Shown piece by piece: positions 1 to 64,000 of a stretch of DNA of 64,000 nucleotides (the first letter of the stretch is position 1; each line of letters opens with the position of its first letter). Location of the stretch: NCBI RefSeq assembly GCF_021311115.1, contig NZ_JAJTNP010000003.1, positions 369,732 to 433,731 on the forward strand, given 5' to 3'. The translations under genes and the position numbers were made by a program. This stretch comes from Chryseobacterium gwangjuense (GTDB lineage Bacteria > Bacteroidota > Bacteroidia > Flavobacteriales > Weeksellaceae). The notes beneath the pieces were generated by a model. The model was not told the DNA's origin and searched no databases. It worked only from the letters and a program-made list of their open reading frames with translations.

Positions 1-691
1 AAATTACTTTTCTGTCGCTGTCGATATTGAAATATTTTCCGTCTCCGAGTGAAGCTCCGTTTTGCCAGAAAGTTTGGATACCTTCGTTTCTGTCACCACA
101 AAAGATGGTATTTGTATAGATGTTTTTTCTTTTTGCACTTGAAATCACTTCTTTATAATTAATCTTTCCTTGATCGAAAGACTCATTACCTGCAATATAG
201 ATTAGCTTCATGCTTTTTTCATTCCCATCCCAGTTCAGGTTCATGGTGGCATCACGAATTACAGCTCCGCAATATTCACTTCCACCATTGGTTCTTAAGG
301 CAAATAGCTTTTCAGAAATTAAATCTAAATCTTGAGTAAGCGGAGCAACTTGGCGGATGTAATTTTCATCCTGAAGACCATCATTTCCATATTCGTACAA
401 AGCAATTTCAATTTGAGGTGCTTTTCCGTTGTATTTCAGGGTGGTTAAAGTGTTGACAATATTCCAAAGTCTGGATTTTGCCTGATCGATCAATCCATCC
501 ATGCTGTTTGAAGTATCAAGAAGTAAAGCTACCTGAATTTTATTTTCTTTACTTGCCGATGTGGAACTTTGAGTGTCGTTCTGAACAATGGTGTGCTGTG
601 TAGGCTCTTTACATCCTTTTATTGAAGAAGTCTGAGCATTTAAAAAAGCAACTGTCCCAATTGTTAATGCTAAGGTTTTAATAGTTATCAT
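1..691 (-). CDS. VWA-domain exported protein (3' end outside window)
   Basis: Translating the minus strand from the ATG at 691 gives a hydrophobic N-terminus ending near 'FLNAQ', a probable signal peptide. A von Willebrand factor A domain follows. Its metal-ion-dependent adhesion site starts 'LLDTSNSMDG' (DxSxS type), and a later 'TNGGSEYCG' stretch fits the same fold. VWA domains bind proteins or other ligands through a divalent cation; the partner here is unknown. The reading frame stays open to position 1, so at least 230 residues are present and the C-terminus lies outside the window. The next gene upstream on the same strand is a SIMPL-domain protein ten bases away, so the two are probably co-transcribed. 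Confidence 0.8.
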   Translation of the reverse strand, partial: MITIKTLALTIGTVAFLNAQTSSIKGCKEPTQHTIVQNDTQSSTSASKENKIQVALLLDTSNSMDGLIDQAKSRLWNIVNTLTTLKYNGKAPQIEIALYEYGNDGLQDENYIRQVAPLTQDLDLISEKLFALRTNGGSEYCGAVIRDATMNLNWDGNEKSMKLIYIAGNESFDQGKINYKEVISSAKRKNIYTNTIFCGDRNEGIQTFWQNGASLGDGKYFNIDSDRKVI

Positions 692-701
692 GACTTTGTG
701 T

Positions 702-1376
702 TTAAAGAATTTCGTATTTTGTTTTGATGCTGTATTTCAGCTTAATGTTTTCGATATTTTCGAAAGAATAATCGATTCCTGCGTCTGCTGTTTCCAGTTG
801 CATATTGCTTACTCTTGCAGATTTATAAGCAACCGGAAGAATCGTGTCGCTGGTATAATCTTCAATTTCTACGATTTCAAGGGAAGCTCCGACTTTTTTA
901 CCCATGCTTTCCAATAAGTAACCCGCTTTTTCTTTAGCTGCCTTTAATGCATTAATTTTAACGGTTTTTCTAAAATCAGCGATTTGGGTATTTTTGATTT
1001 CAACGATGTTGATGCTGGTGATACACTTTTGATTCAGGTTTTCAAATAGATTTCCCATATCTGTTTTTTTGGTTACCTTAAATTGAAAACCTTTGGTAAA
1101 GCTTTTTTTGAGATAAATATTTTGATACATCGATTTGAATTTGATGTCCTCGTTTTTTACCCCATTGCTTTTTAAGATTTCAAATAATTTTTTTTCGTTG
1201 GAGGCAAGATCATTTTTGTTATCGCCTTTTATTCCGATGCTGAAAATGATTTCATCCGGCTCCACTTCCATTTCTGCAACTCCGGTTACTTCAATGGCAT
1301 TTTTCTTTACTTCCTGCGCATTGGCAAAACTGGTTAACGTAAAGAATCCGATCAATAAAAAATGTTTAAGTTTCAT
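702..1376 (-). CDS. SIMPL-domain (DUF541) periplasmic protein
   Basis: 224 residues with a clear signal peptide ('FANAQ' cleavage region), then the start of a SIMPL/DUF541 domain ('IEVTGVAEMEVEPDEIIFSI'), a pattern typical of this family. SIMPL proteins are exported and associated with stress responses or signalling in several bacteria; no enzymatic activity is established. The gene precedes the VWA gene by 10 bp on the same strand, suggesting an operon. A LytTR-type direct repeat (1436-1466) lies 60 bp upstream of the ATG, and a TAnnTTTG-like box (one mismatch) sits at 1401-1408, so control by the nearby response regulator is plausible but inferred. Confidence 0.85.
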   Translation of the reverse strand: MKLKHFLLIGFFTLTSFANAQEVKKNAIEVTGVAEMEVEPDEIIFSIGIKGDNKNDLASNEKKLFEILKSNGVKNEDIKFKSMYQNIYLKKSFTKGFQFKVTKKTDMGNLFENLNQKCITSINIVEIKNTQIADFRKTVKINALKAAKEKAGYLLESMGKKVGASLEIVEIEDYTSDTILPVAYKSARVSNMQLETADAGIDYSFENIENIKLKYSIKTKYEIL

Positions 1377-1435
1377 AATTTCCTGTTTAAATTTCTAAAG
1401 TAAAATTACGCTGAACAGAAACTGAAATTGAGTAA

Positions 1436-1466
1436 ACTTGGTGAACTGAGGTTTTCACTTGGTGGA
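1436..1466. promoter_or_regulatory. Putative LytTR-type operator, copy 1
   Basis: Two direct copies of ACTTGGTG start at 1436 and 1457, exactly 21 bp apart, separated by a conserved AGGTTTTC-containing spacer. Two roughly 9-bp direct repeats on the same helix face are the standard binding geometry of LytTR regulators. The site is 60 bp upstream of the SIMPL gene start, and 28 bp separate it from a minus-strand -7-like box (TAATTTTA, 1408-1401). Matching copies occur at 3285 and 5197. Confidence 0.6.
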
Positions 1467-1488
1467 AGAAATATAATGATGTTTATTA

Positions 1489-2637
1489 TTAATCTACCAA
1501 AATATGAAACCGGTCTTGTAATGCATTCATTCCTTTACTGTCAACAGGTTTAGCCTTTATCATTTGGTTATTAAAAGAAAAAATAATAGCATTGTCTTTC
1601 TGATCTTTTACTAATAAATGTTTTGAAATATTGTGTTGGTTGTCTTCAATAATAATTTGGCCGTCAAAAGAAAGATCATAGTGAAAGGAAGTCATCTTTT
1701 CGGAAGACTTTTCCATGAAGATCAGATAATGATCTTTATGAAAGAATATATATTGATAGGGACTACTTGATGAAACGATTTCATAGGCTCCTGCTAAACG
1801 TAATGAATTTTTGTCTTCCGCTTCAAAATCGTTACTGAAGTAGGGGATTAGTATGTTGATAAATATAGTTCCTAAAATCAGAACCTTTAAAAAAGTTTTA
1901 TAGGGTAAAAATAAAGGTTGGTCAAAAAAAGTTTTATTCCGAAGATCAATAATTTTAAGAATAAGTTCCCATCCGTTTCTTCTGACAAGAAAAATACTCA
2001 TGAGAAGTAAGATGAATGAAAAGAATTTCACGGAAATATCAAAACTGATATTGATGATAAATATTTGAGTAAAACAAATGATTGCCAATAACAATCCGAA
2101 CAGTTGAAAACGTCTGAACAACATTAAAATGCCCGAAAATAATTCAACAGAACCTATGATTGTATTATAAATCTTGGATGTTCCTATTGCGCTCCAAAAA
2201 AGAATATCTTTATCTAAATTACCCAGTCTTGTAAACAAAATATTAGATTCGGGCTCCGGAAATTGGGTTTTAAAAATCTTATCAATACCATATTTTATGA
2301 GAATAACAGAAATATATAACATGCATATATATTCTGCTATCCACAAAAAATAATTTGTCCATTTTTTCCTGATCAACAAACTGAAAATAATGGAAGTGAA
2401 GACTAAAATAATAAGCAAGATCAGCATCGAATAACTATCCGAGCTGTAATCTATTCTTACATACTTTTTATTGAAAATAGTCGTCAGAATAAATTCCGTA
2501 ATATTTCCAAAAATAAATTGAGTGAATTTCAGCTGAAATTCATTTAAAAAATTCAACGGAAAAAAAAGAATAAACTGAAGAAAAAAAGCACCGGTAAAAA
2601 TAGAGATCTTTCTTATGATAAATGATTGAGCGTACAC
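1489..2637 (-). CDS. DoxX-like multi-pass membrane protein
   Basis: 382 residues. The first two thirds hold about six or seven hydrophobic segments. The central part ('KYGIDKIF', then 'SVELFSGILMLF' and two further helices) resembles DoxX-type four-helix membrane proteins. The last 130 residues or so are hydrophilic and follow a transmembrane segment, so they probably form a small extracytoplasmic beta-rich domain. The function is unknown. It starts 13 bp after the stop of the preceding gene on the same strand (2650-3225), so both are probably read from the promoter near 3250. The DoxX assignment rests on pattern only. Confidence 0.65.
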   Translation of the reverse strand: MYAQSFIIRKISIFTGAFFLQFILFFPLNFLNEFQLKFTQFIFGNITEFILTTIFNKKYVRIDYSSDSYSMLILLIILVFTSIIFSLLIRKKWTNYFLWIAEYICMLYISVILIKYGIDKIFKTQFPEPESNILFTRLGNLDKDILFWSAIGTSKIYNTIIGSVELFSGILMLFRRFQLFGLLLAIICFTQIFIINISFDISVKFFSFILLLMSIFLVRRNGWELILKIIDLRNKTFFDQPLFLPYKTFLKVLILGTIFINILIPYFSNDFEAEDKNSLRLAGAYEIVSSSSPYQYIFFHKDHYLIFMEKSSEKMTSFHYDLSFDGQIIIEDNQHNISKHLLVKDQKDNAIIFSFNNQMIKAKPVDSKGMNALQDRFHILVD

Positions 2638-2649
2638 AATGATGATTTT

Positions 2650-3225
2650 TTATCGAGACTTTCTATAGGTGAAAACAAATGCTAATACAGCAATGCTTAG
2701 AACAAAATAGTACAGCATTTTCGCTCTTAAATTCAGACCTTTTATCTCTGCGGTTTTTACTGTTTTTTTAGCAGAAATCGGTCGGTATTGTTTCGTTTTT
2801 TGGTCATATTTAAGGAAAACGGTACTGTCGATATTATTCTGAAAATGATAATTTTTCCTGAGTACATTTTTTACACTGTCTATATTCTGGCTGGAAAAAA
2901 CGGCATGGTTGTACACCGTATCCCTTCCCGGTTTCCATTTTTTGGAGAATGGGGTTATTTCGCTCTTACAAAATACTGAAGTTACGATCACACTCTTATG
3001 ATCATCAATGATAATTACACTGTCTAATTTTGAATTGATAATATAGGGTTCCGGCCTTATTCCAAGATTGGAATAATTGGTATTATAGCTGTCTTCTACA
3101 ATACTTTTTTCAAAGTATTCCATATTTCCGCTATGACTTTTATATGAAATTAACTTGGTTTGAGATAGTAGATTGCCACTCAAAACCAATACTCCGAATC
3201 GGATGAAAAGAGATAGATTTTTCAT
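2650..3225 (-). CDS. Small secreted or membrane-anchored protein, unknown
   Basis: I place the start at the ATG at 3225, giving 'MKNLSLFIRFGVLVLSGNLL', a typical signal peptide; the frame is open further upstream, but only through the promoter region. The mature part is about 150 hydrophilic residues with no domain I recognise. A transmembrane segment near the C-terminus ('YYFVLSIAVLAFVF') is followed by a short basic tail, giving a type I topology with a soluble domain outside the cytoplasmic membrane. It is the first gene of a likely two-gene unit with the DoxX-like gene. A putative LytTR operator (3285-3315) and a TAAGTTTG -7 box (3257-3250) lie directly upstream. Confidence 0.65.
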   Translation of the reverse strand: MKNLSLFIRFGVLVLSGNLLSQTKLISYKSHSGNMEYFEKSIVEDSYNTNYSNLGIRPEPYIINSKLDSVIIIDDHKSVIVTSVFCKSEITPFSKKWKPGRDTVYNHAVFSSQNIDSVKNVLRKNYHFQNNIDSTVFLKYDQKTKQYRPISAKKTVKTAEIKGLNLRAKMLYYFVLSIAVLAFVFTYRKSR

Positions 3226-3284
3226 AAGTAGTAAGATTAAATTAGGGCACAAACTTAGCATCATAGCCAAAAGCTGAAACGGGA

Positions 3285-3315
3285 ACTTGGTGAACAGAGG
3301 TTTTCACTTGGTAAG
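3285..3315. promoter_or_regulatory. Putative LytTR-type operator, copy 2, with -7 box
   Basis: ACTTGGTG at 3285 and ACTTGGTA at 3306 are 21 bp apart, with the same spacer as copy 1. On the minus strand a perfect TAnnTTTG box (TAAGTTTG, 3257-3250) lies 28 bp from the site, and the ATG of the downstream gene is at 3225. The -33 position reads TTT rather than TTG, as would fit an activator-dependent promoter. The geometry matches copy 1: 60 bp to the start codon, 28 bp to the -7 box. Confidence 0.65.
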
Positions 3316-3371
3316 CACAAAAAAAGACAACTCCGAAAGAATTGTCTATAATTTTTTATAAAGAAAAATGG

Positions 3372-5123
3372 TTATGGTAAAAAATAAACTTTGATAATTT
3401 TGCCATCTTTAATTTCATAAATCGCTGTAGCTTCTACTTTTTGCCCTTTTCTCATGCCCGAAACGTTTTCCTGATCGATTACAAAATTACCATTTACAAT
3501 TCTGTTTTTAATTTCACAGTGGAGTTCAGGCAATCTTTTAAACATGTCAGTGTAGCTGGTTCTCATCGCTTCTTTACCTTTGCTGATGAGCTGGTTGGGG
3601 AACATATACAATTCTATATCCTCTGAATATGGCTCCAAGAAAGCATCAATATTTCTTACATTATAGCCGTTCACTTGTTTTTGAACCAACATTTCCGGAG
3701 TTTCTTTGATGGTTTTTTCAAAATCTATTGCTTCTCCGTTCTTGAAGACAAGATTTACTTCAGTAAGATGCTCGATATTCTCCACTGGATTTGAATCCAA
3801 TAAAACCAAATCAGCAATTTTCCCTGTGGAAACACTTCCTGAAATATTTTCTTTATTGAAAATTTTTGCAGGATTAATCGTTGCAGACTGTAAAACCTGC
3901 CAATTGCTCATACCGCTTTTTTTCATGGCATTCAGTTCAGAAATAAAAGAAGTTGCGTGTTGAGTTCCGATATTTCCTGCATCTGTTCCTGCTACAATGG
4001 TTACACTTCCGTCTGATAATTTTTTCAGATTAATGGTTTGTATTGAATCTTTTTTTGAAATATAGACATCCATTTGTGGCAGATTAAATCTTGTTTTTAA
4101 TCTTTTTACAATCGCAGAATCCGAAGAATCTGACAAATGTCTCAAATCTTGAATAGAGCCAATTGCTTCAGGATTCGAATTGTTGAGTTCGAAAGTATTG
4201 TAATGATTTTTTTGACCATAAGTTTTGTAATAATTACCTGCAACAGTTAAAGTAGGATTTAAAATGACTTTTTTTGATTTTAATAATTTGACAAAGCTAT
4301 CCGGAACGATTTCATCCTCAATGTTATGTACAAGAAAATCTGCGCCGTTTTCTACTGCAATTTGTGCTGTGATTCTTTCTGTAGCATGTACTGCGACTTT
4401 CAGATTGTTTTTATGAGCTTCATCAATAGCGGTTTTTACAATTGCTTCATATTTTCTGGCATTTGTTTCTAGATCTTTTTTGTCGCCACTTACAATGTAC
4501 CATATTTTTATAAAATCAGGGTTGTATGGAAGCTGCTCCTGAATCATTTTCTTAGCCTCTTCTGCTGTTAAAACTAATTTGAAAGGTTCGTCTTTGCCAC
4601 GATTTTTAAAAACTTCAGGTTCATAGGTTGTCAAAAGAGGTCCTGTCATATAAACCGTTGGTAAGTTTGCTTTTTGAAGCGAATTTTTTTGAGATAAAAA
4701 GTTATAAGTTGCTCCTACATCAATTACAGAAGTAATTCCCAATTTTAAATAACGATTCAGAAAGTCTTCCATATTTTGATGAACCCAGGAAATTTCTTTT
4801 TCGTACGACATCTGATTTCTTAAATCTAAGGCATCCGGTCTGGTATATAAACCTCCGCTTTGAAAAAAATGGATATGAGAATCTGTCATTCCTGGAATTA
4901 GAAATTTTCCTTCGCCATTAATGATTTTAGCATGATTAGGAATTTTTATTTTCTTTGAAGGCTTAATTTCTGTGATAATTTCCTTTGTAAGTACTACGGT
5001 TTGGTTTGGAATGAGCTTTTGGGTGATAACATCTACAACGGTAACATTATGAATATAAGTTTGTGAATAAAATTGGGTGATTACAAAACACAACAGGAAG
5101 GTGATAGAAACTTTCTTTTTCAT
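3372..5123 (-). CDS. Secreted amidohydrolase with C-terminal SnoaL-like domain
   Basis: 583 residues. Signal peptide to about residue 20 ('FVITQFYSQ'). The amidohydrolase fold then shows the metal-binding HxH of strand 1 ('DSHIHFF'), a lysine-containing strand ('PDFIKIWY'), histidines in 'VAVHATE' and 'LVHNIEDE', and the aspartate in 'VAGTDAGN'. About 120 C-terminal residues after 'NGEAIDFEKT' look like an NTF2/SnoaL-type accessory domain. It is therefore a metal-dependent hydrolase of an amide or ester bond in the periplasm or outside; the substrate is unknown. It diverges from the histidine kinase gene. On the minus strand a perfect -7 box (TATCTTTG, 5154-5147) lies 43 bp from the LytTR-type repeat, so it may belong to that regulon. 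Confidence 0.85.
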   Translation of the reverse strand: MKKKVSITFLLCFVITQFYSQTYIHNVTVVDVITQKLIPNQTVVLTKEIITEIKPSKKIKIPNHAKIINGEGKFLIPGMTDSHIHFFQSGGLYTRPDALDLRNQMSYEKEISWVHQNMEDFLNRYLKLGITSVIDVGATYNFLSQKNSLQKANLPTVYMTGPLLTTYEPEVFKNRGKDEPFKLVLTAEEAKKMIQEQLPYNPDFIKIWYIVSGDKKDLETNARKYEAIVKTAIDEAHKNNLKVAVHATERITAQIAVENGADFLVHNIEDEIVPDSFVKLLKSKKVILNPTLTVAGNYYKTYGQKNHYNTFELNNSNPEAIGSIQDLRHLSDSSDSAIVKRLKTRFNLPQMDVYISKKDSIQTINLKKLSDGSVTIVAGTDAGNIGTQHATSFISELNAMKKSGMSNWQVLQSATINPAKIFNKENISGSVSTGKIADLVLLDSNPVENIEHLTEVNLVFKNGEAIDFEKTIKETPEMLVQKQVNGYNVRNIDAFLEPYSEDIELYMFPNQLISKGKEAMRTSYTDMFKRLPELHCEIKNRIVNGNFVIDQENVSGMRKGQKVEATAIYEIKDGKIIKVYFLP

Positions 5124-5196
5124 TTATTTCATGATTGATTAGGCTTCAAAGATAAAAAAGTAATTTTTAGAACGGAATTAAAATTTTTTATTTCAA

Positions 5197-5227
5197 ACTT
5201 GGTAAAGCTTGCTTTTCACTTGGTGAA
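5197..5227. promoter_or_regulatory. Putative LytTR-type operator, copy 3, in a divergent promoter
   Basis: ACTTGGTA at 5197 and ACTTGGTG at 5218 are again exactly 21 bp apart. The site sits in the 144-bp gap between the amidohydrolase (start 5123, minus) and the histidine kinase (start 5268, plus). It ends a few bases upstream of the kinase promoter's -33 element at 5234, the usual place for an activator. The kinase and its LytTR partner are encoded immediately downstream, so autoregulation is the simplest reading. Confidence 0.6.
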
Positions 5228-5233
5228 TAGTTG

Positions 5234-5263
5234 TTGGGCAAATTATATATATGTATATCTTTG
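5234..5263 (+). promoter_or_regulatory. Promoter of the histidine kinase gene
   Basis: TTG (5234-5236), exactly 19 bp, then TATCTTTG (5256-5263): a perfect match to the Bacteroidota -33/-7 consensus. The ATG at 5268 is so close that the transcript would be leaderless or nearly so. Confidence 0.65.
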
Positions 5264-5267
5264 TTTT

Positions 5268-7049
5268 ATGAAAATGTTTCGATTTTTTATCGCTTTTTTA
5301 CTAATGATTTTTGGGAGTGCAATGTATTCTCAAACAACGAATGTTGCTCAGGAAGTTCAGACACAAAGTAAAAAACTGAAAAAAGCAGTGGATAGAAAAG
5401 ATGAAGCTGCACAGGCAGATTCTTACTACAATATTGCTGAAAGCTTTTTCAATGACGGGAATTTTTCAAAAAGTGAAGAATATTACATAAAATCTAAAAA
5501 TATTTATGAAAAGCTTAATGACAAACCCAATATTGAAAAAGTAAGCAGAAAACTGGCCCAGTCACAGGAAAAGCAAAAGAAAATTAACATTGCAATTAGT
5601 AATTACAACAGAGCTGCGGAAGTAAGTGAATCTAAAAAGAAAGAAGTTAATTCCAATGATGTAGCAAGACTTTCTACAAATTCTCCGGAGGCAAAACAAG
5701 AAGCGATCCAGAATAATATCCAGATCAGCGAAAAGGAGAAAGATAAAGGAGATCTAGCAGCAAGTTACAGCCAGATGGCAGATGTGAATATTGAACAGAA
5801 AAATATTCCGAAAGCCGAAGAAAATCTGAATAACGCTTATAAAGCTTCCAGACAGGCTGCTCCACAACAAGCGTTGGAAATTAGTCAAAAACTGACCGAT
5901 TTTTATGTCGAAAATAAAAAATTCGACAAAGCTATTGAAGCTAAAAAAGAAGTTTTAAAAGAAGCTTTTGTAAAAGATAATTCTCAGGAAAAAGTGAATC
6001 AGATTCAGGAGCTTGCCGATATCTATATCAAAAAGAATGATACTGAAGAAGCCATTAATCTCTTAAAAAAATCCTACGGAATTGCTCTTGAAAAAGGACA
6101 TACTCTGGAAGCTCAAAAAAGTGTTAAAAAATTAGACAGTCTTTATAATGTGTCCGAAAATACGGAGGCTTCAGTACAATTATATCGTGATTTTCTCGGG
6201 AAATTACCCGATTTGGTGTCAAAGGACAGAAGTTTAGTAGATAACAAAATTCTGGAAGATACAGAACAGAGAATTGCTCAGTTAGAAAAAGAAAGAGAAT
6301 TAAAAGATGAGCTGATCCGTAAAAAAAATGTTTTCAATTATAGTTTGATCGGGGTTTTGTTGGTTCTGACAGGTTTAATTATTTTCATTTTTAGAACCCT
6401 GAAAAAAGTTCAGGTCAAAAACAAAAAAATTGCCTTACAGTCGCTTCGTCGCGAGATGAATCCACATTTTATATTTAACAGTTTAAATTCTGTGAACCAT
6501 TTTATAGCGACCAATAATGAATTGGAAGCCAATCAGTATTTAACCAAATTTTCAAAGCTGATGCGTGGTGTAATGGAAAATTCAACCGAAGATTTTATTC
6601 CGTTTCAGCAGGAATTGGATTTGCTTCAAAATTATTTGGCATTGGAAAAAACGCGTTTTGCAGATAAATTCGATTTTGAAATTGATGTTGATGAAAGCCT
6701 GAATACCCAAAGTCTGAAAGTTCCCGGAATGCTTGTACAACCATTTTTGGAAAATGCAGTTTGGCACGGATTGCGTTACAGAGATAGTAAAGGATTTTTA
6801 AAACTGAGCTTCAAAAAAGAAAGTGAATATTTAAAAATTATCATCGAAGACAACGGAATCGGTATTGAAGAAAGTAAAAAACAAAAAACAGAGCATCAAA
6901 AAAATCGGGAAGGTCGCGGAATGAAAAATACCCTGGAAAGAATAGCTCTGCTGAATGATTTGTATGACCAGAACATTCAATGTAAAATCACAGATAAAAA
7001 CCACGAACAGGGAGTTTTTGTCGAAATCATGTATAAACTGATTAATTAA
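5268..7049 (+). CDS. TPR-containing LytS-type sensor histidine kinase
   Basis: I choose the ATG at 5268 (593 residues) because it begins a good signal peptide ('MKMFRFFIAFLLMIFG') and follows the promoter at 5234-5263. An extracytoplasmic region of about 330 residues, rich in alanine, lysine and glutamate, has tetratricopeptide-like helix pairs. A coiled coil and one transmembrane helix follow (about 357-376). The His_kinase (PF06580-type) domain has the phospho-acceptor His400 in 'REMNPHFIFNSLN', and a HATPase domain shows the N-box 'ENAVWHGLRY' and 'EDNGIGI'. It should autophosphorylate and transfer phosphate to the LytTR regulator encoded 66 bp downstream. The signal sensed is unknown. Confidence 0.93.
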   Translation: MKMFRFFIAFLLMIFGSAMYSQTTNVAQEVQTQSKKLKKAVDRKDEAAQADSYYNIAESFFNDGNFSKSEEYYIKSKNIYEKLNDKPNIEKVSRKLAQSQEKQKKINIAISNYNRAAEVSESKKKEVNSNDVARLSTNSPEAKQEAIQNNIQISEKEKDKGDLAASYSQMADVNIEQKNIPKAEENLNNAYKASRQAAPQQALEISQKLTDFYVENKKFDKAIEAKKEVLKEAFVKDNSQEKVNQIQELADIYIKKNDTEEAINLLKKSYGIALEKGHTLEAQKSVKKLDSLYNVSENTEASVQLYRDFLGKLPDLVSKDRSLVDNKILEDTEQRIAQLEKERELKDELIRKKNVFNYSLIGVLLVLTGLIIFIFRTLKKVQVKNKKIALQSLRREMNPHFIFNSLNSVNHFIATNNELEANQYLTKFSKLMRGVMENSTEDFIPFQQELDLLQNYLALEKTRFADKFDFEIDVDESLNTQSLKVPGMLVQPFLENAVWHGLRYRDSKGFLKLSFKKESEYLKIIIEDNGIGIEESKKQKTEHQKNREGRGMKNTLERIALLNDLYDQNIQCKITDKNHEQGVFVEIMYKLIN

Positions 7050-7115
7050 TAATTACCAATAAATTTTCAGTAAACAATCTGCAACCTAAAAGCTACCACC
7101 TAAAACCTGAAAAAT

Positions 7116-7850
7116 ATGAAAATAAAAGCCGTAATCGTAGACGATGAAATCATTGCGAGAGATGTTTTGAGGAATTATCTTACAAAATACTGTCCGCAGG
7201 TTGAGATTTTGGGTGAAGCGGAAAATATTAAAGAAGCCGTTCCCTTGATTGCAGAAAAGCAGCCACAATTGGTTTTTCTGGATGTGGAAATGCCTTTCGG
7301 AAATGCTTTTGATGTATTGGAAGCGACGAAGGAATTTTCTTATGAAACCATTTTCATTACGGCGTTTTCACAATATTCTTTACAGGCTTTGAATAAATCT
7401 GCGAGCTATTATATTCTGAAGCCTATCGACATTCAGGAATTAATTGTAGCAGTAAATAAAGTGGCCGAAAGTCTGGAAAGTAAAGAAGAACTCAATAGAA
7501 ATAAAATTCTTCTCGAAAATTTAAAATTAAAACCCGAAAAGCAGCAACTTATACTTCCAACCTTACAGGGTTTTGATGTGGTGAAAACCGAAGATATTGT
7601 CAGGCTTCAGGCAGATGGAAACTTCACACAGGTTTATCTGACAGACGGTTCGAAGAAAATGGTCTGTCGATTTTTAAAACATTTCGATGATTTGCTGGAA
7701 AACCCTTTTGTGAGAGTGCATCGTTCGCATATCATTAATACCAGTTTTGTAAAATCGTATCATAAAAGCGGAACTGCAACACTTTCAGACGAAACCGAAA
7801 TTGAAGTTTCGGGAAGTTTTAAAGATAATTTTCTGAAAGTTTTTTCATAA
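7116..7850 (+). CDS. LytTR-family response regulator
   Basis: 244 residues. The N-terminal receiver domain has the acidic pair in 'VIVDDE', the phospho-acceptor Asp56 in 'LVFLDVEMP' and the conserved Lys102 in 'YILKPID'. The C-terminal LytTR DNA-binding domain (about 145-244) shows 'ADGNFTQVYL' and 'FVRVHRSHIIN', hallmarks of the family. LytTR domains bind pairs of roughly 9-bp direct repeats about two helical turns apart. Exactly such pairs occur at 1436, 3285 and 5197 upstream of neighbouring genes, making this regulator their best candidate. It is co-transcribed with the kinase gene. Confidence 0.95.
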   Translation: MKIKAVIVDDEIIARDVLRNYLTKYCPQVEILGEAENIKEAVPLIAEKQPQLVFLDVEMPFGNAFDVLEATKEFSYETIFITAFSQYSLQALNKSASYYILKPIDIQELIVAVNKVAESLESKEELNRNKILLENLKLKPEKQQLILPTLQGFDVVKTEDIVRLQADGNFTQVYLTDGSKKMVCRFLKHFDDLLENPFVRVHRSHIINTSFVKSYHKSGTATLSDETEIEVSGSFKDNFLKVFS

Positions 7851-7892
7851 TTTTTTTCAACTTTTTTCCTTGGAATCTCAGTTAAGTGAAAC

Positions 7893-7946
7893 GCCTTTGC
7901 GACTCAAAACGATTAATAATTAAAAACATCTTTGCGCCTTTGCGTT
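7893..7946. repeat. Short intergenic repeat with GCCTTTGCG motifs
   Basis: The 175-bp gap after the regulator gene holds GCCTTTGCG at 7893 and TTTGCGCCTTTGCGTT at 7931-7946. Such CTTTGCG-rich strings look like dispersed intergenic repeats. No function can be assigned. Confidence 0.35.
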
Positions 7947-8025
7947 AAAAATAAAAGTCATTCAATTAAAATTCGTAAGGCATCATTTTTGGACTTTTCA
8001 TGATAACCCACACAAATATTGTATT

Positions 8026-8565
8026 ATGAAAACTCTTCAAAAAATTGCCATTCCGGTTTCTATAGGTATTTTGGGCTTTATGATATTTAAATCATGTTCC
8101 GTAGGAATTCCTAAAGGAGCGACTGCCGTGAAAAACTTTAATGCAGATAGATACCTCGGAAAATGGTATGAAATTGCCCGTTTCGATTACAAATTCGAGA
8201 AAGATATGGATAATGTGACGGCAATTTATTCTCAAAATCCAAACGGAACCATTCGTGTAGATAATAAAGGGTACAATTACGTTAAAAAAGAATGGAAAGA
8301 ATCTATAGGAGAAGCAAAATTTGTGAAAGATAAAAATGAAGCCCGATTGAAAGTCTCATTTTTTAAGCCAATTTGGGCCGGCTATAATGTTATTGATATT
8401 GATGAAAACTATCAATATGCTTTAGTTGCCGGAAACAGTCTAAAATACCTCTGGATTCTCTCCAGAGTAAAAGATATTCCTGAAAGTATCCGACAAAGAT
8501 TCTTAGAAAAAGCTAAAAAAATTGGTTATAATACTGACGAATTAATCTGGGTAAAGCATACTTAA
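8026..8565 (+). CDS. Lipocalin family lipoprotein (Blc-like)
   Basis: 179 residues. The N-terminus is hydrophobic with a lipobox-like 'IFKSC', so it is probably lipid-anchored. The lipocalin signature GxW appears in 'LGKWYEIARFDYKFE', followed by alternating strands and the conserved 'YLWILSR' near the end. Bacterial Blc-type lipocalins are outer-membrane lipoproteins that bind lipids or other hydrophobic ligands and help maintain the envelope. The length is normal. The gene stands alone, followed by dispersed repeats at 8579-8754. Confidence 0.93.
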   Translation: MKTLQKIAIPVSIGILGFMIFKSCSVGIPKGATAVKNFNADRYLGKWYEIARFDYKFEKDMDNVTAIYSQNPNGTIRVDNKGYNYVKKEWKESIGEAKFVKDKNEARLKVSFFKPIWAGYNVIDIDENYQYALVAGNSLKYLWILSRVKDIPESIRQRFLEKAKKIGYNTDELIWVKHT

Positions 8566-8578
8566 TCATTATAAAAAA

Positions 8579-8632
8579 TTCCCCTTCTCTGAAGGGGTGG
8601 ATTTTTGCGAAAGCAAAAAGACGGGGTAGTTT
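8579..8632. repeat. Dispersed intergenic repeat (copy A)
   Basis: The sequence includes TCTGAAGGGGTGG followed by a small hairpin (TTTTTGC/GCAAAAA) and GACGGGGTAGTT. A second copy with the same ends and a different middle lies at 23845-23900. Both are intergenic and at the 3' ends of genes. Confidence 0.6.
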
Positions 8633-8667
8633 CATGAGACTGTAAAAACAAATCAATTCATACATTT

Positions 8668-8754
8668 TGTCATTCTGAGCGAAATAAAATGAAGTGAAGA
8701 ATCTGTTTCAATTACAGAGATTCTTCAATACGCTTCGCTTCTTTCAGAATGACA
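8668..8754. repeat. Large REP-like hairpin
   Basis: The ends are complementary (TGTCATTCTGA at 8668, TCAGAATGACA ending at 8754) and the inside also pairs (AGAATCT with AGATTCT), so the whole 87-bp unit can fold into one long hairpin. The TGTCATTCTGAGCGAA core recurs, slightly changed, in the repeat at 12829-12929. Confidence 0.65.
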
Positions 8755-8763
8755 GACTAGCAT

Positions 8764-9240
8764 TTAATTCAGAGTTTTATACTCTTTCCATTCCTCAAAA
8801 CGATGAGCAATCATCTGTTTCATGAGATCATAGTTTTCGTACGTATCTTCAATATGATAAAAAGTCTCATACTCATAATCGTTTTCCTCAGCTTTTGCAT
8901 CAAACAGATTAATGTAATCATCCGCAAATGAGCTGAACCTGTTCCCGAAATCCGTATCATCTGCATAATAATCTTTAGCAAATTGATTTCCAAGATCATT
9001 TAGATCATACTCGGAAAATTTTCCGTCCATGGCTTCTATCACGAACTCTGCACCTGTAATTTCTCTTCTTTTTAATTTTTCTATTTCTTCATGGGCATCT
9101 TCTTTCAGCTCTTCGGAAATTAAATCATTGTGAATACACCAGTTCAGAAACATTCCGGTGTGTGTTGCACTGTTTTTCTCAGGAAGACCTTCAGGAAAAT
9201 CACCACCATAATGCCATGAAGCATCATCATATTTAGACAT
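8764..9240 (-). CDS. Acidic cytosolic protein, unknown
   Basis: 158 residues from the ATG at 9240 (an in-frame ATG two codons earlier is possible). No signal peptide or membrane segment. The protein is very acidic and rich in aromatic residues, with 'DDASWHYGG' near the start and 'THTGMFLNWCI' soon after. This layout resembles small helical proteins annotated as DUF7832-like in other genomes, some near toxin or immunity genes. I cannot assign a function and the family match is from memory. It is monocistronic and faces the lipocalin gene across the repeat region. Confidence 0.6.
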   Translation of the reverse strand: MSKYDDASWHYGGDFPEGLPEKNSATHTGMFLNWCIHNDLISEELKEDAHEEIEKLKRREITGAEFVIEAMDGKFSEYDLNDLGNQFAKDYYADDTDFGNRFSSFADDYINLFDAKAEENDYEYETFYHIEDTYENYDLMKQMIAHRFEEWKEYKTLN

Positions 9241-9353
9241 AACCAATTATAGTTTTAAACAATATTTACCAAAAATAGAAAAAATCAATTTATATTGCCC
9301 GTCAATCAGAATTTTCCGTCATTTGTAAACGAATTTTTTTCGAAAAATAATAT

Positions 9354-10604
9354 ATGGAAAATGCTGTTCTGATCACAATTGGTGACGAAATTCTCTCAGG
9401 AAATACGATTGATACCAATTCTAACTTCATTGCTACTGAACTTAAGAACATAGGAATTAAAGTTTCACAGATTTTCACGATTTCAGATGAAATAGAAACC
9501 ATTAAACAGACCATTCAATCAGCTTTTGAAATAGGAGATTTAATTATCACAACAGGAGGTTTAGGACCAACAAGAGATGATAAAACCAAGAAAGCGATTG
9601 CCGAGTTTTTTGATGATGAAATTGCCTTGGATGAGGTGACTTTTAATCATCTTAAAAACTACATGGAAAAACGCGGTCGCCTGGAAATTCTGGAAAGAAA
9701 CCGCGAGCAGGCTTTTGTCCCTACAAAATCGACAGTTTTTCAAAATCATTTCGGAACGGCACCTTGTATGATGATGGAACAGGAGGGGAAATTATTGTTC
9801 AGTTTACCCGGAGTTCCTTACGAAGTAAAACCATTGATTAAAGATCAGATTGTTCCTTTTTTACAGGAAAAATTTAGCCTGAATTATATTTCTACAAGAA
9901 TTGTCTCCGTTGTTGGGATTCCAGAAAGCATTTTGGCTGATACCATAGAAGATTGGGAACTGGCTTTACCAGAAAATTTAGCTTTATCCTACCTTCCGGT
10001 TGGAACTCGCGTAAAGCTGAGACTTACGGCGATGGGAGAAAATGAAGCTCTGCTGCAACAGCAACTGGAAGAAGAAATTCAGAAACTATTGCCTTTGGTT
10101 AAAGATAATGTAATTGCTGTTTCCGAAGATAAAATCGAAAAAATTCTTGCAGAGATTTTAACCGAGAGAAAACTCACCATTTCTACAGCAGAAAGTTGTA
10201 CAGGAGGTGAGCTGGCAAAAATGATAACGTCGGTTTCAGGAAGTTCGGCATATTATTTTGGCGGAATGGTAGCCTATGCAACAGAAAAGAAAATTGAAAT
10301 TTTAAAAGTTAAAAAAGAAACGGTAGATGAATTTACTGTGGTAAGCGAGCAGGTTGCTGCGGAAATGGCGGAAGGTTGTCAAAAATTATTTGGAACTGAT
10401 GTTTCTTTGTCAACAACAGGTGTCGCAGGGCCCGGAAAAGGAGAGGACGGAAAAGACATCGGAACTGTTTTTTACACCATCCGAATGGGTGATAAAGAAA
10501 GAACTTCAAAACTTTATATGCCACATCTTGATCGATTGGATTTTATGAACTTTGTTTCACAGAAAATTGTTCAGGATTTGGTGGGATTTTTAATTTCTGA
10601 ATAA
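9354..10604 (+). CDS. cinA: CinA family protein (competence/damage-inducible; NMN amidase domain)
   Basis: 416 residues, full length for CinA. The N-terminal MoCF-like domain shows 'ITIGDEILSGNTIDTNSNF' and 'TTGGLGPTRDD'. The C-terminal PncC-type domain shows 'STAESCTGGELAKMI' and 'VAGPGKGEDG'. CinA proteins hydrolyse nicotinamide mononucleotide and in some species ADP-ribose-type compounds, feeding pyridine nucleotide salvage. The start at 9354 gives the expected N-terminus for the family. The gene is monocistronic with about 110 bp on each side. Confidence 0.95.
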   Translation: MENAVLITIGDEILSGNTIDTNSNFIATELKNIGIKVSQIFTISDEIETIKQTIQSAFEIGDLIITTGGLGPTRDDKTKKAIAEFFDDEIALDEVTFNHLKNYMEKRGRLEILERNREQAFVPTKSTVFQNHFGTAPCMMMEQEGKLLFSLPGVPYEVKPLIKDQIVPFLQEKFSLNYISTRIVSVVGIPESILADTIEDWELALPENLALSYLPVGTRVKLRLTAMGENEALLQQQLEEEIQKLLPLVKDNVIAVSEDKIEKILAEILTERKLTISTAESCTGGELAKMITSVSGSSAYYFGGMVAYATEKKIEILKVKKETVDEFTVVSEQVAAEMAEGCQKLFGTDVSLSTTGVAGPGKGEDGKDIGTVFYTIRMGDKERTSKLYMPHLDRLDFMNFVSQKIVQDLVGFLISE

Positions 10605-10718
10605 AAAATTAAGAAGTAAACGAAAGAAAACCAATGGTTAATGAGTTTTTTTGAAAAACAAAAATTCTTAGTAACAAATTGAAAAAAAAACATACATATT
10701 GTTAAATTGTAATTAGAA

Positions 10719-12767
10719 ATGAAAAAATTAACACTTTCTTTGGCTTTATTAGCAGGAATTGGTTCACAAACAGTGAATGCTCAAGCTACCAAAGCGGCTG
10801 TAGCCGGAACAGATAAAGGTTTAGACCTTAGCTTGATGGATAAATCAGTTCGTCCACAAGATGATTTTTATAACTATGTGAGCGGAACTTGGATGAAAAC
10901 TGCCAAAATTCCTTCAGATAAACCAACTTGGGGAAGTTTCAACAAATTGGCTGATGATACAGACAATAACTCGATGACGATTTTGAACTCTCTTTTGAAG
11001 GATAAATTTGCTGACGGAAGCGAAGGGAAAAAAATTCAGGATTTGTACGCAACGTACATGAATATGCAGAAGAGAAATGCAGACGGAATTAAGCCTATTC
11101 AAGCAAACATCAACAAAATCGATGCTATTAAAAACCTTACAGATCTTCAGAATTATCTGACTTCTGTAACGAAAGAAGGTGAAAATACTCTATACGGATG
11201 GGGAATTGATGCAGATTTAAAAGATTCTAAAATGAATGCGGTTTATTTGGGTAATCCGTCTCTTGGTTTAGGAAGAGATTATTACCAGAAAGTAAACGAA
11301 AAAAATACAGAAGCTATTGCAGAATATACAAAGTATGTAGCTTCTATGTTAAAAGAATTAGGGTACAAAAATGCTGATGCAGCTGCAAAAGGTATCGTAG
11401 ATTACGAAAAAAGTTTGGCAAAAACTTACCTTACTAACGAGCAGAGCCGTGATAATACGCTTCAGTACAACCCAAGAACAATGGCTGAACTTTCAGCGTT
11501 GGTAAAAGGAGTTGATCTTCCGGCTTACCTTAAAAAAGTTGGAGTAAATACAGATAAGGTAATTATCGGTGAAATCGGTTTCTATAAAGATTTTGACAAG
11601 TTAGTGAATGCTCAAAACCTTCCTGTGATTAAAGATTATTTGAAGTTCCACATGATTCACGGAAGCTCATCTTATTTAAGTGAGAAATTGGGTGACATGA
11701 AATTTGCTTTCTATGGTAAATATCTAAGAGGTCAGCAAGAACAAAGAGCTTTAAACAAGAGAGGTTTCGAATTAATCAACGGAACTTTAGGAGAAGCTTT
11801 TGGAAAATTATATGTTGAAAAATATTTCCCTGCTGAAGCTAAAGCTCAAATGGTAGAGTTGATCGACTATTTAAAGAAAAGTTTTGCAGTTCACATCAAT
11901 GGTTTAACATGGATGTCTTCAACTACGAAAGTAAAAGCAATGGAAAAACTGAACAAGTTTACCGTAAAAGTTGCTTATCCTGACAAATGGAAAGATTATT
12001 CTAAATTGAATATCGTTTCTGAAGCTAAAGGTGGAAGCTTATACAGCAACCTTCAGAATATCGGAGAATGGCAGTATAACAAAGATTTAGCAAAAATCGG
12101 AAAAGCTGTAGATAAAACAGAATGGGGAATGACTCCACAAACTGTAAATGCTTACTACAATCCGGTAAACAACGAAATCGTATTCCCTGCTGCAATCCTT
12201 CAGCCACCTTTCTTCAATCCTAAAGCAGATGCTGCTGTTAACTTCGGTGGAATCGGTGCAGTTATCGGTCACGAAATGAGCCACGGGTTTGATGATTCAG
12301 GAGCACAGTTCGACGCAGAAGGTAATTTGGTAGACTGGTGGACTCCGGAAGACAAAGCCAACTTCGAAAAAGCAACAAAAGCTCTTGCTGCTCAGTATGA
12401 CAAATATGAGCCGGTAAAAGGAACTTTCGTAAACGGAACATTTACAAACGGAGAAAACATTGCTGATTTAGGTGGTGTAAACATCGCTTACGATGCGCTT
12501 CAAATGTATTTGAAAGATAAAGGAAATCCAGGTTCAATCAGTGGTTATACACAAGATCAAAGATTCTTCCTAAGCTGGGCAACAGTTTGGAGAACATTGT
12601 CAAGTGAAAAATACATGATCAACCAGGTGAAAACAGATCCGCACTCTCCTGGATATTTCAGAAGTTTCGGTCCGCTAATCAACGTTGATGCGTTCTATAA
12701 AGCATTTGATGTGAAGCAAGGAGATAAATTATACAAAACTCCTACAGACAGAATTAAAATCTGGTAA
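10719..12767 (+). CDS. M13 family zinc metallopeptidase (PepO/neprilysin-like)
   Basis: 682 residues with a signal peptide ending near 'TVNAQA'. The M13 N-terminal region begins 'DKSVRPQDDFYNYVSGTW'. The active site is H518-E519-x-x-H522 ('GHEMSHGFDDSG'), with the third zinc ligand Glu579 in 'ENIADLGG' and the substrate-binding 'NAYYNP' upstream. It is a secreted or periplasmic endopeptidase acting on oligopeptides. The tandem neighbour at 13000-15099 is a clear paralogue. This copy has an ordinary Sec signal, whereas the neighbour is a lipoprotein, so the two may work in different places. Confidence 0.95.
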   Translation: MKKLTLSLALLAGIGSQTVNAQATKAAVAGTDKGLDLSLMDKSVRPQDDFYNYVSGTWMKTAKIPSDKPTWGSFNKLADDTDNNSMTILNSLLKDKFADGSEGKKIQDLYATYMNMQKRNADGIKPIQANINKIDAIKNLTDLQNYLTSVTKEGENTLYGWGIDADLKDSKMNAVYLGNPSLGLGRDYYQKVNEKNTEAIAEYTKYVASMLKELGYKNADAAAKGIVDYEKSLAKTYLTNEQSRDNTLQYNPRTMAELSALVKGVDLPAYLKKVGVNTDKVIIGEIGFYKDFDKLVNAQNLPVIKDYLKFHMIHGSSSYLSEKLGDMKFAFYGKYLRGQQEQRALNKRGFELINGTLGEAFGKLYVEKYFPAEAKAQMVELIDYLKKSFAVHINGLTWMSSTTKVKAMEKLNKFTVKVAYPDKWKDYSKLNIVSEAKGGSLYSNLQNIGEWQYNKDLAKIGKAVDKTEWGMTPQTVNAYYNPVNNEIVFPAAILQPPFFNPKADAAVNFGGIGAVIGHEMSHGFDDSGAQFDAEGNLVDWWTPEDKANFEKATKALAAQYDKYEPVKGTFVNGTFTNGENIADLGGVNIAYDALQMYLKDKGNPGSISGYTQDQRFFLSWATVWRTLSSEKYMINQVKTDPHSPGYFRSFGPLINVDAFYKAFDVKQGDKLYKTPTDRIKIW

Positions 12768-12786
12768 TCATTACCAAAAAATAATA

Positions 12787-12813
12787 AACCGTTCAGAAAT
12801 GAGCGGTTTTTTT
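12787..12813 (+). terminator. Rho-independent terminator
   Basis: AACCGTTC and GAGCGGTT pair around a short loop, followed by seven T, 19 bp after the first M13 peptidase gene. Confidence 0.8.
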
Positions 12814-12828
12814 GTTTTAATAATATTA

Positions 12829-12929
12829 GAGATGCTTCGGTAAGTTCAGTATAACACCGCTAAAATATGCTGTTAAAATAAACTGTTAGTATTAGAAATG
12901 TCATGCTGAGCGAAGTCGAAGCATCTCAA
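12829..12929. repeat. REP-like inverted repeat between the M13 genes
   Basis: GAGATGCTTCG near 12829 pairs with CGAAGCATCTC ending near 12928, and GTTCAGTATAACA with TGTCATGCTGAGC, so the 100-bp element can fold on itself. The right arm resembles the TGTCATTCTGAGCGAA core of the repeat at 8668. Confidence 0.6.
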
Positions 12930-12999
12930 TTATTAAATTATCATTAACAAACTATTCGTATATTTGATAAGTTTGTGTAAAATCAAAAAACAATCTTTA

Positions 13000-15099
13000 A
13001 TGAAAAAGCTAAATATTGGAATACTTGCCTTTTCAGGTTTGGTATTTTTAAATTCGTGTGGTACGACAAAAACTGCTGAAACTCAAAAACCGGAAACGAT
13101 GAAAGACGTTGTAGTAGAACAGGTGAAAAAAGAGGAAGTGAAAGAGGAGGGAATTAATTTATCTTATATGGATAAGAGTGTTCGCCCGCAAGATGACTTT
13201 TTTAGCTATGTAAACGGAAACTGGGTGAAAACGACTCAGATTCCTTCCGATAAAGCAAGCTGGGGATCTTTCAATGCCTTAAGAGAAAATGTAGATGATG
13301 CTTCTTTGGATATTTTAAACAAAATTTTATCAGAGAATTATACGGCAGGTTCTGAAGGACAGAAAATTCAGAATCTGTATGCTTCTTTTATGGATACGGC
13401 TAAAAGAAATGCAGAAGGTTTGGCTCCAATTAAAGGAGATCTGGCAAAAATCGATGCGATCAAAAACTTGAATGATCTTCAGAAGTATCTATTGGAAGCG
13501 ACTAAATTAGGTGACAATTCCTTCTACGGATGGAGAGTGAGCGCAGATATGAAGAATTCTAATATGAATGCAGTATATCTTGGTGGTCCGGATCTAGGAT
13601 TGGGAAGAGATTATTATCAAAAAGTAAATGAAGCCAACACTAAAACTTTAGCAGAATACCAAACTTATGTTGGAAAACTGTTTGGAGTTTTAGGATATAA
13701 AAACTCTTCTGCTGCAGCAAAAAATGTAGTGGATTTTGAAAAACAACTGGCAAATTATTTATTGACGCTTGAGCAAAACAGAGATGCCAATTTAAGATAT
13801 AATCCTAAAAATGTATCAGAATTGCCTGCTTTGGTGAAAAATGTTAACCTTGCTAAATATCTTACAGAAGCAGGTGTTAAAACAGATAAAGTAATCGTTG
13901 GTGAACTGAAATATTACCAAAATATGGATTCGTTCCTTACTCAAAAGAACCTTCCATTATTGAAAGACTATCTGAAATATCATTTAATTAATGGTAATGC
14001 AAGCAATCTGGATGAAAACTTAGAGCAGATCAGATTTGATTTCTATTCTAAATATCTTCAGGGGCAAAAAGAGCAGCGTCCGATGAACAAAAGAGGTCTT
14101 TCTCTTGTGAATGGTGTTCTTGGTGAAGCGTTCGGGAAATTATACGTTGAAAAATATTTCACTCCTGAAGCAAAAGCTCAGATGGAGACCTATATTGATT
14201 ACTTACTAAAATCATTCAAACAGCATATCAACGATATGGATTGGATGTCTCCTGAAACCAAAGTCAAAGCTCAGGAAAAACTATCAAAATTCACCGTGAA
14301 AATTGCGTATCCTGACAAATGGAAAGATTATACACAATTAAAAGTAGAGTCTCCAAAATCAGGTGCAACTTTATATTCGAACCTACAGAATGTTTCGGCT
14401 TGGCAATATCAAAAAAACTTGGACAAAGTAGGAAAGCCTGTTGACAAAACAGAATGGGGAATGACTCCGCAAACGGTAAATGCATATTATAACGGTTCAA
14501 ACAACGAAATCGTTTTCCCTGCTGCAATTCTTCAGCCTCCTTTCTACAATCCAAAAGCTGATGCTGCCGTTAATTTTGGTGGAATCGGTGCAGTTATCGG
14601 TCACGAAATTTCTCACGGATTTGACGATAGCGGTTCAAGATTCGACGGTGATGGTAATTTAAATAATTGGTGGACAGATGCAGATCGTAAAAACTTTGAT
14701 ACAAAAGTGGGGCAGTTAGCAGCACAATACAATGGCTATGAACCAGTAAAAGGAAGCTTTGTAAACGGAAAATTCACAAGTGGAGAAAATATCGGTGATT
14801 TAGGCGGTGTTGCTGTTGCTTATGATGCACTTCAGATGTATCTTAAAGACAAAGGAAATCCGGGATTAATCAGTGGTTTTACACAAGATCAGAGATTCTT
14901 TATGAGCTGGGCGACTGTTTGGAGAACCAAAGCAACGGAGCAGTATATGGTGAATCAGGTAAAGACAGATCCTCACTCTCCTGGAATTTTCAGAGCATTT
15001 GGTCCGTTGGTGAATCAGGATGCATTTATCAAAGCTTTTGATATAAAACCTGGAGACAAAATGTATAAAGCTCCTCAGGATAGAATAAAAATTTGGTAA
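13000..15099 (+). CDS. M13 family zinc metallopeptidase, lipoprotein paralogue
   Basis: I choose the ATG at 13000 (699 residues), because it begins a lipoprotein signal peptide with the lipobox 'FLNSCG'. A charged linker of about 45 residues precedes the M13 fold, which begins 'DKSVRPQDDFFSYVNGNW'. Zinc site: H535-E536-x-x-H539 ('GHEISHGFDDSG') plus the glutamate of 'ENIGDLGG'. It is collinear with the upstream peptidase over the whole catalytic part, so the pair is a tandem duplication. The lipid anchor suggests an outer-membrane location. Confidence 0.94.
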   Translation: MKKLNIGILAFSGLVFLNSCGTTKTAETQKPETMKDVVVEQVKKEEVKEEGINLSYMDKSVRPQDDFFSYVNGNWVKTTQIPSDKASWGSFNALRENVDDASLDILNKILSENYTAGSEGQKIQNLYASFMDTAKRNAEGLAPIKGDLAKIDAIKNLNDLQKYLLEATKLGDNSFYGWRVSADMKNSNMNAVYLGGPDLGLGRDYYQKVNEANTKTLAEYQTYVGKLFGVLGYKNSSAAAKNVVDFEKQLANYLLTLEQNRDANLRYNPKNVSELPALVKNVNLAKYLTEAGVKTDKVIVGELKYYQNMDSFLTQKNLPLLKDYLKYHLINGNASNLDENLEQIRFDFYSKYLQGQKEQRPMNKRGLSLVNGVLGEAFGKLYVEKYFTPEAKAQMETYIDYLLKSFKQHINDMDWMSPETKVKAQEKLSKFTVKIAYPDKWKDYTQLKVESPKSGATLYSNLQNVSAWQYQKNLDKVGKPVDKTEWGMTPQTVNAYYNGSNNEIVFPAAILQPPFYNPKADAAVNFGGIGAVIGHEISHGFDDSGSRFDGDGNLNNWWTDADRKNFDTKVGQLAAQYNGYEPVKGSFVNGKFTSGENIGDLGGVAVAYDALQMYLKDKGNPGLISGFTQDQRFFMSWATVWRTKATEQYMVNQVKTDPHSPGIFRAFGPLVNQDAFIKAFDIKPGDKMYKAPQDRIKIW

Positions 15100-15123
15100 T
15101 ATAACCAATCAATTGTTAGAAAG

Positions 15124-15152
15124 AAAAACGCATCAGAAATGATGCGTTTTTT
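15124..15152 (+). terminator. Rho-independent terminator
   Basis: AACGCATC/GATGCGTT stem followed by a T run, just after the second M13 gene. Confidence 0.8.
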
Positions 15153-15357
15153 GTTTATTTTTCATAGTTTAGTGACTTTGTAAAGTGGTAATAATAAGAT
15201 ACTTATTTATGAACGTTATTAAATATTTCAAGAAAAAATCTTAACAAAATTTTGTATGTTACAGTTTTTTTATAAATTTAAACATTGGATTGGGCACTTG
15301 TTCGATTCAGATAAAACCAATTCACACCCAAGCATAAAATCTCAAAATATTAATAAT

Positions 15358-15804
15358 ATGGCAATGTTTAATTATGGTGTTGGCGGAAACGAGGTCAAAG
15401 TAGACGCTAATGAAGCTATTCAGGAAATACAGGAAAATAAATCACTGATAGTAAGCCAGCTTACAACCGACGAATCTTATACCCCTGAAATTGTAACAGG
15501 ATTAAAAACCGTGGATGATGTCTTCAAACATTTTCAGCCTTCTGTAAACGTACAGCATGAAACAGAGAATGGCAATGTAGTAGAAGAAGAATTCCGTTTT
15601 CAAAATCTTGCGGATTTCACTCCCAAAAACCTTACTCAGAAATCAGATTATTTGCAGCAGCTTAGCATGGAGCAGGAGCAATATAATAAAATCGTTCGTC
15701 AGCTGAAAACGAACAAAATTCTGCGTAATATGTTAGAAAATGAGCAGACAAGAACTGCTTTTGTGGAAGTGTTGAAAGAAGTGGCACAAGAACTTGAAAA
15801 ATAA
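15358..15804 (+). CDS. tssB: T6SS contractile sheath small subunit, TssB-like
   Basis: 148 residues from the ATG at 15358 ('MAMFNYGVGGNEVKVDANEA'). The frame is open upstream to 15256, adding 34 residues that do not look like TssB, so I prefer the shorter form. The body has the VipA/TssB features: 'IVTGLKTVDDVFKHFQPSV', 'FRFQNLADFTPKNL' and a C-terminal helical segment. TssB and TssC assemble the contractile sheath that drives the inner tube of type VI secretion. tssC follows 24 bp downstream. No other T6SS component lies in the window, so the rest of the apparatus must be elsewhere if it exists. Confidence 0.85.
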   Translation: MAMFNYGVGGNEVKVDANEAIQEIQENKSLIVSQLTTDESYTPEIVTGLKTVDDVFKHFQPSVNVQHETENGNVVEEEFRFQNLADFTPKNLTQKSDYLQQLSMEQEQYNKIVRQLKTNKILRNMLENEQTRTAFVEVLKEVAQELEK

Positions 15805-15828
15805 TTTTAAAGACTTTACAATTACATC

Positions 15829-17190
15829 ATGGATAGTAAATTACAGGCAGCTGAAAGCCAACAACAAGGGCAGCAGCAACACTCAGGACAACCGAAAGGT
15901 AATCCTCTTGCCGAACTGAATAAAATAGGAGGTTTCGGTTTTGTTGAATCTGTTGTAGATGGCATCGCCAACATGAACCCTACCAGAAAAGCTAGGAAAG
16001 AAATCTTCCTTAACGATAACAACAAAGGAGACGAAAGAAAAGAATTGCTTCAAAAGATCAACCTTTGGGTAAACCTTTTGGAAGGTAACGAATCTGCAGA
16101 TAAAATGGCAGATACCTGCAAAAATAAAGCACAACAGGCAGATCAAAGCTTAAAAACTAATCTGAAAAATACATTAGATGCAGTTCGACTATTGGAAACC
16201 AATTACAGAACGGTAGCTCAGTTTTATAAGAATACAGAGCTTGATAAAGTAGATAATGTAAGCATTGTAAATGCAAGTTTAGATCAGGTTTCGGACTTGG
16301 ATAATCCTTTGTATATTGATGCTATTGCAGAAGAATTCAAGAACTATTACGACCGTTTAGACCTTAGAGATAACTATTCGATTTTGGCGATTCCCGGTTA
16401 CTTAGGATCGAACAAAGTCATTGAAAAATGGGCGAAAATCTGTAACGAGAACAAAGTAATGATGGTTACGGACTTTGCAAACCTTGACAAACCGGATGAT
16501 GTGGTAGACTTATTCCATTCTGCGAACCTTACCGGAGGCGAATTACACAGAAGTAATGTGATTATGACGTGTAACTGGCTTGTTGGAAGAGGGAAAGCAG
16601 AAGAAGTAGGAGAAGAAGAAAATGTAGAACTTCCACCTTCCACTTCATTAGCAGGAAAAATTCATAAAACATTGATGTCTCAGGTAGCTGCAGGTAAAAA
16701 GCATGGTAACATCAACGAAGTAGATGCTGTAAAATTCGAATTGAAGAAAAGCGAAATTTCTCAGTTGGAAAAAATGGGATTGGTTCCTATGGTGAATGAA
16801 TATGGTAAAATCATGGCTTTCTCGGCAAAAACATTATTTACAGGAGACAATATCGGGCTTCAGACGTATTCGGTGGTTCGTGTATTCGATTATGTAACTA
16901 AAGTTTTATTGGATTTCTTAAACAGAAGAGCCTTTGAAAACTGGAATGCAAGAAACGAAGATGATCTAAGAAGACAAATTGTAAATTTCCTTGACAATAT
17001 TAAAGGACCGGATAAATTAATTGAGAAATTTAAAATTGTTCGTTTTGAACAAGATAAAGTAAACAAAGACAGAGTTTGGTTAGATATTCGTTTAACACCT
17101 TATTTCCCAACAAAAAGTTTCGTTATTAAACTAGACGGACACAAAGGAGATGATGGAAACGAATGGGATGCTGAATATTCACAAGAATAA
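15829..17190 (+). CDS. tssC: T6SS contractile sheath large subunit, TssC-like
   Basis: 453 residues, normal for TssC. A low-complexity glutamine-rich start ('ESQQQGQQQHSGQ') is followed by 'SIVNASLDQVSDL', 'YSILAIPGYLGSNKVIE' and a C-terminal half with 'LDFLNRRAFENWNARNEDDL', consistent with VipB/TssC sheath subunits of the Bacteroidota T6SS(iii) branch. It forms the sheath with TssB. A hairpin terminator at 17214-17244 ends the two-gene unit. Confidence 0.85.
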   Translation: MDSKLQAAESQQQGQQQHSGQPKGNPLAELNKIGGFGFVESVVDGIANMNPTRKARKEIFLNDNNKGDERKELLQKINLWVNLLEGNESADKMADTCKNKAQQADQSLKTNLKNTLDAVRLLETNYRTVAQFYKNTELDKVDNVSIVNASLDQVSDLDNPLYIDAIAEEFKNYYDRLDLRDNYSILAIPGYLGSNKVIEKWAKICNENKVMMVTDFANLDKPDDVVDLFHSANLTGGELHRSNVIMTCNWLVGRGKAEEVGEEENVELPPSTSLAGKIHKTLMSQVAAGKKHGNINEVDAVKFELKKSEISQLEKMGLVPMVNEYGKIMAFSAKTLFTGDNIGLQTYSVVRVFDYVTKVLLDFLNRRAFENWNARNEDDLRRQIVNFLDNIKGPDKLIEKFKIVRFEQDKVNKDRVWLDIRLTPYFPTKSFVIKLDGHKGDDGNEWDAEYSQE

Positions 17191-17213
17191 TACAACACAC
17201 TTAATAATTCATG

Positions 17214-17244
17214 AAAAACCGATGCTATTCAAACATCGGTTTTT
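17214..17244 (+). terminator. Rho-independent terminator after tssC
   Basis: AAACCGATG pairs with CATCGGTTT around a 9-nt loop, ending in a T run. Confidence 0.8.
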
Positions 17245-17266
17245 CTATATCAAACCACCAAAATTA

Positions 17267-17725
17267 ATGAATATGAAAGTGAAAAGGATGATCTTTTTAT
17301 CAATGTTTTTCATAATATTCGCCATAAGTTGTGAAGAAAAACAACCACAAATAGAACATAAAATTGATCTTTTTGCTGGTGAAAGAGAAGAGGGTAAGGC
17401 TTATGTAATGAATGAAGAAGAATGCTTTGAGGCCAGCGAAATAGTGATTTCAACTTCAAAAATCAAACTCGAAGACAGCTTTTCCGGTCGCGGAAAGCCT
17501 ATTTTTATTTATAAAGTTGATTCCGGGAATGTATTAAAAACAACACGAGATTCGGTCATTACTTATCCTCTTCAGTTTTTGTCCAATCAAAAATTAACCT
17601 TTAAAAAAGATTCATCAGTATATGTCTATCTGAAAAAACTCGAAGGATTTCGCTTTATTGCAGAAGAAAAACACCTTAAATACCAATGGGTAAAAGGTGC
17701 TTCCGCTTTTGAAGTCAAAAAATAA
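17267..17725 (+). CDS. Small lipoprotein, unknown
   Basis: 152 residues from the ATG at 17267; an ATG two codons later also fits. The N-terminus is a lipoprotein signal ('MIFLSMFFIIFAISCEEK') with the lipidated cysteine in 'AISC'. The mature protein of about 130 residues is hydrophilic with alternating strands and no motif I recognise. It lies between the tssC terminator and mutY, 34 bp from the latter. The frame is open further upstream into tssC, but that part has no signal peptide and crosses the terminator. Confidence 0.65.
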   Translation: MNMKVKRMIFLSMFFIIFAISCEEKQPQIEHKIDLFAGEREEGKAYVMNEEECFEASEIVISTSKIKLEDSFSGRGKPIFIYKVDSGNVLKTTRDSVITYPLQFLSNQKLTFKKDSSVYVYLKKLEGFRFIAEEKHLKYQWVKGASAFEVKK

Positions 17726-17759
17726 AGTATCTTTGCCATCATAAAAATGAGCAGGATTT

Positions 17760-18794
17760 TTGGAAAAGAATAGCAACAGTTCAGACTTTCAGCATATAGG
17801 TAATGCACTTCTTAGCTGGTACAAAAAAAACGCACGCGATTTACCTTTCAGGCAAACAACAGACCCTTATAAAATCTGGATCTGTGAAATTGTTTTTCAG
17901 CAAACCAGAATTAATCAGGGATTAAACCATTACAATAACTTTATCAAAAGATTTCCGGATGTAAAAACATTGGCAGAAGCTGATGAAGATGAGGTTTTAT
18001 TGCATTGGAAAGGATTGGGATATTATTCAAGAGCGATAAATATTCATAAAGCTGCAAAGCAGATTATGACGGATTATCAAGGCTCTTTTCCTTTCGAATA
18101 TGAGGAGATCTTAAAACTGAAAGGAGTGGGGAAGTATACTGCTGCAGCTGTTTCAAGTATTTGTTTTAACGGAAAAATGCCTGCTGTTGATGGTAATTTT
18201 TATCGTGTGCTGAGTCGTTTCTTTGCAGATGATTTTGATATTTCCAATTCCAGAGCCTTCAATTACTTTTCCGAGCTTGCAGCTTTGATCCTGCCTGAAA
18301 ATGTTGGAGACTTCAATCAGGCCATGATGGATTTGGGCTCAGAAATCTGCAAACCTAAAAATCCTCTTTGTGGAGAATGTCCGATAGATAAGAACTGTAT
18401 CGCTTTTTCTTTAGATAAAATCTCTTCTTTTCCTGTTAAAACTAAAAAAGTGAAGGCAGAGAATCTTCAGTTAACCTACTATTTTGTTCACAGAGACGGT
18501 CAGTTTTTAATTCAGCAAAGAAAAGATGATTTTATCTGGAAAAAACTTTTTGAATTTTTACCGGAAATTTCTGTGGAGCTTGAGCCGTTTGTCAAAAGTG
18601 CAAAAACCATTAATCATAAGCTGACTCATAAGAATTTATCAATAGAAATTTTTGATGTAGAAGTGATTTCAGCCTCCGTTTGGAAGGTTCTGAAAGACTC
18701 AAATCAGTATATAATTTCTGACTTTGAAAACTTTCACGAAAAGTCGTTTCCAAAACCTTTGGAAAACTATATTCAAAACTCACTGAAAGACTGA
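17760..18794 (+). CDS. mutY: A/G-specific adenine glycosylase MutY
   Basis: 344 residues from a TTG start; an in-frame stop at 17748 and the lack of any ATG before the conserved core leave TTG as the only usable start. The HhH-GPD glycosylase core shows 'CEIVFQQTRINQG' (catalytic Glu), 'LKLKGVGKYTAAAV' (helix-hairpin-helix) and 'VGDFNQAMMDLG' (catalytic Asp). The 4Fe-4S ligands appear as C-x6-C-x2-C-x5-C in 'CKPKNPLCGECPIDKNC'. A NUDIX-like C-terminal domain recognises 8-oxoG. MutY removes adenine opposite 8-oxoguanine. A TATCTTTG box at 17728-17735 precedes the start closely. Confidence 0.95.
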   Translation: MEKNSNSSDFQHIGNALLSWYKKNARDLPFRQTTDPYKIWICEIVFQQTRINQGLNHYNNFIKRFPDVKTLAEADEDEVLLHWKGLGYYSRAINIHKAAKQIMTDYQGSFPFEYEEILKLKGVGKYTAAAVSSICFNGKMPAVDGNFYRVLSRFFADDFDISNSRAFNYFSELAALILPENVGDFNQAMMDLGSEICKPKNPLCGECPIDKNCIAFSLDKISSFPVKTKKVKAENLQLTYYFVHRDGQFLIQQRKDDFIWKKLFEFLPEISVELEPFVKSAKTINHKLTHKNLSIEIFDVEVISASVWKVLKDSNQYIISDFENFHEKSFPKPLENYIQNSLKD

Positions 18795-18838
18795 AATTTG
18801 TCTTTCAAAATCTGAAATCTAATTTGTACTTTTGCAAA

Positions 18839-19396
18839 ATGATTAAAAACATCATTTTTATTTTTATAGCCTTAGTTTTAGTGTCTTGCGGAAAAGACTC
18901 TGTTCCTAAACCGTATGGAGAACTTCGTTTGGAGTATCCTGCTCCAAAATACCAGAAATTTGAGAACAACTGTAACTATACTTTTGAATATTCGGATTTT
19001 GCTAAAATTACTGATGCTAAAAGGCCATGTTGGTATTACCTGAACTATCCTAAGATGAAAGCTAAGGTATTCATCACCTATTTCCCAATTAAAAATGATT
19101 TTGCAGACCATCTGAAAGAAACAGAAAAAATGGTGTATGAACATACCATTAAAGCAAGTTCAATCGATACAAAATCATTTGAGTACCCTGAAAGAAAAGT
19201 GTTTGGAAATTTCTATGAATTAAAAGGGCAGAGTGCTTCTAACCTTCAATTCTATGTTACTGACAGTACAAAACACTTTGTGACGGGATATCTTTATTTC
19301 AATACAAGACCAAAACCAGATTCATTAGCTCCGGCTGTAAACTATATCAAACAGGATATGAAGCATTTGCTGGATACATTTGAATGGAAAAATTAA
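18839..19396 (+). CDS. gldD: Gliding motility/T9SS-associated lipoprotein GldD
   Basis: 185 residues from the ATG at 18839, which begins a lipoprotein signal with lipobox 'LVLVSCGKD'. The mature start 'PKPYGELRLEYPAPKYQKF' and 'RPCWYYLNYPKMKAKVFITY' are characteristic of GldD. GldD is an envelope lipoprotein needed for gliding and type IX secretion in Flavobacterium johnsoniae. A TACTTTTG box (18827-18834) lies immediately before the start. It follows mutY by 44 bp; the ssb and gldE genes that often sit between mutY and gldD in relatives are absent here. Confidence 0.92.
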   Translation: MIKNIIFIFIALVLVSCGKDSVPKPYGELRLEYPAPKYQKFENNCNYTFEYSDFAKITDAKRPCWYYLNYPKMKAKVFITYFPIKNDFADHLKETEKMVYEHTIKASSIDTKSFEYPERKVFGNFYELKGQSASNLQFYVTDSTKHFVTGYLYFNTRPKPDSLAPAVNYIKQDMKHLLDTFEWKN

Positions 19397-19424
19397 AATT
19401 CTTAAAATTTACATTAAAACATAT

Positions 19425-20348
19425 ATGAAACTTTTAGTTGTAGGAAGTGTTGCATTTGATGCAATTGAAACACCATTTGGTAAAACAGATAAAATATTAG
19501 GAGGTGCAGCCACTTATATCGGAATCACATCTTCTATTTTAGGAGTGAAATCCGGAATCGTTTCTGTAGTAGGAGGAGATTTTCCTCAGGAATATCTTGA
19601 TATGTTTACAGACAGAGATGTAAATATCGAAGGACTTGAAATCGTAAAAGAAGGAAAAACATTCTTCTGGGCAGGAAAATATCATAATGATTTAAATACA
19701 AGAGACACTTTAGCTACTGAAGTAAATGTATTAGAGAACTTTGACCCAAAAATTCCTGATTCTATGCAGGATGCTGAGATTTTATTATTAGGAAACCTTC
19801 ACCCGGGAGTTCAGCTGTCTGTTCTTGAAAAAATGAACAAGCGCCCGAAACTGGTAATTCTTGATACAATGAATTTCTGGATGGATACCGCTTGGGATAT
19901 TTTGATGGATATGATTGCTAAAACTGACGTAATTACCATTAACGATGAAGAAGCAAGACAACTTTCAGGAGAATATTCTTTGGTGAAAGCCGCTAAAAAA
20001 ATCCATGCAATGGGTCCAAAATATGTGATCATTAAAAAGGGAGAGCACGGTGCTTTACTTTTCCATGATAACAATGTGTTTGCAATTCCTGCGTTACCGT
20101 TAGAAGAAGTTTTCGATCCAACAGGAGCCGGAGATACTTTTGCGGGAGGTTTTGCAGCTTATCTTGCTAAAAAAGATAAAATTGATTTTGAAACAATGAA
20201 GTCTGCATTAATCGTAGGATCTGCAATGGCATCATTTACCGTTGAGAAATTCGGAACAGAAAGAATTCAGGAAGTAAAAGAAGCTGATATGTTCAGCAGA
20301 TTGAGACAGTTCAAAGAATTAACAACTTTTGATGTTGAACTACAATAA
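19425..20348 (+). CDS. PfkB-family sugar/nucleoside kinase
   Basis: 307 residues from the ATG at 19425 ('MKLLVVGSVAFDAIETPFGK'), the normal ribokinase-fold start; the longer open frame overlaps gldD and looks spurious. PfkB motifs are 'LGGAATYIGI' near the N-terminus and 'FDPTGAGDTFAGGFAAYLA' near the C-terminus with the catalytic Asp. It phosphorylates a hydroxyl of a sugar or nucleoside with ATP in the cytosol; the substrate cannot be read from the sequence. Confidence 0.92.
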   Translation: MKLLVVGSVAFDAIETPFGKTDKILGGAATYIGITSSILGVKSGIVSVVGGDFPQEYLDMFTDRDVNIEGLEIVKEGKTFFWAGKYHNDLNTRDTLATEVNVLENFDPKIPDSMQDAEILLLGNLHPGVQLSVLEKMNKRPKLVILDTMNFWMDTAWDILMDMIAKTDVITINDEEARQLSGEYSLVKAAKKIHAMGPKYVIIKKGEHGALLFHDNNVFAIPALPLEEVFDPTGAGDTFAGGFAAYLAKKDKIDFETMKSALIVGSAMASFTVEKFGTERIQEVKEADMFSRLRQFKELTTFDVELQ

Positions 20349-20435
20349 ATAAAGCTTTTTAAGAAATATTTATAATAAAAAATTTAGTCTAATTGATTAA
20401 GAATTCTAAATTTGCAACTTGTTTAAAATAGTAAA

Positions 20436-21800
20436 ATGATAAATAAACTAAAAATCACTTTTCTTTTTGGGATTTTCGTGCTGATGTTTTCTACAAATGT
20501 AACAGCTCAACTTAAGAAGGGTCAGTTAATAGACGGTATTGCAGCGGTAATTGGAGATGAGATCGTTTTGGAATCTGATGTAGAAGAGCAAATGAATTAT
20601 GGAAAGCAACAGGGAATTGCCAGCGTAGATAAATGTGAGTTTTTGGAGAACTTAATTAATAATAAACTTTTAGTATACGAAGCTAAAAGAGATACATTGA
20701 TTGATAACCGTTCTGCAGCTTTAAAAGAAGGTGCAAATGCAAAATATCAGCAGTTATTGTCTCAGTTTCCGGACGAGAAAACGATGTTAGCTGCTTATAA
20801 GTTCAGAAATGCTTATGAGATGAAAAATACGATCGAGAAAATAGATACCGATCAGTATTACGGACAAGCTAAATATCAGAGAATTACAGAGAAAGCTGAT
20901 GTTACTCCAAATGAGGTGACAGATTTTTATAATATGTACAAAATGCAGTTGCCAGAAATTAAAGACGAAGTATCTTTAGGGCAAATCATGATGTATCCTA
21001 AATTGACAGAAGCTCATAAAGAGGAATTAATCAATAGACTTAAAAAAGTAAAACAAGATATCCTTGGAGGAGAAAGCTTTGAAAGCCAGGCTAGAATTTA
21101 TTCTGAAGATCCGGGTTCTGCGGCGAATGGAGGATTGATGAAAAATATCTACAAAGGTCAAATGGTGAAGCCTTTCGAAGCAGCAGCATTAAACCTGCAG
21201 GAAGGCGAGATCTCGGATCCGGTAGAATCTGAATTTGGTTACCATCTTATCCAATTGGTGAAAAAATCAGGAAAAATGTACGAGGCGAGACATATTTTAT
21301 TGATGGCTACTCCTACAGACGATGAAGTAAATACTGCTAAAAAGAAGTTAGACAGTATCAGAACACTTATTACAGACGGTAAAATTAGTTTTAAAGATGC
21401 AGCGTTCAAGTTTTCAGATGATAAGAGAACTAAATTCAACGGAGGATTAGTTCCGGGAGCAGACGGTTCAAGTAAAATTGAAAGAGAAAGTATTCCGGGA
21501 ACAATTACTTACGAAATGGCAGGTCTTAAAAAAGGAGATATTACTACAGCTTTTGAAGATGCAGAAAACAAAAGAAAAGTAGTGAAAATCATTAAAATCG
21601 ACGATGAAATTCCTACTCATAAGATTACTTTAGAAACTGACTACGACAGAATAAAGCAGATGGCTCTTAATAAAAAGAAAAATGAAATGATCGAAAAGTT
21701 TGTCAACTCCAAATTACCGACAACTTTTATTTCAATAGATGGCCGCTACGATTCTTGTAGTTTTAAAGGAAACTGGAAAAAAGAATCTCTTAAAAAATAA
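20436..21800 (+). CDS. SurA-like periplasmic peptidyl-prolyl isomerase
   Basis: 454 residues with a signal peptide ending near 'NVTAQL'. A SurA_N-like chaperone region ('IDGIAAVIGDEIVLESDVEE') is followed by two parvulin-type domains: the first with 'SEDPGSAANGGLM' and 'VESEFGYHLIQL', the second with 'EARHILLMATP' and 'KRTKFNGGLVPG'. SurA-like proteins escort outer-membrane proteins across the periplasm and isomerise prolyl bonds. The length and domain order fit. A terminator at 21804-21835 ends the transcript. Confidence 0.93.
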   Translation: MINKLKITFLFGIFVLMFSTNVTAQLKKGQLIDGIAAVIGDEIVLESDVEEQMNYGKQQGIASVDKCEFLENLINNKLLVYEAKRDTLIDNRSAALKEGANAKYQQLLSQFPDEKTMLAAYKFRNAYEMKNTIEKIDTDQYYGQAKYQRITEKADVTPNEVTDFYNMYKMQLPEIKDEVSLGQIMMYPKLTEAHKEELINRLKKVKQDILGGESFESQARIYSEDPGSAANGGLMKNIYKGQMVKPFEAAALNLQEGEISDPVESEFGYHLIQLVKKSGKMYEARHILLMATPTDDEVNTAKKKLDSIRTLITDGKISFKDAAFKFSDDKRTKFNGGLVPGADGSSKIERESIPGTITYEMAGLKKGDITTAFEDAENKRKVVKIIKIDDEIPTHKITLETDYDRIKQMALNKKKNEMIEKFVNSKLPTTFISIDGRYDSCSFKGNWKKESLKK

Positions 21801-21803
21801 ATA

Positions 21804-21835
21804 AAAAACCTTCAGAACAATCTGAAGGTTTTTTT
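21804..21835 (+). terminator. Rho-independent terminator
   Basis: AACCTTCAGA/TCTGAAGGTT stem with a following T run, directly after the isomerase gene. Confidence 0.85.
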
Positions 21836-21891
21836 CTGTAAAAAAGTGCTGAAATACTTTGCAAAAGCCTTGTTTTTAGTATTTTTACACG

Positions 21892-22881
21892 ATGAGCAAT
21901 TTTATAGATTTCAATTCAGCTAGAAAACTTCACGATATGCAGCAAGGTCAAAATAGAATTACACAACTCTTTAATATTCAGCATCCTATTATTCAGGCAG
22001 GAATGATTTGGCATTCCGGTTGGAGATTGGCTTCTGCCGTTTCTAATTGCGGAGGTTTAGGATTAATCGGAGCAGGAAGTATGTATCCGGATATTTTAAG
22101 AGAAAACATTCAAAAATGCAAGCAGGCTACGGATAAACCTTTTGGTGTAAACGTTCCTATGTTGTATCCGAATTTGGATGAAGTGATTCAGATTATATTG
22201 GAAGAAGGCGTAAAAATCGTTTTTACTTCAGCAGGAAATCCGAAAACCTATACAGAAACACTTCAGAAAGAAGGGTTAAAAGTAGCTCACGTAGTTTCAT
22301 CTACAAAATTTGCCATGAAATGTGAAGACGCAGGGGTAGATGCAGTAGTTGCCGAAGGATTTGAAGCAGGAGGTCACAACGGAAGAGATGAAACGACAAC
22401 GTTTTGCTTAATTCCCAATGTAAGAAAACATATTTCAAAACCGTTGATTGCTGCCGGAGGAATTGCTTTAGGTTCTCAGATGAAGGCTGCCATGATTTTA
22501 GGTGCAGACGGAGTTCAGATTGGTTCTCGTTTTGCCGCAACAGTTGAAGCCAGTGCTCACGACAATTGGAAACATAAAATTACCGAGCTTCAGGAAGGAG
22601 ATACCCATCTAACATTAAAAGAATTAGCACCTGTAAGAATGGTTAAAAATAAGTTCTTTAATGAGTTGGAGGATATTTATAATGTAGGAAGAAATAAAGA
22701 CTCCCTGATCGCTTCTTTAGGTCGTGCAAGAGCTAAAAAAGGAATGTTCGAAGGCGATATGGAAGAAGGCGAACTGGAAATCGGGCAGGTTTCTGCTTTA
22801 ATTGATGATATTCTTCCTGTAGATGCTGTATTTAGAAACTTATTAAAAGAATTTGAACAGGCAAACAATCCAAGTTGGTAA
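21892..22881 (+). CDS. Nitronate monooxygenase-like FMN enzyme
   Basis: 329 residues. The 2-nitropropane dioxygenase fold shows 'HPIIQAGMIWHSG' (N-terminal strand), 'SNCGGLGLIGAGSM', 'AEGFEAGGHNGRDE' (catalytic His and FMN loop), 'PLIAAGGIALGSQMKAAM' and 'GADGVQIGSRFAATVEA'. Family members oxidise nitronates or act as FMN-dependent enoyl reductases; FabK-like activity cannot be excluded. It is cytosolic and monocistronic. Confidence 0.88.
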   Translation: MSNFIDFNSARKLHDMQQGQNRITQLFNIQHPIIQAGMIWHSGWRLASAVSNCGGLGLIGAGSMYPDILRENIQKCKQATDKPFGVNVPMLYPNLDEVIQIILEEGVKIVFTSAGNPKTYTETLQKEGLKVAHVVSSTKFAMKCEDAGVDAVVAEGFEAGGHNGRDETTTFCLIPNVRKHISKPLIAAGGIALGSQMKAAMILGADGVQIGSRFAATVEASAHDNWKHKITELQEGDTHLTLKELAPVRMVKNKFFNELEDIYNVGRNKDSLIASLGRARAKKGMFEGDMEEGELEIGQVSALIDDILPVDAVFRNLLKEFEQANNPSW

Positions 22882-23042
22882 AAGTGGCTGGTTTTTAAAT
22901 AGCAAAAGGCATAAAAGTGGTAGCCATTAAGATCCTTTAAGAGGTGTAGAATATTAAGATTGGCTCAGTGTTTAAAAAACTTAACTCTGCTTAAAAATTT
23001 AATTCTCCTTAATGGTTAAAATAAAATTTAAAGTTTCTAAAA

Positions 23043-23819
23043 ATGGAAGGGAAAATAATTGAGGTAAACGGTAAAAAACTTTATATAGAATATCAAAATT
23101 CATTTGAGAAGAGACCTGCAATTGTTTTTTTACACGATTCTTTAGGATCTGCACAACTTTGGAGGGATTTTCCTTTAAAATTATCCGAGGCTACTCAATG
23201 TAACGTTCTCGTGTATGACCGTTTAGGATACGGAAAATCTTTTCCGATGCCTACTCACGAAAGAGAAAACAACTACATGGAAACGGAAGCAGATCTTCTG
23301 AATGATATTTTAAATGAATTAAATCTAAATGATGTTATTCTTTTCGGTCATAGTGATGGAGGGACAATAGCATTGATTACAGCCTCAAAATACCCCGAAA
23401 AAATAAAAGCGACCCTATGTGAAGCCGGACATATTTTTGTGGAAGAGGTAACCGTAAAAGGAGTGAAAGATGCTTTAGAAGCTTATCAAACGACCAATCT
23501 TCCGGAACGTTTACAAAAATATCACGGTGATAAAGTCGAAATGATAATCAAAGCATGGACGGAAATCTGGCTGAGTGACAGATTCAGAAGCTGGAACATA
23601 GAGTATTTGCTGAAAGATATTAAAAGTCCGTTACTTTTTATTCAAGGAGAAGCTGATGAATACGGAACATTGGATCAGGTTGAAAAAACGATTTCCCAGG
23701 TAAGCGGAAGCACGGAAAAATTCATTATTCCTAATATTGGACATACTCCACATAAAGAAGCTCCGGAAGTGGTTTTGAACAAAGCAATTGAATTTATTGA
23801 CGAAATCATTAATCACTAA
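23043..23819 (+). CDS. Alpha/beta hydrolase
   Basis: 258 residues. The fold begins 'PAIVFLHDSLGSAQLWRDFP' (oxyanion-hole loop). The nucleophile elbow is 'FGHSDGGT' with the catalytic serine, the acid lies in 'FIQGEADEYGT', and the histidine in 'IPNIGHTPHKEAPE'. No signal peptide. It is likely an esterase or C-C hydrolase of unknown substrate. The 160-bp gap before it contains no recognisable element. Confidence 0.92.
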   Translation: MEGKIIEVNGKKLYIEYQNSFEKRPAIVFLHDSLGSAQLWRDFPLKLSEATQCNVLVYDRLGYGKSFPMPTHERENNYMETEADLLNDILNELNLNDVILFGHSDGGTIALITASKYPEKIKATLCEAGHIFVEEVTVKGVKDALEAYQTTNLPERLQKYHGDKVEMIIKAWTEIWLSDRFRSWNIEYLLKDIKSPLLFIQGEADEYGTLDQVEKTISQVSGSTEKFIIPNIGHTPHKEAPEVVLNKAIEFIDEIINH

Positions 23820-23844
23820 TCAGAAATTTTTCCAGTGCGAAGAT

Positions 23845-23900
23845 TTCCCTTCTTTGAAGGGGTGGCAAAAGTTCTGAAAGAATTTTTGACGGGGTAGTTA
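23845..23900. repeat. Dispersed intergenic repeat (copy B)
   Basis: Shares TTTGAAGGGGTGG at the left and GACGGGGTAGTT at the right with copy A at 8579-8632; the central hairpin differs. Confidence 0.6.
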
Positions 23901-23913
23901 TAAATTAACAGAA

Positions 23914-24534
23914 TTATAAATTATCAATTTCCCATTGAATATTTCTTTTTGCCTGTTCTTCATATTTTTCCCTGAAATAATTCGTTTTGAAGATGTTTTC
24001 CATCGCTAAAAAATGTTTTAAAACCTTTTTTCTTCCCGGTTTATAAAGTAAATCTGGATAAATAGAATATTCTTTTCGGATCTTTTTAGTGTAATCAATA
24101 TACGTTTCCAACTCTTTTCCAAGAATAGAAAGATCAGCATCCAAAAGATAGTTTATGTCTTGGAAGTCAGAATTCTGATGAACTTTGGTGGCTAAGATTT
24201 GATGCTCAATTTCAGCAATATCAGAAGGATTAAGATCTAATTGTTGAAGTCTCTCTTTTGCAAAATCAGCGCTTTTTTCCTCATTCGATTTTGAAGAAGC
24301 ATCATAAATAATATCATGATAAAAAACAGAAAATGATATATGTAAATAATTTGAAATACTATTCTTTATGGCATCAAGCTCAGAAAACATACTTTTCAGG
24401 TGCTCAAGATTATGATAATGCCTGCTTTTTTGAGAATAGTTTTTCTCAATCTCAGACCATAGCTTTTCAATAAGATGTTGATCTTGAGTAAATAGTAAAC
24501 AGCTTTCCGAAAATATCTCTTTTAAATCCATCAT
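23914..24534 (-). CDS. Predicted HD-superfamily metal-dependent phosphohydrolase
   Basis: 206 residues, no signal peptide. Metal ligands are visible in 'HYHNLEHLKSMF' and in 'SVFYHDIIYD', the HD pair, with 'SNEEKSADFA' following. This arrangement matches the COG4339-type predicted HD hydrolases. The substrate is unknown, probably a phosphate ester or nucleotide. It is followed downstream by the repeat at 23845 and lies 23 bp after the rhodanese gene on the same strand, from which it is separated by a hairpin terminator. Confidence 0.85.
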   Translation of the reverse strand: MMDLKEIFSESCLLFTQDQHLIEKLWSEIEKNYSQKSRHYHNLEHLKSMFSELDAIKNSISNYLHISFSVFYHDIIYDASSKSNEEKSADFAKERLQQLDLNPSDIAEIEHQILATKVHQNSDFQDINYLLDADLSILGKELETYIDYTKKIRKEYSIYPDLLYKPGRKKVLKHFLAMENIFKTNYFREKYEEQAKRNIQWEIDNL

Positions 24535-24544
24535 TAAATTGTAT

Positions 24545-24571
24545 AAAAAAAGGAACTTTAAAAAGTTCCTT
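24545..24571 (-). terminator. Terminator overlapping the rhodanese stop codon
   Basis: AAGGAACTTT/AAAGTTCCTT forms a stem; on the minus strand it ends in a T run. The last codons and stop of the rhodanese gene lie inside the stem. Confidence 0.75.
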
Positions 24572-24857
24572 GATTTGCTTTAATCGTTGCTTTCAGGTCT
24601 GCCCAACCGCCACCGTTGTAGCCGTCTTTTAAACCCTGAGAATTTAAATATTCTAATGCTTTTCCACTTCTGTTTCCGCTTCTGCAGAAGATTACAACAG
24701 GTTTTTCGATAGACAAAATTTCATCCTGTCTGTCTTCCACCTCTCCCAAAGGAATGTTTTTTGCACCGTCTATATTTCCGTCCATTTCCAATTCCATAGG
24801 TTCACGAACGTCGATTAATTCATAATTTCCTGATTTTATTACTTCTGCTAAAGACAT
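24558..24857 (-). CDS. Rhodanese-like domain protein
   Basis: 99 residues from the ATG at 24857 ('MSLAEVIKSGNYELIDVREP'). Single rhodanese domain with 'LIDVREPMELE' and the active-site loop 'FCRSGNRSGKA', where the cysteine carries persulfide sulfur. Single-domain rhodaneses act as sulfur carriers or transferases. The longer upstream frame lies in the divergent promoter shared with queG and is rejected. Confidence 0.92.
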   Translation of the reverse strand: MSLAEVIKSGNYELIDVREPMELEMDGNIDGAKNIPLGEVEDRQDEILSIEKPVVIFCRSGNRSGKALEYLNSQGLKDGYNGGGWADLKATIKANQGTF

Positions 24858-24979
24858 AATAACTAATATTTTAGAGTTAAAAAATATAAAATGGATGTTT
24901 GTAAAGATGCATACCTTTGTACAATCATCCAAAGTCTAAACAAATTTATAAAATAATCTTAGTTTTGCAATGCGAAATT

Positions 24980-25924
24980 ATGAATTCAACTGCCGAAAAA
25001 TATTCACAGCTCATTAAAGCCAAAGCAAAAAGTTTTGGATTTCAGGATTGTGGAATTTCTAAAGCAGATTTTTTGGAGGAAGATGCACCTCATTTGGAAA
25101 AATGGCTGAAAAATGATTTTCATGGAGAAATGAAGTACATGGAAAATTATTTTGACAAGAGATTAGACCCGAGATTATTGGTAGAAGGTTCAAAATCTGT
25201 GATTTCGCTTTCCTATAATTATTTTCCTGAAGAGAAGATTTCGGCATTAGAAAATTTCAAAATCTCAAAATATGCTTATGCAGAAGATTATCATGAAGTC
25301 ATTAAGGAGATTCTTCGTGAGATGGTGGTTGAACTGCAGGAGGAAATTGGAGAATTCGGCTTTCGTGTTTTTGTAGATTCTGCTCCGGTTTTAGAAAGAA
25401 GCTGGGCAAAAAAATCAGGAATTGGATGGGTGGGGAAAAATGCGAATTTAATCACCAAGCAAAACGGTTCTTTTTATTTTTTAGCAGAAATTATCTGTGA
25501 TCTGGAACTGATTCCGGATCATCCTGTTACCGATCATTGCGGAACCTGTAGAAAATGTATTGATGCCTGTCCTACCAATGCTATTGTTTCTGAAAAAATT
25601 ATTGATGGAAGCAAATGTATTTCATACGCAACCATAGAATTAAAGAATGAAATTCCGGACTATTTTAAGGATAAGATGGATGACTGGATGTTTGGCTGTG
25701 ATGTATGTCAGGATGTTTGTCCGTGGAATAGGTTTTCGGCTCCCAATAAGCAAAGTAGATTTCAGCCGAATGAAGCGTTGAAAAGTTTTAAAAAAGGAGA
25801 GTGGAAGGAACTTACTCAGGAATTATTCTCCGAAATCTTCAGAAAATCTCCTGTAAAAAGAACAAAATTTGCTGGTCTGAAAAGAAATATCGAATTTTTA
25901 GAAAAATCCTCAGAGAAAAAATAA
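24980..25924 (+). CDS. queG: Epoxyqueuosine reductase QueG
   Basis: 314 residues from the ATG at 24980 ('[20 protein letters not shown]'). Conserved QueG elements are '[19 protein letters not shown]', 'VGKNANLI' and two 4Fe-4S clusters: '[16 protein letters not shown]' and '[13 protein letters not shown]'. QueG reduces epoxyqueuosine to queuosine in tRNA, using a cobalamin cofactor. The length is normal. It diverges from the rhodanese gene. Confidence 0.95.
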
Positions 25925-26093
25925 TCTGTTTTTTGGTGACAAATCCTCACCTGGAATTATTGGGTTCCAAAGCAAGTAGGGTTAATCGACCATTCCTTAA
26001 AATTTGTGCTCTTAAGGAGGTAAAGATCTATTGAGGTAAAAAGCTTTCTACAAAAGAAAAAATTGACTTCCGGGGAGGTTATCTCACCAAAAA

Positions 26094-26174
26094 TCAACGT
26101 CTTTTTTGTACTCTCTTAGGAGCAACTTTTACTCTTACTTTAAATCTCTTCTGGGATTTGGAAGTTTTAAGCAT
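26094..26174 (-). CDS. Possible very small basic protein
   Basis: A minus-strand frame of 26 codons, ATG at 26174 and TGA at 26096-26094, reads 'MLKTSKSQKRFKVRVKVAPK' and ends in 'QKRR'. Nearly half the residues are lysine or arginine and there is no acidic residue, unlike a random AT-rich frame. It lies in the 344-bp gap between queG and the next gene. No ribosome-binding site or clear promoter is visible. It could be a nucleic-acid-binding peptide or a chance frame; I cannot name a family. Confidence 0.35.
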   Translation of the reverse strand: MLKTSKSQKRFKVRVKVAPKRVQKRR

Positions 26175-26268
26175 ATTTAGAATATTTTGTTACTTAAATT
26201 TAATAAATTTTTCGCTTAAAACAAATATTTTCATTAATCTTGATTGTTAAATTTCATTAATATAAAAC

Positions 26269-26952
26269 ATGACTATAAAAAAAATGATAATCCTGCTGCT
26301 AAAAATATTCGGAACAGTCTTAGGCATCGTGATTCTGTATGTTGTTTTAGGGTATTTGCTGCCTTTTATCGAAACCCCAGCGAAAGATGATGGTCAAAAT
26401 AAAGAAGTACCGATTTATATCTATACCAATGGTGTTCATACGGATATTGTAATGCCCGTAAAAAATGATATGCAGGATTGGAGCGCAAAGCTTCCGTTTA
26501 ACAATATAAAATCGAAACAGACGGATTATAATTATATTGGAGTAGGTTGGGGAGATAAAGGTTTCTATCTGGATACGCCTACATGGGCAGATCTGAAATT
26601 TTCTACGGCTTTTAAAGCGGCATTTTGGTTAAGCGAATCTGCAATGCATTGTACATATTACAGAGAAATGAAAGAAGCATCAGACTGTAAGAAAATCATG
26701 ATCAGCAGAAATCAGTATCAGAAATTGATTGCTTTTGTTGAAGGTAAATTTGATACAGATAAAAACGGAAAGTTTGTTTTAATTCCTACCAATGCGGTAT
26801 ATGGCGATAATGATGCCTTTTATGATGCAAGGGGAAATTATAGCTTTTTATATACCTGCAATACATGGGCAAATGATGCTTTAAAAGCTGCCGAACAAAA
26901 AGCCGCATGTTGGACTCCTTCCGACTACGGAATATTTTTACATTATAAATAA
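26269..26952 (+). CDS. TIGR02117/DUF2459-family membrane-anchored protein
   Basis: 227 residues. One N-terminal transmembrane helix ('GTVLGIVILYVVLGYLLPF') is followed by a soluble domain with 'IYIYTNGVHTDIVMPVK', 'IGVGWGDKGFYLDTPTWADL' and 'YTCNTWANDALKAA'. This pattern matches the conserved hypothetical family TIGR02117. No activity is established; a His/Cys pair in these motifs could be catalytic, which is speculation. A hairpin terminator follows. Confidence 0.8.
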   Translation: MTIKKMIILLLKIFGTVLGIVILYVVLGYLLPFIETPAKDDGQNKEVPIYIYTNGVHTDIVMPVKNDMQDWSAKLPFNNIKSKQTDYNYIGVGWGDKGFYLDTPTWADLKFSTAFKAAFWLSESAMHCTYYREMKEASDCKKIMISRNQYQKLIAFVEGKFDTDKNGKFVLIPTNAVYGDNDAFYDARGNYSFLYTCNTWANDALKAAEQKAACWTPSDYGIFLHYK

Positions 26953-26957
26953 ACAAC

Positions 26958-26987
26958 AATGCTTCCAGTACGGAAGCATTTATTTTT
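26958..26987. terminator. Bidirectional terminator between convergent genes
   Basis: AATGCTTCC/GGAAGCATT stem with a five-base loop and a T run on the right, between the TIGR02117 gene and the convergent XRE regulator gene. Confidence 0.75.
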
Positions 26988-26994
26988 TTAGTTC

Positions 26995-27294
26995 TTATAA
27001 TTCGTTTTCCAGGATCGATACAATCTTATCGATCACATCCTGCTTCTTTACTTTCTTTTCATAAACAGCTCTTGGCTCTGCAACAATATTTTGTTGTTTC
27101 TTGTCAAAAAGAGCGTAAAGGTCTAAATCGGGATGGGTTTCAATATACCATGCTAAAAAATTAAGAGGCATTGCGTTTTTTCCTGAGAAATAAAGCTGGA
27201 TAGATTGCGGTGTGACACCATAAGCTGCTGCGATCTCTTTCATGGTCTCTCCCTTCTCTTTGCTGTATTCTCTTATCTTCTGGTATATCTTCAT
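26995..27294 (-). CDS. XRE-type helix-turn-helix regulator
   Basis: 99 residues. The N-terminal HTH reads 'TMKEIAAAYGVTPQSIQLYF' and continues 'SGKNAMPLNFLAWY'. The C-terminal third is charged and may mediate dimerization. It is probably a transcriptional repressor. It is divergent from the 76-residue gene at 27444. The gap between them holds a perfect promoter and a short palindrome (27389-27403) that could be its operator. Confidence 0.85.
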   Translation of the reverse strand: MKIYQKIREYSKEKGETMKEIAAAYGVTPQSIQLYFSGKNAMPLNFLAWYIETHPDLDLYALFDKKQQNIVAEPRAVYEKKVKKQDVIDKIVSILENEL

Positions 27295-27348
27295 ATTAAA
27301 TAATTTTTTTCAATCAAAACAATTATATATTGATAAAACAATGATTTG

Positions 27349-27403
27349 TTGTTTGTTTGATAGATAATTGTATATTTGTCTTGTCGGATTGATTTGCGAT
27401 CAA
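27349..27403 (+). promoter_or_regulatory. Promoter and palindrome between XRE gene and 27444 gene
   Basis: TTG (27349-27351), exactly 19 bp, then TATATTTG (27371-27378) form a perfect Bacteroidota promoter. TTGATTTGCGATCAA (27389-27403) is a 5-5-5 inverted repeat just after the expected start site, a good repressor position. Confidence 0.6.
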
Positions 27404-27443
27404 ACACAAAATTACGAAAAAAGTTAAACAAAATTATTTCATT

Positions 27444-27674
27444 ATGGGCAAATTTGAGACCACTCACGATCAGAAAATCATTAATGAAAAATATGATTTC
27501 ATTAAACAATGGTTACCGGTACATTATACAAGTTCAGTAAATTTTATCCTAAAAGAAGATAAGAAAAAGCCTGAATATATACGACAGGTGAAAAATAGAA
27601 CGATTTACGACGAAAGAATAATGGATGCTCTTTACAAAGTGGCTTTATTCAATAAACTACAAACGGGAACCTGA
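27444..27674 (+). CDS. Small basic protein, unknown
   Basis: 76 residues, ATG start, with a well-placed promoter at 27349-27378. It is rich in lysine and tyrosine ('NEKYDFIKQWLPVHYTSSVN', 'KKPEYIRQVKNRT') with no recognised motif. Its partner in the divergent layout is the XRE regulator, an arrangement common in small phage- or plasmid-derived loci. Function not inferred. Confidence 0.6.
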   Translation: MGKFETTHDQKIINEKYDFIKQWLPVHYTSSVNFILKEDKKKPEYIRQVKNRTIYDERIMDALYKVALFNKLQTGT

Positions 27675-27844
27675 AATTGATATGCTCTGCAATCTAATCA
27701 GGAATACTAGCCTCAAAACACAGTTTTATAGGTAAGGTATCTCCTGAAAAACACAAAGAACTTTTTGAGGTATGAAGTTATGGTTATTAATTTTTAACCA
27801 TCCTACACCTGTCTATCCCGTTTTAATTTTAACACAATATAAGT

Positions 27845-28027
27845 ATGGAAGAAAAGAGTATTGTAATTACAGAGTGTTTTAAATGTGGAACACGATACCA
27901 AAACCATTTCAGTGCATCTCCCTGTTGCAGGTCTATCATGATGAAAGTGAATGAAAAAGGTGAACGCACAACAATCACTTATCTAAGGTCACTTTTTGTT
28001 CTCAGATCAGAAGAATCAAAAAATTAA
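27845..28027 (+). CDS. Small protein with zinc-ribbon-like cysteines
   Basis: 60 residues. Cysteines occur as 'ECFKCGTRY' and 'SPCCRSI', a spacing that could coordinate one zinc. The C-terminal half is basic. No family recognised. It lies downstream of the 27444 gene, separated by 170 bp in which I see no other feature. Confidence 0.5.
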   Translation: MEEKSIVITECFKCGTRYQNHFSASPCCRSIMMKVNEKGERTTITYLRSLFVLRSEESKN

Positions 28028-28103
28028 AAAAAAAATAAACTAAAGGCAATAAAATGAAGCCTTATGTGTTTTTAAATAAGTTTTAACACCAAAAAAATAA
28101 AAA

Positions 28104-28400
28104 TTGAAAAGGCTTGCAAAAAAATTTAACTCTTTAGTAGGTAAAACCAAGAACGAAATCATTTCAAAATTTGGAAATACTTATGTGTATTCTGAGAATG
28201 TACTCTATTACACATTCAATCGAACATGGTTTACCAAAGGAATTACCTTATCTGTGAAATTCGACAGAAATGACAAAGTGAAAAAAATCGATATTCTTGA
28301 AAATGACAAAGCTATACTTCCTTATATTTTTAGTTTGTCTGATTCATCCAATTCTTATAAAATGATGGATCATGCTCAACAGACTGGAAAAGGATGGTAG
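28104..28400 (+). CDS. Small protein resembling a BamE/SmpA-type fold
   Basis: 98 residues from a TTG start. The pattern 'LVGKTKNEIISKFGNTYVYS' followed by an aromatic strand and 'LSVKFDRNDKVKKIDI' resembles the two-helix, three-strand BamE/SmpA fold, where the same order of G-x-T, FG and 'F-x-x-N-x-K-V' occurs. There is no signal peptide, so an envelope role is unlikely. It may have come with the small XRE locus. Low confidence in fold and start. Confidence 0.5.
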   Translation: MKRLAKKFNSLVGKTKNEIISKFGNTYVYSENVLYYTFNRTWFTKGITLSVKFDRNDKVKKIDILENDKAILPYIFSLSDSSNSYKMMDHAQQTGKGW

Positions 28401-28450
28401 CACTGACGAGAAGTAATTTGAATCCAAATTAACATTCTGGAATAAACAAA

Positions 28451-28478
28451 AATCCCTTTCCGAAAAAAGAAAGGGATT
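28451..28478 (-). terminator. Terminator of the ferritin-like operon
   Basis: AATCCCTTTC/GAAAGGGATT stem; read on the minus strand it is followed by a T-rich tail, 20 bp after the stop of the ferritin-like gene. Confidence 0.75.
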
Positions 28479-28498
28479 ACAACTAAATTACGAAAAAG

Positions 28499-29314
28499 CT
28501 ATACAATAAACAAAGATGCGATTGCCTGAGCATCACTTCCTGTAAGAATCTCATCGTAAGCCGCAGATCCTGCTGTTGCTCCAAATTTTGTAGACGTATT
28601 GAAACCTGCTTGGTTGATATTATCTTCTCCGGCATATACAGGATTGGTTGCAGAAGGCATATTTCCTCCATTGGCAAGTTCTATCCAGCCTTTGTTGGCT
28701 CTCATTCTTCGTACCTGTGAAGCGTGTCTTGCTTCCACAGAATGTATTTGTAATGCAGCTTGTAAAACTACTTTATTAGACATTACGTTTCCCGCCTGTC
28801 CTTTGTAAGCTCTTACTCCAGTATCTTCAAAAGCCTGAGCAAGAATTAAAAACTGATTATAATCTGTAAAAGGAGTAAAATTTCCTCCAGCTGTAAAATC
28901 AAAAGTGGGTTTTGCTCCCGGAGTTACCCCTAAAGAGGTCAAAGTATTCTTTAAAAAGGTGACGTGAGCAGATTCATGTTTCGAAATCTGCATAAAAACA
29001 ACTCTGTCAGCTGAAGGAATCAACGTTCCTGCTGCCAAACCCATGGCGTAGTATTCGTTTTCAAGATATTCCAGTATCAAAGCCAATTGTAGGGCATCCG
29101 TTAAAACAGTTTTAAAAAATGGAGTATTGGTGATGGAAACTGTAGTTTCTGCTTTTGCAGGAGTAGTCATTAGTGCTCCCAGACCAAAAGGAACGGCAGC
29201 AGCTGCTGCTTTTTTTCCGAATCCTGAAATATCAGTTAATGCATCTAATCTTGAAGCTTCCTTAGTGAAAAATTTATCATCAGAAAGCTTATCGAGTAAT
29301 TTAAGAATGTTCAT
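28499..29314 (-). CDS. Ferritin-like domain protein (second gene of pair)
   Basis: 271 residues. A hydrophobic segment near residues 35-55 ('AAAAAVPFGLGALMTTPAKA') could be a signal sequence after an unusually long N-region. Four-helix ferritin-like elements carry carboxylate/His motifs: 'ALILEYLENEYYAMGLAAG', 'ISKHESAHVTFLKNTL', 'AQAFEDTGVRAYKGQ' and 'IHSVEARHASQVRRMR'. These match the ferritin-like proteins often found in Bacteroidota pairs. Iron binding is suggested but oxidase activity is unproven. It lies 28 bp downstream of a paralogue on the same strand. Confidence 0.88.
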   Translation of the reverse strand: MNILKLLDKLSDDKFFTKEASRLDALTDISGFGKKAAAAAVPFGLGALMTTPAKAETTVSITNTPFFKTVLTDALQLALILEYLENEYYAMGLAAGTLIPSADRVVFMQISKHESAHVTFLKNTLTSLGVTPGAKPTFDFTAGGNFTPFTDYNQFLILAQAFEDTGVRAYKGQAGNVMSNKVVLQAALQIHSVEARHASQVRRMRANKGWIELANGGNMPSATNPVYAGEDNINQAGFNTSTKFGATAGSAAYDEILTGSDAQAIASLFIV

Positions 29315-29342
29315 AATGTACTTTTTTGAAGATGAATACGAG

Positions 29343-30053
29343 TTAAATAATTCCTTGCTCTTTCCAGGTGAAAGGAGTTTTGATAAATCCTCCCGCAGCT
29401 GCTACAATGTCTTTGGGTTCTTTGGCAAGATCCAGTCCGTTGGCATCAATTACATCATCACCCGAAAACGCTGCCGTTCCAGGGTTGATCAGATTTCTGA
29501 TGGCTGAAGCATGTCTCGCTTCAACAGAAACGATTTTCCCTGCGATCACTAAATACTCCGGATTTGTTATGAATTTTCCGGCACCGTTGTAGGCTGCAAC
29601 TCCTGTGTCTTCCAAAGCTTTTGCGGTGGCAAGTACAGAACTTCGATCGTTAAAATTTACATTAGGATATTGGAATTCCAAGGTGGGCAAAACATTTGAA
29701 GTTGCTCCACTGATGGCGGCTTTAAAAAAATCTCTGTGAATGACTTCGTGATGATAAAGGTCTGTGAAGATCTGCATTTCTATACTTGAAATCCCTGAAT
29801 AGAAATTATTCACGACTTTAGTGTAAAAATCGGCTTCCAACTGTTCCAGTGCATAGGCGTAATTCAAAACACCTACATCACCCATTCCCAAATCGAAAAT
29901 GGTATTATTTTCCATCAAATCATAGTCGGTGTCATTACAGCCAATCAGGGTAAGTCCTGCCATTGCCAAGCCGACACCGCTTAATTTCAAAAAATTTCGT
30001 CTGCCAGTATCAAGACTTGTACCCTGATTGGAGACATTAATCGTTGTTTTCAT
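29343..30053 (-). CDS. Ferritin-like domain protein with Tat signal
   Basis: 236 residues. A twin-arginine motif 'GRRNFLKLSGVGLAMAG' is followed by a lipobox-like 'LIGCND', so the protein is probably exported folded and may be lipidated. Ferritin-like helices show 'YALEQLEADFYTKVV', 'YHHEVIHRDFF', 'AKALEDTGVAAYNG' and 'IVSVEARHASAIRNL'. It is paralogous to the next gene and probably co-transcribed with it. Export through Tat fits a metalloprotein that acquires its metal in the cytosol; this is inference. Confidence 0.9.
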   Translation of the reverse strand: MKTTINVSNQGTSLDTGRRNFLKLSGVGLAMAGLTLIGCNDTDYDLMENNTIFDLGMGDVGVLNYAYALEQLEADFYTKVVNNFYSGISSIEMQIFTDLYHHEVIHRDFFKAAISGATSNVLPTLEFQYPNVNFNDRSSVLATAKALEDTGVAAYNGAGKFITNPEYLVIAGKIVSVEARHASAIRNLINPGTAAFSGDDVIDANGLDLAKEPKDIVAAAGGFIKTPFTWKEQGII

Positions 30054-30097
30054 AATAGTATTCTTTTAGTGTTAGGTAATTTGTTTAAAAAAGAAAA

Positions 30098-30123
30098 AAC
30101 AGCATAAATTTTTATGCTGTTTG
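30098..30123 (-). terminator. Terminator of the fasciclin gene
   Basis: AAACAGCATAAA/TTTATGCTGTTT stem with a T-rich tail on the minus strand, just after the fasciclin stop. Confidence 0.75.
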
Positions 30124-30136
30124 AAAAACTTAAAAA

Positions 30137-30706
30137 TTATGGCATCAACACCGTATCAATCACATGAATAACTCCGTTGGATTGGTTTACATCCGCTATG
30201 GTCACTTTGGCATCATTTCCTTTAGTATCTCTTACATACAGATTTTTTCCTTTAGTCCAGAAAGTAAGATTTTCACCTTCGACTGTTTTCATCATTGCTT
30301 TTCCGCCTTTAGCTTTTACAGCTGCCCAGATTTCTTTAGCATTATATTTTCCGGCAAGAACATGATACGTTAAAATTTTAGTCAACATGGGTTTATTTTC
30401 TGGTTTTACTAAATTCTCAACAGTTCCTTTGGGAAGCTTTGCAAAAGCCTCATCGGTAGGTGCTAAAACGGTGAAAGGTCCTTTTCCTTGCAGGGTTTCT
30501 ACAAGTCCGGCTGCCTTTACGGTTGCTACCAATGTTTTGTGATCTTTAGAATTCACTGCATTCTCGATAATATTTTTAGAAGGATACATAGCGGCACCAC
30601 CTACCATTACTGTTTTTTCCTTCATACTCTGTGCTGAAACATTTCCACTGAAAGCAAAAGAAAGAGCGATCATTCCTAAAACTGCGATTTTTGACGTTGT
30701 ACTCAT
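30137..30706 (-). CDS. Secreted fasciclin-domain protein
   Basis: 189 residues with a signal peptide ending near 'SGNVSAQS'. Single FAS1 domain with 'GPFTVLAPTDEAFAKLPKGT' (H1 region), 'LTYHVLAGKY' and 'NGVIHVIDTVLMP' (H2 region). FAS1 domains mediate adhesion or protein-protein contacts outside the cell. It belongs to a group with ferritin-like proteins and an ECF sigma pair, an association suggestive of common control. It diverges from the sigma factor gene. Confidence 0.93.
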   Translation of the reverse strand: MSTTSKIAVLGMIALSFAFSGNVSAQSMKEKTVMVGGAAMYPSKNIIENAVNSKDHKTLVATVKAAGLVETLQGKGPFTVLAPTDEAFAKLPKGTVENLVKPENKPMLTKILTYHVLAGKYNAKEIWAAVKAKGGKAMMKTVEGENLTFWTKGKNLYVRDTKGNDAKVTIADVNQSNGVIHVIDTVLMP

Positions 30707-30945
30707 TGCTGTAATTTTTTAATTGTTATTGAATTTGATTTTGTTCTTAAAACCATTTACGAGCTATGATGTAATTCGGTTTTAAAATTTTAATTAAAAA
30801 TCACAATGTTTTGAAAATCAATTGATTAATTTTTGTTTTTAGAATGAAAAGAATATTTTGAATTAATAATTTGTTAATGTTTCGTTTAAATTATTTGATA
30901 ATTGAAAGAATTTTTAAAATTTGTTTGCCATTAATTTTATTTCAT

Positions 30946-30953
30946 TACATTTG
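30946..30953 (+). promoter_or_regulatory. -7 box of the ECF sigma operon
   Basis: TACATTTG matches TAnnTTTG, and a TTTG ends 18 bp upstream at 30927. Transcription would begin near 30958-30960, only about a dozen bases before the sigma reading frame starts. Confidence 0.5.
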
Positions 30954-30971
30954 GCTTGAAAAATATCCATT

Positions 30972-31520
30972 ATTAAAACAATTTACTCCGAAGAGCAACT
31001 CGTCGTTTTACTGAAAGAAAAAAACGAAACCGGTTTTCATTATTTATATGATCATTATTCCGGTGCGTTGTATGGGGTGATTCTTCGAATTGTTAATTCT
31101 AAAGAATATACGGAAGAGATTATTCAGGATGTTTTCGTTAAAATCTGGAATTCCGTTCATCAATATGATTCTTCAAAAGGAAGATTTTATACTTGGATGA
31201 TTAATATAGCAAGGAATACAGCGATAGATTATTTAAAATCAAAAGGTTTTCAAAACGAATTGAAAAACCAACCGCTTCCGGATTTCGTATATAATTCTAA
31301 AGAACTTTCAACGACCAATAATTCCTCGGATTATATAGGATTTAACAATGTTCTTGAAAGTCTGGATGTTGACAAACAGGAACTTATCGATCTCGCCTAT
31401 TATCAGGGATATACTCAAAATGAAATATCCGATAAACTGAAAATACCGCTGGGAACGGTAAAAACCAAGATGCGGAATGCTCTTATGAAATTAAAAGATT
31501 TGCTAAAAGAATACCAATAA
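30972..31520 (+). CDS. ECF-type RNA polymerase sigma factor, non-canonical start
   Basis: The sigma-70 fold extends upstream of any ATG. Conserved N-terminal sequence ('EEQLVVLLKEKN', 'FHYLYDHYSGALY') is encoded from about 30981, while the in-frame stop at 30957 leaves only ATA or ATT codons (30963, 30969, 30972, 30981) as starts; the first TTG at 31068 would remove part of region 2. I give 30972 (ATT) as a provisional start. Region 2 has 'VFVKIWNSVHQYDSSKGRFY' and region 4 has 'YYQGYTQNEISDKLKIP'. It probably acts with the anti-sigma factor encoded one base downstream. The start is uncertain, the family is not. Confidence 0.85.
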   Translation: MKTIYSEEQLVVLLKEKNETGFHYLYDHYSGALYGVILRIVNSKEYTEEIIQDVFVKIWNSVHQYDSSKGRFYTWMINIARNTAIDYLKSKGFQNELKNQPLPDFVYNSKELSTTNNSSDYIGFNNVLESLDVDKQELIDLAYYQGYTQNEISDKLKIPLGTVKTKMRNALMKLKDLLKEYQ

Positions 31521-31521
31521 A

Positions 31522-32331
31522 TTGAACACTAAAGAATACATATCATCCGGAATTATAGAATCTTATATTCTAGGTCTTGCTTCTCCAGAAGAGGCAGGGA
31601 TTTTGGAGTGTGTGATGAAGAACAATGCAGAAGTAAAGGCAGCTCTTGAAGAAGCGCAAAAAACATTGGAAGACCTTGCTACTGCACAGGCAGTGACACC
31701 TCCGGCAGATTTAAAATCAAAGATTTGGAATAAAATTCAACAAGAACAAACTGCTGAACAAATACAACCTGTTGTTTCAACGGATATTCCTGCTGCAAAA
31801 CCTCAGGAAGAAATTAAAATTCAGGGAAATAGTAATTGGAAGGCATTTGCGATGGCGGCTTCAGTATTGTTTTTAGTAAGTGTTGCCGGAAATCTTTTCT
31901 GGATGAATAACCAATCTAAAACCAGAGCAGAAATTGCAAAAATGCAGACTGAGAAAAAAACTCAGGATGTTGTTCTACAGAAAATGAATCAGAAAATGGA
32001 AATGATTTCCAATCCTGATATGAAAATGGTAATGCTGAAAGGGGTAGAAAAACACACAGATTCCAAAGCAATGGTTTTCTGGAATACCAAAACAAAAGAA
32101 GTATACCTGAATGCTGAAAGTTTACCAAAAGCTCCTGAAGGAATGCAATATCAGCTGTGGGCAATCGCAGACGGAAAACCAGTGAATGCAGGAATGTATA
32201 CAGAAGAGAAAGACAGTAAAATTGTACTTGCTAATATTCCTAAAGCTCAGGCTTTCGCTATTACATTAGAAAAGCAGGGTGGGAGTGATGTTCCTACTAT
32301 GGAAAATATGTATGTGATGGGTGGAGTTTAA
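31522..32331 (+). CDS. RskA-like anti-sigma factor
   Basis: 269 residues from a TTG start one base after the sigma stop, so the two are translationally linked. The N-terminal part has a zinc-less anti-sigma-like helical region ('SSGIIESYILGLASPEEAGI'). A single transmembrane helix ('AMAASVLFLVSVAGNLFW') and a periplasmic RskA-type domain ('PEGMQYQLWAIADGKPVNAG', 'FAITLEKQGGSDVP') follow. It would hold the sigma factor at the membrane and release it on an envelope signal. The following terminator ends at 32399, next to the element's left end. Confidence 0.9.
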   Translation: MNTKEYISSGIIESYILGLASPEEAGILECVMKNNAEVKAALEEAQKTLEDLATAQAVTPPADLKSKIWNKIQQEQTAEQIQPVVSTDIPAAKPQEEIKIQGNSNWKAFAMAASVLFLVSVAGNLFWMNNQSKTRAEIAKMQTEKKTQDVVLQKMNQKMEMISNPDMKMVMLKGVEKHTDSKAMVFWNTKTKEVYLNAESLPKAPEGMQYQLWAIADGKPVNAGMYTEEKDSKIVLANIPKAQAFAITLEKQGGSDVPTMENMYVMGGV

Positions 32332-32368
32332 AAGGGATTGTAGAGTTTACAGAAAGAATATAAAAATA

Positions 32369-32399
32369 AAAAACCTCTGAGAAATCAGAGGTTTTTTTG
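32369..32399 (+). terminator. Terminator adjoining attL
   Basis: AACCTCTGA/TCAGAGGTT stem with a GAAA-type loop and seven T. Its right arm is part of the att repeat, so the arms are shared between the terminator and the recombination site. Confidence 0.8.
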
Positions 32400-32411
32400 T
32401 ACCCAGGACCG
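32385..32411. repeat. attL: left direct repeat of the integrated element
   Basis: This 27-bp stretch, TCAGAGG, seven T, then GTACCCAGGACCG, matches 53745-53770 with only one T different in the T run. The part GTACCCAGGACCG is the 3' end of the tRNA-Leu gene. Identity ends sharply after 32411. Confidence 0.9.
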
Positions 32412-32534
32412 AACTACCGTATATTTTTATTTAATTTTAATGTTCTTAAACTATCTAAATATCAGTATATTTGAATAGTGTAGAATTTTGAAATATAATT
32501 TTGTCTGATCTTTCATTCATTTAATTTCAAAATA

Positions 32535-32555
32535 AACCACCTTTTTAGCCACCCT
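32535..32555. promoter_or_regulatory. Left-end CCACC direct repeat (candidate recombinase or Xis site)
   Basis: Two RCCACC units start 12 bp apart (CCACC at 32537 and 32549), separated by TTTTT-AG. The same doublet, in the same orientation, occurs at 53692-53712 and, decayed, at 49667-49687. It lies 150 bp inside attL, just before the integrase gene. An arm-type or excisionase site is the simplest reading. Confidence 0.5.
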
Positions 32556-32584
32556 TTAATTTGTTTAATCTAGGTTTAATTGAA

Positions 32585-33808
32585 ATGAAAGTAAGTTTTG
32601 AATTAAGAAAAGAGAAAATTAATGCAAATGGATTAATACCTGTCCAGTTTGTTGTTAGAGCTGAAGGAGAAAGAATAAGGAAAAATGTAGGTGTTTCGGT
32701 ACTAGAAAAATATTGGAGCGGTTCCAGAGTTAAACCGAACGCTAAAAAAGAACCAAGTAATAATTATCAATTTTTGAATGATAAACTTCAGAAAGCTGAA
32801 GAGAAAATCAATGATATTTTTTTCTTTTTCCGGGCAAATAAGCTAGAGTTCTCCAAAGAACTATTCCTTAAGAAATATGATAGCGAAGAAGAAATTAAAA
32901 CTGCTCATTTTGACTTCTTTGATTGTTTTAAAGAATTTATTGAAAGTGGAAAACTTTCAAAAGCCTACAATACAACAAAAGCCCAAAATACGGTTAAAAA
33001 CTTTCTTGAAGAATTTCAAAATGACAAAAATTTCAAAATTGAATTCGACAGAATTGACGACTATTTTTTTGAAGAATTATCAAAATATTGTTTTTTTGAA
33101 AAGGAGATTAAAAATAACTACTTCGCTAAAATTATTGCTGTAATTAAAACAATGCTTCGATGGAGTATTAAAAAAGGCTATAACGAAAACCGCAAATTCG
33201 AAGATTTCAAAGCTTCAGAACATGATATCGATATCGTTTATCTGACTTTTGACGAACTGATGATTCTTTATAATAAAGAATTTGAAAGTGAGCGAATAAA
33301 CCATGTAAGAGATTTTTATTGTATGGGATGTTTTACAGGATTAAGATTTTCCGATCTTTCAAAGCTTCACCTGGCAAATATTTCTGAAGAACATATTATA
33401 CTATCAATCCAAAAAACGAAAACTCAAAATCATGCTATTAAACTTAATAAATACGCAAAAGAGATTTTGAATAAATATAAAGGTACTATTTACGAGCCAT
33501 TACCTCATATTTCATCTCAAAAATTCAATGAATACATAAAAGAATGTTGTGAGAAAGCAGATCTAACGCAACCTTTCACAATACACTGGTTTGTTGGCAA
33601 TCAAAAAAAATCATTGACCAAGCCAAAATGTAGATTTATTACAAGTCATACAGCCAGGAAAACATTTATCACAAACTCTCTTTTATTAGGAATGGAGCCG
33701 AAAGCAATTAAGAAAATAGCTAATATTAAAAAAGATGCTGTCTTAGATAAATATATGAAGGTTACAGAAGCATTTACTGATGATCAAATGGATAAAGCTT
33801 GGAAATAA
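32585..33808 (+). CDS. Tyrosine recombinase/integrase of the element
   Basis: 407 residues from the ATG at 32585 ('MKVSFELRKEKINANGLIPV'). The N-terminal arm-binding domain and a SAM-like core-binding domain precede the catalytic domain. Catalytic residues visible are Arg in 'FTGLRFSDLSKL', the H-x-x-R box in 'SHTARKTFITNSLLL', and the tyrosine in 'VLDKYMKVTEAF'. This is the Bacteroidota integrase type used by conjugative and mobilizable transposons. A TATATTTG box at 32466-32473 lies upstream. It sits beside attL and should excise and integrate at tRNA-Leu. Confidence 0.95.
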   Translation: MKVSFELRKEKINANGLIPVQFVVRAEGERIRKNVGVSVLEKYWSGSRVKPNAKKEPSNNYQFLNDKLQKAEEKINDIFFFFRANKLEFSKELFLKKYDSEEEIKTAHFDFFDCFKEFIESGKLSKAYNTTKAQNTVKNFLEEFQNDKNFKIEFDRIDDYFFEELSKYCFFEKEIKNNYFAKIIAVIKTMLRWSIKKGYNENRKFEDFKASEHDIDIVYLTFDELMILYNKEFESERINHVRDFYCMGCFTGLRFSDLSKLHLANISEEHIILSIQKTKTQNHAIKLNKYAKEILNKYKGTIYEPLPHISSQKFNEYIKECCEKADLTQPFTIHWFVGNQKKSLTKPKCRFITSHTARKTFITNSLLLGMEPKAIKKIANIKKDAVLDKYMKVTEAFTDDQMDKAWK

Positions 33809-33811
33809 GTT

Positions 33812-34831
33812 ATGATAATAAAAATATCGAATTTTAAGAATTTAAAAATTTCTGACTTTAAAAATCTATTAGATTTTACAGATAAAAATTTCAAAGCAGC
33901 ATATAAAGAATTAATTAGAATAAGGATTAGTGATAAGACTGATGTTTCAAAACTTAAAGAAAAACTTAATAAATTAAGATTATTAGAGTCATTTTATTTA
34001 TTGAATTTATGTTTACCTTTAAAAGAATATGAAAATATTGATTTTCTGGTTTCATTATTTTTTCCTGCCGAATACGAAAACTTTAATGATGAAATAACAT
34101 TGGATTTCAAATCAAAATTTGATGTACTGAAAAAGCAGATTCTTAAGGAATCGAGACAAAAGAGCCCTCTATTTAAAAAAGAAGTAGTATTTAAAATGTT
34201 CATTTCTGAAAATCTGAAGAACATTGAAGCGCTACATCGAGCATTACTTAATATTCAATTATCAGGAATAGAATTAAAAAAAGAATATAGACTTTTATAT
34301 GAGCTATATGTTTACTTAAATAGATCTATTAATGCCAAAATTCCAAACTTCGAAGTAAATATTGAGAAATTTAAATGTAAAAACGTACATGAAATTGAAT
34401 TAGAAATCTTTACACAGTTCTGGAATGAAACTTTTCCAGATCTTCAAAAGAATACTTCTAACAAAAGGAATTTTAATCTAATTCTAGCACAATATATTTT
34501 TAGAGATTATTTTTTCAATAAAAGAGAAACTTTTGCAATCGACATTATTGCAAAGAATAATTATCTTCAGATATTTAGAGAACTAGATAAAGAAAACAAA
34601 TACTGGAAGCACCAACTTTGTTTATATATATATACACTATACTCTATGTCCTACATAAAAGCAAAGTCTAAAGATGAAATAGTCTATTTTTTAAACCTAA
34701 TTTTCAAAGGTTTTTATGGATTTTCATTTTCTTCAATTGAGTTAAACATTGAAAACTATACATATGACTCAACAAGTAGCGAATATAAAAAATGGGAAAA
34801 ATTTATTAAATCAGTTTTTAATTGCATTTAA
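33812..34831 (+). CDS. Element protein, unknown
   Basis: 339 residues starting 4 bp after the integrase stop, so translated from the same message. The protein is lysine- and aromatic-rich, strongly helical in look, and has no signal peptide or membrane segment. It contains no motif I can name. Its place between the integrase and the HTH excisionase-like gene suggests a role in recombination or element control, but nothing in the sequence confirms it. Confidence 0.6.
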   Translation: MIIKISNFKNLKISDFKNLLDFTDKNFKAAYKELIRIRISDKTDVSKLKEKLNKLRLLESFYLLNLCLPLKEYENIDFLVSLFFPAEYENFNDEITLDFKSKFDVLKKQILKESRQKSPLFKKEVVFKMFISENLKNIEALHRALLNIQLSGIELKKEYRLLYELYVYLNRSINAKIPNFEVNIEKFKCKNVHEIELEIFTQFWNETFPDLQKNTSNKRNFNLILAQYIFRDYFFNKRETFAIDIIAKNNYLQIFRELDKENKYWKHQLCLYIYTLYSMSYIKAKSKDEIVYFLNLIFKGFYGFSFSSIELNIENYTYDSTSSEYKKWEKFIKSVFNCI

Positions 34832-34929
34832 AGAATTGTAAATCAATATTATACAGAAATAAAAAATTACCCCAAAAAAAGCTTGTCATTTTTTCTCAGT
34901 TTTACAATGTTAATTTAAAACTAAATAAA

Positions 34930-35208
34930 ATGGCAATACAACTTTATTCCTATTCTAAAAATGACTTAGAAAAAGCCGTAGAGATTATCCTCTCTAAAGC
35001 AGAAAGTTTCATTATTCCTGGAAAAAAATCAGAAGAACAGCCGGAAGATCTTATTTCTCAAACTGAAGCTTCAAAATTCTTGCATGTTTCTTTGCCAACA
35101 ATCATTGACTGGAGAAAGAATAAAGATCTTCCCTACTATAATTTCAGTGGGAGATTTTACTATTCGAAAAAAGAGCTTCTAGAATACGGTAGAAGAAATC
35201 GTAAATAG
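34930..35208 (+). CDS. Helix-turn-helix protein, excisionase-like (HTH_17)
   Basis: 92 residues from the ATG at 34930. The longer open frame upstream begins inside the previous gene and is rejected. After an N-terminal helical region, a MerR/excisionase-type winged helix appears: 'LISQTEASKFLHVSLPTIID', then 'WRKNKDLPYYNFSGRFYYSK'. Such proteins in Bacteroidota elements act as excisionases or regulators of transfer. It precedes an 85-residue gene and the replication initiator by short gaps, so it is probably in one operon. Confidence 0.85.
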   Translation: MAIQLYSYSKNDLEKAVEIILSKAESFIIPGKKSEEQPEDLISQTEASKFLHVSLPTIIDWRKNKDLPYYNFSGRFYYSKKELLEYGRRNRK

Positions 35209-35219
35209 TCAAAATTGTA

Positions 35220-35477
35220 ATGAACGAATTACACAAACTGATTAAACAGCTAGATTCTTTACCTAATAATACAGCCAGGAAAGAATTTTTGAATTCTATT
35301 CAAAGAAATCCGGAACTATCAAGACACCATCTTCGGAGATTAGCTTGTAACATTTTGGTGCAGGAAAATTTCGTAGACAAATATTACAGAGAGAATTTTA
35401 GTGAAAGGTTAAAGAAATTATTTTCGAAAATAATTTCAATTTTCAAAAGTTTTTTTGAAGCATTAAAGAGAAATTAA
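35220..35477 (+). CDS. Small basic helical protein, unknown
   Basis: 85 residues, ATG start, 11 bp after the HTH gene stop and 2 bp before the replication-initiator frame. Lysine- and arginine-rich with predicted helices ('RHHLRRLACNILVQENF', 'ERLKKLFSKIISIF'). No family recognised. Its place suggests a role in replication control or maintenance, which is inference. Confidence 0.55.
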   Translation: MNELHKLIKQLDSLPNNTARKEFLNSIQRNPELSRHHLRRLACNILVQENFVDKYYRENFSERLKKLFSKIISIFKSFFEALKRN

Positions 35478-35479
35478 AA

Positions 35480-36577
35480 ATGACACATATGGTTTCCGAT
35501 CAAAGTAGAAAAATTGTTAAAAGAAGCTATGATGGTATTAAGAATGCTGAATATATAAAAATAAGTAATCAATTTGCCGATGACTTTTTGTTTCAGGATA
35601 ATAAAGCAACGGATATACCCATAAATGCATTAAGAATTATTTTCAATATAATATCAATTCTGAGAAATGACCAGTTTATGCCTGAAAAGCAGGTAAGACA
35701 ACTTACTCTTTTTGATGAAGAATTCGAAACTGAAAATAACGTTTTTATCTCTATGAAAATCAGGAATAAAAAGATTTCAGAAAAAAGATCTAGTAAACAA
35801 ATTGTTGAAGCATATGAATATCTTACAAAATTCAAAATGGGTTGGTACACATCAAAAAATATAGCAGGTAAGGATATTAAAACTTTTGGAGGATTAATCT
35901 CTTTACCTAGCTATGAAGAAAGAGGCTATACTTCTTTTTTAATAAGTAGTTTTTGGCTTAAAAAATTGATTGTCTTAACAGAATATAATCATGTTATGTA
36001 TAAATTGGTTTATGAAATCAGAAATAACAAACATGTTTTGTTTGCAATATGGTTATCGAAGATTCCTGAGAACGGTACGACTCTGAAACTTTCGACTTTT
36101 AATCAGAAGTTTAATCTCAATTATAAAAATTCAAATGATTTCTGTATTAAGTTTTTGAAACCAATCAGATTAAACCTTGATAAATTAAAGTATTTATCAT
36201 TCAATTATAAATACGAAAATGATGCTATTTCAATTATTCCGTATTTAAATAAAAATAGTAAAGAAGAACTTTTAACGGAGAAAATTAATGATCCTAGGTT
36301 TATAAAGCGAAGGATGAGATATTTTAGACAGCGATATTATTTAGAAAATATTGACTTAACCAGATTCTTGTATAGTTATTCTAATATTTTAAAAATAAGG
36401 CATCAGATTGAAGAAGCTTACAAAAGATTCATTAAAGAAAACAGGATTAGAGGAAAAACTTCTACCAATATTAAAGGGATTTATTTCCTTCAGAAATTAC
36501 AAGAATTTCTTATTGAAGTTTACCGGGAATCAGAAACCGGAAAAAGATTTCCGGATGCATATCCAGTCATCATATAA
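35480..36577 (+). CDS. RepB/Rep_3-type replication initiator
   Basis: 365 residues, ATG at 35480 (an ATG three codons later is also possible). Two winged-helix-like halves are visible: the first around 'INALRIIFNIISIL', the second with 'LSKIPENGTTLKLSTFNQKF', then 'FLKPIRLNLDKLKYLSF'. This is the pattern of iteron-binding plasmid initiators. Eight near-identical iterons begin 6 bp after its stop, exactly what such a protein needs. A working initiator would let the excised circle replicate as a plasmid. Confidence 0.85.
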   Translation: MTHMVSDQSRKIVKRSYDGIKNAEYIKISNQFADDFLFQDNKATDIPINALRIIFNIISILRNDQFMPEKQVRQLTLFDEEFETENNVFISMKIRNKKISEKRSSKQIVEAYEYLTKFKMGWYTSKNIAGKDIKTFGGLISLPSYEERGYTSFLISSFWLKKLIVLTEYNHVMYKLVYEIRNNKHVLFAIWLSKIPENGTTLKLSTFNQKFNLNYKNSNDFCIKFLKPIRLNLDKLKYLSFNYKYENDAISIIPYLNKNSKEELLTEKINDPRFIKRRMRYFRQRYYLENIDLTRFLYSYSNILKIRHQIEEAYKRFIKENRIRGKTSTNIKGIYFLQKLQEFLIEVYRESETGKRFPDAYPVII

Positions 36578-36583
36578 TTTAGT

Positions 36584-36867
36584 TTGCGGTATTGCACTCC
36601 TGTGTTTGCGGTATTGCGCTCTCTCCAATTGCGGTATTGCACTCTCTGAAGTTAAGAAAATGTTAAAATTTTAGTTTTTACCGTCAGCTTTGCGGTATTG
36701 CGCTCTTTTCCACATCAAATTTTTAGCTGAAAATTAGCAATTGGGAAAATTCTTAGTGAATTCACCAATTGTTTGCGGTATTGCGCTCGGACATAATTGA
36801 TGTTTTTGCGGTATTGCACTCTTGTTTTTGCGGTATTGCACTCCTGTCACTTGCGGTATTGCACTCC
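36584..36867. repeat. Iteron array: candidate plasmid-type origin (oriV)
   Basis: Eight direct copies of the 17-bp core TTGCGGTATTGC(A/G)CTC start at 36584, 36606, 36629, 36690, 36773, 36806, 36828 and 36851. Two groups of three are spaced 22-23 bp, two helical turns; the others are 61, 83 and 33 bp apart. Position 13 is A in five copies and G in three. A ninth, incomplete copy (TTTGCGGGAATTAC) lies near 36902. The spacers are AT-rich. The array follows the initiator gene directly, so it is the likely replication origin. Confidence 0.85.
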
Positions 36868-36998
36868 TGTCATTTTCAACTCAAACGACTACCTGTAAAT
36901 GGTTTGCGGGAATTACTAAAATATATATTAAAAGTATTTAAAAGTTTTCTTTTTTATTAAAAGGAATTTTTGCTAATCAAAAAAAAAAAAATGAAAAA

Positions 36999-37889
36999 AT
37001 GAAAAATTGTAAACAGGTCAATTCTTGGCAATTGCTAGAAGTTCTCATTTCTCTAGGACACCTTCCAAAAAAACAAAATGAAAAAGAAGCTTGGTTTCTC
37101 AGTCCTTTCGGAATCGAAACTGAAGCATCTTTTAAGCTCGATAAGCGCCAAAATATTTGGTATTTATACTCAGAAGGCATTGGTGGTAATAACATCGATT
37201 TTTTAAAGAAATATTTTAATTATTCAATCAATGAAATTCTCTCCTGGGCATCCGAGAAAAGTTTTTCTTCTTTTCATCAGCAGACGGAAATTGAGAAGCC
37301 AAATTACAACATTACAGATGTTGCGGAAATTCAGAATTGGAACCTTAAAAAATATTTATTTGAAAGAGGTATAAGTCAAAGATCATTCAGATTTTTAAAA
37401 GAGATAAAATTTACGATCAATAATAAAAAATTGTATGCTGTTGGATTCGAAAATTTATCCGGAGGATGGGAACTTAGAAATTCATTTTACAAAGGTTCAC
37501 TTTTGAAAAAAGATATTTCGATAATTAAAAATGATAGCAATAAAATTGTTGTTTTTGAAGGTTTTTTGGATGCACTTTCTTATATCGAATTTCAAGAAAA
37601 ATTGAAAGAAGACATTCTAATTCTGAATTCAATTTCGATGTTAAACAAAGCCAAAAATTATCTTCAAAACTATTCGGAAATATTACTTTTTCTCGACAAT
37701 GATCCTGCCGGAAAAAAGACAAAAGATGCACTGTTGTTTTCGTTTTCCAATGCAGTAGATTATAGTTTTATATATAAAGATTACAAGGATTTTAATGAGT
37801 TTCTCGTGGCTGATAAGGGTGGATTTATCCAGCAAGACGAAACTGGGCAGAGCCACTGTTTCATCTTGCCCCTTCGGGGAAATAACTGA
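36999..37889 (+). CDS. Toprim/primase-like protein with degenerate zinc-finger domain
   Basis: 296 residues. The N-terminal part keeps the shape of a DnaG CHC2 zinc finger ('SPFGIETEASFKLDKRQNIW' and 'EGIGGNNIDFLKKYF') but the zinc-binding Cys/His positions are replaced. A Toprim domain follows with 'VVFEGFLDALSY' (catalytic Glu) and 'LLFLDNDPAGKKT' (DxD). Such proteins are common in Bacteroidota mobilizable elements. It may prime element replication or transfer. The last 25 residues are encoded in the GC-rich stem region at 37811-37893. Confidence 0.85.
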   Translation: MKNCKQVNSWQLLEVLISLGHLPKKQNEKEAWFLSPFGIETEASFKLDKRQNIWYLYSEGIGGNNIDFLKKYFNYSINEILSWASEKSFSSFHQQTEIEKPNYNITDVAEIQNWNLKKYLFERGISQRSFRFLKEIKFTINNKKLYAVGFENLSGGWELRNSFYKGSLLKKDISIIKNDSNKIVVFEGFLDALSYIEFQEKLKEDILILNSISMLNKAKNYLQNYSEILLFLDNDPAGKKTKDALLFSFSNAVDYSFIYKDYKDFNEFLVADKGGFIQQDETGQSHCFILPLRGNN

Positions 37890-37893
37890 CCGT
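37811..37893. other. Candidate origin of transfer (oriT)
   Basis: A GC-richer island in an AT-rich element. It contains a 15-17-bp inverted repeat: GCAAGACGAAACTGG (37832-37846) pairs with 37853-37869 around the loop GCAGAG, with one G-T wobble and a 2-nt bulge. A second hairpin, CCCC-TTC-GGGG, follows directly (37870-37880). It lies between the replication genes and the relaxosome genes, as oriT does in many mobilizable elements. There is no T run, so it is not a normal terminator. Confidence 0.5.
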
Positions 37894-37995
37894 CAATGAA
37901 TTACAATATTTAATCTTTTTAAAACTATATATCAGGGATATATAAATCTCTTGAAAAGCCGTATTCATCGAAGTTATTACATATAAATCAATATA

Positions 37996-38412
37996 ATGGA
38001 ATCTAATAAAAAGCCAAATACAACAATTGCTATTTCTCAACAAGACCTAAAAAGACTGGAGAGCTTTGTAAGAAAAAAAGGACTTTCGAAGAAAGAATTT
38101 ATTACAGTTTCATTAGATTTTTTTGAGAGAACCGGACTTGATCCGGTTAAACACGAATCTCCAAAAACTGAACTTGAAAAAGTGATAAAAAGAATAGATC
38201 AGATTATCGCTTTTATAAAAACTCAGGAGAAAGAAACTATTCGTCCAAGTTTTGAAGCAATCGTTTCGAGTGAGGAAAGAATTAAAAATGATCTTTCAAA
38301 AATTCTGAAAATTGAACATTTTAATGAGTTCATCAGAGGGTTTAATTCTTTTGCTATGGAAACAAAAAATTCTTTGAAATTATTAAATCAAAGCAATCAC
38401 AATGAACATTAA
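37996..38412 (+). CDS. Mobilization accessory protein, BtgA/BfmA-like
   Basis: 138 residues. An N-terminal ribbon-helix-helix-like segment ('NTTIAISQQDLKRLESFVRK', then 'GLSKKEFITVSLDFF') is followed by a helical coiled region ('LEKVIKRIDQIIAFIKTQEK'). This layout fits the BfmA/BtgA mobilization family, which binds oriT and aids relaxase. Its 3' end overlaps the relaxase start by 11 bp, indicating coupled translation. It lies just after the putative oriT. Confidence 0.8.
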   Translation: MESNKKPNTTIAISQQDLKRLESFVRKKGLSKKEFITVSLDFFERTGLDPVKHESPKTELEKVIKRIDQIIAFIKTQEKETIRPSFEAIVSSEERIKNDLSKILKIEHFNEFIRGFNSFAMETKNSLKLLNQSNHNEH

Positions 38413-39163
38413 AATTCAGGGTGGCGAAAGTGGTAAATATTCAAATTCCGGAAGTTCATCAAACCTAATTGATTATTTAGAACATGAAGACCTGGAAAGA
38501 ATGAAGGAGGGGAAACAGGTTGAACATTTTTTTTCTCATTACCAGGATAGAGTTCCTTCAGCTGAAGTGGTTGAATCGCTTGATAACAATAAACAAAAAC
38601 TGACAAAAGAAGATGCAAAATTCTTTGTCATTACTGTGAGTCCTTCAGAAAAAGAATTACAGCAAATTGGCAAAACCTCCCAAGAAAGAAGTGACGCTTT
38701 GAAAGATTATGTAAGAAACGAAGTAATGCAGAAGTATGCGGAAAATTTTGGAAAAGGATTACAGGCTAAAGATATTATGTATTACGCTAAAATTCATCAC
38801 GAAAGAAACTTGAAAAATAATATTGATATGCATGTTCATATAGTTGTTAGTAGAAAATCTTTAGATAAAAGAATGAAACTTTCTCCAATGACGAACCATA
38901 AAAATACAACGAGAGGACAGGTTAAAGGAGGTTTTGACCGTAAAAATTTTATTCAAAAATCCGAAGAAGCTTTTGATAAGAAATTTGCCTTTCAAAGAAA
39001 CTATAAACAATCTTTTGAATATTGTAATGCGATCAAAAACGGTACAATCGAAGAAAGAAAAAGAGTAATAGAAACGGCAATAAAGCAGGAATCTTCAAAG
39101 CAATTTGAAATTAAAAAAACTATCGAACAAAATAAAAAAAATAACCAGGGCTTAAGCCTATAA
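38402..39163 (+). CDS. Relaxase-like mobilization protein
   Basis: 253 residues. A relaxase-type metal motif HxH appears in 'IDMHVHIVVSRK'; upstream are 'FFVITVSPSEKELQQIG' and 'IMYYAKIHHERN', consistent with the DUF5712/BtgB-like relaxases of small Bacteroidota elements. The C-terminus is short and basic, with no helicase part. It should nick oriT and lead DNA out through a helper transfer apparatus. The putative nucleophile tyrosine cannot be assigned with certainty. The coupling protein gene starts 12 bp downstream. Confidence 0.85.
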   Translation: MNIKIQGGESGKYSNSGSSSNLIDYLEHEDLERMKEGKQVEHFFSHYQDRVPSAEVVESLDNNKQKLTKEDAKFFVITVSPSEKELQQIGKTSQERSDALKDYVRNEVMQKYAENFGKGLQAKDIMYYAKIHHERNLKNNIDMHVHIVVSRKSLDKRMKLSPMTNHKNTTRGQVKGGFDRKNFIQKSEEAFDKKFAFQRNYKQSFEYCNAIKNGTIEERKRVIETAIKQESSKQFEIKKTIEQNKKNNQGLSL

Positions 39164-39175
39164 AAAATAATAAAC

Positions 39176-41080
39176 ATGGAAAAAGATCCAATTTTAATGA
39201 TAAAATTTATCATTGTCGCAATGTCTTTATTTTTATTGTATATGCTAGGAGTGAAGATTATAGGTATTAATTCATTCTTATACAATATATCTCAGCACGG
39301 ATTTTCAGTAGTGGTATCTCCTGAAGCAAGTTTCCTGGCAAGATTAAAATTTTTAGTTGTGGGAATTTGTTTCGGATATGCAGAGCTTTTATACATTCTG
39401 ATTCAATTCTGGATTGTAAAATCTTTAATTCCGCCACTGAAAACACCTTTCAATTTTTATAAAAAACTGATTTTTTATCCATTTGGGTTTATTAATAAAC
39501 AATTTACGGGCTTTTCATCTTTGAAAGATTCAAAGAAAAAATTTCAGGGATTAACTTTACAAACCAAAAAAAGAACCGTTCAAATTCCTAATCCTTTTCG
39601 TGGGATTTTGGTAATAGGCGGTCCCGGAGCAGGAAAATCTGAAAGTTTTGCAGTCCCCTTTATACGAGAGTTAGCACAAAAAAAGTTTTCAGGTATCTGT
39701 TATGATTTTAAATATCCGGCACTGGCAAATGATATTGAACTTTTTTATTCAGATTCGGGTATTAAGCATTATGTTTTGAATTTTAATGATTCACTTAAAA
39801 GCCATAGATGTAACCCTTTAAATCCAAAATATTTACCTCATTCAGCGTATGCAAGGGAATATGCTTCTGCCATCACTAAAAATTTGATGAAAGAATCTAT
39901 CAAGAAAGAGGATTTTTGGTCACGTTCTGCAACAGATCTTCTGACAGCATGTATTTGGTTTCTGAAGAAAGAATATCCTAAATATTGTGATCTTCCACAT
40001 ACATTAGCATTGATTGCGACAAATCACACTGATTTAATTGCTTTACTATCTTCAAATTCCGAAACCAAGGCAATGATATTGTCGCTTGCTACAGCTCTAG
40101 AGAGCGAAGCAAATTCACAATTAGCAGGAGTAGTGGGATCATTACAGGGAGCAGTAGCACAGATTAATACACCGGAGTTTATGTATATTTTCGGAGGAGA
40201 GGATTTTGATTTGAATATTAATAATCCGGAAAATCCAATTGTTTTGACGGTGGGGAATAATCCTTCCATTGCAACGACATTAGCTCCTTTGTGTAGTTTG
40301 GTTATATCAGTTGCTGCAAAACAATTGAATCAACCTCGTAAACACCATTCTTTTGTATTACTGGATGAATTTCCAACTGTTTTTATTAACGATATCCAAA
40401 CTCTTCCAAATACGGGAAGAAGTAATAAGATTGCAAGTATGTTTTTCTGCCAGGATCTTTCACAGCTTACGGATGGTTATACGAAAGAAAAAGCAGATGT
40501 GTTGTTTGCGAGTTGTCTAAATCATTTTTACGGTCAGGTTTCCAGTAGTCATACTGCAGATATTCTCAGTAAACAGTTTGGTAAGAAAGATCAATTTTTT
40601 GAAAGCAGTAATACTTCACGTCATTTTCTAAATCCATTTAAGAGAAACGTTGGTCAAAGTCGATCTGTACAAGAAAGAGACGTTTTCAGAAATTCAGTTT
40701 TTATGGAGCTACCGGTTGGTGAATTCATTGGAAGAGTTGCCGAAAGTTCTGAAGCTTATATTCATGAGAAATTTTTACCTGTTAAAAGAAAGCAATTAGC
40801 CTATCAGATAGACAGTAAGTTTAAAAACCAACTCGATTTCGTCATTACTGATTATTATGAAAAAGTTCGGGATGAAGTCAATGAAATTATTTCTCTTTTC
40901 AAAGGCGAAATTAATAAGAATGAAAGCAAGCAAGATCGATCCAGGCAAATGAATCCGGCTCCCGATAATAGTTCTGAAGAGTTTAGCGGAATCAACATAA
41001 TTGAAGATGAAGAATCTAATTCATCCACTGAGCTTGAAGAAAATGAAAGAAATTTTAAGTTTTCAAGCAGAAGTCTCTAA
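39176..41080 (+). CDS. VirD4/TraG-type coupling ATPase
   Basis: 634 residues. Two N-terminal transmembrane helices ('MIKFIIVAMSLFLLYMLGV' and one near residue 60-80) anchor the protein. The cytoplasmic ATPase has Walker A 'VIGGPGAGKSESF' and Walker B 'SFVLLDEFPTVFI'. It couples the relaxosome to a type IV secretion channel. No VirB-type genes are present in the element, so a channel must come from elsewhere. The acidic, serine-rich C-terminal tail is typical of the group. Confidence 0.93.
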   Translation: MEKDPILMIKFIIVAMSLFLLYMLGVKIIGINSFLYNISQHGFSVVVSPEASFLARLKFLVVGICFGYAELLYILIQFWIVKSLIPPLKTPFNFYKKLIFYPFGFINKQFTGFSSLKDSKKKFQGLTLQTKKRTVQIPNPFRGILVIGGPGAGKSESFAVPFIRELAQKKFSGICYDFKYPALANDIELFYSDSGIKHYVLNFNDSLKSHRCNPLNPKYLPHSAYAREYASAITKNLMKESIKKEDFWSRSATDLLTACIWFLKKEYPKYCDLPHTLALIATNHTDLIALLSSNSETKAMILSLATALESEANSQLAGVVGSLQGAVAQINTPEFMYIFGGEDFDLNINNPENPIVLTVGNNPSIATTLAPLCSLVISVAAKQLNQPRKHHSFVLLDEFPTVFINDIQTLPNTGRSNKIASMFFCQDLSQLTDGYTKEKADVLFASCLNHFYGQVSSSHTADILSKQFGKKDQFFESSNTSRHFLNPFKRNVGQSRSVQERDVFRNSVFMELPVGEFIGRVAESSEAYIHEKFLPVKRKQLAYQIDSKFKNQLDFVITDYYEKVRDEVNEIISLFKGEINKNESKQDRSRQMNPAPDNSSEEFSGINIIEDEESNSSTELEENERNFKFSSRSL

Positions 41081-41121
41081 ATCAAACAATCATTAAATAA
41101 TTATAAAAAAACAAAAAAGTT

Positions 41122-41298
41122 ATGAAAATACTACAGAGCAAAATTTCTGTTTGGGGCATTGTAACCCTATTAATATTAATGATCTTTTTGATCTCAATTG
41201 CAATAACAAAAGATTCAGTTAAAACAACAGCGGAAAAGCCGAAAGTAGATTATAAAGAACTTGATAAGGCTTTGTTTGGAACTACAGAAAATAATTGA
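41122..41298 (+). CDS. Small single-pass membrane protein
   Basis: 58 residues (ATG at 41122, TGA at 41296). One transmembrane helix, 'WGIVTLLILMIFLISIAIT', is followed by a charged tail ('EKPKVDYKELDKALFG'). It lies 41 bp downstream of the coupling protein gene on the same strand, so it may be a membrane partner of it. Short, but its coding character is clear and its position conserved-looking. Function unknown. Confidence 0.65.
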   Translation: MKILQSKISVWGIVTLLILMIFLISIAITKDSVKTTAEKPKVDYKELDKALFGTTENN

Positions 41299-41360
41299 AA
41301 TCTTTTTTGACAAAAATTAAAAAATTTATTTAATGAAATAATTTTGTAAAAATTTTTAAT

Positions 41361-42560
41361 ATGAAAAATCCATTCACAATGACCGAAAAACAAATCAATA
41401 TTTGTAAGAATTCTCTTGAAGAGTTAAAGATTTTATACCTAGAAAATCAACACTTTTATACTCCTGTTGACGTTTACTATAAGCCTTCAGGTAAACAATT
41501 TAAAAAGTGGGCTTTACTTAGTTGCAATGAGCATGATTGTGAACCTTTTGAACAGGATATTCAGGATGCAAGGATATTAAGACGCTCTAAAAAATGTCCG
41601 GAATGTCTTTCTATAATTCAAAGTGAAAATACTCGCATTCCTATTGTTGAACTTAATAGAAGAATTCAACTTTCAACAGAGCCATTAGTAATAAACAAAC
41701 AGACTGTTATTAAATATTCTGAAAAATTACATAATAACAATACTGTAGTAATGGTTAAATGTAATTTGTTTGGTCATCATAAAGAAATGTTTCCTCAAAC
41801 CGCAGTGTCGATTGGGAAAAACAATATCTGTCCCGAATGCTGTAAAACAAGAGATTACAAAAAGAAGAATGGTGAAGATCTCATTGACAAAATAAATGAT
41901 ATTTTAAAAAATAAGAACAACTCTTTTTCATTCTTTGGTTCTATAAACCGAAATAATAAAGGTATTATTTTTTATGAATTAATTTGTGAAAATTGTGGAT
42001 GTTCCGAATGGGAAAGAGAAAAGTATGTTGAATCTGTAAAATGTAAAGTTTGCTACCCAAATGATACCCTTGGTGAAAGTAGAGTTATCAAATATTTAAA
42101 CTTTCAAAATATAACTTTTAAAAAGCAAAAGAAATTCCCTGGACTGAAAAATAATATGGAATTAAAATGTGATTTTTTTATTCCAAAACTGAATTTAATA
42201 ATTGAGTATGATGGACATCAACATTATTATCCAATTGACTATTTTAAAGGGTTTAAAAGCTTTAAAAATACAATAAAGTGTGATTGGATTAAGAATAGAT
42301 ATGCGTTGAAAAACAGAATAAATATTTTGAGAATTCCTTTTAAAGAATATGATAATCTGGAAAATCTAATAGATGACGCTATTGCCAAAATCAATAGCCA
42401 AGAGCACTCATTTAAAAACTATTATAATTTTTTAAATGTTTACAGAATAAACTACATTTCTATAATTGTAAATAAAAGAATGAGGTTAAAGAAAATATTA
42501 CTCGGAAATAAAAGAAAACCGTATTTTTTATCCGATCTGGATAAAAAGAAATATCAATAA
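41361..42560 (+). CDS. Zinc-finger protein with DUF559/Vsr-like nuclease domain
   Basis: 399 residues. Several Cys pairs suggest two or three zinc fingers: 'CPECLS', 'NICPECCKTR', 'CENCGCSEWE' and 'CKVCYPN'. The C-terminal domain ends in 'DFFIPKLNLIIEYDGHQHYY', matching the conserved core of PD-(D/E)xK nucleases of the DUF559/Vsr type (D, E-x-D-G-x-Q-H). It is probably a DNA endonuclease; homing or defence roles are both possible. It is the last backbone-like gene before cargo. A short hairpin (42662-42676) lies in the gap after it. Confidence 0.75.
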   Translation: MKNPFTMTEKQINICKNSLEELKILYLENQHFYTPVDVYYKPSGKQFKKWALLSCNEHDCEPFEQDIQDARILRRSKKCPECLSIIQSENTRIPIVELNRRIQLSTEPLVINKQTVIKYSEKLHNNNTVVMVKCNLFGHHKEMFPQTAVSIGKNNICPECCKTRDYKKKNGEDLIDKINDILKNKNNSFSFFGSINRNNKGIIFYELICENCGCSEWEREKYVESVKCKVCYPNDTLGESRVIKYLNFQNITFKKQKKFPGLKNNMELKCDFFIPKLNLIIEYDGHQHYYPIDYFKGFKSFKNTIKCDWIKNRYALKNRINILRIPFKEYDNLENLIDDAIAKINSQEHSFKNYYNFLNVYRINYISIIVNKRMRLKKILLGNKRKPYFLSDLDKKKYQ

Positions 42561-42730
42561 GAAAATTAAGTTAACAAAGCTTAATACTCAGCTTTTCTGA
42601 AGCTACTAACTAAATCAAACAATTTTTACGACCGCTGTGTTATAGCAAAAAAATTTTGGAACCTGTTCAGAACAGGGGTTTCCATATCTAAAAACAAACC
42701 TTAAAAAATATTAATTTAAAATTTAAAAAA

Positions 42731-43489
42731 ATGAAAAACAAAATCAATTTACTAATTATCAGTGCATTAATATTTTGTTCTAATGTGCTTTACTGCAATT
42801 CAATCGATCAGGAAATTACTGATCAGAATTTTAAAATGTTCTTTTCTTGCGGATCGGAAAATTTTGAAAATATCCCAGCAAGCTCCAGTTCTTTTGAATC
42901 AAATAGCTGGTTAAATAATAATATTACATGGACGGCTTCGGACTCCAGAACCGATCAAACAATTAATAGTAAAGCAATTGTTATCAGAAATGGTAGTCTT
43001 ACGAGTTCTATTATTACAGGAGGAATTAAAAGTCTTACTGTCACTACACAATTAAAATTTTCAGGAAATCCGGGAAACCTTATTCTGGAAATTAATGATA
43101 TCCAAGTTGGAACAATACCTTTTAATTCCGGAGTTGTGACAACAACACTTGATAATATAAATATCGCAGGAAATATCATTATTAAGCTTGTAAATCCTAA
43201 TACGGGGCAAAGAGTTGCTATTGATGATCTTTCCTGGTCATGCTATTCAAATTTGGGAATTAGTGAAATTAATAAGGTGGCTCAGCTTTCAATTTATCCT
43301 AATCCAATTAAAAACGGTGAATATCTGTATCTTAATAGAAAGGTAAATGAGGTTCTTATTTATAATAGTGAAGGGAGACTTATTAAGAAATCAAACTTAA
43401 GAAGCAATTCAATATTAATAGATAATCTACTGAAGGGTATGTATCTTCTTAAAACAGAAAATATGACACATAAATTTATAGTTAATTAA
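42731..43489 (+). CDS. T9SS-secreted protein with C-terminal sorting domain
   Basis: 252 residues with a signal peptide ('LIISALIFCSNVLYCNS'). A beta-rich domain begins 'ENFENIPASSSSFESNSWLN' and ends 'RVAIDDLSWSCYSN'; this domain also occurs beside secreted nucleases in Bacteroidota. A type A T9SS sorting domain follows: 'LSIYPNPIKNGEYLYL' to 'LLKTENMTHKFIVN'. No catalytic domain is present, so it may be a truncated or adapted secreted protein. A damaged copy of its centre lies at 49781-49952 beside the inner att site. A terminator-like stem follows. Confidence 0.85.
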   Translation: MKNKINLLIISALIFCSNVLYCNSIDQEITDQNFKMFFSCGSENFENIPASSSSFESNSWLNNNITWTASDSRTDQTINSKAIVIRNGSLTSSIITGGIKSLTVTTQLKFSGNPGNLILEINDIQVGTIPFNSGVVTTTLDNINIAGNIIIKLVNPNTGQRVAIDDLSWSCYSNLGISEINKVAQLSIYPNPIKNGEYLYLNRKVNEVLIYNSEGRLIKKSNLRSNSILIDNLLKGMYLLKTENMTHKFIVN

Positions 43490-43514
43490 TTATTTGAATT
43501 GTAATCTTTAAGAC

Positions 43515-43674
43515 AAAATCCATCTCTAAAATTATTGAGATGGATTTTTATAAGTTTATTTTTAGCTTAAAAAGAAAAAAACTGTTCAGATTTTATAAAT
43601 CCTGCTGTTGAGCTGTTCAGATTTTGTAAATCCTGTTTTTTTCGTTGTTAAAAGTAAGCATATTTTTTAAAAAA
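43515..43674. repeat. Composite repeat unit 1
   Basis: Begins with a terminator stem (AAAATCCATCTC/GAGATGGATTTT), then a T/A-rich part, then two CTGTTCAGATTTT-x-TAAATCCTG motifs 31 bp apart, and ends near AAAAGTAAGCATATT. Unit 2 (44023-44180) has the same order throughout. The small gene 43685-43933 lies between the two. Confidence 0.7.
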
Positions 43675-43684
43675 ATAAATATCA

Positions 43685-43933
43685 ATGGAAAATATATCTT
43701 TTTGGCGTTATCAGATTATCAATACAGGAACAACGGAAACTCCTATTTATGGAGTGCACGAAGTTTATTTCAACGAAAAAACTGGAAAAGTTATTATGTG
43801 GACAGAAGATCCAGTTGCTTTAGATAATTACGAGGATATAGAAGAATTGAGAAGTGATTTGGAAAAAATTTTATCTGATATTAAAAATCAGCCAGTTTTA
43901 TTAGAAGCCGACCTTGAAAAGAATTTGCTGTGA
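43685..43933 (+). CDS. Small protein flanked by repeats, unknown
   Basis: 82 residues, ATG start. It reads 'MENISFWRYQIINTGTTETP', then an acidic tail ('DNYEDIEELRSDLEKIL'). No family recognised. The gene sits between two direct copies of a composite repeat (43515-43674 and 44023-44180), like a cassette. Whether it is translated depends on a promoter I cannot identify. Confidence 0.55.
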   Translation: MENISFWRYQIINTGTTETPIYGVHEVYFNEKTGKVIMWTEDPVALDNYEDIEELRSDLEKILSDIKNQPVLLEADLEKNLL

Positions 43934-44022
43934 ATTGGTTTTTGATTAAAATCTTATTTCTTTCAATTCAAACAAATAATATCATTAATCATGCAATACA
44001 GTAAAAACTTTAAATATCTAAA

Positions 44023-44180
44023 AAAATCCATCTCATAAATAATTTATGGATGGATTTTTACGAGTTCATTCTTACTCAAAATGAAAAAACTGTCCAGACT
44101 TTTCATAACCCTGCCGAAGCTGTCCAGATTACATTCGCCCTGTTTTTTCTTTGGTAAAAGTAAGCATATCTATAAAAAAC
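44023..44180. repeat. Composite repeat unit 2
   Basis: Collinear with unit 1 across about 155 bp: a stem (AAAATCCATC/GATGGATTTTT), an 'ACGAGTTCATTC' stretch, two CTGTCCAGA motifs with CCTG partners, and 'AAAAGTAAGCATATC'. Identity is roughly 70-80 percent by eye. Confidence 0.7.
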
Positions 44181-44232
44181 TTCACTTAAATTGTAGTGTT
44201 TTATATTTAAAATACTTTTTTTAATTTTTGAA

Positions 44233-44331
44233 AAAGAACTGCCCAAACACTGATAATCCTGCCGAAGCTGTCCAAATTATACTGGTCCTGTTCTTTGCTC
44301 AACAAAAATATATCCTTTTTATCGAAAAAAC
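44233..44331. repeat. Composite repeat unit 3 (partial)
   Basis: Contains the paired motifs only: ACTGCCCAAACACTGATAATC and CTGTCCAAATTATACTGGTC, each ending CCTG, followed by an A-rich tail as in units 1 and 2. The leading terminator stem is missing. Confidence 0.6.
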
Positions 44332-44390
44332 AAACCCTTATAAAATTATTTACAATTGTAGGAAAACGAATAATTAAAAATCGATAATAT

Positions 44391-44467
44391 AATTTTTCAG
44401 TCGTCACTTCCTCAGACTTCTCGTTTCTTCAAAACGCTTGTCATTCGTTCTTTCTTTGTTCAAAATT
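44391..44467. repeat. Cargo-border repeat R (copy 1)
   Basis: About 77 bp including CTTCCTCAGACTTCTCGTTT and AACGCTTGTCATTCGTT. A close copy (about 88 percent identical by eye) lies at 49993-50069. Copy 1 is immediately before cargo slot 1, copy 2 immediately before cargo slot 2. Confidence 0.8.
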
Positions 44468-44507
44468 AAACTCACAATATTTATAAAAGATTATATCTAT
44501 TACTTTA

Positions 44508-45437
44508 TTATAGATCCCATTGTAAGATCCCATTTTCATCCGCTTTAATATGCTGTTTAACTGGAATAAATTTTGCGCCGCTTTTTCCATCTGGTGCTGG
44601 AATAAACCAAACTAACATTGCACCAGCAAATTTTAATTTTTTGTCAACAACAGATGGTTTTAAGACAATATTTTCCTTTTGAAATGAATTTACAATACTA
44701 GGATATATAATGCCTTCGATCTCATATTGTGTTTTCAAGTTTTCTATTTTATTAAAAACTCTGTCACTATAATAATTACTTAGTTTATAGGAATTTCCTT
44801 CATCAAATCTAGCAAATTGATCTGCAAAAAACATTAAATTATTATAATCATATTCTGAGTTTATTTGCTTTTTGATTTGTTCATTTGCTTTTATAATATC
44901 TTCACTTTGTATTGTTTCTGACTTAAAGCCTACTGTATCATAAAAATCTTTAAAAGTATTTTCAGAATGGGGGATTTGAGCTAATGTTAGAGGTTCAGTT
45001 ATTTGCCACATTCCTATTGTAAATAAGGATGAACCTTTATCTAAAACTTCTCTTCCGTTAACAATGCATTCTGTGCAGGCAATGGGATAATCAAAAGCTC
45101 CATAGAACATTGACTCGTTAGGTTTGTTGGCTCTGCCAAAATCCGCTATTAAATACTTTAAACTTTCAGGAATGTAAGATATCTCATCAATCTTATCAAA
45201 AGGTTTATTTTCTGTATTTTTTATTTCACGAGCTCTGTAAATTAGATTAAGACCTCCCGCCTCTCTTTGATTTAGTTCGAAAGGTAAATTTTGAAAATTA
45301 TATATTGAAATTGGAATTCTCGGAAATGCAGTATTACATAATTTTAGAATTTGATCATAATCAAAATTGTCTCCATTTTCGAGTAAAATATTCTTTATTT
45401 TTTGCGTTTCTTCAATATTTATATATGTTGCTTTCAT
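44508..45437 (-). CDS. RES-domain protein (NAD+-degrading toxin-like)
   Basis: 309 residues. RES-fold residues are visible: Tyr67-Arg68 in 'NLIYRAREI', Arg102, Tyr112 and Glu123 in 'GRANKPNESMFYGAFDY' and 'ACTECIV', and 'EGIIYPSIVNSFQKENIVLK' (about 241-260) late in the domain. RES toxins such as MbcT and Res degrade NAD+ and are usually held by an Xre/DUF2384 antitoxin. No such antitoxin is present here; the gene upstream on the same strand encodes an unrelated helical protein. The family call is pattern-based. It belongs to cargo slot 1. Confidence 0.8.
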   Translation of the reverse strand: MKATYINIEETQKIKNILLENGDNFDYDQILKLCNTAFPRIPISIYNFQNLPFELNQREAGGLNLIYRAREIKNTENKPFDKIDEISYIPESLKYLIADFGRANKPNESMFYGAFDYPIACTECIVNGREVLDKGSSLFTIGMWQITEPLTLAQIPHSENTFKDFYDTVGFKSETIQSEDIIKANEQIKKQINSEYDYNNLMFFADQFARFDEGNSYKLSNYYSDRVFNKIENLKTQYEIEGIIYPSIVNSFQKENIVLKPSVVDKKLKFAGAMLVWFIPAPDGKSGAKFIPVKQHIKADENGILQWDL

Positions 45438-45506
45438 TGCTAAAACTAATAAAAAATTTATTTAAGATTTAAACCTTATTAGGATAAGGATTAAAAAACT
45501 ATGATT

Positions 45507-46136
45507 TTATATATTTCCTATATTTGATTTAAATTTATCAATTCTTTGATAGAATTTTGTCATTTTATCCCCACTCATAGCAATAATAGGTTTCTTTTTA
45601 ATTGCTTTTTTAGAAACTTGATGTAATAGATTTGCTATTTTTTCAAGCTCCAATAATGATTCATGAGTTAAGAGATATTTAACCGCTTTATCTGTGAAGT
45701 TCTTGTTTTTAATATCTTCTCTAATACCATACAAAGTAACTAAATCATATCTGTTACTTACATTTAGTAAGGTGTATTTAGTAAGTAAAAGTTCTTTGTT
45801 TTTTTTACTCAACAATTTTAAACGATTCTTTGCTCTTGATTCAACTTCACCATAAAGTTTTTGGATATTATGACCTTTTCCTCGTGCAGATTTATAGGCA
45901 TCTTCTGGTGTTTCAGAGGATTTAGATAATGCAACTATAATGGCTTTTAAATCTGTTTCAATTGCCATTATTAAATCAACATATATTTTACTATACCAAT
46001 TTCTATCATGAAATTCATCTATTCGAATCAAATGATGTACTCGCCATAGAAACTGATTTGCATCAGTATACATTGAATCACAAATGGTCTTTTTAAGAAA
46101 TGTATTTGAATTAAATTTTGGCTGTAATTTTTTCAT
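45507..46136 (-). CDS. Helical protein, possibly HEPN-like, partner of RES gene
   Basis: 209 residues, wholly helical in appearance, basic at the C-terminus. 'SARGKGHNIQKLYGEVE' resembles the 'HdLkkL' region seen in HEPN-type and other nucleotidyltransferase-partner proteins, but the R-x4-6-H active site is not visible, so the HEPN idea is weak. It lies 69 bp upstream of the RES gene in the same direction. Its start faces the ATPase gene at 46243 across 106 bp. It could be an antitoxin for the RES protein, a proposal based only on position. Confidence 0.5.
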   Translation of the reverse strand: MKKLQPKFNSNTFLKKTICDSMYTDANQFLWRVHHLIRIDEFHDRNWYSKIYVDLIMAIETDLKAIIVALSKSSETPEDAYKSARGKGHNIQKLYGEVESRAKNRLKLLSKKNKELLLTKYTLLNVSNRYDLVTLYGIREDIKNKNFTDKAVKYLLTHESLLELEKIANLLHQVSKKAIKKKPIIAMSGDKMTKFYQRIDKFKSNIGNI

Positions 46137-46242
46137 AAATGTATGATTTATCTCAAATATACAATTTATGATTTAAAGTGATATACAGTATTTGTCTGAG
46201 AGAAAGCCTTTTTTGTAAATTTGTTAAAAACCTAAAAAATTA
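46137..46242. promoter_or_regulatory. Divergent promoter of cargo slot 1
   Basis: Minus strand: TATATTTG box at 46161-46154 for the helical-protein gene. Plus strand: TAAATTTG at 46216-46223 with a TTG 21 bp upstream for the large ATPase gene. The two units share this 106-bp gap and may be regulated together. Confidence 0.55.
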
Positions 46243-49200
46243 ATGAGAGTATTAGAAGAATTGAAGAAAAGAAGCCAGCTTGAAAAGGATTCTGTAAAAA
46301 TAGATTTGAAACTTTATAATCTAATTGATGATATAGAAAAAGAAGCAAGAAATCATCTTAAAAGAGTTATAACTGTTTTACAGGAATTTGATATTCATGA
46401 TGAAAAACACAGCGAGAAAGTTATTAAAAATATTGAAGATTTATTAGGAAATACAGTAAATGAGCTTTCTTCTTATGAGTTATTTTTATTACATTCATCA
46501 GCATTTTTGCATGATTGTGCAATGGCTCCTTCAGAATATGAAATTAATGTTATGAAGCTAACAGAAGGGAATGAGAACTTTTATTCTGAAAGAAATTCTA
46601 TTAAACATGATCTAAAAGCACCATTAAAGCATACAGAAGCATTAAATATTATAAATTCTAACAAGGAATTCTTGTATAAAGATTTTGGTTTCCCAAGTAA
46701 ATGGATATTTTGTTCTTCTACCGAAAAAGATTTTACAAATTATTTAGCAGATCTATTAGTCGATTACCAAAATTTTAGAAATGGGTTTGCTAAAGAATTA
46801 AAAGGCGTTAATGATATTGAGGATTTTAAATCTATTAATGAATTTATTAGAATAGATTATATTAGAGCAACACATCATATAAGAATTGAAACTTATGTTA
46901 AAAACTTAGAAACTAAATTTGGAAATGCATTTGAGCAACCATCCTGGGGCAAAAAGTTAGCAAATGATTTAGCAAAAATTTGTAGATCACATGGTGAAAA
47001 TATAGAATATACAGAACAATTAAGTGTAAATTCTCAATATTACGGAAGTTCCTCAGCAAATTTACAAATGGTTGCAATGATGTTGAGATTAGGAGATATA
47101 ATACATTACAGCTTTGACAGGGCGCCTTTAAATATACTTTCGGCAAAAATTTTTAAATCTGAATATAGCTTTCAAGAATGGGCAGTAAAAAATAGTGGAG
47201 CAAACTATTCAATTGAAAATGGTCTGATATCGTATCGAGCTTATTGTGAAAGCCCTGAAACATATTTTAAGCTTCATCAGTATATAGACTGGATTGAAGT
47301 AGAGATTCAAAATTATTTTAAATTTCAAAGAAAATGGAATGTTGAGTATATAAAGAATCTTAATGATAAGGTAGAGAGAATCAATGTATCTAATGATGAA
47401 TCACAATTTTCACCTAAGAGAGGATTAGGCTTTTCGCTAAATCAAAAGAAAATTCTCGAGTTACTAAAAGGAGTTGGATTATACAAAGATGAATTTGCAT
47501 GTTTGAGAGAATTGTATCAGAACTCATTAGACGCTTGCAGATGCATGGTTTCTAAGAAGAGAAAAGTAAATATTCAAACTAAGGGACAAATAGAGTTTGG
47601 AATAGAAGAAAATGAAGTGGGAAGGTATATTTACGCGTTAGATAACGGAATAGGCATGAATAAAGATATTATTGAAAAATATCTATTAAATATAGGAAAT
47701 TCTTATTATAATTCTTCTGATTTTTATAAGGAACAATCTAAATGGGATGGAGGTTTTACTCCTACATCACAATTTGGAATTGGAATTCTATCTTGCTTTA
47801 TGATAGGTACGAAAATAGAAATAGTTACAAGATCAGAAGGAGGAGATTATGTCTCTTGTATAATAACTGGAGTTCATGATAATTTTTATTATAAGCCAGC
47901 AGTAATGTCAGATAAGGAAAGAATTGTAAACACAGGAACCCTTATTAAAGTTTATTTAAATGATAAAATCTCACAAAATTTAGAAAATTGTAAGCTTGAT
48001 AAGACGGGACTCTTACTGCTAGGTATTCAGAAAAAATATGCTAAGTTTAAAGATATGTCAGAAATTTGGCAAAAGCATATATATCAGTTTATTAACAACT
48101 TTATTTCAATTGTTCCAGATGATATAGAAATTTTGGTAAAATTTAATGATGGTCAAGGCCTTCCAATATTCTCTAAACCTTTAAATGTTTTAGAGAATAA
48201 AGAAGTACTTGAGATAGATATTATTGAAGATGCAGAACCTCTTAATGACATACTCTTATGGAATCATAATAGAGCAGATGATGCACCAACTATTACTCAA
48301 ATACATGAAGAAATAAGTACGTATCCAATTAAAATTGTAAAGAATGATATCAGCTTTACGACTTTAATAAGCTTACCTAACAAAAACCTAGATTTTTCAT
48401 TTAAAAAGGTAAATGCAGGACGCTTCTTTCTAAAAAGTAATGATGGGTTATCAATTGATGGAATTTCCATTGATGATCGTCACTTAAGCCAATCTAAGCA
48501 TTATTTTACTCATCATCTTATACATTACGATGGGCATTTGGATTTTTATGGAGAATTGAGACCTATTATTTCTGTTGATAGAAAATCGATTATTTCTTAC
48601 CCTAAAGAATGTGAGAAACAAGCTAAGCAGATTTCAATAGACTATATTAAAAGAATCATTGAAATAGCCAGGGAGCATATTAAGACACATAATATTTTGG
48701 ACGATTCAACTGAATTTAATCTTGTGTGGGACTATGTTTTAGATAAAATAAACTTTGCTGATGTTTTATTCATTAATGAGCTGAGTGAAACAGAGTACGG
48801 AGACGTGCAGAGTAAAGAGTTGTCTGACATAGTAGGAAAGAATATTTCTATAAAAGAATTTATCCGTGCTAAAAAAATAAGTATTCATAATTTTGATTTT
48901 AAAGAAAAAACGCAACTAACACAGAAATTAATTTTATCAAAATTAATAAGTGCGGAATCTATAAATATAATTGATGGGATTGTTGAAATAAATATGCAAA
49001 AATTCAATAAGAATCATATATCTAATAATGGATATGGTGATTTGGATAGAGAACAACTTTTATTCAAAGCAAATGAATGGGGTGTTTTTGATAAGGATTT
49101 TGATCTAATAACAGGCTTATACCCTTTAATACCTGAAAGATTATTTAATAATCTTAATGATTTTGGTTTAAAAAAAGCAGGAAATTTAATAAAAGGCATG

Positions 49201-49668
49201 CATAACTACAGTAATGGATTACTGGGAGTTTTTTCTCAGTCACCGTTATTGGTTCACTCGAAGCTGGGGTTATACTTAGGTAAAAGTAGCATAAATCGAA
49301 ATAATTCTAATATTTATAATTTTGATAATAAAAGAGGTGACATTTGGATTATGGAATTAAATGATCGATATAGTTTTAACAGGCAAAAAAAAGCATGGGT
49401 TTTAATGGTGTTTGTTTCTCCTGTTGAATTGAGTGAAATTGATAAAAAAGAACTACTAAAGCATCACGATGACTTGGATTATATAAGAGGTATTAATGAA
49501 GGTTGGAGCTTATTAATAACATCTAAGAATAAAGATGGTGTTGTTATAATTGCTGGTAAAGCAACTCGTGAACAATTAGTAAATAAAATTTCTAATAATT
49601 TCTGGGAAGAGTATAGGGATTATGAATTTAAATTTACTGATGGAACGATAATGTCAAATGAAAATTAG
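46243..49668 (+). CDS. HD-domain/Hsp90-type (GHKL) ATPase, 1141 aa
   Basis: Two domains are readable. N-terminal HD domain (about 40-300): His52/Asp53/His56 in 'FDIHDEKHSEKV', the His90-Asp91 pair in 'SAFLHDCAM', 'RATHHIRIE' and Asp285 in 'LRLGDIIHYS'. A GHKL ATPase follows at about 395-520: N-box 'LRELYQNSLDACR' (Glu423, Asn427), G1 box 'ALDNGIGMN' (467-472) and G2 box 'SQFGIGILSCF'. The remaining 600 residues form an Hsp90-like middle region plus an unknown C-terminal part. Similar HD-Hsp90 fusions have been proposed as conflict (defence) ATPases. It is divergent from the RES pair. Its stop codon overlaps the inner att arm. Confidence 0.85.
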   Translation: MRVLEELKKRSQLEKDSVKIDLKLYNLIDDIEKEARNHLKRVITVLQEFDIHDEKHSEKVIKNIEDLLGNTVNELSSYELFLLHSSAFLHDCAMAPSEYEINVMKLTEGNENFYSERNSIKHDLKAPLKHTEALNIINSNKEFLYKDFGFPSKWIFCSSTEKDFTNYLADLLVDYQNFRNGFAKELKGVNDIEDFKSINEFIRIDYIRATHHIRIETYVKNLETKFGNAFEQPSWGKKLANDLAKICRSHGENIEYTEQLSVNSQYYGSSSANLQMVAMMLRLGDIIHYSFDRAPLNILSAKIFKSEYSFQEWAVKNSGANYSIENGLISYRAYCESPETYFKLHQYIDWIEVEIQNYFKFQRKWNVEYIKNLNDKVERINVSNDESQFSPKRGLGFSLNQKKILELLKGVGLYKDEFACLRELYQNSLDACRCMVSKKRKVNIQTKGQIEFGIEENEVGRYIYALDNGIGMNKDIIEKYLLNIGNSYYNSSDFYKEQSKWDGGFTPTSQFGIGILSCFMIGTKIEIVTRSEGGDYVSCIITGVHDNFYYKPAVMSDKERIVNTGTLIKVYLNDKISQNLENCKLDKTGLLLLGIQKKYAKFKDMSEIWQKHIYQFINNFISIVPDDIEILVKFNDGQGLPIFSKPLNVLENKEVLEIDIIEDAEPLNDILLWNHNRADDAPTITQIHEEISTYPIKIVKNDISFTTLISLPNKNLDFSFKKVNAGRFFLKSNDGLSIDGISIDDRHLSQSKHYFTHHLIHYDGHLDFYGELRPIISVDRKSIISYPKECEKQAKQISIDYIKRIIEIAREHIKTHNILDDSTEFNLVWDYVLDKINFADVLFINELSETEYGDVQSKELSDIVGKNISIKEFIRAKKISIHNFDFKEKTQLTQKLILSKLISAESINIIDGIVEINMQKFNKNHISNNGYGDLDREQLLFKANEWGVFDKDFDLITGLYPLIPERLFNNLNDFGLKKAGNLIKGMHNYSNGLLGVFSQSPLLVHSKLGLYLGKSSINRNNSNIYNFDNKRGDIWIMELNDRYSFNRQKKAWVLMVFVSPVELSEIDKKELLKHHDDLDYIRGINEGWSLLITSKNKDGVVIIAGKATREQLVNKISNNFWEEYRDYEFKFTDGTIMSNEN

Positions 49669-49744
49669 CCACTCTTTTGACCATTCTAGGAATGAGAAAC
49701 CTCTGAAATCATCTGATTTCAGAAGTTTTTTGCACCAAGGAACG
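49665..49744. repeat. Inner, decayed att/right-end copy
   Basis: TTAGCCACTCTTTTGACCATT, a hairpin AACCTCTGAAATC-x-GATTTCAGAAG, and a core at 49719-49744 that matches 22 of 26 bases of the attR core. The order and distances (54 bp from TTAGCC to core) equal those at 53690-53770 (55 bp). So this is an old right end, now mutated inside the element. Confidence 0.85.
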
Positions 49745-49780
49745 GGGTTTTTATGTATTTGAAATAACCACTTACACGAT

Positions 49781-49952
49781 TTTACTTGGACGGCTTCTGA
49801 TTCTGGAACTGAAATAATAAAGCTACTGTCATCAGGAATGGAAGTCTTACTGTCACTCACATTTAAAATTTGCAGGAAATCCTGGGAATCTTATTCTGAA
49901 AATTAATAATACCTCGGTTGGAACAATACCTTTCAATTCCCGAGTTGTGACT
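49781..49952 (+). pseudogene. Broken copy of the T9SS-secreted protein gene
   Basis: Matches the centre of the gene at 42731-43489: 'TGGACGGCTTC', 'AGTCTTACTGTCACT', 'GGAAATCCTGGGAATC' and 'TTGGAACAATACCTTT' occur in the same order, corresponding to about 42925-43145. Two internal deletions and lost reading frame leave no protein. It lies between the inner att site and repeat R copy 2, the same position that the intact gene has relative to copy 1. Confidence 0.85.
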
Positions 49953-49960
49953 TCAAATAG

Positions 49961-49983
49961 AGCTCCTAATTTAGGAGCTTTTG
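49961..49983 (+). terminator. Small hairpin with T-rich tail
   Basis: AGCTCCTAA/TTAGGAGCT stem followed by TTTTG, after the broken T9SS copy. Confidence 0.45.
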
Positions 49984-49992
49984 TATTATATA

Positions 49993-50069
49993 AATTTTTC
50001 AGTCATCACTTCCTCAGACTTTTCGTTTCTTCGAAACGCTTGTCATTCGTTGCTTCTTGGTTCAAAATT
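49993..50069. repeat. Cargo-border repeat R (copy 2)
   Basis: Collinear with 44391-44467, including CTTCCTCAGACTTTTCGTTT and AACGCTTGTCATTCGTT. It precedes the ATPase-subtilase cargo. Confidence 0.8.
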
Positions 50070-50127
50070 TCCAGAATTTAAACATTGACAATCTTCTATT
50101 TGACATTTCTCATTATAGATGTGTTTT

Positions 50128-50209
50128 TTTTGTATGGTTTTAAAAGTGTAAATAAAATTACCATACAAAATGTTTGCAAAATACTATTATATTGTTATTT
50201 TTGTATGGT
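50128..50209 (+). promoter_or_regulatory. Promoter with three TTTTGTATGGT operator half-sites
   Basis: TTG (50174-50176), exactly 19 bp, then TATTTTTG (50196-50203): a perfect promoter for the ATPase gene (ATG 50225). The 11-bp motif TTTTGTATGGT occurs at 50128-50138, inverted at 50160-50170, and again at 50199-50209, where it covers the -7 box and start site. This fits repression by a dimeric protein; the ATPase's own C-terminal HTH is a candidate. Confidence 0.6.
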
Positions 50210-50224
50210 ATATTTTATAATACA

Positions 50225-51358
50225 ATGAATAAAGAACTAAACAAAATTGATAATATATCTAAATATTTAATAGATCTTGTAACTGCAGGGATTATTGGTG
50301 ATACTAGAAAAGTTGAAGTGATTTCTCTTAGTTTAGCAAGATCTATTAGAAAATCGGATCCCGATGTTTCGTCTTCAATACAAAACATACTTGCTTTAAA
50401 TTCTTCCGCAGGAAGCAGTGCAGTAAGAAGTAATGGTAATATACCTATTCCTACTGATAATGATACACATTTAGAAATGGCTCGCATTATAAAACCCCAT
50501 TCTGATGGAGGAGTGCTTCCTGTTTTTAATGAGAGAATAAATATGTGGATTAATGATATTTTGGAAGAAAGAAACAACTTGAATACATTGTTAGCTTTTG
50601 ATATAAGTCCTTCTACTAATTTATTGTTAATAGGTCAACCTGGGACAGGTAAGACAATGCTTGCTCATTATATTGCATCTAAGCTTAATAAAAATTTAGT
50701 TATAATGGATCTTTCATCAAGTATTTCTAATTTAATGGGAAAAACAGGCCATAACATAAAAAAGGTTCTTAATTATGCAAAAGATACAGGAGCTGTATTA
50801 CTATTAGATGAGTTTGATGCAATTGCTAAGAAAAGAGATGATCAAACAGACCTTGGTGAAATAAAAAGAGTTGTAAACGTCCTTTTAATGGAGTTGGAGG
50901 ATTGGCCGATTTCTTCAATGTTAATTGCAACAAGTAATCACCCTGAATTGCTTGATAGGGCTATATGGAGAAGATTTGATCATGTAATAGAAGTTCCCTT
51001 GCCATCAACGGAGGAAGTGATCAAAATATTAAATCAAAACCTCCTTCAATTTTTAAATGATGATTTAAATAATATGTCCATTTTGCAGTTGCTTGCGGGA
51101 CTGCTCGATGGTAGAAGCGCGGCTGATATATGTAAGTTTACAAATAATGTTAAACGTCGTATTGCTTTAAAAGACGAAGATTTGATTATAGCATCACTTA
51201 ATGAACTTGAGTCACATTCAACAGATAAAAAAGTTCGAGGGAAATTTTGCATTCTTGCTAAAGAAATGTTAGGAAAAAAAATCACTGTAAGAAAGCTTTC
51301 AGAAATGACCGGCCTAAGCACGGCGGGTGTACAGCATCATATCTCTAAAATAAAATAA
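50225..51358 (+). CDS. AAA+ ATPase with C-terminal helix-turn-helix
   Basis: 377 residues from the ATG at 50225 (a longer open frame starts inside the promoter). After a 100-residue N-terminal region, the AAA core shows Walker A 'IGQPGTGKTMLAHYI' (about 137-144), Walker B 'VLLLDEFDAIAKK' (about 192-199), sensor 'MLIATSNHPELLDRA' and arginine finger 'WRRFDHVIEV'. The C-terminal 'KKITVRKLSEMTGLSTAGVQ' reads as a helix-turn-helix. It is 6 bp upstream of the subtilase gene, so the two are co-expressed. It may remodel or unfold the protease's substrate or control it. The HTH may bind the operator repeats upstream. Confidence 0.88.
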   Translation: MNKELNKIDNISKYLIDLVTAGIIGDTRKVEVISLSLARSIRKSDPDVSSSIQNILALNSSAGSSAVRSNGNIPIPTDNDTHLEMARIIKPHSDGGVLPVFNERINMWINDILEERNNLNTLLAFDISPSTNLLLIGQPGTGKTMLAHYIASKLNKNLVIMDLSSSISNLMGKTGHNIKKVLNYAKDTGAVLLLDEFDAIAKKRDDQTDLGEIKRVVNVLLMELEDWPISSMLIATSNHPELLDRAIWRRFDHVIEVPLPSTEEVIKILNQNLLQFLNDDLNNMSILQLLAGLLDGRSAADICKFTNNVKRRIALKDEDLIIASLNELESHSTDKKVRGKFCILAKEMLGKKITVRKLSEMTGLSTAGVQHHISKIK

Positions 51359-51364
51359 TTTAAT

Positions 51365-53653
51365 ATGAATAATAACCGAAAACCAATATTATACAAAGGA
51401 GAAGTTTATAGCAAACCTGTTTCGAAAAATGGTGGAGGGGGCCCTCTTAAACTTCCTATTTCTTATGAGGAAGCAAAGTATAGAATTAAGGATGATATCG
51501 ATAAGGTTCATGATACAATTCGGAGTCTACCAGAAACATCAAAGCTGCCTAATGAAGTTGTTGTTTGCATAAGAATGCATCCCGACTTTTCTGCAAAGAG
51601 CTATTACCCAGATTCTCTTTTTGATGGAAATAATGAGAAATTTGGATTACAAGAGGTTGGTTCAAGAATCTGGAGGACGGAAGATAATGAAGATCAAAAT
51701 CAATTTGAGGAATCAGGAAAACTTTTTTTTGTAAGAGGGACAGAGCAGGCATTGGACAAATTAAAGAATCATTTAGACAGACCACCATTCAGACTGACAA
51801 AAAAATTTACTGAAGATGTAAGGAAAATTATAAGTATTGATTTGCTATCTGAAGAAGAGCAAATATTGGGAATACCTGATGATTGGGAGAGAGGGTGTTT
51901 AGAAGCTGTACTTCATCCTTTTGAGATAGATCATGAAATAGCTTTTGATCATTTCATGAGTGTTCTGAATTCCTCTGGTGTAGATGTTGAAAGTATAAAA
52001 TATAAACAATATGATGAAGGAGTGACGTTTATTAGTCTTTATGGTGATCGAGAAGTTGTGAGGGCTTTATCCGGATATAATCCATTAAGAACATTACATC
52101 CTTTAGAAGCAAGAGATTTTAGTTCTATCGAAAGGGGAACTCCTATGTATGGAGCTCCAATCCCTCCACAATTTACAGGAAAATCCTCAATTGTTGTTGG
52201 TGTTATAGATGGAGGTTATATTCCAGGAAATCCAGCATTAGATCCGTATGTAGAATCTGAAGATTCAGTTCCGGGTACGGCAGTAGAATACTACCAGCAA
52301 CATGGTACTCAAGTGACTAGTGCAGTTTTATACGGTGCATTAAATAAATATAAAAATACCGATACTTTACCAGAGCCTAAGGTAAGTGTAAAGAATTTTA
52401 GAGTGTTGTCTTCTGATGCTTCTGATCCTGACCTTTACGAAGTAATTGATGCTATAGAAAAAATTGTTCCTGAAAATGACAATATTAAGATATATAATCT
52501 AAGTATGGGACCTGCGGGACCTATATTAGATGATCACATAAGCCGATTTACATTTGCTTGCGATTTACTTATTCAAAAATATAGTGTTCTATTTTGTACG
52601 GCAGTAGGAAATGATGGTCATATAGTTGGTTATAACAGAATACAAGCTCCTGCTGATATGGTTAACGGTCTTGCTGTTGGTGCTTATTCAAAAATTGATA
52701 CTGAGATTGCTAGAGCCCCATACAGTTGTGTTGGTCCAGGAAGAGAAGGAAATAAATTAAAGCCTGATTTATCAGCATTCGGTGGATGCTCTCAAAACCC
52801 AATACAATTAATGGGTGAAAATCAAGATTTAAGAATTTTAACAGCTGGAACGAGCTTTTCAAGTCCTTTAGTTTCTGCTGCAAGCGCTCATTTGGTAGGT
52901 TATAGCAATGATACTATCAATAGTTTCGTTGCAAGAGTGTTACTCATACATGGTGTATCTGAGGCTACTGATAGTCATAGCTTTGAATTAGGGCACGGAA
53001 TACTACCGGATGATATTCAACAGCTTGTCACGTGTCCTGAATCTTCTTATACAATTATATATAGTGGAGAAGTAGAGCCTGGTAAATTTATAGAATTACC
53101 TATCCCTTGGACTGAAGAGATAGATAAAGGTAAAGTGAATTTTCGATGGACGGTTTCAACTCAAACCAATGTAGATCCACAGAGCCCAGATGATTACTCT
53201 ACATCTTCTGTAGTGACTTCTTTTTATCCCCATACCTCAAAATTTAAATTTAAAAATGGTGGATCAACAAAGATTGTTGATGTTATGAAAGATCCAGATA
53301 AGGAAACTGAACTTCTATCGATAGGATGGTCTAGGGAATCTCCTTTTCCTGTAAGTGAATCTGGGCAAACTCCTTATCAGGTAGAAAATGATTTACGAGC
53401 TGATTTTAAATGGGATAGTATGGATACTAGAAGAAAAAATAAAAATGCAGATAATGTATATAATCCTATGTTTCACTTACATGCTCTGGAGCGTGGAAAA
53501 AGATATAAATCTGAGAAAATAAAATATACATTAGTGTTAACTGTAACAACTCCTAAGTCAGAAGTAGATTTATATAGTAAGGTTAGAGCTAAATATTCAG
53601 CATTACTTCCTATTAGTTTAGATCTTGAAAATAGAATCTCTGTAGCGTTGTAA
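51365..53653 (+). CDS. Cytosolic subtilase (S8) paired with AAA+ ATPase
   Basis: 762 residues with no signal peptide, so an intracellular protease. The catalytic triad is Asp282 ('VGVIDGGYI'), His313 ('YQQHGTQVTSAV') and Ser497 ('TAGTSFSSPLV'), with the oxyanion-hole Asn416 in 'TAVGNDGH'. The first 270 residues lack subtilase motifs and may sense or inhibit; the last 230 form a beta-rich region. The gene follows the AAA+ ATPase by 6 bp. ATPase-subtilase pairs are known from defence islands as uncharacterised candidates; the target is unknown. It is the last gene of the element. Confidence 0.9.
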   Translation: MNNNRKPILYKGEVYSKPVSKNGGGGPLKLPISYEEAKYRIKDDIDKVHDTIRSLPETSKLPNEVVVCIRMHPDFSAKSYYPDSLFDGNNEKFGLQEVGSRIWRTEDNEDQNQFEESGKLFFVRGTEQALDKLKNHLDRPPFRLTKKFTEDVRKIISIDLLSEEEQILGIPDDWERGCLEAVLHPFEIDHEIAFDHFMSVLNSSGVDVESIKYKQYDEGVTFISLYGDREVVRALSGYNPLRTLHPLEARDFSSIERGTPMYGAPIPPQFTGKSSIVVGVIDGGYIPGNPALDPYVESEDSVPGTAVEYYQQHGTQVTSAVLYGALNKYKNTDTLPEPKVSVKNFRVLSSDASDPDLYEVIDAIEKIVPENDNIKIYNLSMGPAGPILDDHISRFTFACDLLIQKYSVLFCTAVGNDGHIVGYNRIQAPADMVNGLAVGAYSKIDTEIARAPYSCVGPGREGNKLKPDLSAFGGCSQNPIQLMGENQDLRILTAGTSFSSPLVSAASAHLVGYSNDTINSFVARVLLIHGVSEATDSHSFELGHGILPDDIQQLVTCPESSYTIIYSGEVEPGKFIELPIPWTEEIDKGKVNFRWTVSTQTNVDPQSPDDYSTSSVVTSFYPHTSKFKFKNGGSTKIVDVMKDPDKETELLSIGWSRESPFPVSESGQTPYQVENDLRADFKWDSMDTRRKNKNADNVYNPMFHLHALERGKRYKSEKIKYTLVLTVTTPKSEVDLYSKVRAKYSALLPISLDLENRISVAL

Positions 53654-53689
53654 TTAATTTGTTAGTGATAATCAATAATAAAAATATTA

Positions 53690-53712
53690 TTAGCCACCCT
53701 TTTGACCACCCT
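53690..53712. promoter_or_regulatory. Right-end CCACC direct repeat (candidate recombinase or Xis site)
   Basis: TTAGCCACCC-TTTTG-ACCACCCT: CCACC at 53694 and 53706, 12 bp apart, as at the left end (17 of 21 positions equal). It lies 55 bp inside attR. Confidence 0.5.
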
Positions 53713-53721
53713 GAAAATCAA

Positions 53722-53757
53722 AAACCTCTGAAAATCAATCGATTTCAGAGGTTTTTT
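53722..53757. terminator. Hairpin between element and tRNA-Leu
   Basis: AAACCTCTGAAAATC/GATTTCAGAGGTTT stem with T run on the plus side and an A/T-rich tail on the minus side. It can end the subtilase message. On the minus strand it lies directly after the tRNA, so it may also end that transcript. Confidence 0.7.
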
Positions 53758-53770
53758 GTACCCAGGACCG
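53745..53770. repeat. attR: right direct repeat
   Basis: TCAGAGG, six T, GTACCCAGGACCG. Equal to attL (32385-32411) apart from one T in the run. Positions 53759-53770 are the last 12 bases of tRNA-Leu, so the intact tRNA is kept on this side. Confidence 0.9.
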
Positions 53771-53838
53771 GGATCGAACCGGTACTCCTAAGAACTGGTG
53801 TTTGAGACCAGCGCGTCTACCAATTCCGCCACCTGGGC
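53759..53838 (-). tRNA. tRNA-Leu (anticodon CAA)
   Basis: On the minus strand a full cloverleaf can be drawn: acceptor arms GCCCAGG/CCTGGGT, D-arm with GGTAGA, anticodon arm CTGGT/ACCAG with loop CTCAAAC (anticodon CAA), a variable arm and T-arm ACCGG-TTCGATC-CCGGT. The CCA end is not encoded. It is the integration target of the element; 12 bases of its 3' end are duplicated at attL. Confidence 0.95.
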
Positions 53839-53932
53839 TTGATGTTTACTTCAAACGTTACCGCTTGTTTCAAATTGGTGTGCAAATATATAAACTTTTC
53901 TTAATACTCCAAAGTTTTTTTGCATAAAAATT

Positions 53933-54700
53933 TTAGAAATTTATCTCTAAACCATCGTAGGCAAGGTGTATTCCGGGTGGAAGTTGCTTGTCTTCAATAT
54001 CATGCAACCCTAGATGATGACTGATGTGAGTTAAAAATAATTTTTTAGGTTTTAGTTCATCAAACAGCTTAATGACATCCGGAAGGACAAAATGAGCAGG
54101 ATGAGGATCAAATTTTCGGATACAGTTTAGTATAAGTACATCAAGATTCTTCAATTTTTCTTTTTCAGTCTCAGAGATAAAACCGGCATCCGTAATGTAA
54201 GCAAGGTTTTTAAACTTATAGCCAAAAACTGTGATTTTATAGTGGATCACTTCAATCGGAGTGATTTCTATATCTAAAATATGGAAAGGTTTATTTTCAA
54301 TTTCATGCAGATCAAATGCAGGAGCTCCGGGATATCTTACGTCGGCAAAAGCATACGGAAAACGGTTTTTTACTTCATTTGCAACTCTTTGATAGCAATA
54401 AAGGGGAATATTTTTTCCACTTTTAAAAATTAACGGGCGCATATCATCAAGACCAATCACATGATCGTTGTGTTCATGAGTAAGCAGCGTAATATCAACG
54501 TGAGTCTCGTGGTTTGAAAGCATTTGTTGCCTGAAATCGGGACCACAATCGATCAATATTTTTTTGTTTTCGTCAGTACTGATCATTACAGAAGAACGGA
54601 GTCGACTGTCTTTGGGATTTTCTGAAGTACACACTTCGCAAGCGCAGCCAATCACGGGTACGCCTTGGGAAGTTCCCGTTCCTAAAAATTTCAACTTCAT
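53933..54700 (-). CDS. MBL-fold metallohydrolase (PhnP/RNase Z-like)
   Basis: 255 residues. Metallo-beta-lactamase fold with 'LGTGTSQGVPVIGCACEVC' at the N-terminus, the zinc motif HxHxDH in 'LLTHEHNDHVIGLDD', and later ligands in 'ITDAGF' and 'LFLTHISHHLG'. The N-terminal cysteines match PhnP-like phosphodiesterases, which carry an extra zinc. Likely a phosphodiesterase acting on a nucleotide or cyclic phosphate; substrate uncertain. Monocistronic, next to tRNA-Leu. Confidence 0.88.
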   Translation of the reverse strand: MKLKFLGTGTSQGVPVIGCACEVCTSENPKDSRLRSSVMISTDENKKILIDCGPDFRQQMLSNHETHVDITLLTHEHNDHVIGLDDMRPLIFKSGKNIPLYCYQRVANEVKNRFPYAFADVRYPGAPAFDLHEIENKPFHILDIEITPIEVIHYKITVFGYKFKNLAYITDAGFISETEKEKLKNLDVLILNCIRKFDPHPAHFVLPDVIKLFDELKPKKLFLTHISHHLGLHDIEDKQLPPGIHLAYDGLEINF

Positions 54701-54754
54701 TTTCTTTTGAGGTTGGTTTAATTTTGGTAAATTTACGAAAAATTTAATGTCCTA

Positions 54755-56182
54755 ATGTATCAGAAACTAACTCCTAAACAAAAAGCATTAACAATTAATC
54801 TAGATCCTACTATTTATGGTACTTTCGCGGAAATTGGAGCAGGGCAGGAGACTGTTCGACACTTTTTTAGAGCAGGGGGAGCTTCGGGTACAATCGCTAA
54901 GGCAATGTCTGCTTACGACAAAGATTTTAGTGATGCGATCTATGGAAAAGAGGTAAAAAACAGATACGTTACTCAAAACAGGCTTCGAAAAATGCTTCGT
55001 TATGAAGTAGCTTTAATTGAAGAGAGAATTTCCAGAGAAAACAATCCAAACCGAAAGTTTTTTTCTTACGCCAATACGGTTACTACGATTAACTTTGATA
55101 AGACTGTTAAAGGTCATGGTTGGGTAGGAATCCGTTTTCAGGTAAAAGAAAATGAAGATTATAACGAAATTGTTATTCACGTAAAATTTAAAGAAAATGA
55201 TGCTACCTTACAGCAGGAAACTTTAGGGAATCTTGGGGTAAACCTTATTTTTGGAGCTTTCAATTATTACGATAATCCAAGAACGTTGGTAGAGTCTCTT
55301 TATGATGACGTGGCAAAAGATAACCTCGAAATTGATATGATTGATTTCAGCGGGCCGGCTTTTGCGTATGTTGACAATAGGCTAATGTCATTACAATTGG
55401 TGAAAAACGGAATGACGGATGCAGTAATTTTCAATTCACAAGGGAACAATATGCTTCCTGCAGATATTTTGTATAAGAAAAATATTTTTGCAGTAAGAGG
55501 AAGTTTCAGACCTGTAACAAAAGTGAATATTGACATGCTTCAGAATGGTTTGGACATGTTCATGAAAGATGCTATCTGTACTCAGGAAGAAACGGAAGTT
55601 TTAATAGAAATTACCATTTCAAATCTTCGTGCAGACGGAGATATTGATGAAAGAGATTTTCTCGACAGGGTAGATGTCCTTGGGAAATTAGGGTATACAG
55701 TAATCGTGTCAAATTTCTCAGAATATTATCGTTTGATCGATTATTTTTCTTCTTACACAAGCGAAAATGTTGGAGTTGCAATGGGAGTTAATAACCTATT
55801 GATGGTGTTTGATGAAAAATATTACACAGATATGTCAGGAGGAATTCTTGAAGCTTTTGGTAAATTCTTCAGAAACGGAATGAGAGTGTATCTGTATCCT
55901 TATAAAGACCCGGAAACACATGAACTTTTAGACTCTGAAACCCTTAAAGTGGAAGAAAATCTGAAAGAATTGTATAAATACTTCAAACTCAACGAACGTA
56001 TTGTAGATATTACAAACTATAATCCTGAGTTTTTGGAAATTTATTCAAGAGATATTTTGAAAAAAATTGGATGCAATATGAAAGGTTGGGAAACACAGGT
56101 TCCTGATGGTGTTGCAGAAATGATTAAAGAACGAGGAATGTTTGGGTTTAAAGAAGATTTTTCGTTAAAACAATTCTCTTAA
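54755..56182 (+). CDS. Conserved cytosolic protein, unknown
   Basis: 475 residues, ATG start. It has no signal peptide and no membrane segment. Conserved-looking stretches are 'FAEIGAGQETVRHFFRAGGA', 'FFSYANTVTTINFDKT', 'VAMGVNNLLMVFDEKYYTDM' and 'YKDPETHELLD'. I recognise no catalytic motif. Bacteroidota genomes carry similar proteins, sometimes under a nucleotide-adenylyltransferase name; the sequence gives no support for that. The GAF-domain gene follows 13 bp downstream, so they form an operon. Confidence 0.75.
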   Translation: MYQKLTPKQKALTINLDPTIYGTFAEIGAGQETVRHFFRAGGASGTIAKAMSAYDKDFSDAIYGKEVKNRYVTQNRLRKMLRYEVALIEERISRENNPNRKFFSYANTVTTINFDKTVKGHGWVGIRFQVKENEDYNEIVIHVKFKENDATLQQETLGNLGVNLIFGAFNYYDNPRTLVESLYDDVAKDNLEIDMIDFSGPAFAYVDNRLMSLQLVKNGMTDAVIFNSQGNNMLPADILYKKNIFAVRGSFRPVTKVNIDMLQNGLDMFMKDAICTQEETEVLIEITISNLRADGDIDERDFLDRVDVLGKLGYTVIVSNFSEYYRLIDYFSSYTSENVGVAMGVNNLLMVFDEKYYTDMSGGILEAFGKFFRNGMRVYLYPYKDPETHELLDSETLKVEENLKELYKYFKLNERIVDITNYNPEFLEIYSRDILKKIGCNMKGWETQVPDGVAEMIKERGMFGFKEDFSLKQFS

Positions 56183-56195
56183 AACAATATATACA

Positions 56196-56645
56196 ATGTC
56201 AGAATTAAAGAAAAGACTTTCTTCTATCCTTGAAAGTCCTAAACATAATACGGAAGAGAAACTTGAAAAAGTTTGTCATCTTTTGGATCAGGAAATCTCT
56301 TATTTTAACTGGACGGGTTTTTATTTTAAAAACGGAGATAAAGATGAACTGAAATTAGGACCTTATGTTGGAGCACCGACAGACCATACCATCATTCCTT
56401 ACGGAAAAGGAATTTGCGGACAGGTTGCGGTTTCTAATGAAACATTTGTTGTTCCTGATGTGAATGAAGAAAGTAATTATTTAAGCTGTTCAATTGATAC
56501 AAAAGCTGAAATTGTAGTTCCTATTTTTAAAGATGGTAAAAACATTGGACAGATCGATATCGATTCCCATACAGTAGATCCGTTTACAGATGAAGACAGA
56601 GAATTGTTGGAATGGCTTTGTAATGAAGTATCAAAAATATTATAA
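56196..56645 (+). CDS. GAF-domain protein, free methionine-R-sulfoxide reductase-like
   Basis: 149 residues, a single GAF domain. The family core 'IPYGKGICGQVAVSNETF', 'VPDVNEESNYLSCS' and 'AEIVVPIFKDGKNIGQIDID' is present. fRMsr reduces free methionine-(R)-sulfoxide with a set of conserved cysteines. Here the Cys of 'KGICG' and of 'YLSC' are present, but the cysteine just upstream of the glycine loop seen in E. coli is not visible, so the recycling chemistry may differ. It is co-transcribed with the unknown gene upstream. Confidence 0.85.
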   Translation: MSELKKRLSSILESPKHNTEEKLEKVCHLLDQEISYFNWTGFYFKNGDKDELKLGPYVGAPTDHTIIPYGKGICGQVAVSNETFVVPDVNEESNYLSCSIDTKAEIVVPIFKDGKNIGQIDIDSHTVDPFTDEDRELLEWLCNEVSKIL

Positions 56646-56669
56646 TTGAAAATACTTTTAGTAAATATA

Positions 56670-56699
56670 AACTCCGGCTCGAAGAGCCGGAGTTTTTTG
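56670..56699. terminator. Terminator between convergent genes
   Basis: AACTCCGGCTC/GAGCCGGAGTT stem with loop GAA and a T run, between the fRMsr-like gene and the BtuF-like gene. Confidence 0.85.
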
Positions 56700-56718
56700 T
56701 TTTGTTTGAAAAATTAAA

Positions 56719-57456
56719 TCAGATTGTAATCGATTCAACCTCAGAAATCAGTTCTTTAAAATAATTTTCACACTTTGCGATGTGCGTTCCGTACCAGGAA
56801 AATGCTTCCCCGTCTACGATCATAATTTTTTTCTCCGGATAAAATTTCTTCAATTCTTCAATATGTTTTTCTTTAAAGGGAAAAGGCTCAGAAGACAGCA
56901 TAATGATATCCGCTTCTGCTAAATCCTCAGTTTGAATTGCCGGGTAGCGTGTTTTGTTCTTAAAAATATTTTCAAAACCAATTTCAGTTAAAATCTTATG
57001 AATAAAAGTGTCAGAACCTATCGTCATATAAGGATTCTTCCAAATGAGATAAGCTATTTTTATACTGGAACTGATCTTAGCTTGGTTTAAAATTTCGTAG
57101 ATTTTAAGATTGAAAAGTTGTGCTTTTTCTTCCTTATTAAAGGTTTTTCCGAGGCTTTTAAGTAAATAATAATTATCCTCAATAGTTTCTACATTAGTAA
57201 CAACTACTTTGAATTCATCCATTAAAGCTTCTACCTGCTCTTTGATATTTTCTTCTTTGTTAGCAAGAATTAAATCAGGTTGTAAAGCTTTGATTTTATC
57301 AATATTAATATTTTTTGTTCCACCGATTACCGCAACATTTTTTATTTTTTCTTCAGGATGAATACAGAATTTTGTCCTTCCGACAATTTCTTTTTCGGTT
57401 AACCCCAAATCAAATAAAGCTTCAGTAATTGAAGGAACTAAAGAAACAACTTTCAT
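56719..57456 (-). CDS. BtuF-like substrate-binding protein (periplasmic-binding fold)
   Basis: 245 residues. 'VSLVPSITEALFDLGL' and 'NINIDKIKALQPDLILANKE' are typical of the helical-backbone metal receptor/BtuF class. However, no signal peptide or lipobox is visible, so location is uncertain. No ABC permease or ATPase is nearby. It could bind a corrinoid or metal chelate, perhaps for cobalamin used by QueG or other enzymes; that is inference. It is 26 bp downstream of mgtE's start on the same strand order (mgtE precedes it in the opposite direction of reading by stop at 57483), so they may be read separately. Confidence 0.75.
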   Translation of the reverse strand: MKVVSLVPSITEALFDLGLTEKEIVGRTKFCIHPEEKIKNVAVIGGTKNINIDKIKALQPDLILANKEENIKEQVEALMDEFKVVVTNVETIEDNYYLLKSLGKTFNKEEKAQLFNLKIYEILNQAKISSSIKIAYLIWKNPYMTIGSDTFIHKILTEIGFENIFKNKTRYPAIQTEDLAEADIIMLSSEPFPFKEKHIEELKKFYPEKKIMIVDGEAFSWYGTHIAKCENYFKELISEVESITI

Positions 57457-57482
57457 ATTACTATTTTAGATTCTGCCTAAAA

Positions 57483-58829
57483 TTACAAAAGTTTACCGGT
57501 TAAGAAAAGTCCGGCTACAGAAAAATAGATGATAAGTCCTGTTACGTCTACTAACGTTGCTACAAATGGAGCAGAAGAGGTTGCCGGGTCAAGTTTTAAT
57601 TTTTTTAGAATAAAAGGAACCATAGATCCGGAAAGAGTTCCCCAAAGGACGATCATCACTAAAGAAACCCCAACGCTAAGTCCTACAAATGGCCAGTACA
57701 TTCCATAATTAAAGAAGCCTGCTTCGTGCCAGATCATAATTCTTAGAAAACCGATAATTCCAAGAATTCCACCAAGGAAAAGTCCTGTGAAAATCTCCTT
57801 TTTCATGACATACCACCAGTCTTTTAAACCGATTTCCTGAAGTGCCATTGCTCTAATGATCAGGGTGGCAGCCTGCGAACCGGAATTTCCTCCACTGGAA
57901 ATAATTAAAGGAACAAATAAAGCCAAAACAACGGCCTTTTGAATTTCATCTTCAAAATAACCCATGGCAGAAGCGGTCAGCATTTCTGAAAAGAACAGGA
58001 TAATCAGCCACATTCCTCTTTTTTTGATCATTTCGATCAAAGAAGTTTGCGTATAGGGAACATCCAATGCTTCAAGTCCCCCGAACTTTTGAATATCTTC
58101 AGTGTTTTGTTGCTCTATCTGGTCTAAGATGTCATCAATGGTAACAATTCCTACCAAAACTCCGGCTTCAGTTATAATAGGAAGTGCGGCTCTGTCATAT
58201 TTTTCAAAATATTGTACCGCATCTTCTTTTGAAGTGGTAGTGGTAATGGCTACAAAATGGTTATCCGTAATCTCAGATATCAGAGTATCTTCTTCTGCTA
58301 GAAGTAAACTTCCTAATGCAATATCATCAATCAGGCGGTTTCTTTCGTCCACTACATACAGGTGGTTCATGGTTTCCACTCTTTTACCTACCTTTTTTAT
58401 TTGTTGAAGACACTTTTTTACGGTCCATTCCTTACGGATTTGGATATAATAAGGTGTCATCAGACGGGCAATGGAGTCGGAATTATATCCTAAAAGTTTC
58501 AGGGCAATTCTTCTTTCCTGCGGGTTAAGGTGATTGATAGAATATTTAATTAATTCATCCGGGAAATCTTCAAATAAAGCCGTCCTGTCATCGGGAGTCA
58601 TAGCGTTCAAAATTTCGGAAACTTCGTCGCTTCCAATACTTCTGATAGTTTCTTCCTGAAAATCGGGATCAAGATGTGAAAAAACTTCTGCTTTGTATTC
58701 TTTTGGAACCTTTAAAAATGCTAAAAGCCTCTCATCAGCGGGAAGTCCACTAAGAGTTTCGGCAATATCGGCAGGGTTAAAGATAAGTTCGTCTCTAGAA
58801 TTCAAAACGTGAAATTTTTGGATATGCAA
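57483..58829 (-). CDS. mgtE: Magnesium transporter MgtE
   Basis: 448 residues, normal for MgtE. The N-terminal helical domain has '[20 protein letters not shown]'. Two CBS domains follow ('[17 protein letters not shown]' and '[20 protein letters not shown]'). Five transmembrane helices close it, with '[20 protein letters not shown]' containing the conserved GGNxGSQ-type pore signature, and the Asp of '[10 protein letters not shown]' in the last helix. It moves Mg2+ into the cell and is gated by cytosolic Mg2+ through the CBS domains. Confidence 0.96.
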
Positions 58830-58889
58830 AAATAATTTAAATTTTCAAGAAACAGGAATAATGGATGAAATTTAAAGAATATTTAAAGA

Positions 58890-59444
58890 CTAAAACCCGG
58901 ATTCTGTGGCAGACTTTATTTTCTTCAACTTCTTTAAGATCCCTTTTATAGCACCATTGGTTCCTATTTTTATAGAATTTTCAGTAGATCCCAAAAGACG
59001 CATGTTTTTACGATAAGTATCATAATCTGTTTCCGTGAGAAGATTTCCCGTTGCATCGAAAAGCTTCATGCTTACTACGACCTGATTTGAAAATACGTAT
59101 TTACCTAAGCCTACTTTAAAGTATTTTACTTTTGGAACAATGGCAAAATCGGTTGCGTTGTTACTGCAATAGTCTATAATGGTTTGTTTGTCGATGCTAT
59201 CATAAGAAACCTGCACTTCGGCTCTCAGCATTTTGCTTTTTTTCATGTTACTGATATTATCAGAAACAGCGCTGAAAAATGCATTATTGGTAGGTTCTTT
59301 GATCTCCTCGATGTCGGGCTCCACTTCAGGGTTGAAGTAAAGGACTTTTCTGGTTTTATTATCGACACTTTTTTGTGCTTTCATTGAAGCTGTTCCGATC
59401 AATAAAAAAGAAGTAAAGACTAAAAAAAATAAAACTTTTCTCAT
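58890..59444 (-). CDS. Secreted protein, unknown
   Basis: 184 residues with a signal peptide ending near 'ASMKAQ'. The mature protein has 'VEPDIEEIKEPTNNAFFSAV', 'QVSYDSIDKQTIIDYC' and 'NQVVVSMKLFDATGNLL'. It looks like a small alpha/beta envelope domain and resembles no family I can name. It is divergent from rpsO with about 170 bp between them. Confidence 0.7.
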   Translation of the reverse strand: MRKVLFFLVFTSFLLIGTASMKAQKSVDNKTRKVLYFNPEVEPDIEEIKEPTNNAFFSAVSDNISNMKKSKMLRAEVQVSYDSIDKQTIIDYCSNNATDFAIVPKVKYFKVGLGKYVFSNQVVVSMKLFDATGNLLTETDYDTYRKNMRLLGSTENSIKIGTNGAIKGILKKLKKIKSATESGF

Positions 59445-59551
59445 TTGTAATTCGGTTGCAAAATTACTGTCTTTTAATGGGATGGCATAATTTTTTTAAG
59501 AAATTTTTAACATTTTTTTCTATCAATTTCCATACATGAAATCAATAATGT

Positions 59552-59581
59552 TTGCAGAATCAAAAAATAGTCGTAATTTTG
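59552..59581 (+). promoter_or_regulatory. Promoter of rpsO
   Basis: TTG (59552-59554), exactly 19 bp, then TAATTTTG (59574-59581), a full consensus match. The start codon at 59617 leaves a leader of about 30 nt. Confidence 0.7.
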
Positions 59582-59616
59582 CACGCGTTACATAATAATC
59601 ATTAAACAATATTGGA

Positions 59617-59886
59617 ATGTACTTAACAACAGAAAAAAAGCAGGAAATTTTCGCAAAACACGGAAAATCTGCACAAGACACAGGAAGTGCTGAAGGGCAA
59701 ATTGCACTTTTCACTTTCAGAATCAATCACTTATCTCAGCACTTAAAGGCTAACCGTCACGATTTCAACACAGAGAGATCTTTGGTGAAATTGGTAGGTA
59801 AGAGAAAAAGTTTACTAGATTACCTTAAAAACAAAGATATCGCAAGATATAGAGCAATTATTGCTGAACTAGGTTTAAGAAAATAA
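59617..59886 (+). CDS. rpsO: 30S ribosomal protein S15
   Basis: 89 residues, full length. Conserved S15 sequence includes 'SAEGQIALFTFRINHLSQHL', 'RSLVKLVGKRKSLLDYL' and 'YRAIIAELGLRK'. It binds the 16S rRNA central domain early in 30S assembly. It is followed by a strong terminator (59906-59936), and pnp lies two genes further on, so the classical rpsO-pnp neighbourhood is partly kept. Confidence 0.97.
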   Translation: MYLTTEKKQEIFAKHGKSAQDTGSAEGQIALFTFRINHLSQHLKANRHDFNTERSLVKLVGKRKSLLDYLKNKDIARYRAIIAELGLRK

Positions 59887-59905
59887 TCTACAAAGATTTA
59901 CACAA

Positions 59906-59936
59906 GAGCAACTTCGAAAGAAGTTGCTTTTTTTAT
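59906..59936 (+). terminator. Rho-independent terminator after rpsO
   Basis: AGCAACTTC/GAAGTTGCT stem with a GAAA tetraloop and a T run. Confidence 0.9.
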
Positions 59937-60040
59937 GCTTTTTATTAGATATGTAAAGAATAAACGAATTTTAATTATTTTTTTACCATTTTTTTAAATG
60001 AATATTTAAATTTGTTTCTTTTTTTTAATTAAGATTAGTT

Positions 60041-61207
60041 TTGAAGAATTTTTATACTTATTTTTTAGTTTTATTATCAATCTTCTGCAGTGCTCAAGAA
60101 GCAGATTCTATAAAAAGCAATACATCCTGGGCTATTTCCGGAGGCGCGGAATATGGAACGGTTTTGCCTACTAACTTTCATTTGAAAAGTTATCCAAACA
60201 GAGATTATACTGGCTACTCATTCCAGTTTTTAAAGCAAGCAACGGGAAAAAAAGATTGGGAAAAGTTGTATAACTACCCTCAATATGGTATTGGTTTCTT
60301 TGCTTTCGACTTTCTTGAGAATAAACAAATGGGAAGTCCTTTTGCTGTTTATGGAATATATAATACCAAAATTAAACAATGGGGAAATCTTAAATGGTAT
60401 CATAATATCAATTTTGGTATTTCTTTTAATTCAAACCCTTTTGATCTGGATAATGGATATTATAATACTTCAGTAGGTTCAAAAACTAATATGTTTATTA
60501 GCGTAGGAACCGGTTTGTATTATGAAATGGGGAAACATTTTGATTTGGGATTGAATCTTAAATTTAATCATCTTTCAAATGGATCACTAAAAATCCCGAA
60601 TAAAGGATTGAATAGTATTGCACCTCAGTTGAGTCTGGTATATTATCCGGAAAGAGCAGTCATTAAAAGAGACGATTCAATTACTACAAGTGGCAAAAAA
60701 TATAATACATTAGAGTTTTCGGTATTTGCAGGGAGAAAAGATGCTTTTTATAAAGGTGAAAGAAGGGATGAAATAAAATTGTATGACGGATTTGATTACT
60801 CAATATATGGAGCAGAAGCTTTCTATTTACGTCAGTATTCTGCTAAATCGGCTTATGGAATAGGGATAGGAATAACTAAGGATGAAGAATATAATCATAC
60901 CATGTATATTTCAGACAGTACATTGTATCAAAAAAAACGTTTTTCTCATGATCAGCTTTTGTTTAGTGTTATTCCTACCTATCGTTTGATGATTGGTAAT
61001 TTATATGTGAATGTGGGAGCAGGATATTATGCTTTCAAAAAAACAACAAAATATGATAAAACCGCTTTCTTTCAAAGAATAGGTTTACAATATCAGGTTA
61101 CAGATCGTTTATTTGCCTCATTCGGAATCAATGCTTATGATTTCCATGTTGCGAATTATCTGGAATGGAAACTAGGCTATACTTTCTCCAAGAAAGTCAG
61201 AAAATAG
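60041..61207 (+). CDS. Acyloxyacyl hydrolase/PagL-like outer-membrane protein
   Basis: 388 residues from a TTG start (60041); a signal peptide follows ('FLVLLSIFCSAQEADS'). The rest is rich in aromatic, amphipathic beta-strands, ending in a C-terminal strand typical of a beta-barrel. 'FDLGLNLKFNHLSNGSLK' carries the conserved H-x-S-N motif of PagL-type lipid A 3-O-deacylases. It probably removes an acyl chain from lipid A in the outer membrane. The TAAATTTG box at 60007-60014 lies 27 bp upstream. The length exceeds PagL of Pseudomonas, which fits the longer Bacteroidota form. Confidence 0.8.
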   Translation: MKNFYTYFLVLLSIFCSAQEADSIKSNTSWAISGGAEYGTVLPTNFHLKSYPNRDYTGYSFQFLKQATGKKDWEKLYNYPQYGIGFFAFDFLENKQMGSPFAVYGIYNTKIKQWGNLKWYHNINFGISFNSNPFDLDNGYYNTSVGSKTNMFISVGTGLYYEMGKHFDLGLNLKFNHLSNGSLKIPNKGLNSIAPQLSLVYYPERAVIKRDDSITTSGKKYNTLEFSVFAGRKDAFYKGERRDEIKLYDGFDYSIYGAEAFYLRQYSAKSAYGIGIGITKDEEYNHTMYISDSTLYQKKRFSHDQLLFSVIPTYRLMIGNLYVNVGAGYYAFKKTTKYDKTAFFQRIGLQYQVTDRLFASFGINAYDFHVANYLEWKLGYTFSKKVRK

Positions 61208-61311
61208 AAGCCTGAATGCTTTTAAGCTGTAGAAATTGTATGGAAGAAGTTTTTTTGACCAAACGAAAACCTTTTTGGGACTCAATTTTCGGTTTTATCC
61301 AAATAATACAT

Positions 61312-61319
61312 TAAATTTG
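61312..61319 (+). promoter_or_regulatory. -7 box upstream of pnp
   Basis: TAAATTTG matches TAnnTTTG. The -33 position is not TTG, and the start codon is at 61386, giving a leader of about 60 nt. Confidence 0.4.
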
Positions 61320-61385
61320 CAAACGAAAATTTAAAGAGTTTAAATAATAATCGTACTCAATACGGAGTACAATAGACGAAAATTT

Positions 61386-63575
61386 ATGAGTATACCTCAA
61401 GCGTTTACAGAAACGATTACTCTTGCAGACGGAAGAGAAATCACACTAGAAACAGGGAAGTTGGCAAAACAGGCTGATGGATCTGTGGTAGTAAAAATGG
61501 GCGGAACAATGCTATTAGCAACTGTTGTAGCCAATAAAGAAGCAAATCCGGGAGTGGATTTTTTACCATTAACGGTAGATTACAGAGAGAAATTTTATGC
61601 GGGAGGTAGAATCCCTGGAAATTTCTTCCGTAGAGAAGCGAGACCTTCTGATCAGGAAATTTTAACAATGCGTTTGGTAGACAGAGTTCTACGTCCGCTT
61701 TTCCCTGAAGATTTCCATGCGGAAGTTCAGGTAATGATTTCATTGATTTCTTACGATGGGCAAACAATTCCTGATGATTTAGCAGGTTTAGCAGCTTCTG
61801 CAGCAATCGCTATTACGGATATTCCTTTCAACGGACCAATGTCTGAAGTAAGAGTGGTGAGATTCAACGGAGAGTTGGCGATCAATCCAAGCTATGAGCA
61901 ATTAAAAGATTCTGAACTTGATATTATGGTTGGAGCTACTAAAGACTCAATCGTAATGGTAGAAGGAGAGATGAAAGAAATTTCTGAGCAGGAAATGCTG
62001 GAAGCTATCATTTTTGCTCATGCTGAAATCAAAAAACAAATCGAAGCTCAGGAAAGATTAGCTGAAAAAGTAGGAAAAGCTTTCCCTAAAAGAGAATATT
62101 CTCACGAAAATCATGACGAAGAAATTCGTGAAAAAGTTTGGAAAGAGACTTATGATAAAGTATACGAAGTTGCAAGAACTCCATCTGGAAAAGAAGAAAG
62201 AGGAGAAAAATTCAAAGCGGTTCGTGAAGAGTTTTTAGCTCAATATGCTGATAATGAAGAGGAATTAGAAAGAGTAACTCCTTTCGTAAAAGTATATTAT
62301 CATGATGTAGAAAAAGAAGCAATGCGTCAGATGATTCTTGAAGATAATATTCGTCTAGATGGTCGTGATCCTCAAACGATTCGTCCAATCTGGTCAGAAA
62401 TTGACTATCTTCCGGGAGCTCACGGTTCTGCAATCTTTACAAGAGGTGAAACTCAGTCTTTAACGGCTGTAACACTAGGTTCTGTAAAAGATGCGAACAT
62501 GGTAGACAGCGTAATCACTCAACACGACGAAAAATTCTTCTTACATTATAACTTCCCTCCATTCTCAACAGGTGAAGCAAGACCTTTAAGAGGAACTTCA
62601 AGAAGAGAAGTCGGACACGGAAACTTAGCTCAGAGAGCTTTACAGGCAGTAATTCCTGCAGAAAATCCATATACGATCAGAATTGTTTCTGACATTTTAG
62701 AATCAAACGGTTCGTCTTCAATGGCAACAGTTTGTGCAGGAACATTAGCATTAATGGATGCAGGTGTACAAATTACTAAGCCGGTTTCAGGTATTGCAAT
62801 GGGATTGATCACTGATGTAAAATCAGGAAAATTCACGGTACTTTCTGATATCTTAGGAGATGAAGATCACCTTGGAGATATGGACTTTAAAGTAACAGGA
62901 ACTGCAGACGGTATCACGGCTTGTCAGATGGATATCAAAATCCAGGGACTTTCTATGGACATCATGGAAAAAGCTTTGATGCAGGCAAGAGACGGAAGAT
63001 TACATATCTTAAATAAAATCACGGAAACGATTTCTGAACCAAGAGAAGATGTGAAACCTCACGCTCCGAAAATGGTTGTAATGGAGATTCCTAAAGATTT
63101 CATTGGTGCTGTAATCGGACCTGGTGGAAAAATTATTCAGCAAATGCAAAAAGATACAGATACTGTTATTGCAATTGAAGAACAAGGTGAAATCGGACGT
63201 ATTGAAATTGCCGGAACAGACAGAGAGAAAATTAACGCTGCTGTTGCTAGAATCAATGAAATTACTTTCGTACCGGTTGTAGGTGAAGTTTACAAAGGTA
63301 AAGTTGTGAAAGTAATGGATTTCGGAGCTTTCGTAGCCATTGCTAAAGGTACTGAAGGTCTTCTTCATATCTCGGAAATCGAGTGGAAGCGTTTAGACAA
63401 GGTTCCTTATGCTGAAGGTGATGAAGTTGAGGTGAAATTCATGGGGTATGATGATCGTAAGAAAATGAAACTTTCAAGAAAAGTTCTTTTACCAAGACCT
63501 CCAAAACCGGAAGGGAAACCAAAACAAGAAGTACAAGCTCAGGCAGAAGGTGAAAAACCTGCTGAACAAGCTTAA
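61386..63575 (+). CDS. pnp: Polyribonucleotide nucleotidyltransferase (PNPase)
   Basis: 729 residues. Two RNase PH cores: the first with '[20 protein letters not shown]' and '[20 protein letters not shown]', the second with '[19 protein letters not shown]' and '[19 protein letters not shown]'. The helical linker lies between them. C-terminal KH ('[17 protein letters not shown]') and S1 ('[20 protein letters not shown]') domains bind RNA. A short lysine/glutamate-rich tail follows. It degrades RNA phosphorolytically from the 3' end. Terminator at 63585-63613. Confidence 0.97.
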
Positions 63576-63584
63576 TAAAATAGA

Positions 63585-63613
63585 AACCATCGGAATTTCC
63601 GGTGGTTTTTTGT
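63585..63613 (+). terminator. Rho-independent terminator after pnp
   Basis: AAACCATCGGAA/TTCCGGTGGTTT stem with a T run. Confidence 0.85.
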
Positions 63614-63665
63614 TTTTATCTTATTGATATTTTGATTATTTGATACCTGTTAATTTCATTTTTCG

Positions 63666-63918
63666 TATATTTGTAGCTCCATCAGTAAAAATTCTTTATC
63701 TTTAAAGTAGGAAAAAGAATTTAGATATTCATTTTTTTCTTCTTTTCATTTTTTACTGCCGTTTAAAATTGTAAAGCGGCAATTTGGATCATCAATTACT
63801 GAAAAGTTCATAAAGGAGCTTAGATGTTTCTCTTTGAGAAATAGGATGGTGTGGAATTAGTTTATTTTATATTTAAGCTAATGAATAGTACTCGATAATT
63901 TTAATTTTATAATAATAT
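63666..63918 (+). promoter_or_regulatory. Long 5' leader of the cold-shock-type gene
   Basis: A TATATTTG box at 63666-63673 starts a transcript near 63678, about 240 nt before the ATG. The leader contains TGCCG-x-CGGCA (63758-63782) with a 15-nt loop and an internal A/T-rich region that could pair further. Long structured leaders are typical of cold-shock genes. The rest of the 343-bp gap before the gene holds nothing else I recognise. Confidence 0.5.
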
Positions 63919-64000
63919 ATGGCAGATTCTTTCTCTAAAAAAGAAAATTTCAAGAAGAAACAGCAAAAACAAAAAGAAAAAGCTTTACGTCGTGAAGAGC
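63919..64000 (+). CDS. Cold-shock-type/small basic protein (5' end only)
   Basis: The ATG at 63919 begins 'MADSFSKKENFKKKQQKQK', then 'EKALRREE' to the window end. The highly basic N-terminal extension resembles that of Flavobacteriia cold-shock-domain proteins, where the OB-fold begins further on; the domain itself is outside the window. The long leader upstream supports a cold-shock gene. Other basic proteins are possible. Confidence 0.6.
   Translation, partial: MADSFSKKENFKKKQQKQKEKALRREE

Follow-up and report, generated by a model that had tools for sequence, protein, structure and literature searches.

The window analyzed here is a stretch of 64,000 nucleotides from Chryseobacterium gwangjuense (contig NZ_JAJTNP010000003.1), whose single tRNA-Leu(CAA) gene is the integration target of a composite island. 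The island and its target comprise the following features.

32366-32413, + strand: attL, with a hairpin and the core TACCCAGGACCG (32400-32411)
32545-32557, + strand: left copy of the TTAGCCACCC motif, a candidate integrase arm site
32561-33808, + strand: tyrosine integrase (Arm-DNA-bind_5, SAM_5 and Phage_integrase)
33812-42560, + strand: backbone, with an HTH protein, a Toprim/Zn-ribbon protein, a BfmA-like mobilization protein, a DUF5712 protein, a TraG-type coupling protein and ORFs without a family match
42731-43489, + strand: intact gene for a T9SS sorting-tail protein
44391-44467, + strand: R (copy 1), a 77-bp repeat and candidate mobilization site
44508-45437, - strand: RES-like ORF of cargo 1 (23.0 bits, just under the Pfam cut-off of 23.2)
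45507-46136, - strand: 209-aa partner ORF of cargo 1 (97.6% identical in genome G160)
46243-49668, + strand: HD-CE and HATPase protein of cargo 1 (1,141 aa), with its stop codon within the right-end motif
49664-49746, + strand: internal right-end att copy, with the decayed core CACCAAGGAACGGG at 49733-49746
49747-49956, + strand: T9', a broken T9SS gene and putative remnant of a second element
49993-50069, + strand: R' (copy 2), 92% identical to R
50225-51358, + strand: IetA-like AAA ATPase of cargo 2 (377 aa)
51365-53653, + strand: IetS-like S8 protease of cargo 2 (762 aa)
53689-53772, + strand: attR, the right end adjoining the tRNA gene, with its core at 53759-53772
53758-53838, - strand: tRNA-Leu(CAA)

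Judged by its genes, the complete part of the island is an integrative mobilizable element (IME) with predicted excision and transfer. An integrase and att sites, the attL and attR cores being identical over 12 nt, are present at a specific target together with a mobilization module that comes without a full mating-pore apparatus; no mating-pore family was found among the 10 backbone ORFs scanned. The DUF5712 protein we take to be the relaxase, and the left copy of the TTAGCCACCC motif is a candidate arm site because it lies ahead of the integrase. Eight 22-bp units with TTGCGGTATTGC are clustered within the backbone at 36583-36871. PADLOC gave no match for the RES-like ORF, its partner ORF or the HD-CE/HATPase protein.

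Between the two cargos lies a second right end, which the initial annotation had placed at 49665-49744, with the same distances as in attR. Our alignment bears this out at 49664-49746. The outer attR reads TTAGCCACCCTTTTGACCA, then a hairpin, then GTACCCAGGACCGGG, and both right ends carry a TTAGCCAC[C/T]CTTTTGACCA motif, a hairpin and a core, with a motif-to-core spacing of 69 nt in the internal copy and 70 nt in attR. The 83 bases of the copy align with the 84 bases of attR with three single-base gaps and a local score of 89, against a mean of 15, a standard deviation of 3.7 and a maximum of 57 for 1,953 random 88-mers drawn from the surrounding 28 kb. When the right end was searched against its own genome, attR, the internal copy and the hairpin and core of attL were followed by short partial matches; no further copy of an entire right end was found elsewhere in that genome. 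The internal core differs from attR by three substitutions within its first 12 bases and continues as CGGGG, unlike the CGAAC that follows the core in all seven left ends compared (the window, G165, G002, G126, G057, G140 and G011). An origin of the internal copy from a tRNA-Leu(UAA) target was ruled out, as the core there is TACCCCGGGCGGG.

The stop codon (TAG) of the final cargo 1 gene falls inside the right-end motif (49664-49668), as it does at attR in G160, so that cargo meets att directly, with no spacer between them; the last cargo ORF before an internal att site in G100 (5932-6654) likewise stops inside the motif. Right-end copies are also found away from tRNA genes (near 9366 in locus L055, near 15619 in L049 and near 6655 in L160), and in G089 and G100 the sequences beyond the core resemble each other. 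Such copies suggest older tandem arrays or other targets.

A broken copy of the T9SS gene and a copy of R had been described behind the internal right end, in the order seen ahead of cargo 1. Both are present and the order stands; the spacing does not correspond: T9' and R' are approximately 40 bp apart, but in slot 1 the T9SS gene is set off from R by an 82-aa ORF and about 900 bp. The two alignments that the initial annotation had proposed, of the internal region with slot 1 and of the internal right end with attR, both bore the proposal out, the second with a score far above chance. T9' consists of two ungapped blocks, at 49779-49812 (79% identical to the T9SS gene) and 49858-49956 (85%). 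In a gapped alignment, homology sets in immediately past the internal core, corresponding to roughly nt 157 of the T9SS gene, with a soft left border that looser gap scoring moves into the hairpin.

Besides antisense ORFs of up to 120 aa, the interval from 49747 to 53689 contains only T9', R', IetA and IetS. Flanked by att sites, devoid of integration and transfer genes, and with a T9', an R' and a right end that match the family's elements, this remnant has the makeup of a cis-mobilizable element (CIME). The IetA-like gene more likely starts at the ATG at 50225, which corrects an earlier start, because stops lie upstream of that ATG in both relatives with 96% identical copies. The PADLOC profiles of the IetAS anti-phage system cover most of the length of both proteins (E 7.6e-81 for IetA and 6.9e-54 for IetS), but the scores remain below the NCBIfam equivalog cut-offs for IteA (221 of 510 bits) and IteS (143 of 900 bits). 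We therefore call the AAA ATPase and S8 protease pair IetAS-like, a divergent member only, with a predicted anti-phage function.

Each of the two cargos stands alone before attR in other genomes. In G160, the order is R, partner ORF, HD-CE/HATPase gene, attR and tRNA-Leu, with the HD-CE/HATPase gene 79% identical and directly ahead of attR; the RES-like ORF was not found next to the partner ORF in this genome, whose T9SS gene and R are about 5 kb apart, with other ORFs in between. Close copies of IetA (96%) were found among the 173 genus genomes, besides the window's own, in G006 and G080, the next best match being at 34%. Both genomes carry a T9SS fragment, a truncated R, IetA, IetS, attR and tRNA-Leu(CAA) in this order. 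The initial part of R was recognized by eye in these two sequences; the R search over the 173 genomes gave no match there. No window backbone protein was found to the left of the T9SS fragment in either genome. Pfam likewise gave no mobilization family in the 10 of 26 ORFs searched on that side, their matches being type VI-secretion-like, TonB-receptor, chitinase-like, of unknown function or none.

Undeleted tandems are found in G126 and G057, where a right-end copy with its core is followed about 190 bases further by an integrase; G002 also has an integrase after a right-end copy, but its shorter right-end match makes this case doubtful. The cargo pair of the window was seen in an undeleted tandem in no genome searched. 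A comparable loss is evident in G035, in which a fused int::T9SS ORF, R and cargo lie in this order between matching hairpin-core ends at tRNA-Leu(UAA).

We consider it highly probable that the island originated as a tandem of two related elements, one of which was reduced to a remnant with its cargo and right end. The initial annotation had likewise proposed a second tandem element with a deleted backbone, and the occurrence of each half on its own in other genomes gives this reading good support. An IME with a DUF5712/BfmA mobilization module would thus sit at the 3' end of tRNA-Leu(CAA), adjoined at the same tRNA gene by what remains of a second, related IME. The latter would have lost the stretch from its left end, a few bases from the att core, through the middle of its T9SS gene, and would have retained R', the IetAS-like defense genes and its right end. 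Decay of the first element's right end, which now lies inside the island, would have left attL and the outer attR as the borders of a single composite, about 21.4 kb long and with two cargos. The direct observations are the repeats, the genes present, the halves standing apart and the undeleted tandems of relatives; we infer that the element's own integrase carried out the integration, that the composite may still move as a single unit, and that its cargo is retained under selection. The deletion junction falls a few bases from where the internal core stops on one side and near nt 157 of the T9SS gene on the other. A core-like site in that gene, pointing to an integrase-made deletion, was looked for, and none was convincing.

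Several observations fit the tandem reading less well. CGGGG may represent the deletion junction or an attR-type flank, the three bases at issue being too few to tell the two apart. The T9' block is closer to the window's T9SS gene (87.4%) than to L042-type genes (slightly lower, 85.6%), contrary to R' and its preceding hairpin, which are 95.7% identical over 116 nt to L042/L043 and thus nearer to these than to the R region of the window itself (90.6% over 85 nt). G160 has no adjacent RES-like ORF and has extra ORFs between the T9SS gene and R, and the intact element is distal to the tRNA gene in the window but proximal to it in G126 and G057.

Finally, the left flank is rearranged. An RskA-like gene on the + strand adjoins attL (31522-32420). 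Among 47 typed att rows, 43 had RskA on the same contig, and in 12 of these 43 genomes, our own included, it lies within 60 kb on the element side of this tRNA site. No tRNA gene was found in the 1.5-kb flanks of 29 RskA loci. In all 11 other genomes with RskA within 60 kb, the gene is oriented opposite to that of the window, and the left side of the island therefore seems to be inverted here.

One rival is a version of the tandem reading itself and departs from it in the order of events alone. A CIME (att-T9'-R'-IetAS-attR) may have come first, with the complete element entering its left att site later, so that no undeleted tandem ever existed at this locus. We give this sequence of events a little less than an even chance, and its probability overlaps that of the tandem reading. 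Backbone-less derivatives do stand alone, G035 retaining both ends, and the G006 and G080 islands show no window backbone protein left of the T9SS fragment. Decay followed by accretion is the usual order in a review of such elements (PMC5704250). The model of that review has the newcomer enter the attR on the tRNA side, however, which would leave the remnant on the other side (PMC5704250), and no feature of the window tells the two orders of arrival apart.

Less probable by far, and in our view improbable, is that homologous recombination through the shared T9SS gene, R or att imported IetAS together with T9' and R', without any second integration. R does act as a seam: among 496 pairs of R sites, 12 share sequence only before R, 9 only after it and 21 on both sides. 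These pairs are not independent, however, and 4 of the 9 after-only pairs involve G052, whose R flank is probably a deletion remnant; its 45 nt ahead of R are the same as in G002. A swap would also replace one cargo with another, whereas in the window neither cargo has been lost and a second right end is present. We regard it as very unlikely indeed that the similarity is due to chance or that the right end, the T9SS gene and R were duplicated locally with no second element involved: a duplication would give the same order, and the best match of T9' is, by a narrow margin, the T9SS gene of the window itself, but R' and its hairpin are nearer to L042/L043, the right-end score excludes chance, and IetAS-attR forms an element end in other genomes.

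R itself is not confined to islands of this kind. A 77-bp unit with sharp borders, it was found, at E 0.001 or better, in 37 of the 173 genus genomes, with only weak matches in six of these; with a plasmid variant of R as the query, 33 of 320 family genomes matched at E 1e-6 or better, all within one of 33 genera. It occurs on small contigs, one of which was scanned (L058, 11.5 kb) and encodes Rep_3, NikA-like and MobA/VirD2-like proteins, on a mobilizable C. shandongense plasmid (69 kb), and on a C. rhizoplanae plasmid (22 kb) that PLSDB classifies as non-mobilizable, yet for which a relaxase-domain protein is annotated. On the 22-kb R plasmid, two genes near R (L073 15673-18293, NZ_CP084348.1) are annotated as thiol-activated cytolysin family. 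The initial annotation had counted R and the T9SS gene in unrelated settings without att sequences against its own proposal; for R such settings exist on plasmids, but the tandem reading survives them because it relies on att, T9' and cargo in combination.

The presence of R on plasmids rules it out as a part of the att system and makes it an independent site. A dispersed genomic repeat was ruled out as well, the window's own genome having two good copies, as was a structured RNA, for which RNAalifold gave nothing beyond a hairpin of 5 bp, none of whose pairs had changes in both bases; Rfam returned no match near a gathering score for R. That R is not tied to att sites, and that it is associated with plasmids and relaxases, was not part of the initial annotation.

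A relaxase gene (PF03432 or PF18976) lies within 12 kb of R on the same contig at 24 of 37 sites, one of them being R', whose nearest relaxase gene belongs to the neighboring element. All 24 of these genes are on the strand of R; randomly placed sites would give about 1.3%. The 12-kb limit was our choice, and in G163 a relaxase gene lies at 14.5 kb on the opposite strand. The search covered 31 genomes, second pieces of one gene being typed once, and the 37 sites omit the weakest matches (G055, G071, G083, G143, G151 and G157) and two partial ones (G085 and G150). The 13 sites without a relaxase gene within 12 kb include G163, two weak G120 sites that we counted as misses and two sites on cut contigs (G015 and G104) that end a few kb from R. 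Several of the relaxase-less sites lie beside att and are probably remnants.

We regard R as a candidate mobilization site, most likely either an oriT or a mimic of one. Sites of the oriT type are known to be common to IMEs and helper or plasmid elements, and oriT mimicry is likewise known. R resembles these in being a short oriented site common to otherwise different mobilizable elements. It differs in that a pattern search for the RP4-type nick motif found none in R; R carries only a weak hairpin, and nicking would be putative. Nor is R present on every complete element. Among 48 stretches of 3 to 47 kb, in which a missing integrase is no proof of absence, 11 carry an integrase of the window's family, 9 with R before attR and 2 (G126 and G011) without. 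The relaxase type is not single either, with PF18976 accompanying R in some IMEs and PF03432 relaxases on plasmid-like contigs and in other IMEs.

A fixed cargo position between R and attR, as the initial annotation had proposed, holds for part of the loci: in 15 of 31 other fetched R loci, R is followed by a right end at a distance of 1.3 to 11.7 kb. Of these 15, 13 lie at tRNA-Leu sequence (L047 at a UAA gene, and L066 with a tRNA that runs into the end of the stretch), the exceptions being L049 and L055. Among 20 cargo proteins chosen from nine loci, 14 had a PADLOC match at E 0.001 or better, five of these matches being weak or to candidate families only, and 6 had none; the matches include QatA, QatC, PtuA, DrmMII, LmuB, a type I methyltransferase and a defense reverse transcriptase. 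G101 has a second R-like stretch within its cargo slot (L042 9625-9679, 78%), which is degenerate and perhaps one more trace of serial cargo change.

These findings lead us to a wider proposal, which we advance tentatively and with clearly less than even confidence: R would be an oriT or oriT mimic, so far observed in Chryseobacterium alone and common to different IMEs and plasmids; the interval from R to attR would be a slot in which anti-phage genes are swapped; and backbone deletion would have left minimal islands, with defense or other cargo, such as the remnant in the window and G035, which could be excised and mobilized in trans by a resident relative. If R is an oriT, then the remnant and G035 are backbone-less islands with att, R and cargo.

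At the level of listed entries, our literature search found no description of the window locus or of R. The process to which we attribute the island is of a known kind, namely, the decay of an IME to a CIME, followed by accretion. CIMEs and the tandem accretion of IMEs and ICEs have reportedly been treated by Pavlovic (2004) and Bellanger (2011). A review (PMC5704250) sets out a three-step model in which an IME integrates, decays to a CIME and then undergoes accretion with a further IME, tRNA 3' ends being among the sites. As in that account, the window combines a remnant that has att sites at both ends, but neither integration nor transfer genes, with an intact related element beside it at the 3' end of a tRNA gene (PMC5704250); it differs in that the remnant lies on the tRNA side, the internal core has decayed, R is kept and the host belongs to the Bacteroidota. 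NBU1 and MTnPi4, two Bacteroidota IMEs that the same source places at the 3' end of tRNA-Leu, share the tyrosine integrase and the target with the window element (PMC5704250). The latter has BfmA-like and DUF5712 proteins and a TraG-type coupling protein of its own.

In conclusion, the island is a clear sequence case of anti-phage genes piling up at one tRNA gene through serial landing. Such growth of bacterial islands, with machinery lost and cargo retained after serial arrival, is a recognized process, and the 77-bp R provides a landmark by which cargo slots, and perhaps transfer origins, may be read from Chryseobacterium genomes.
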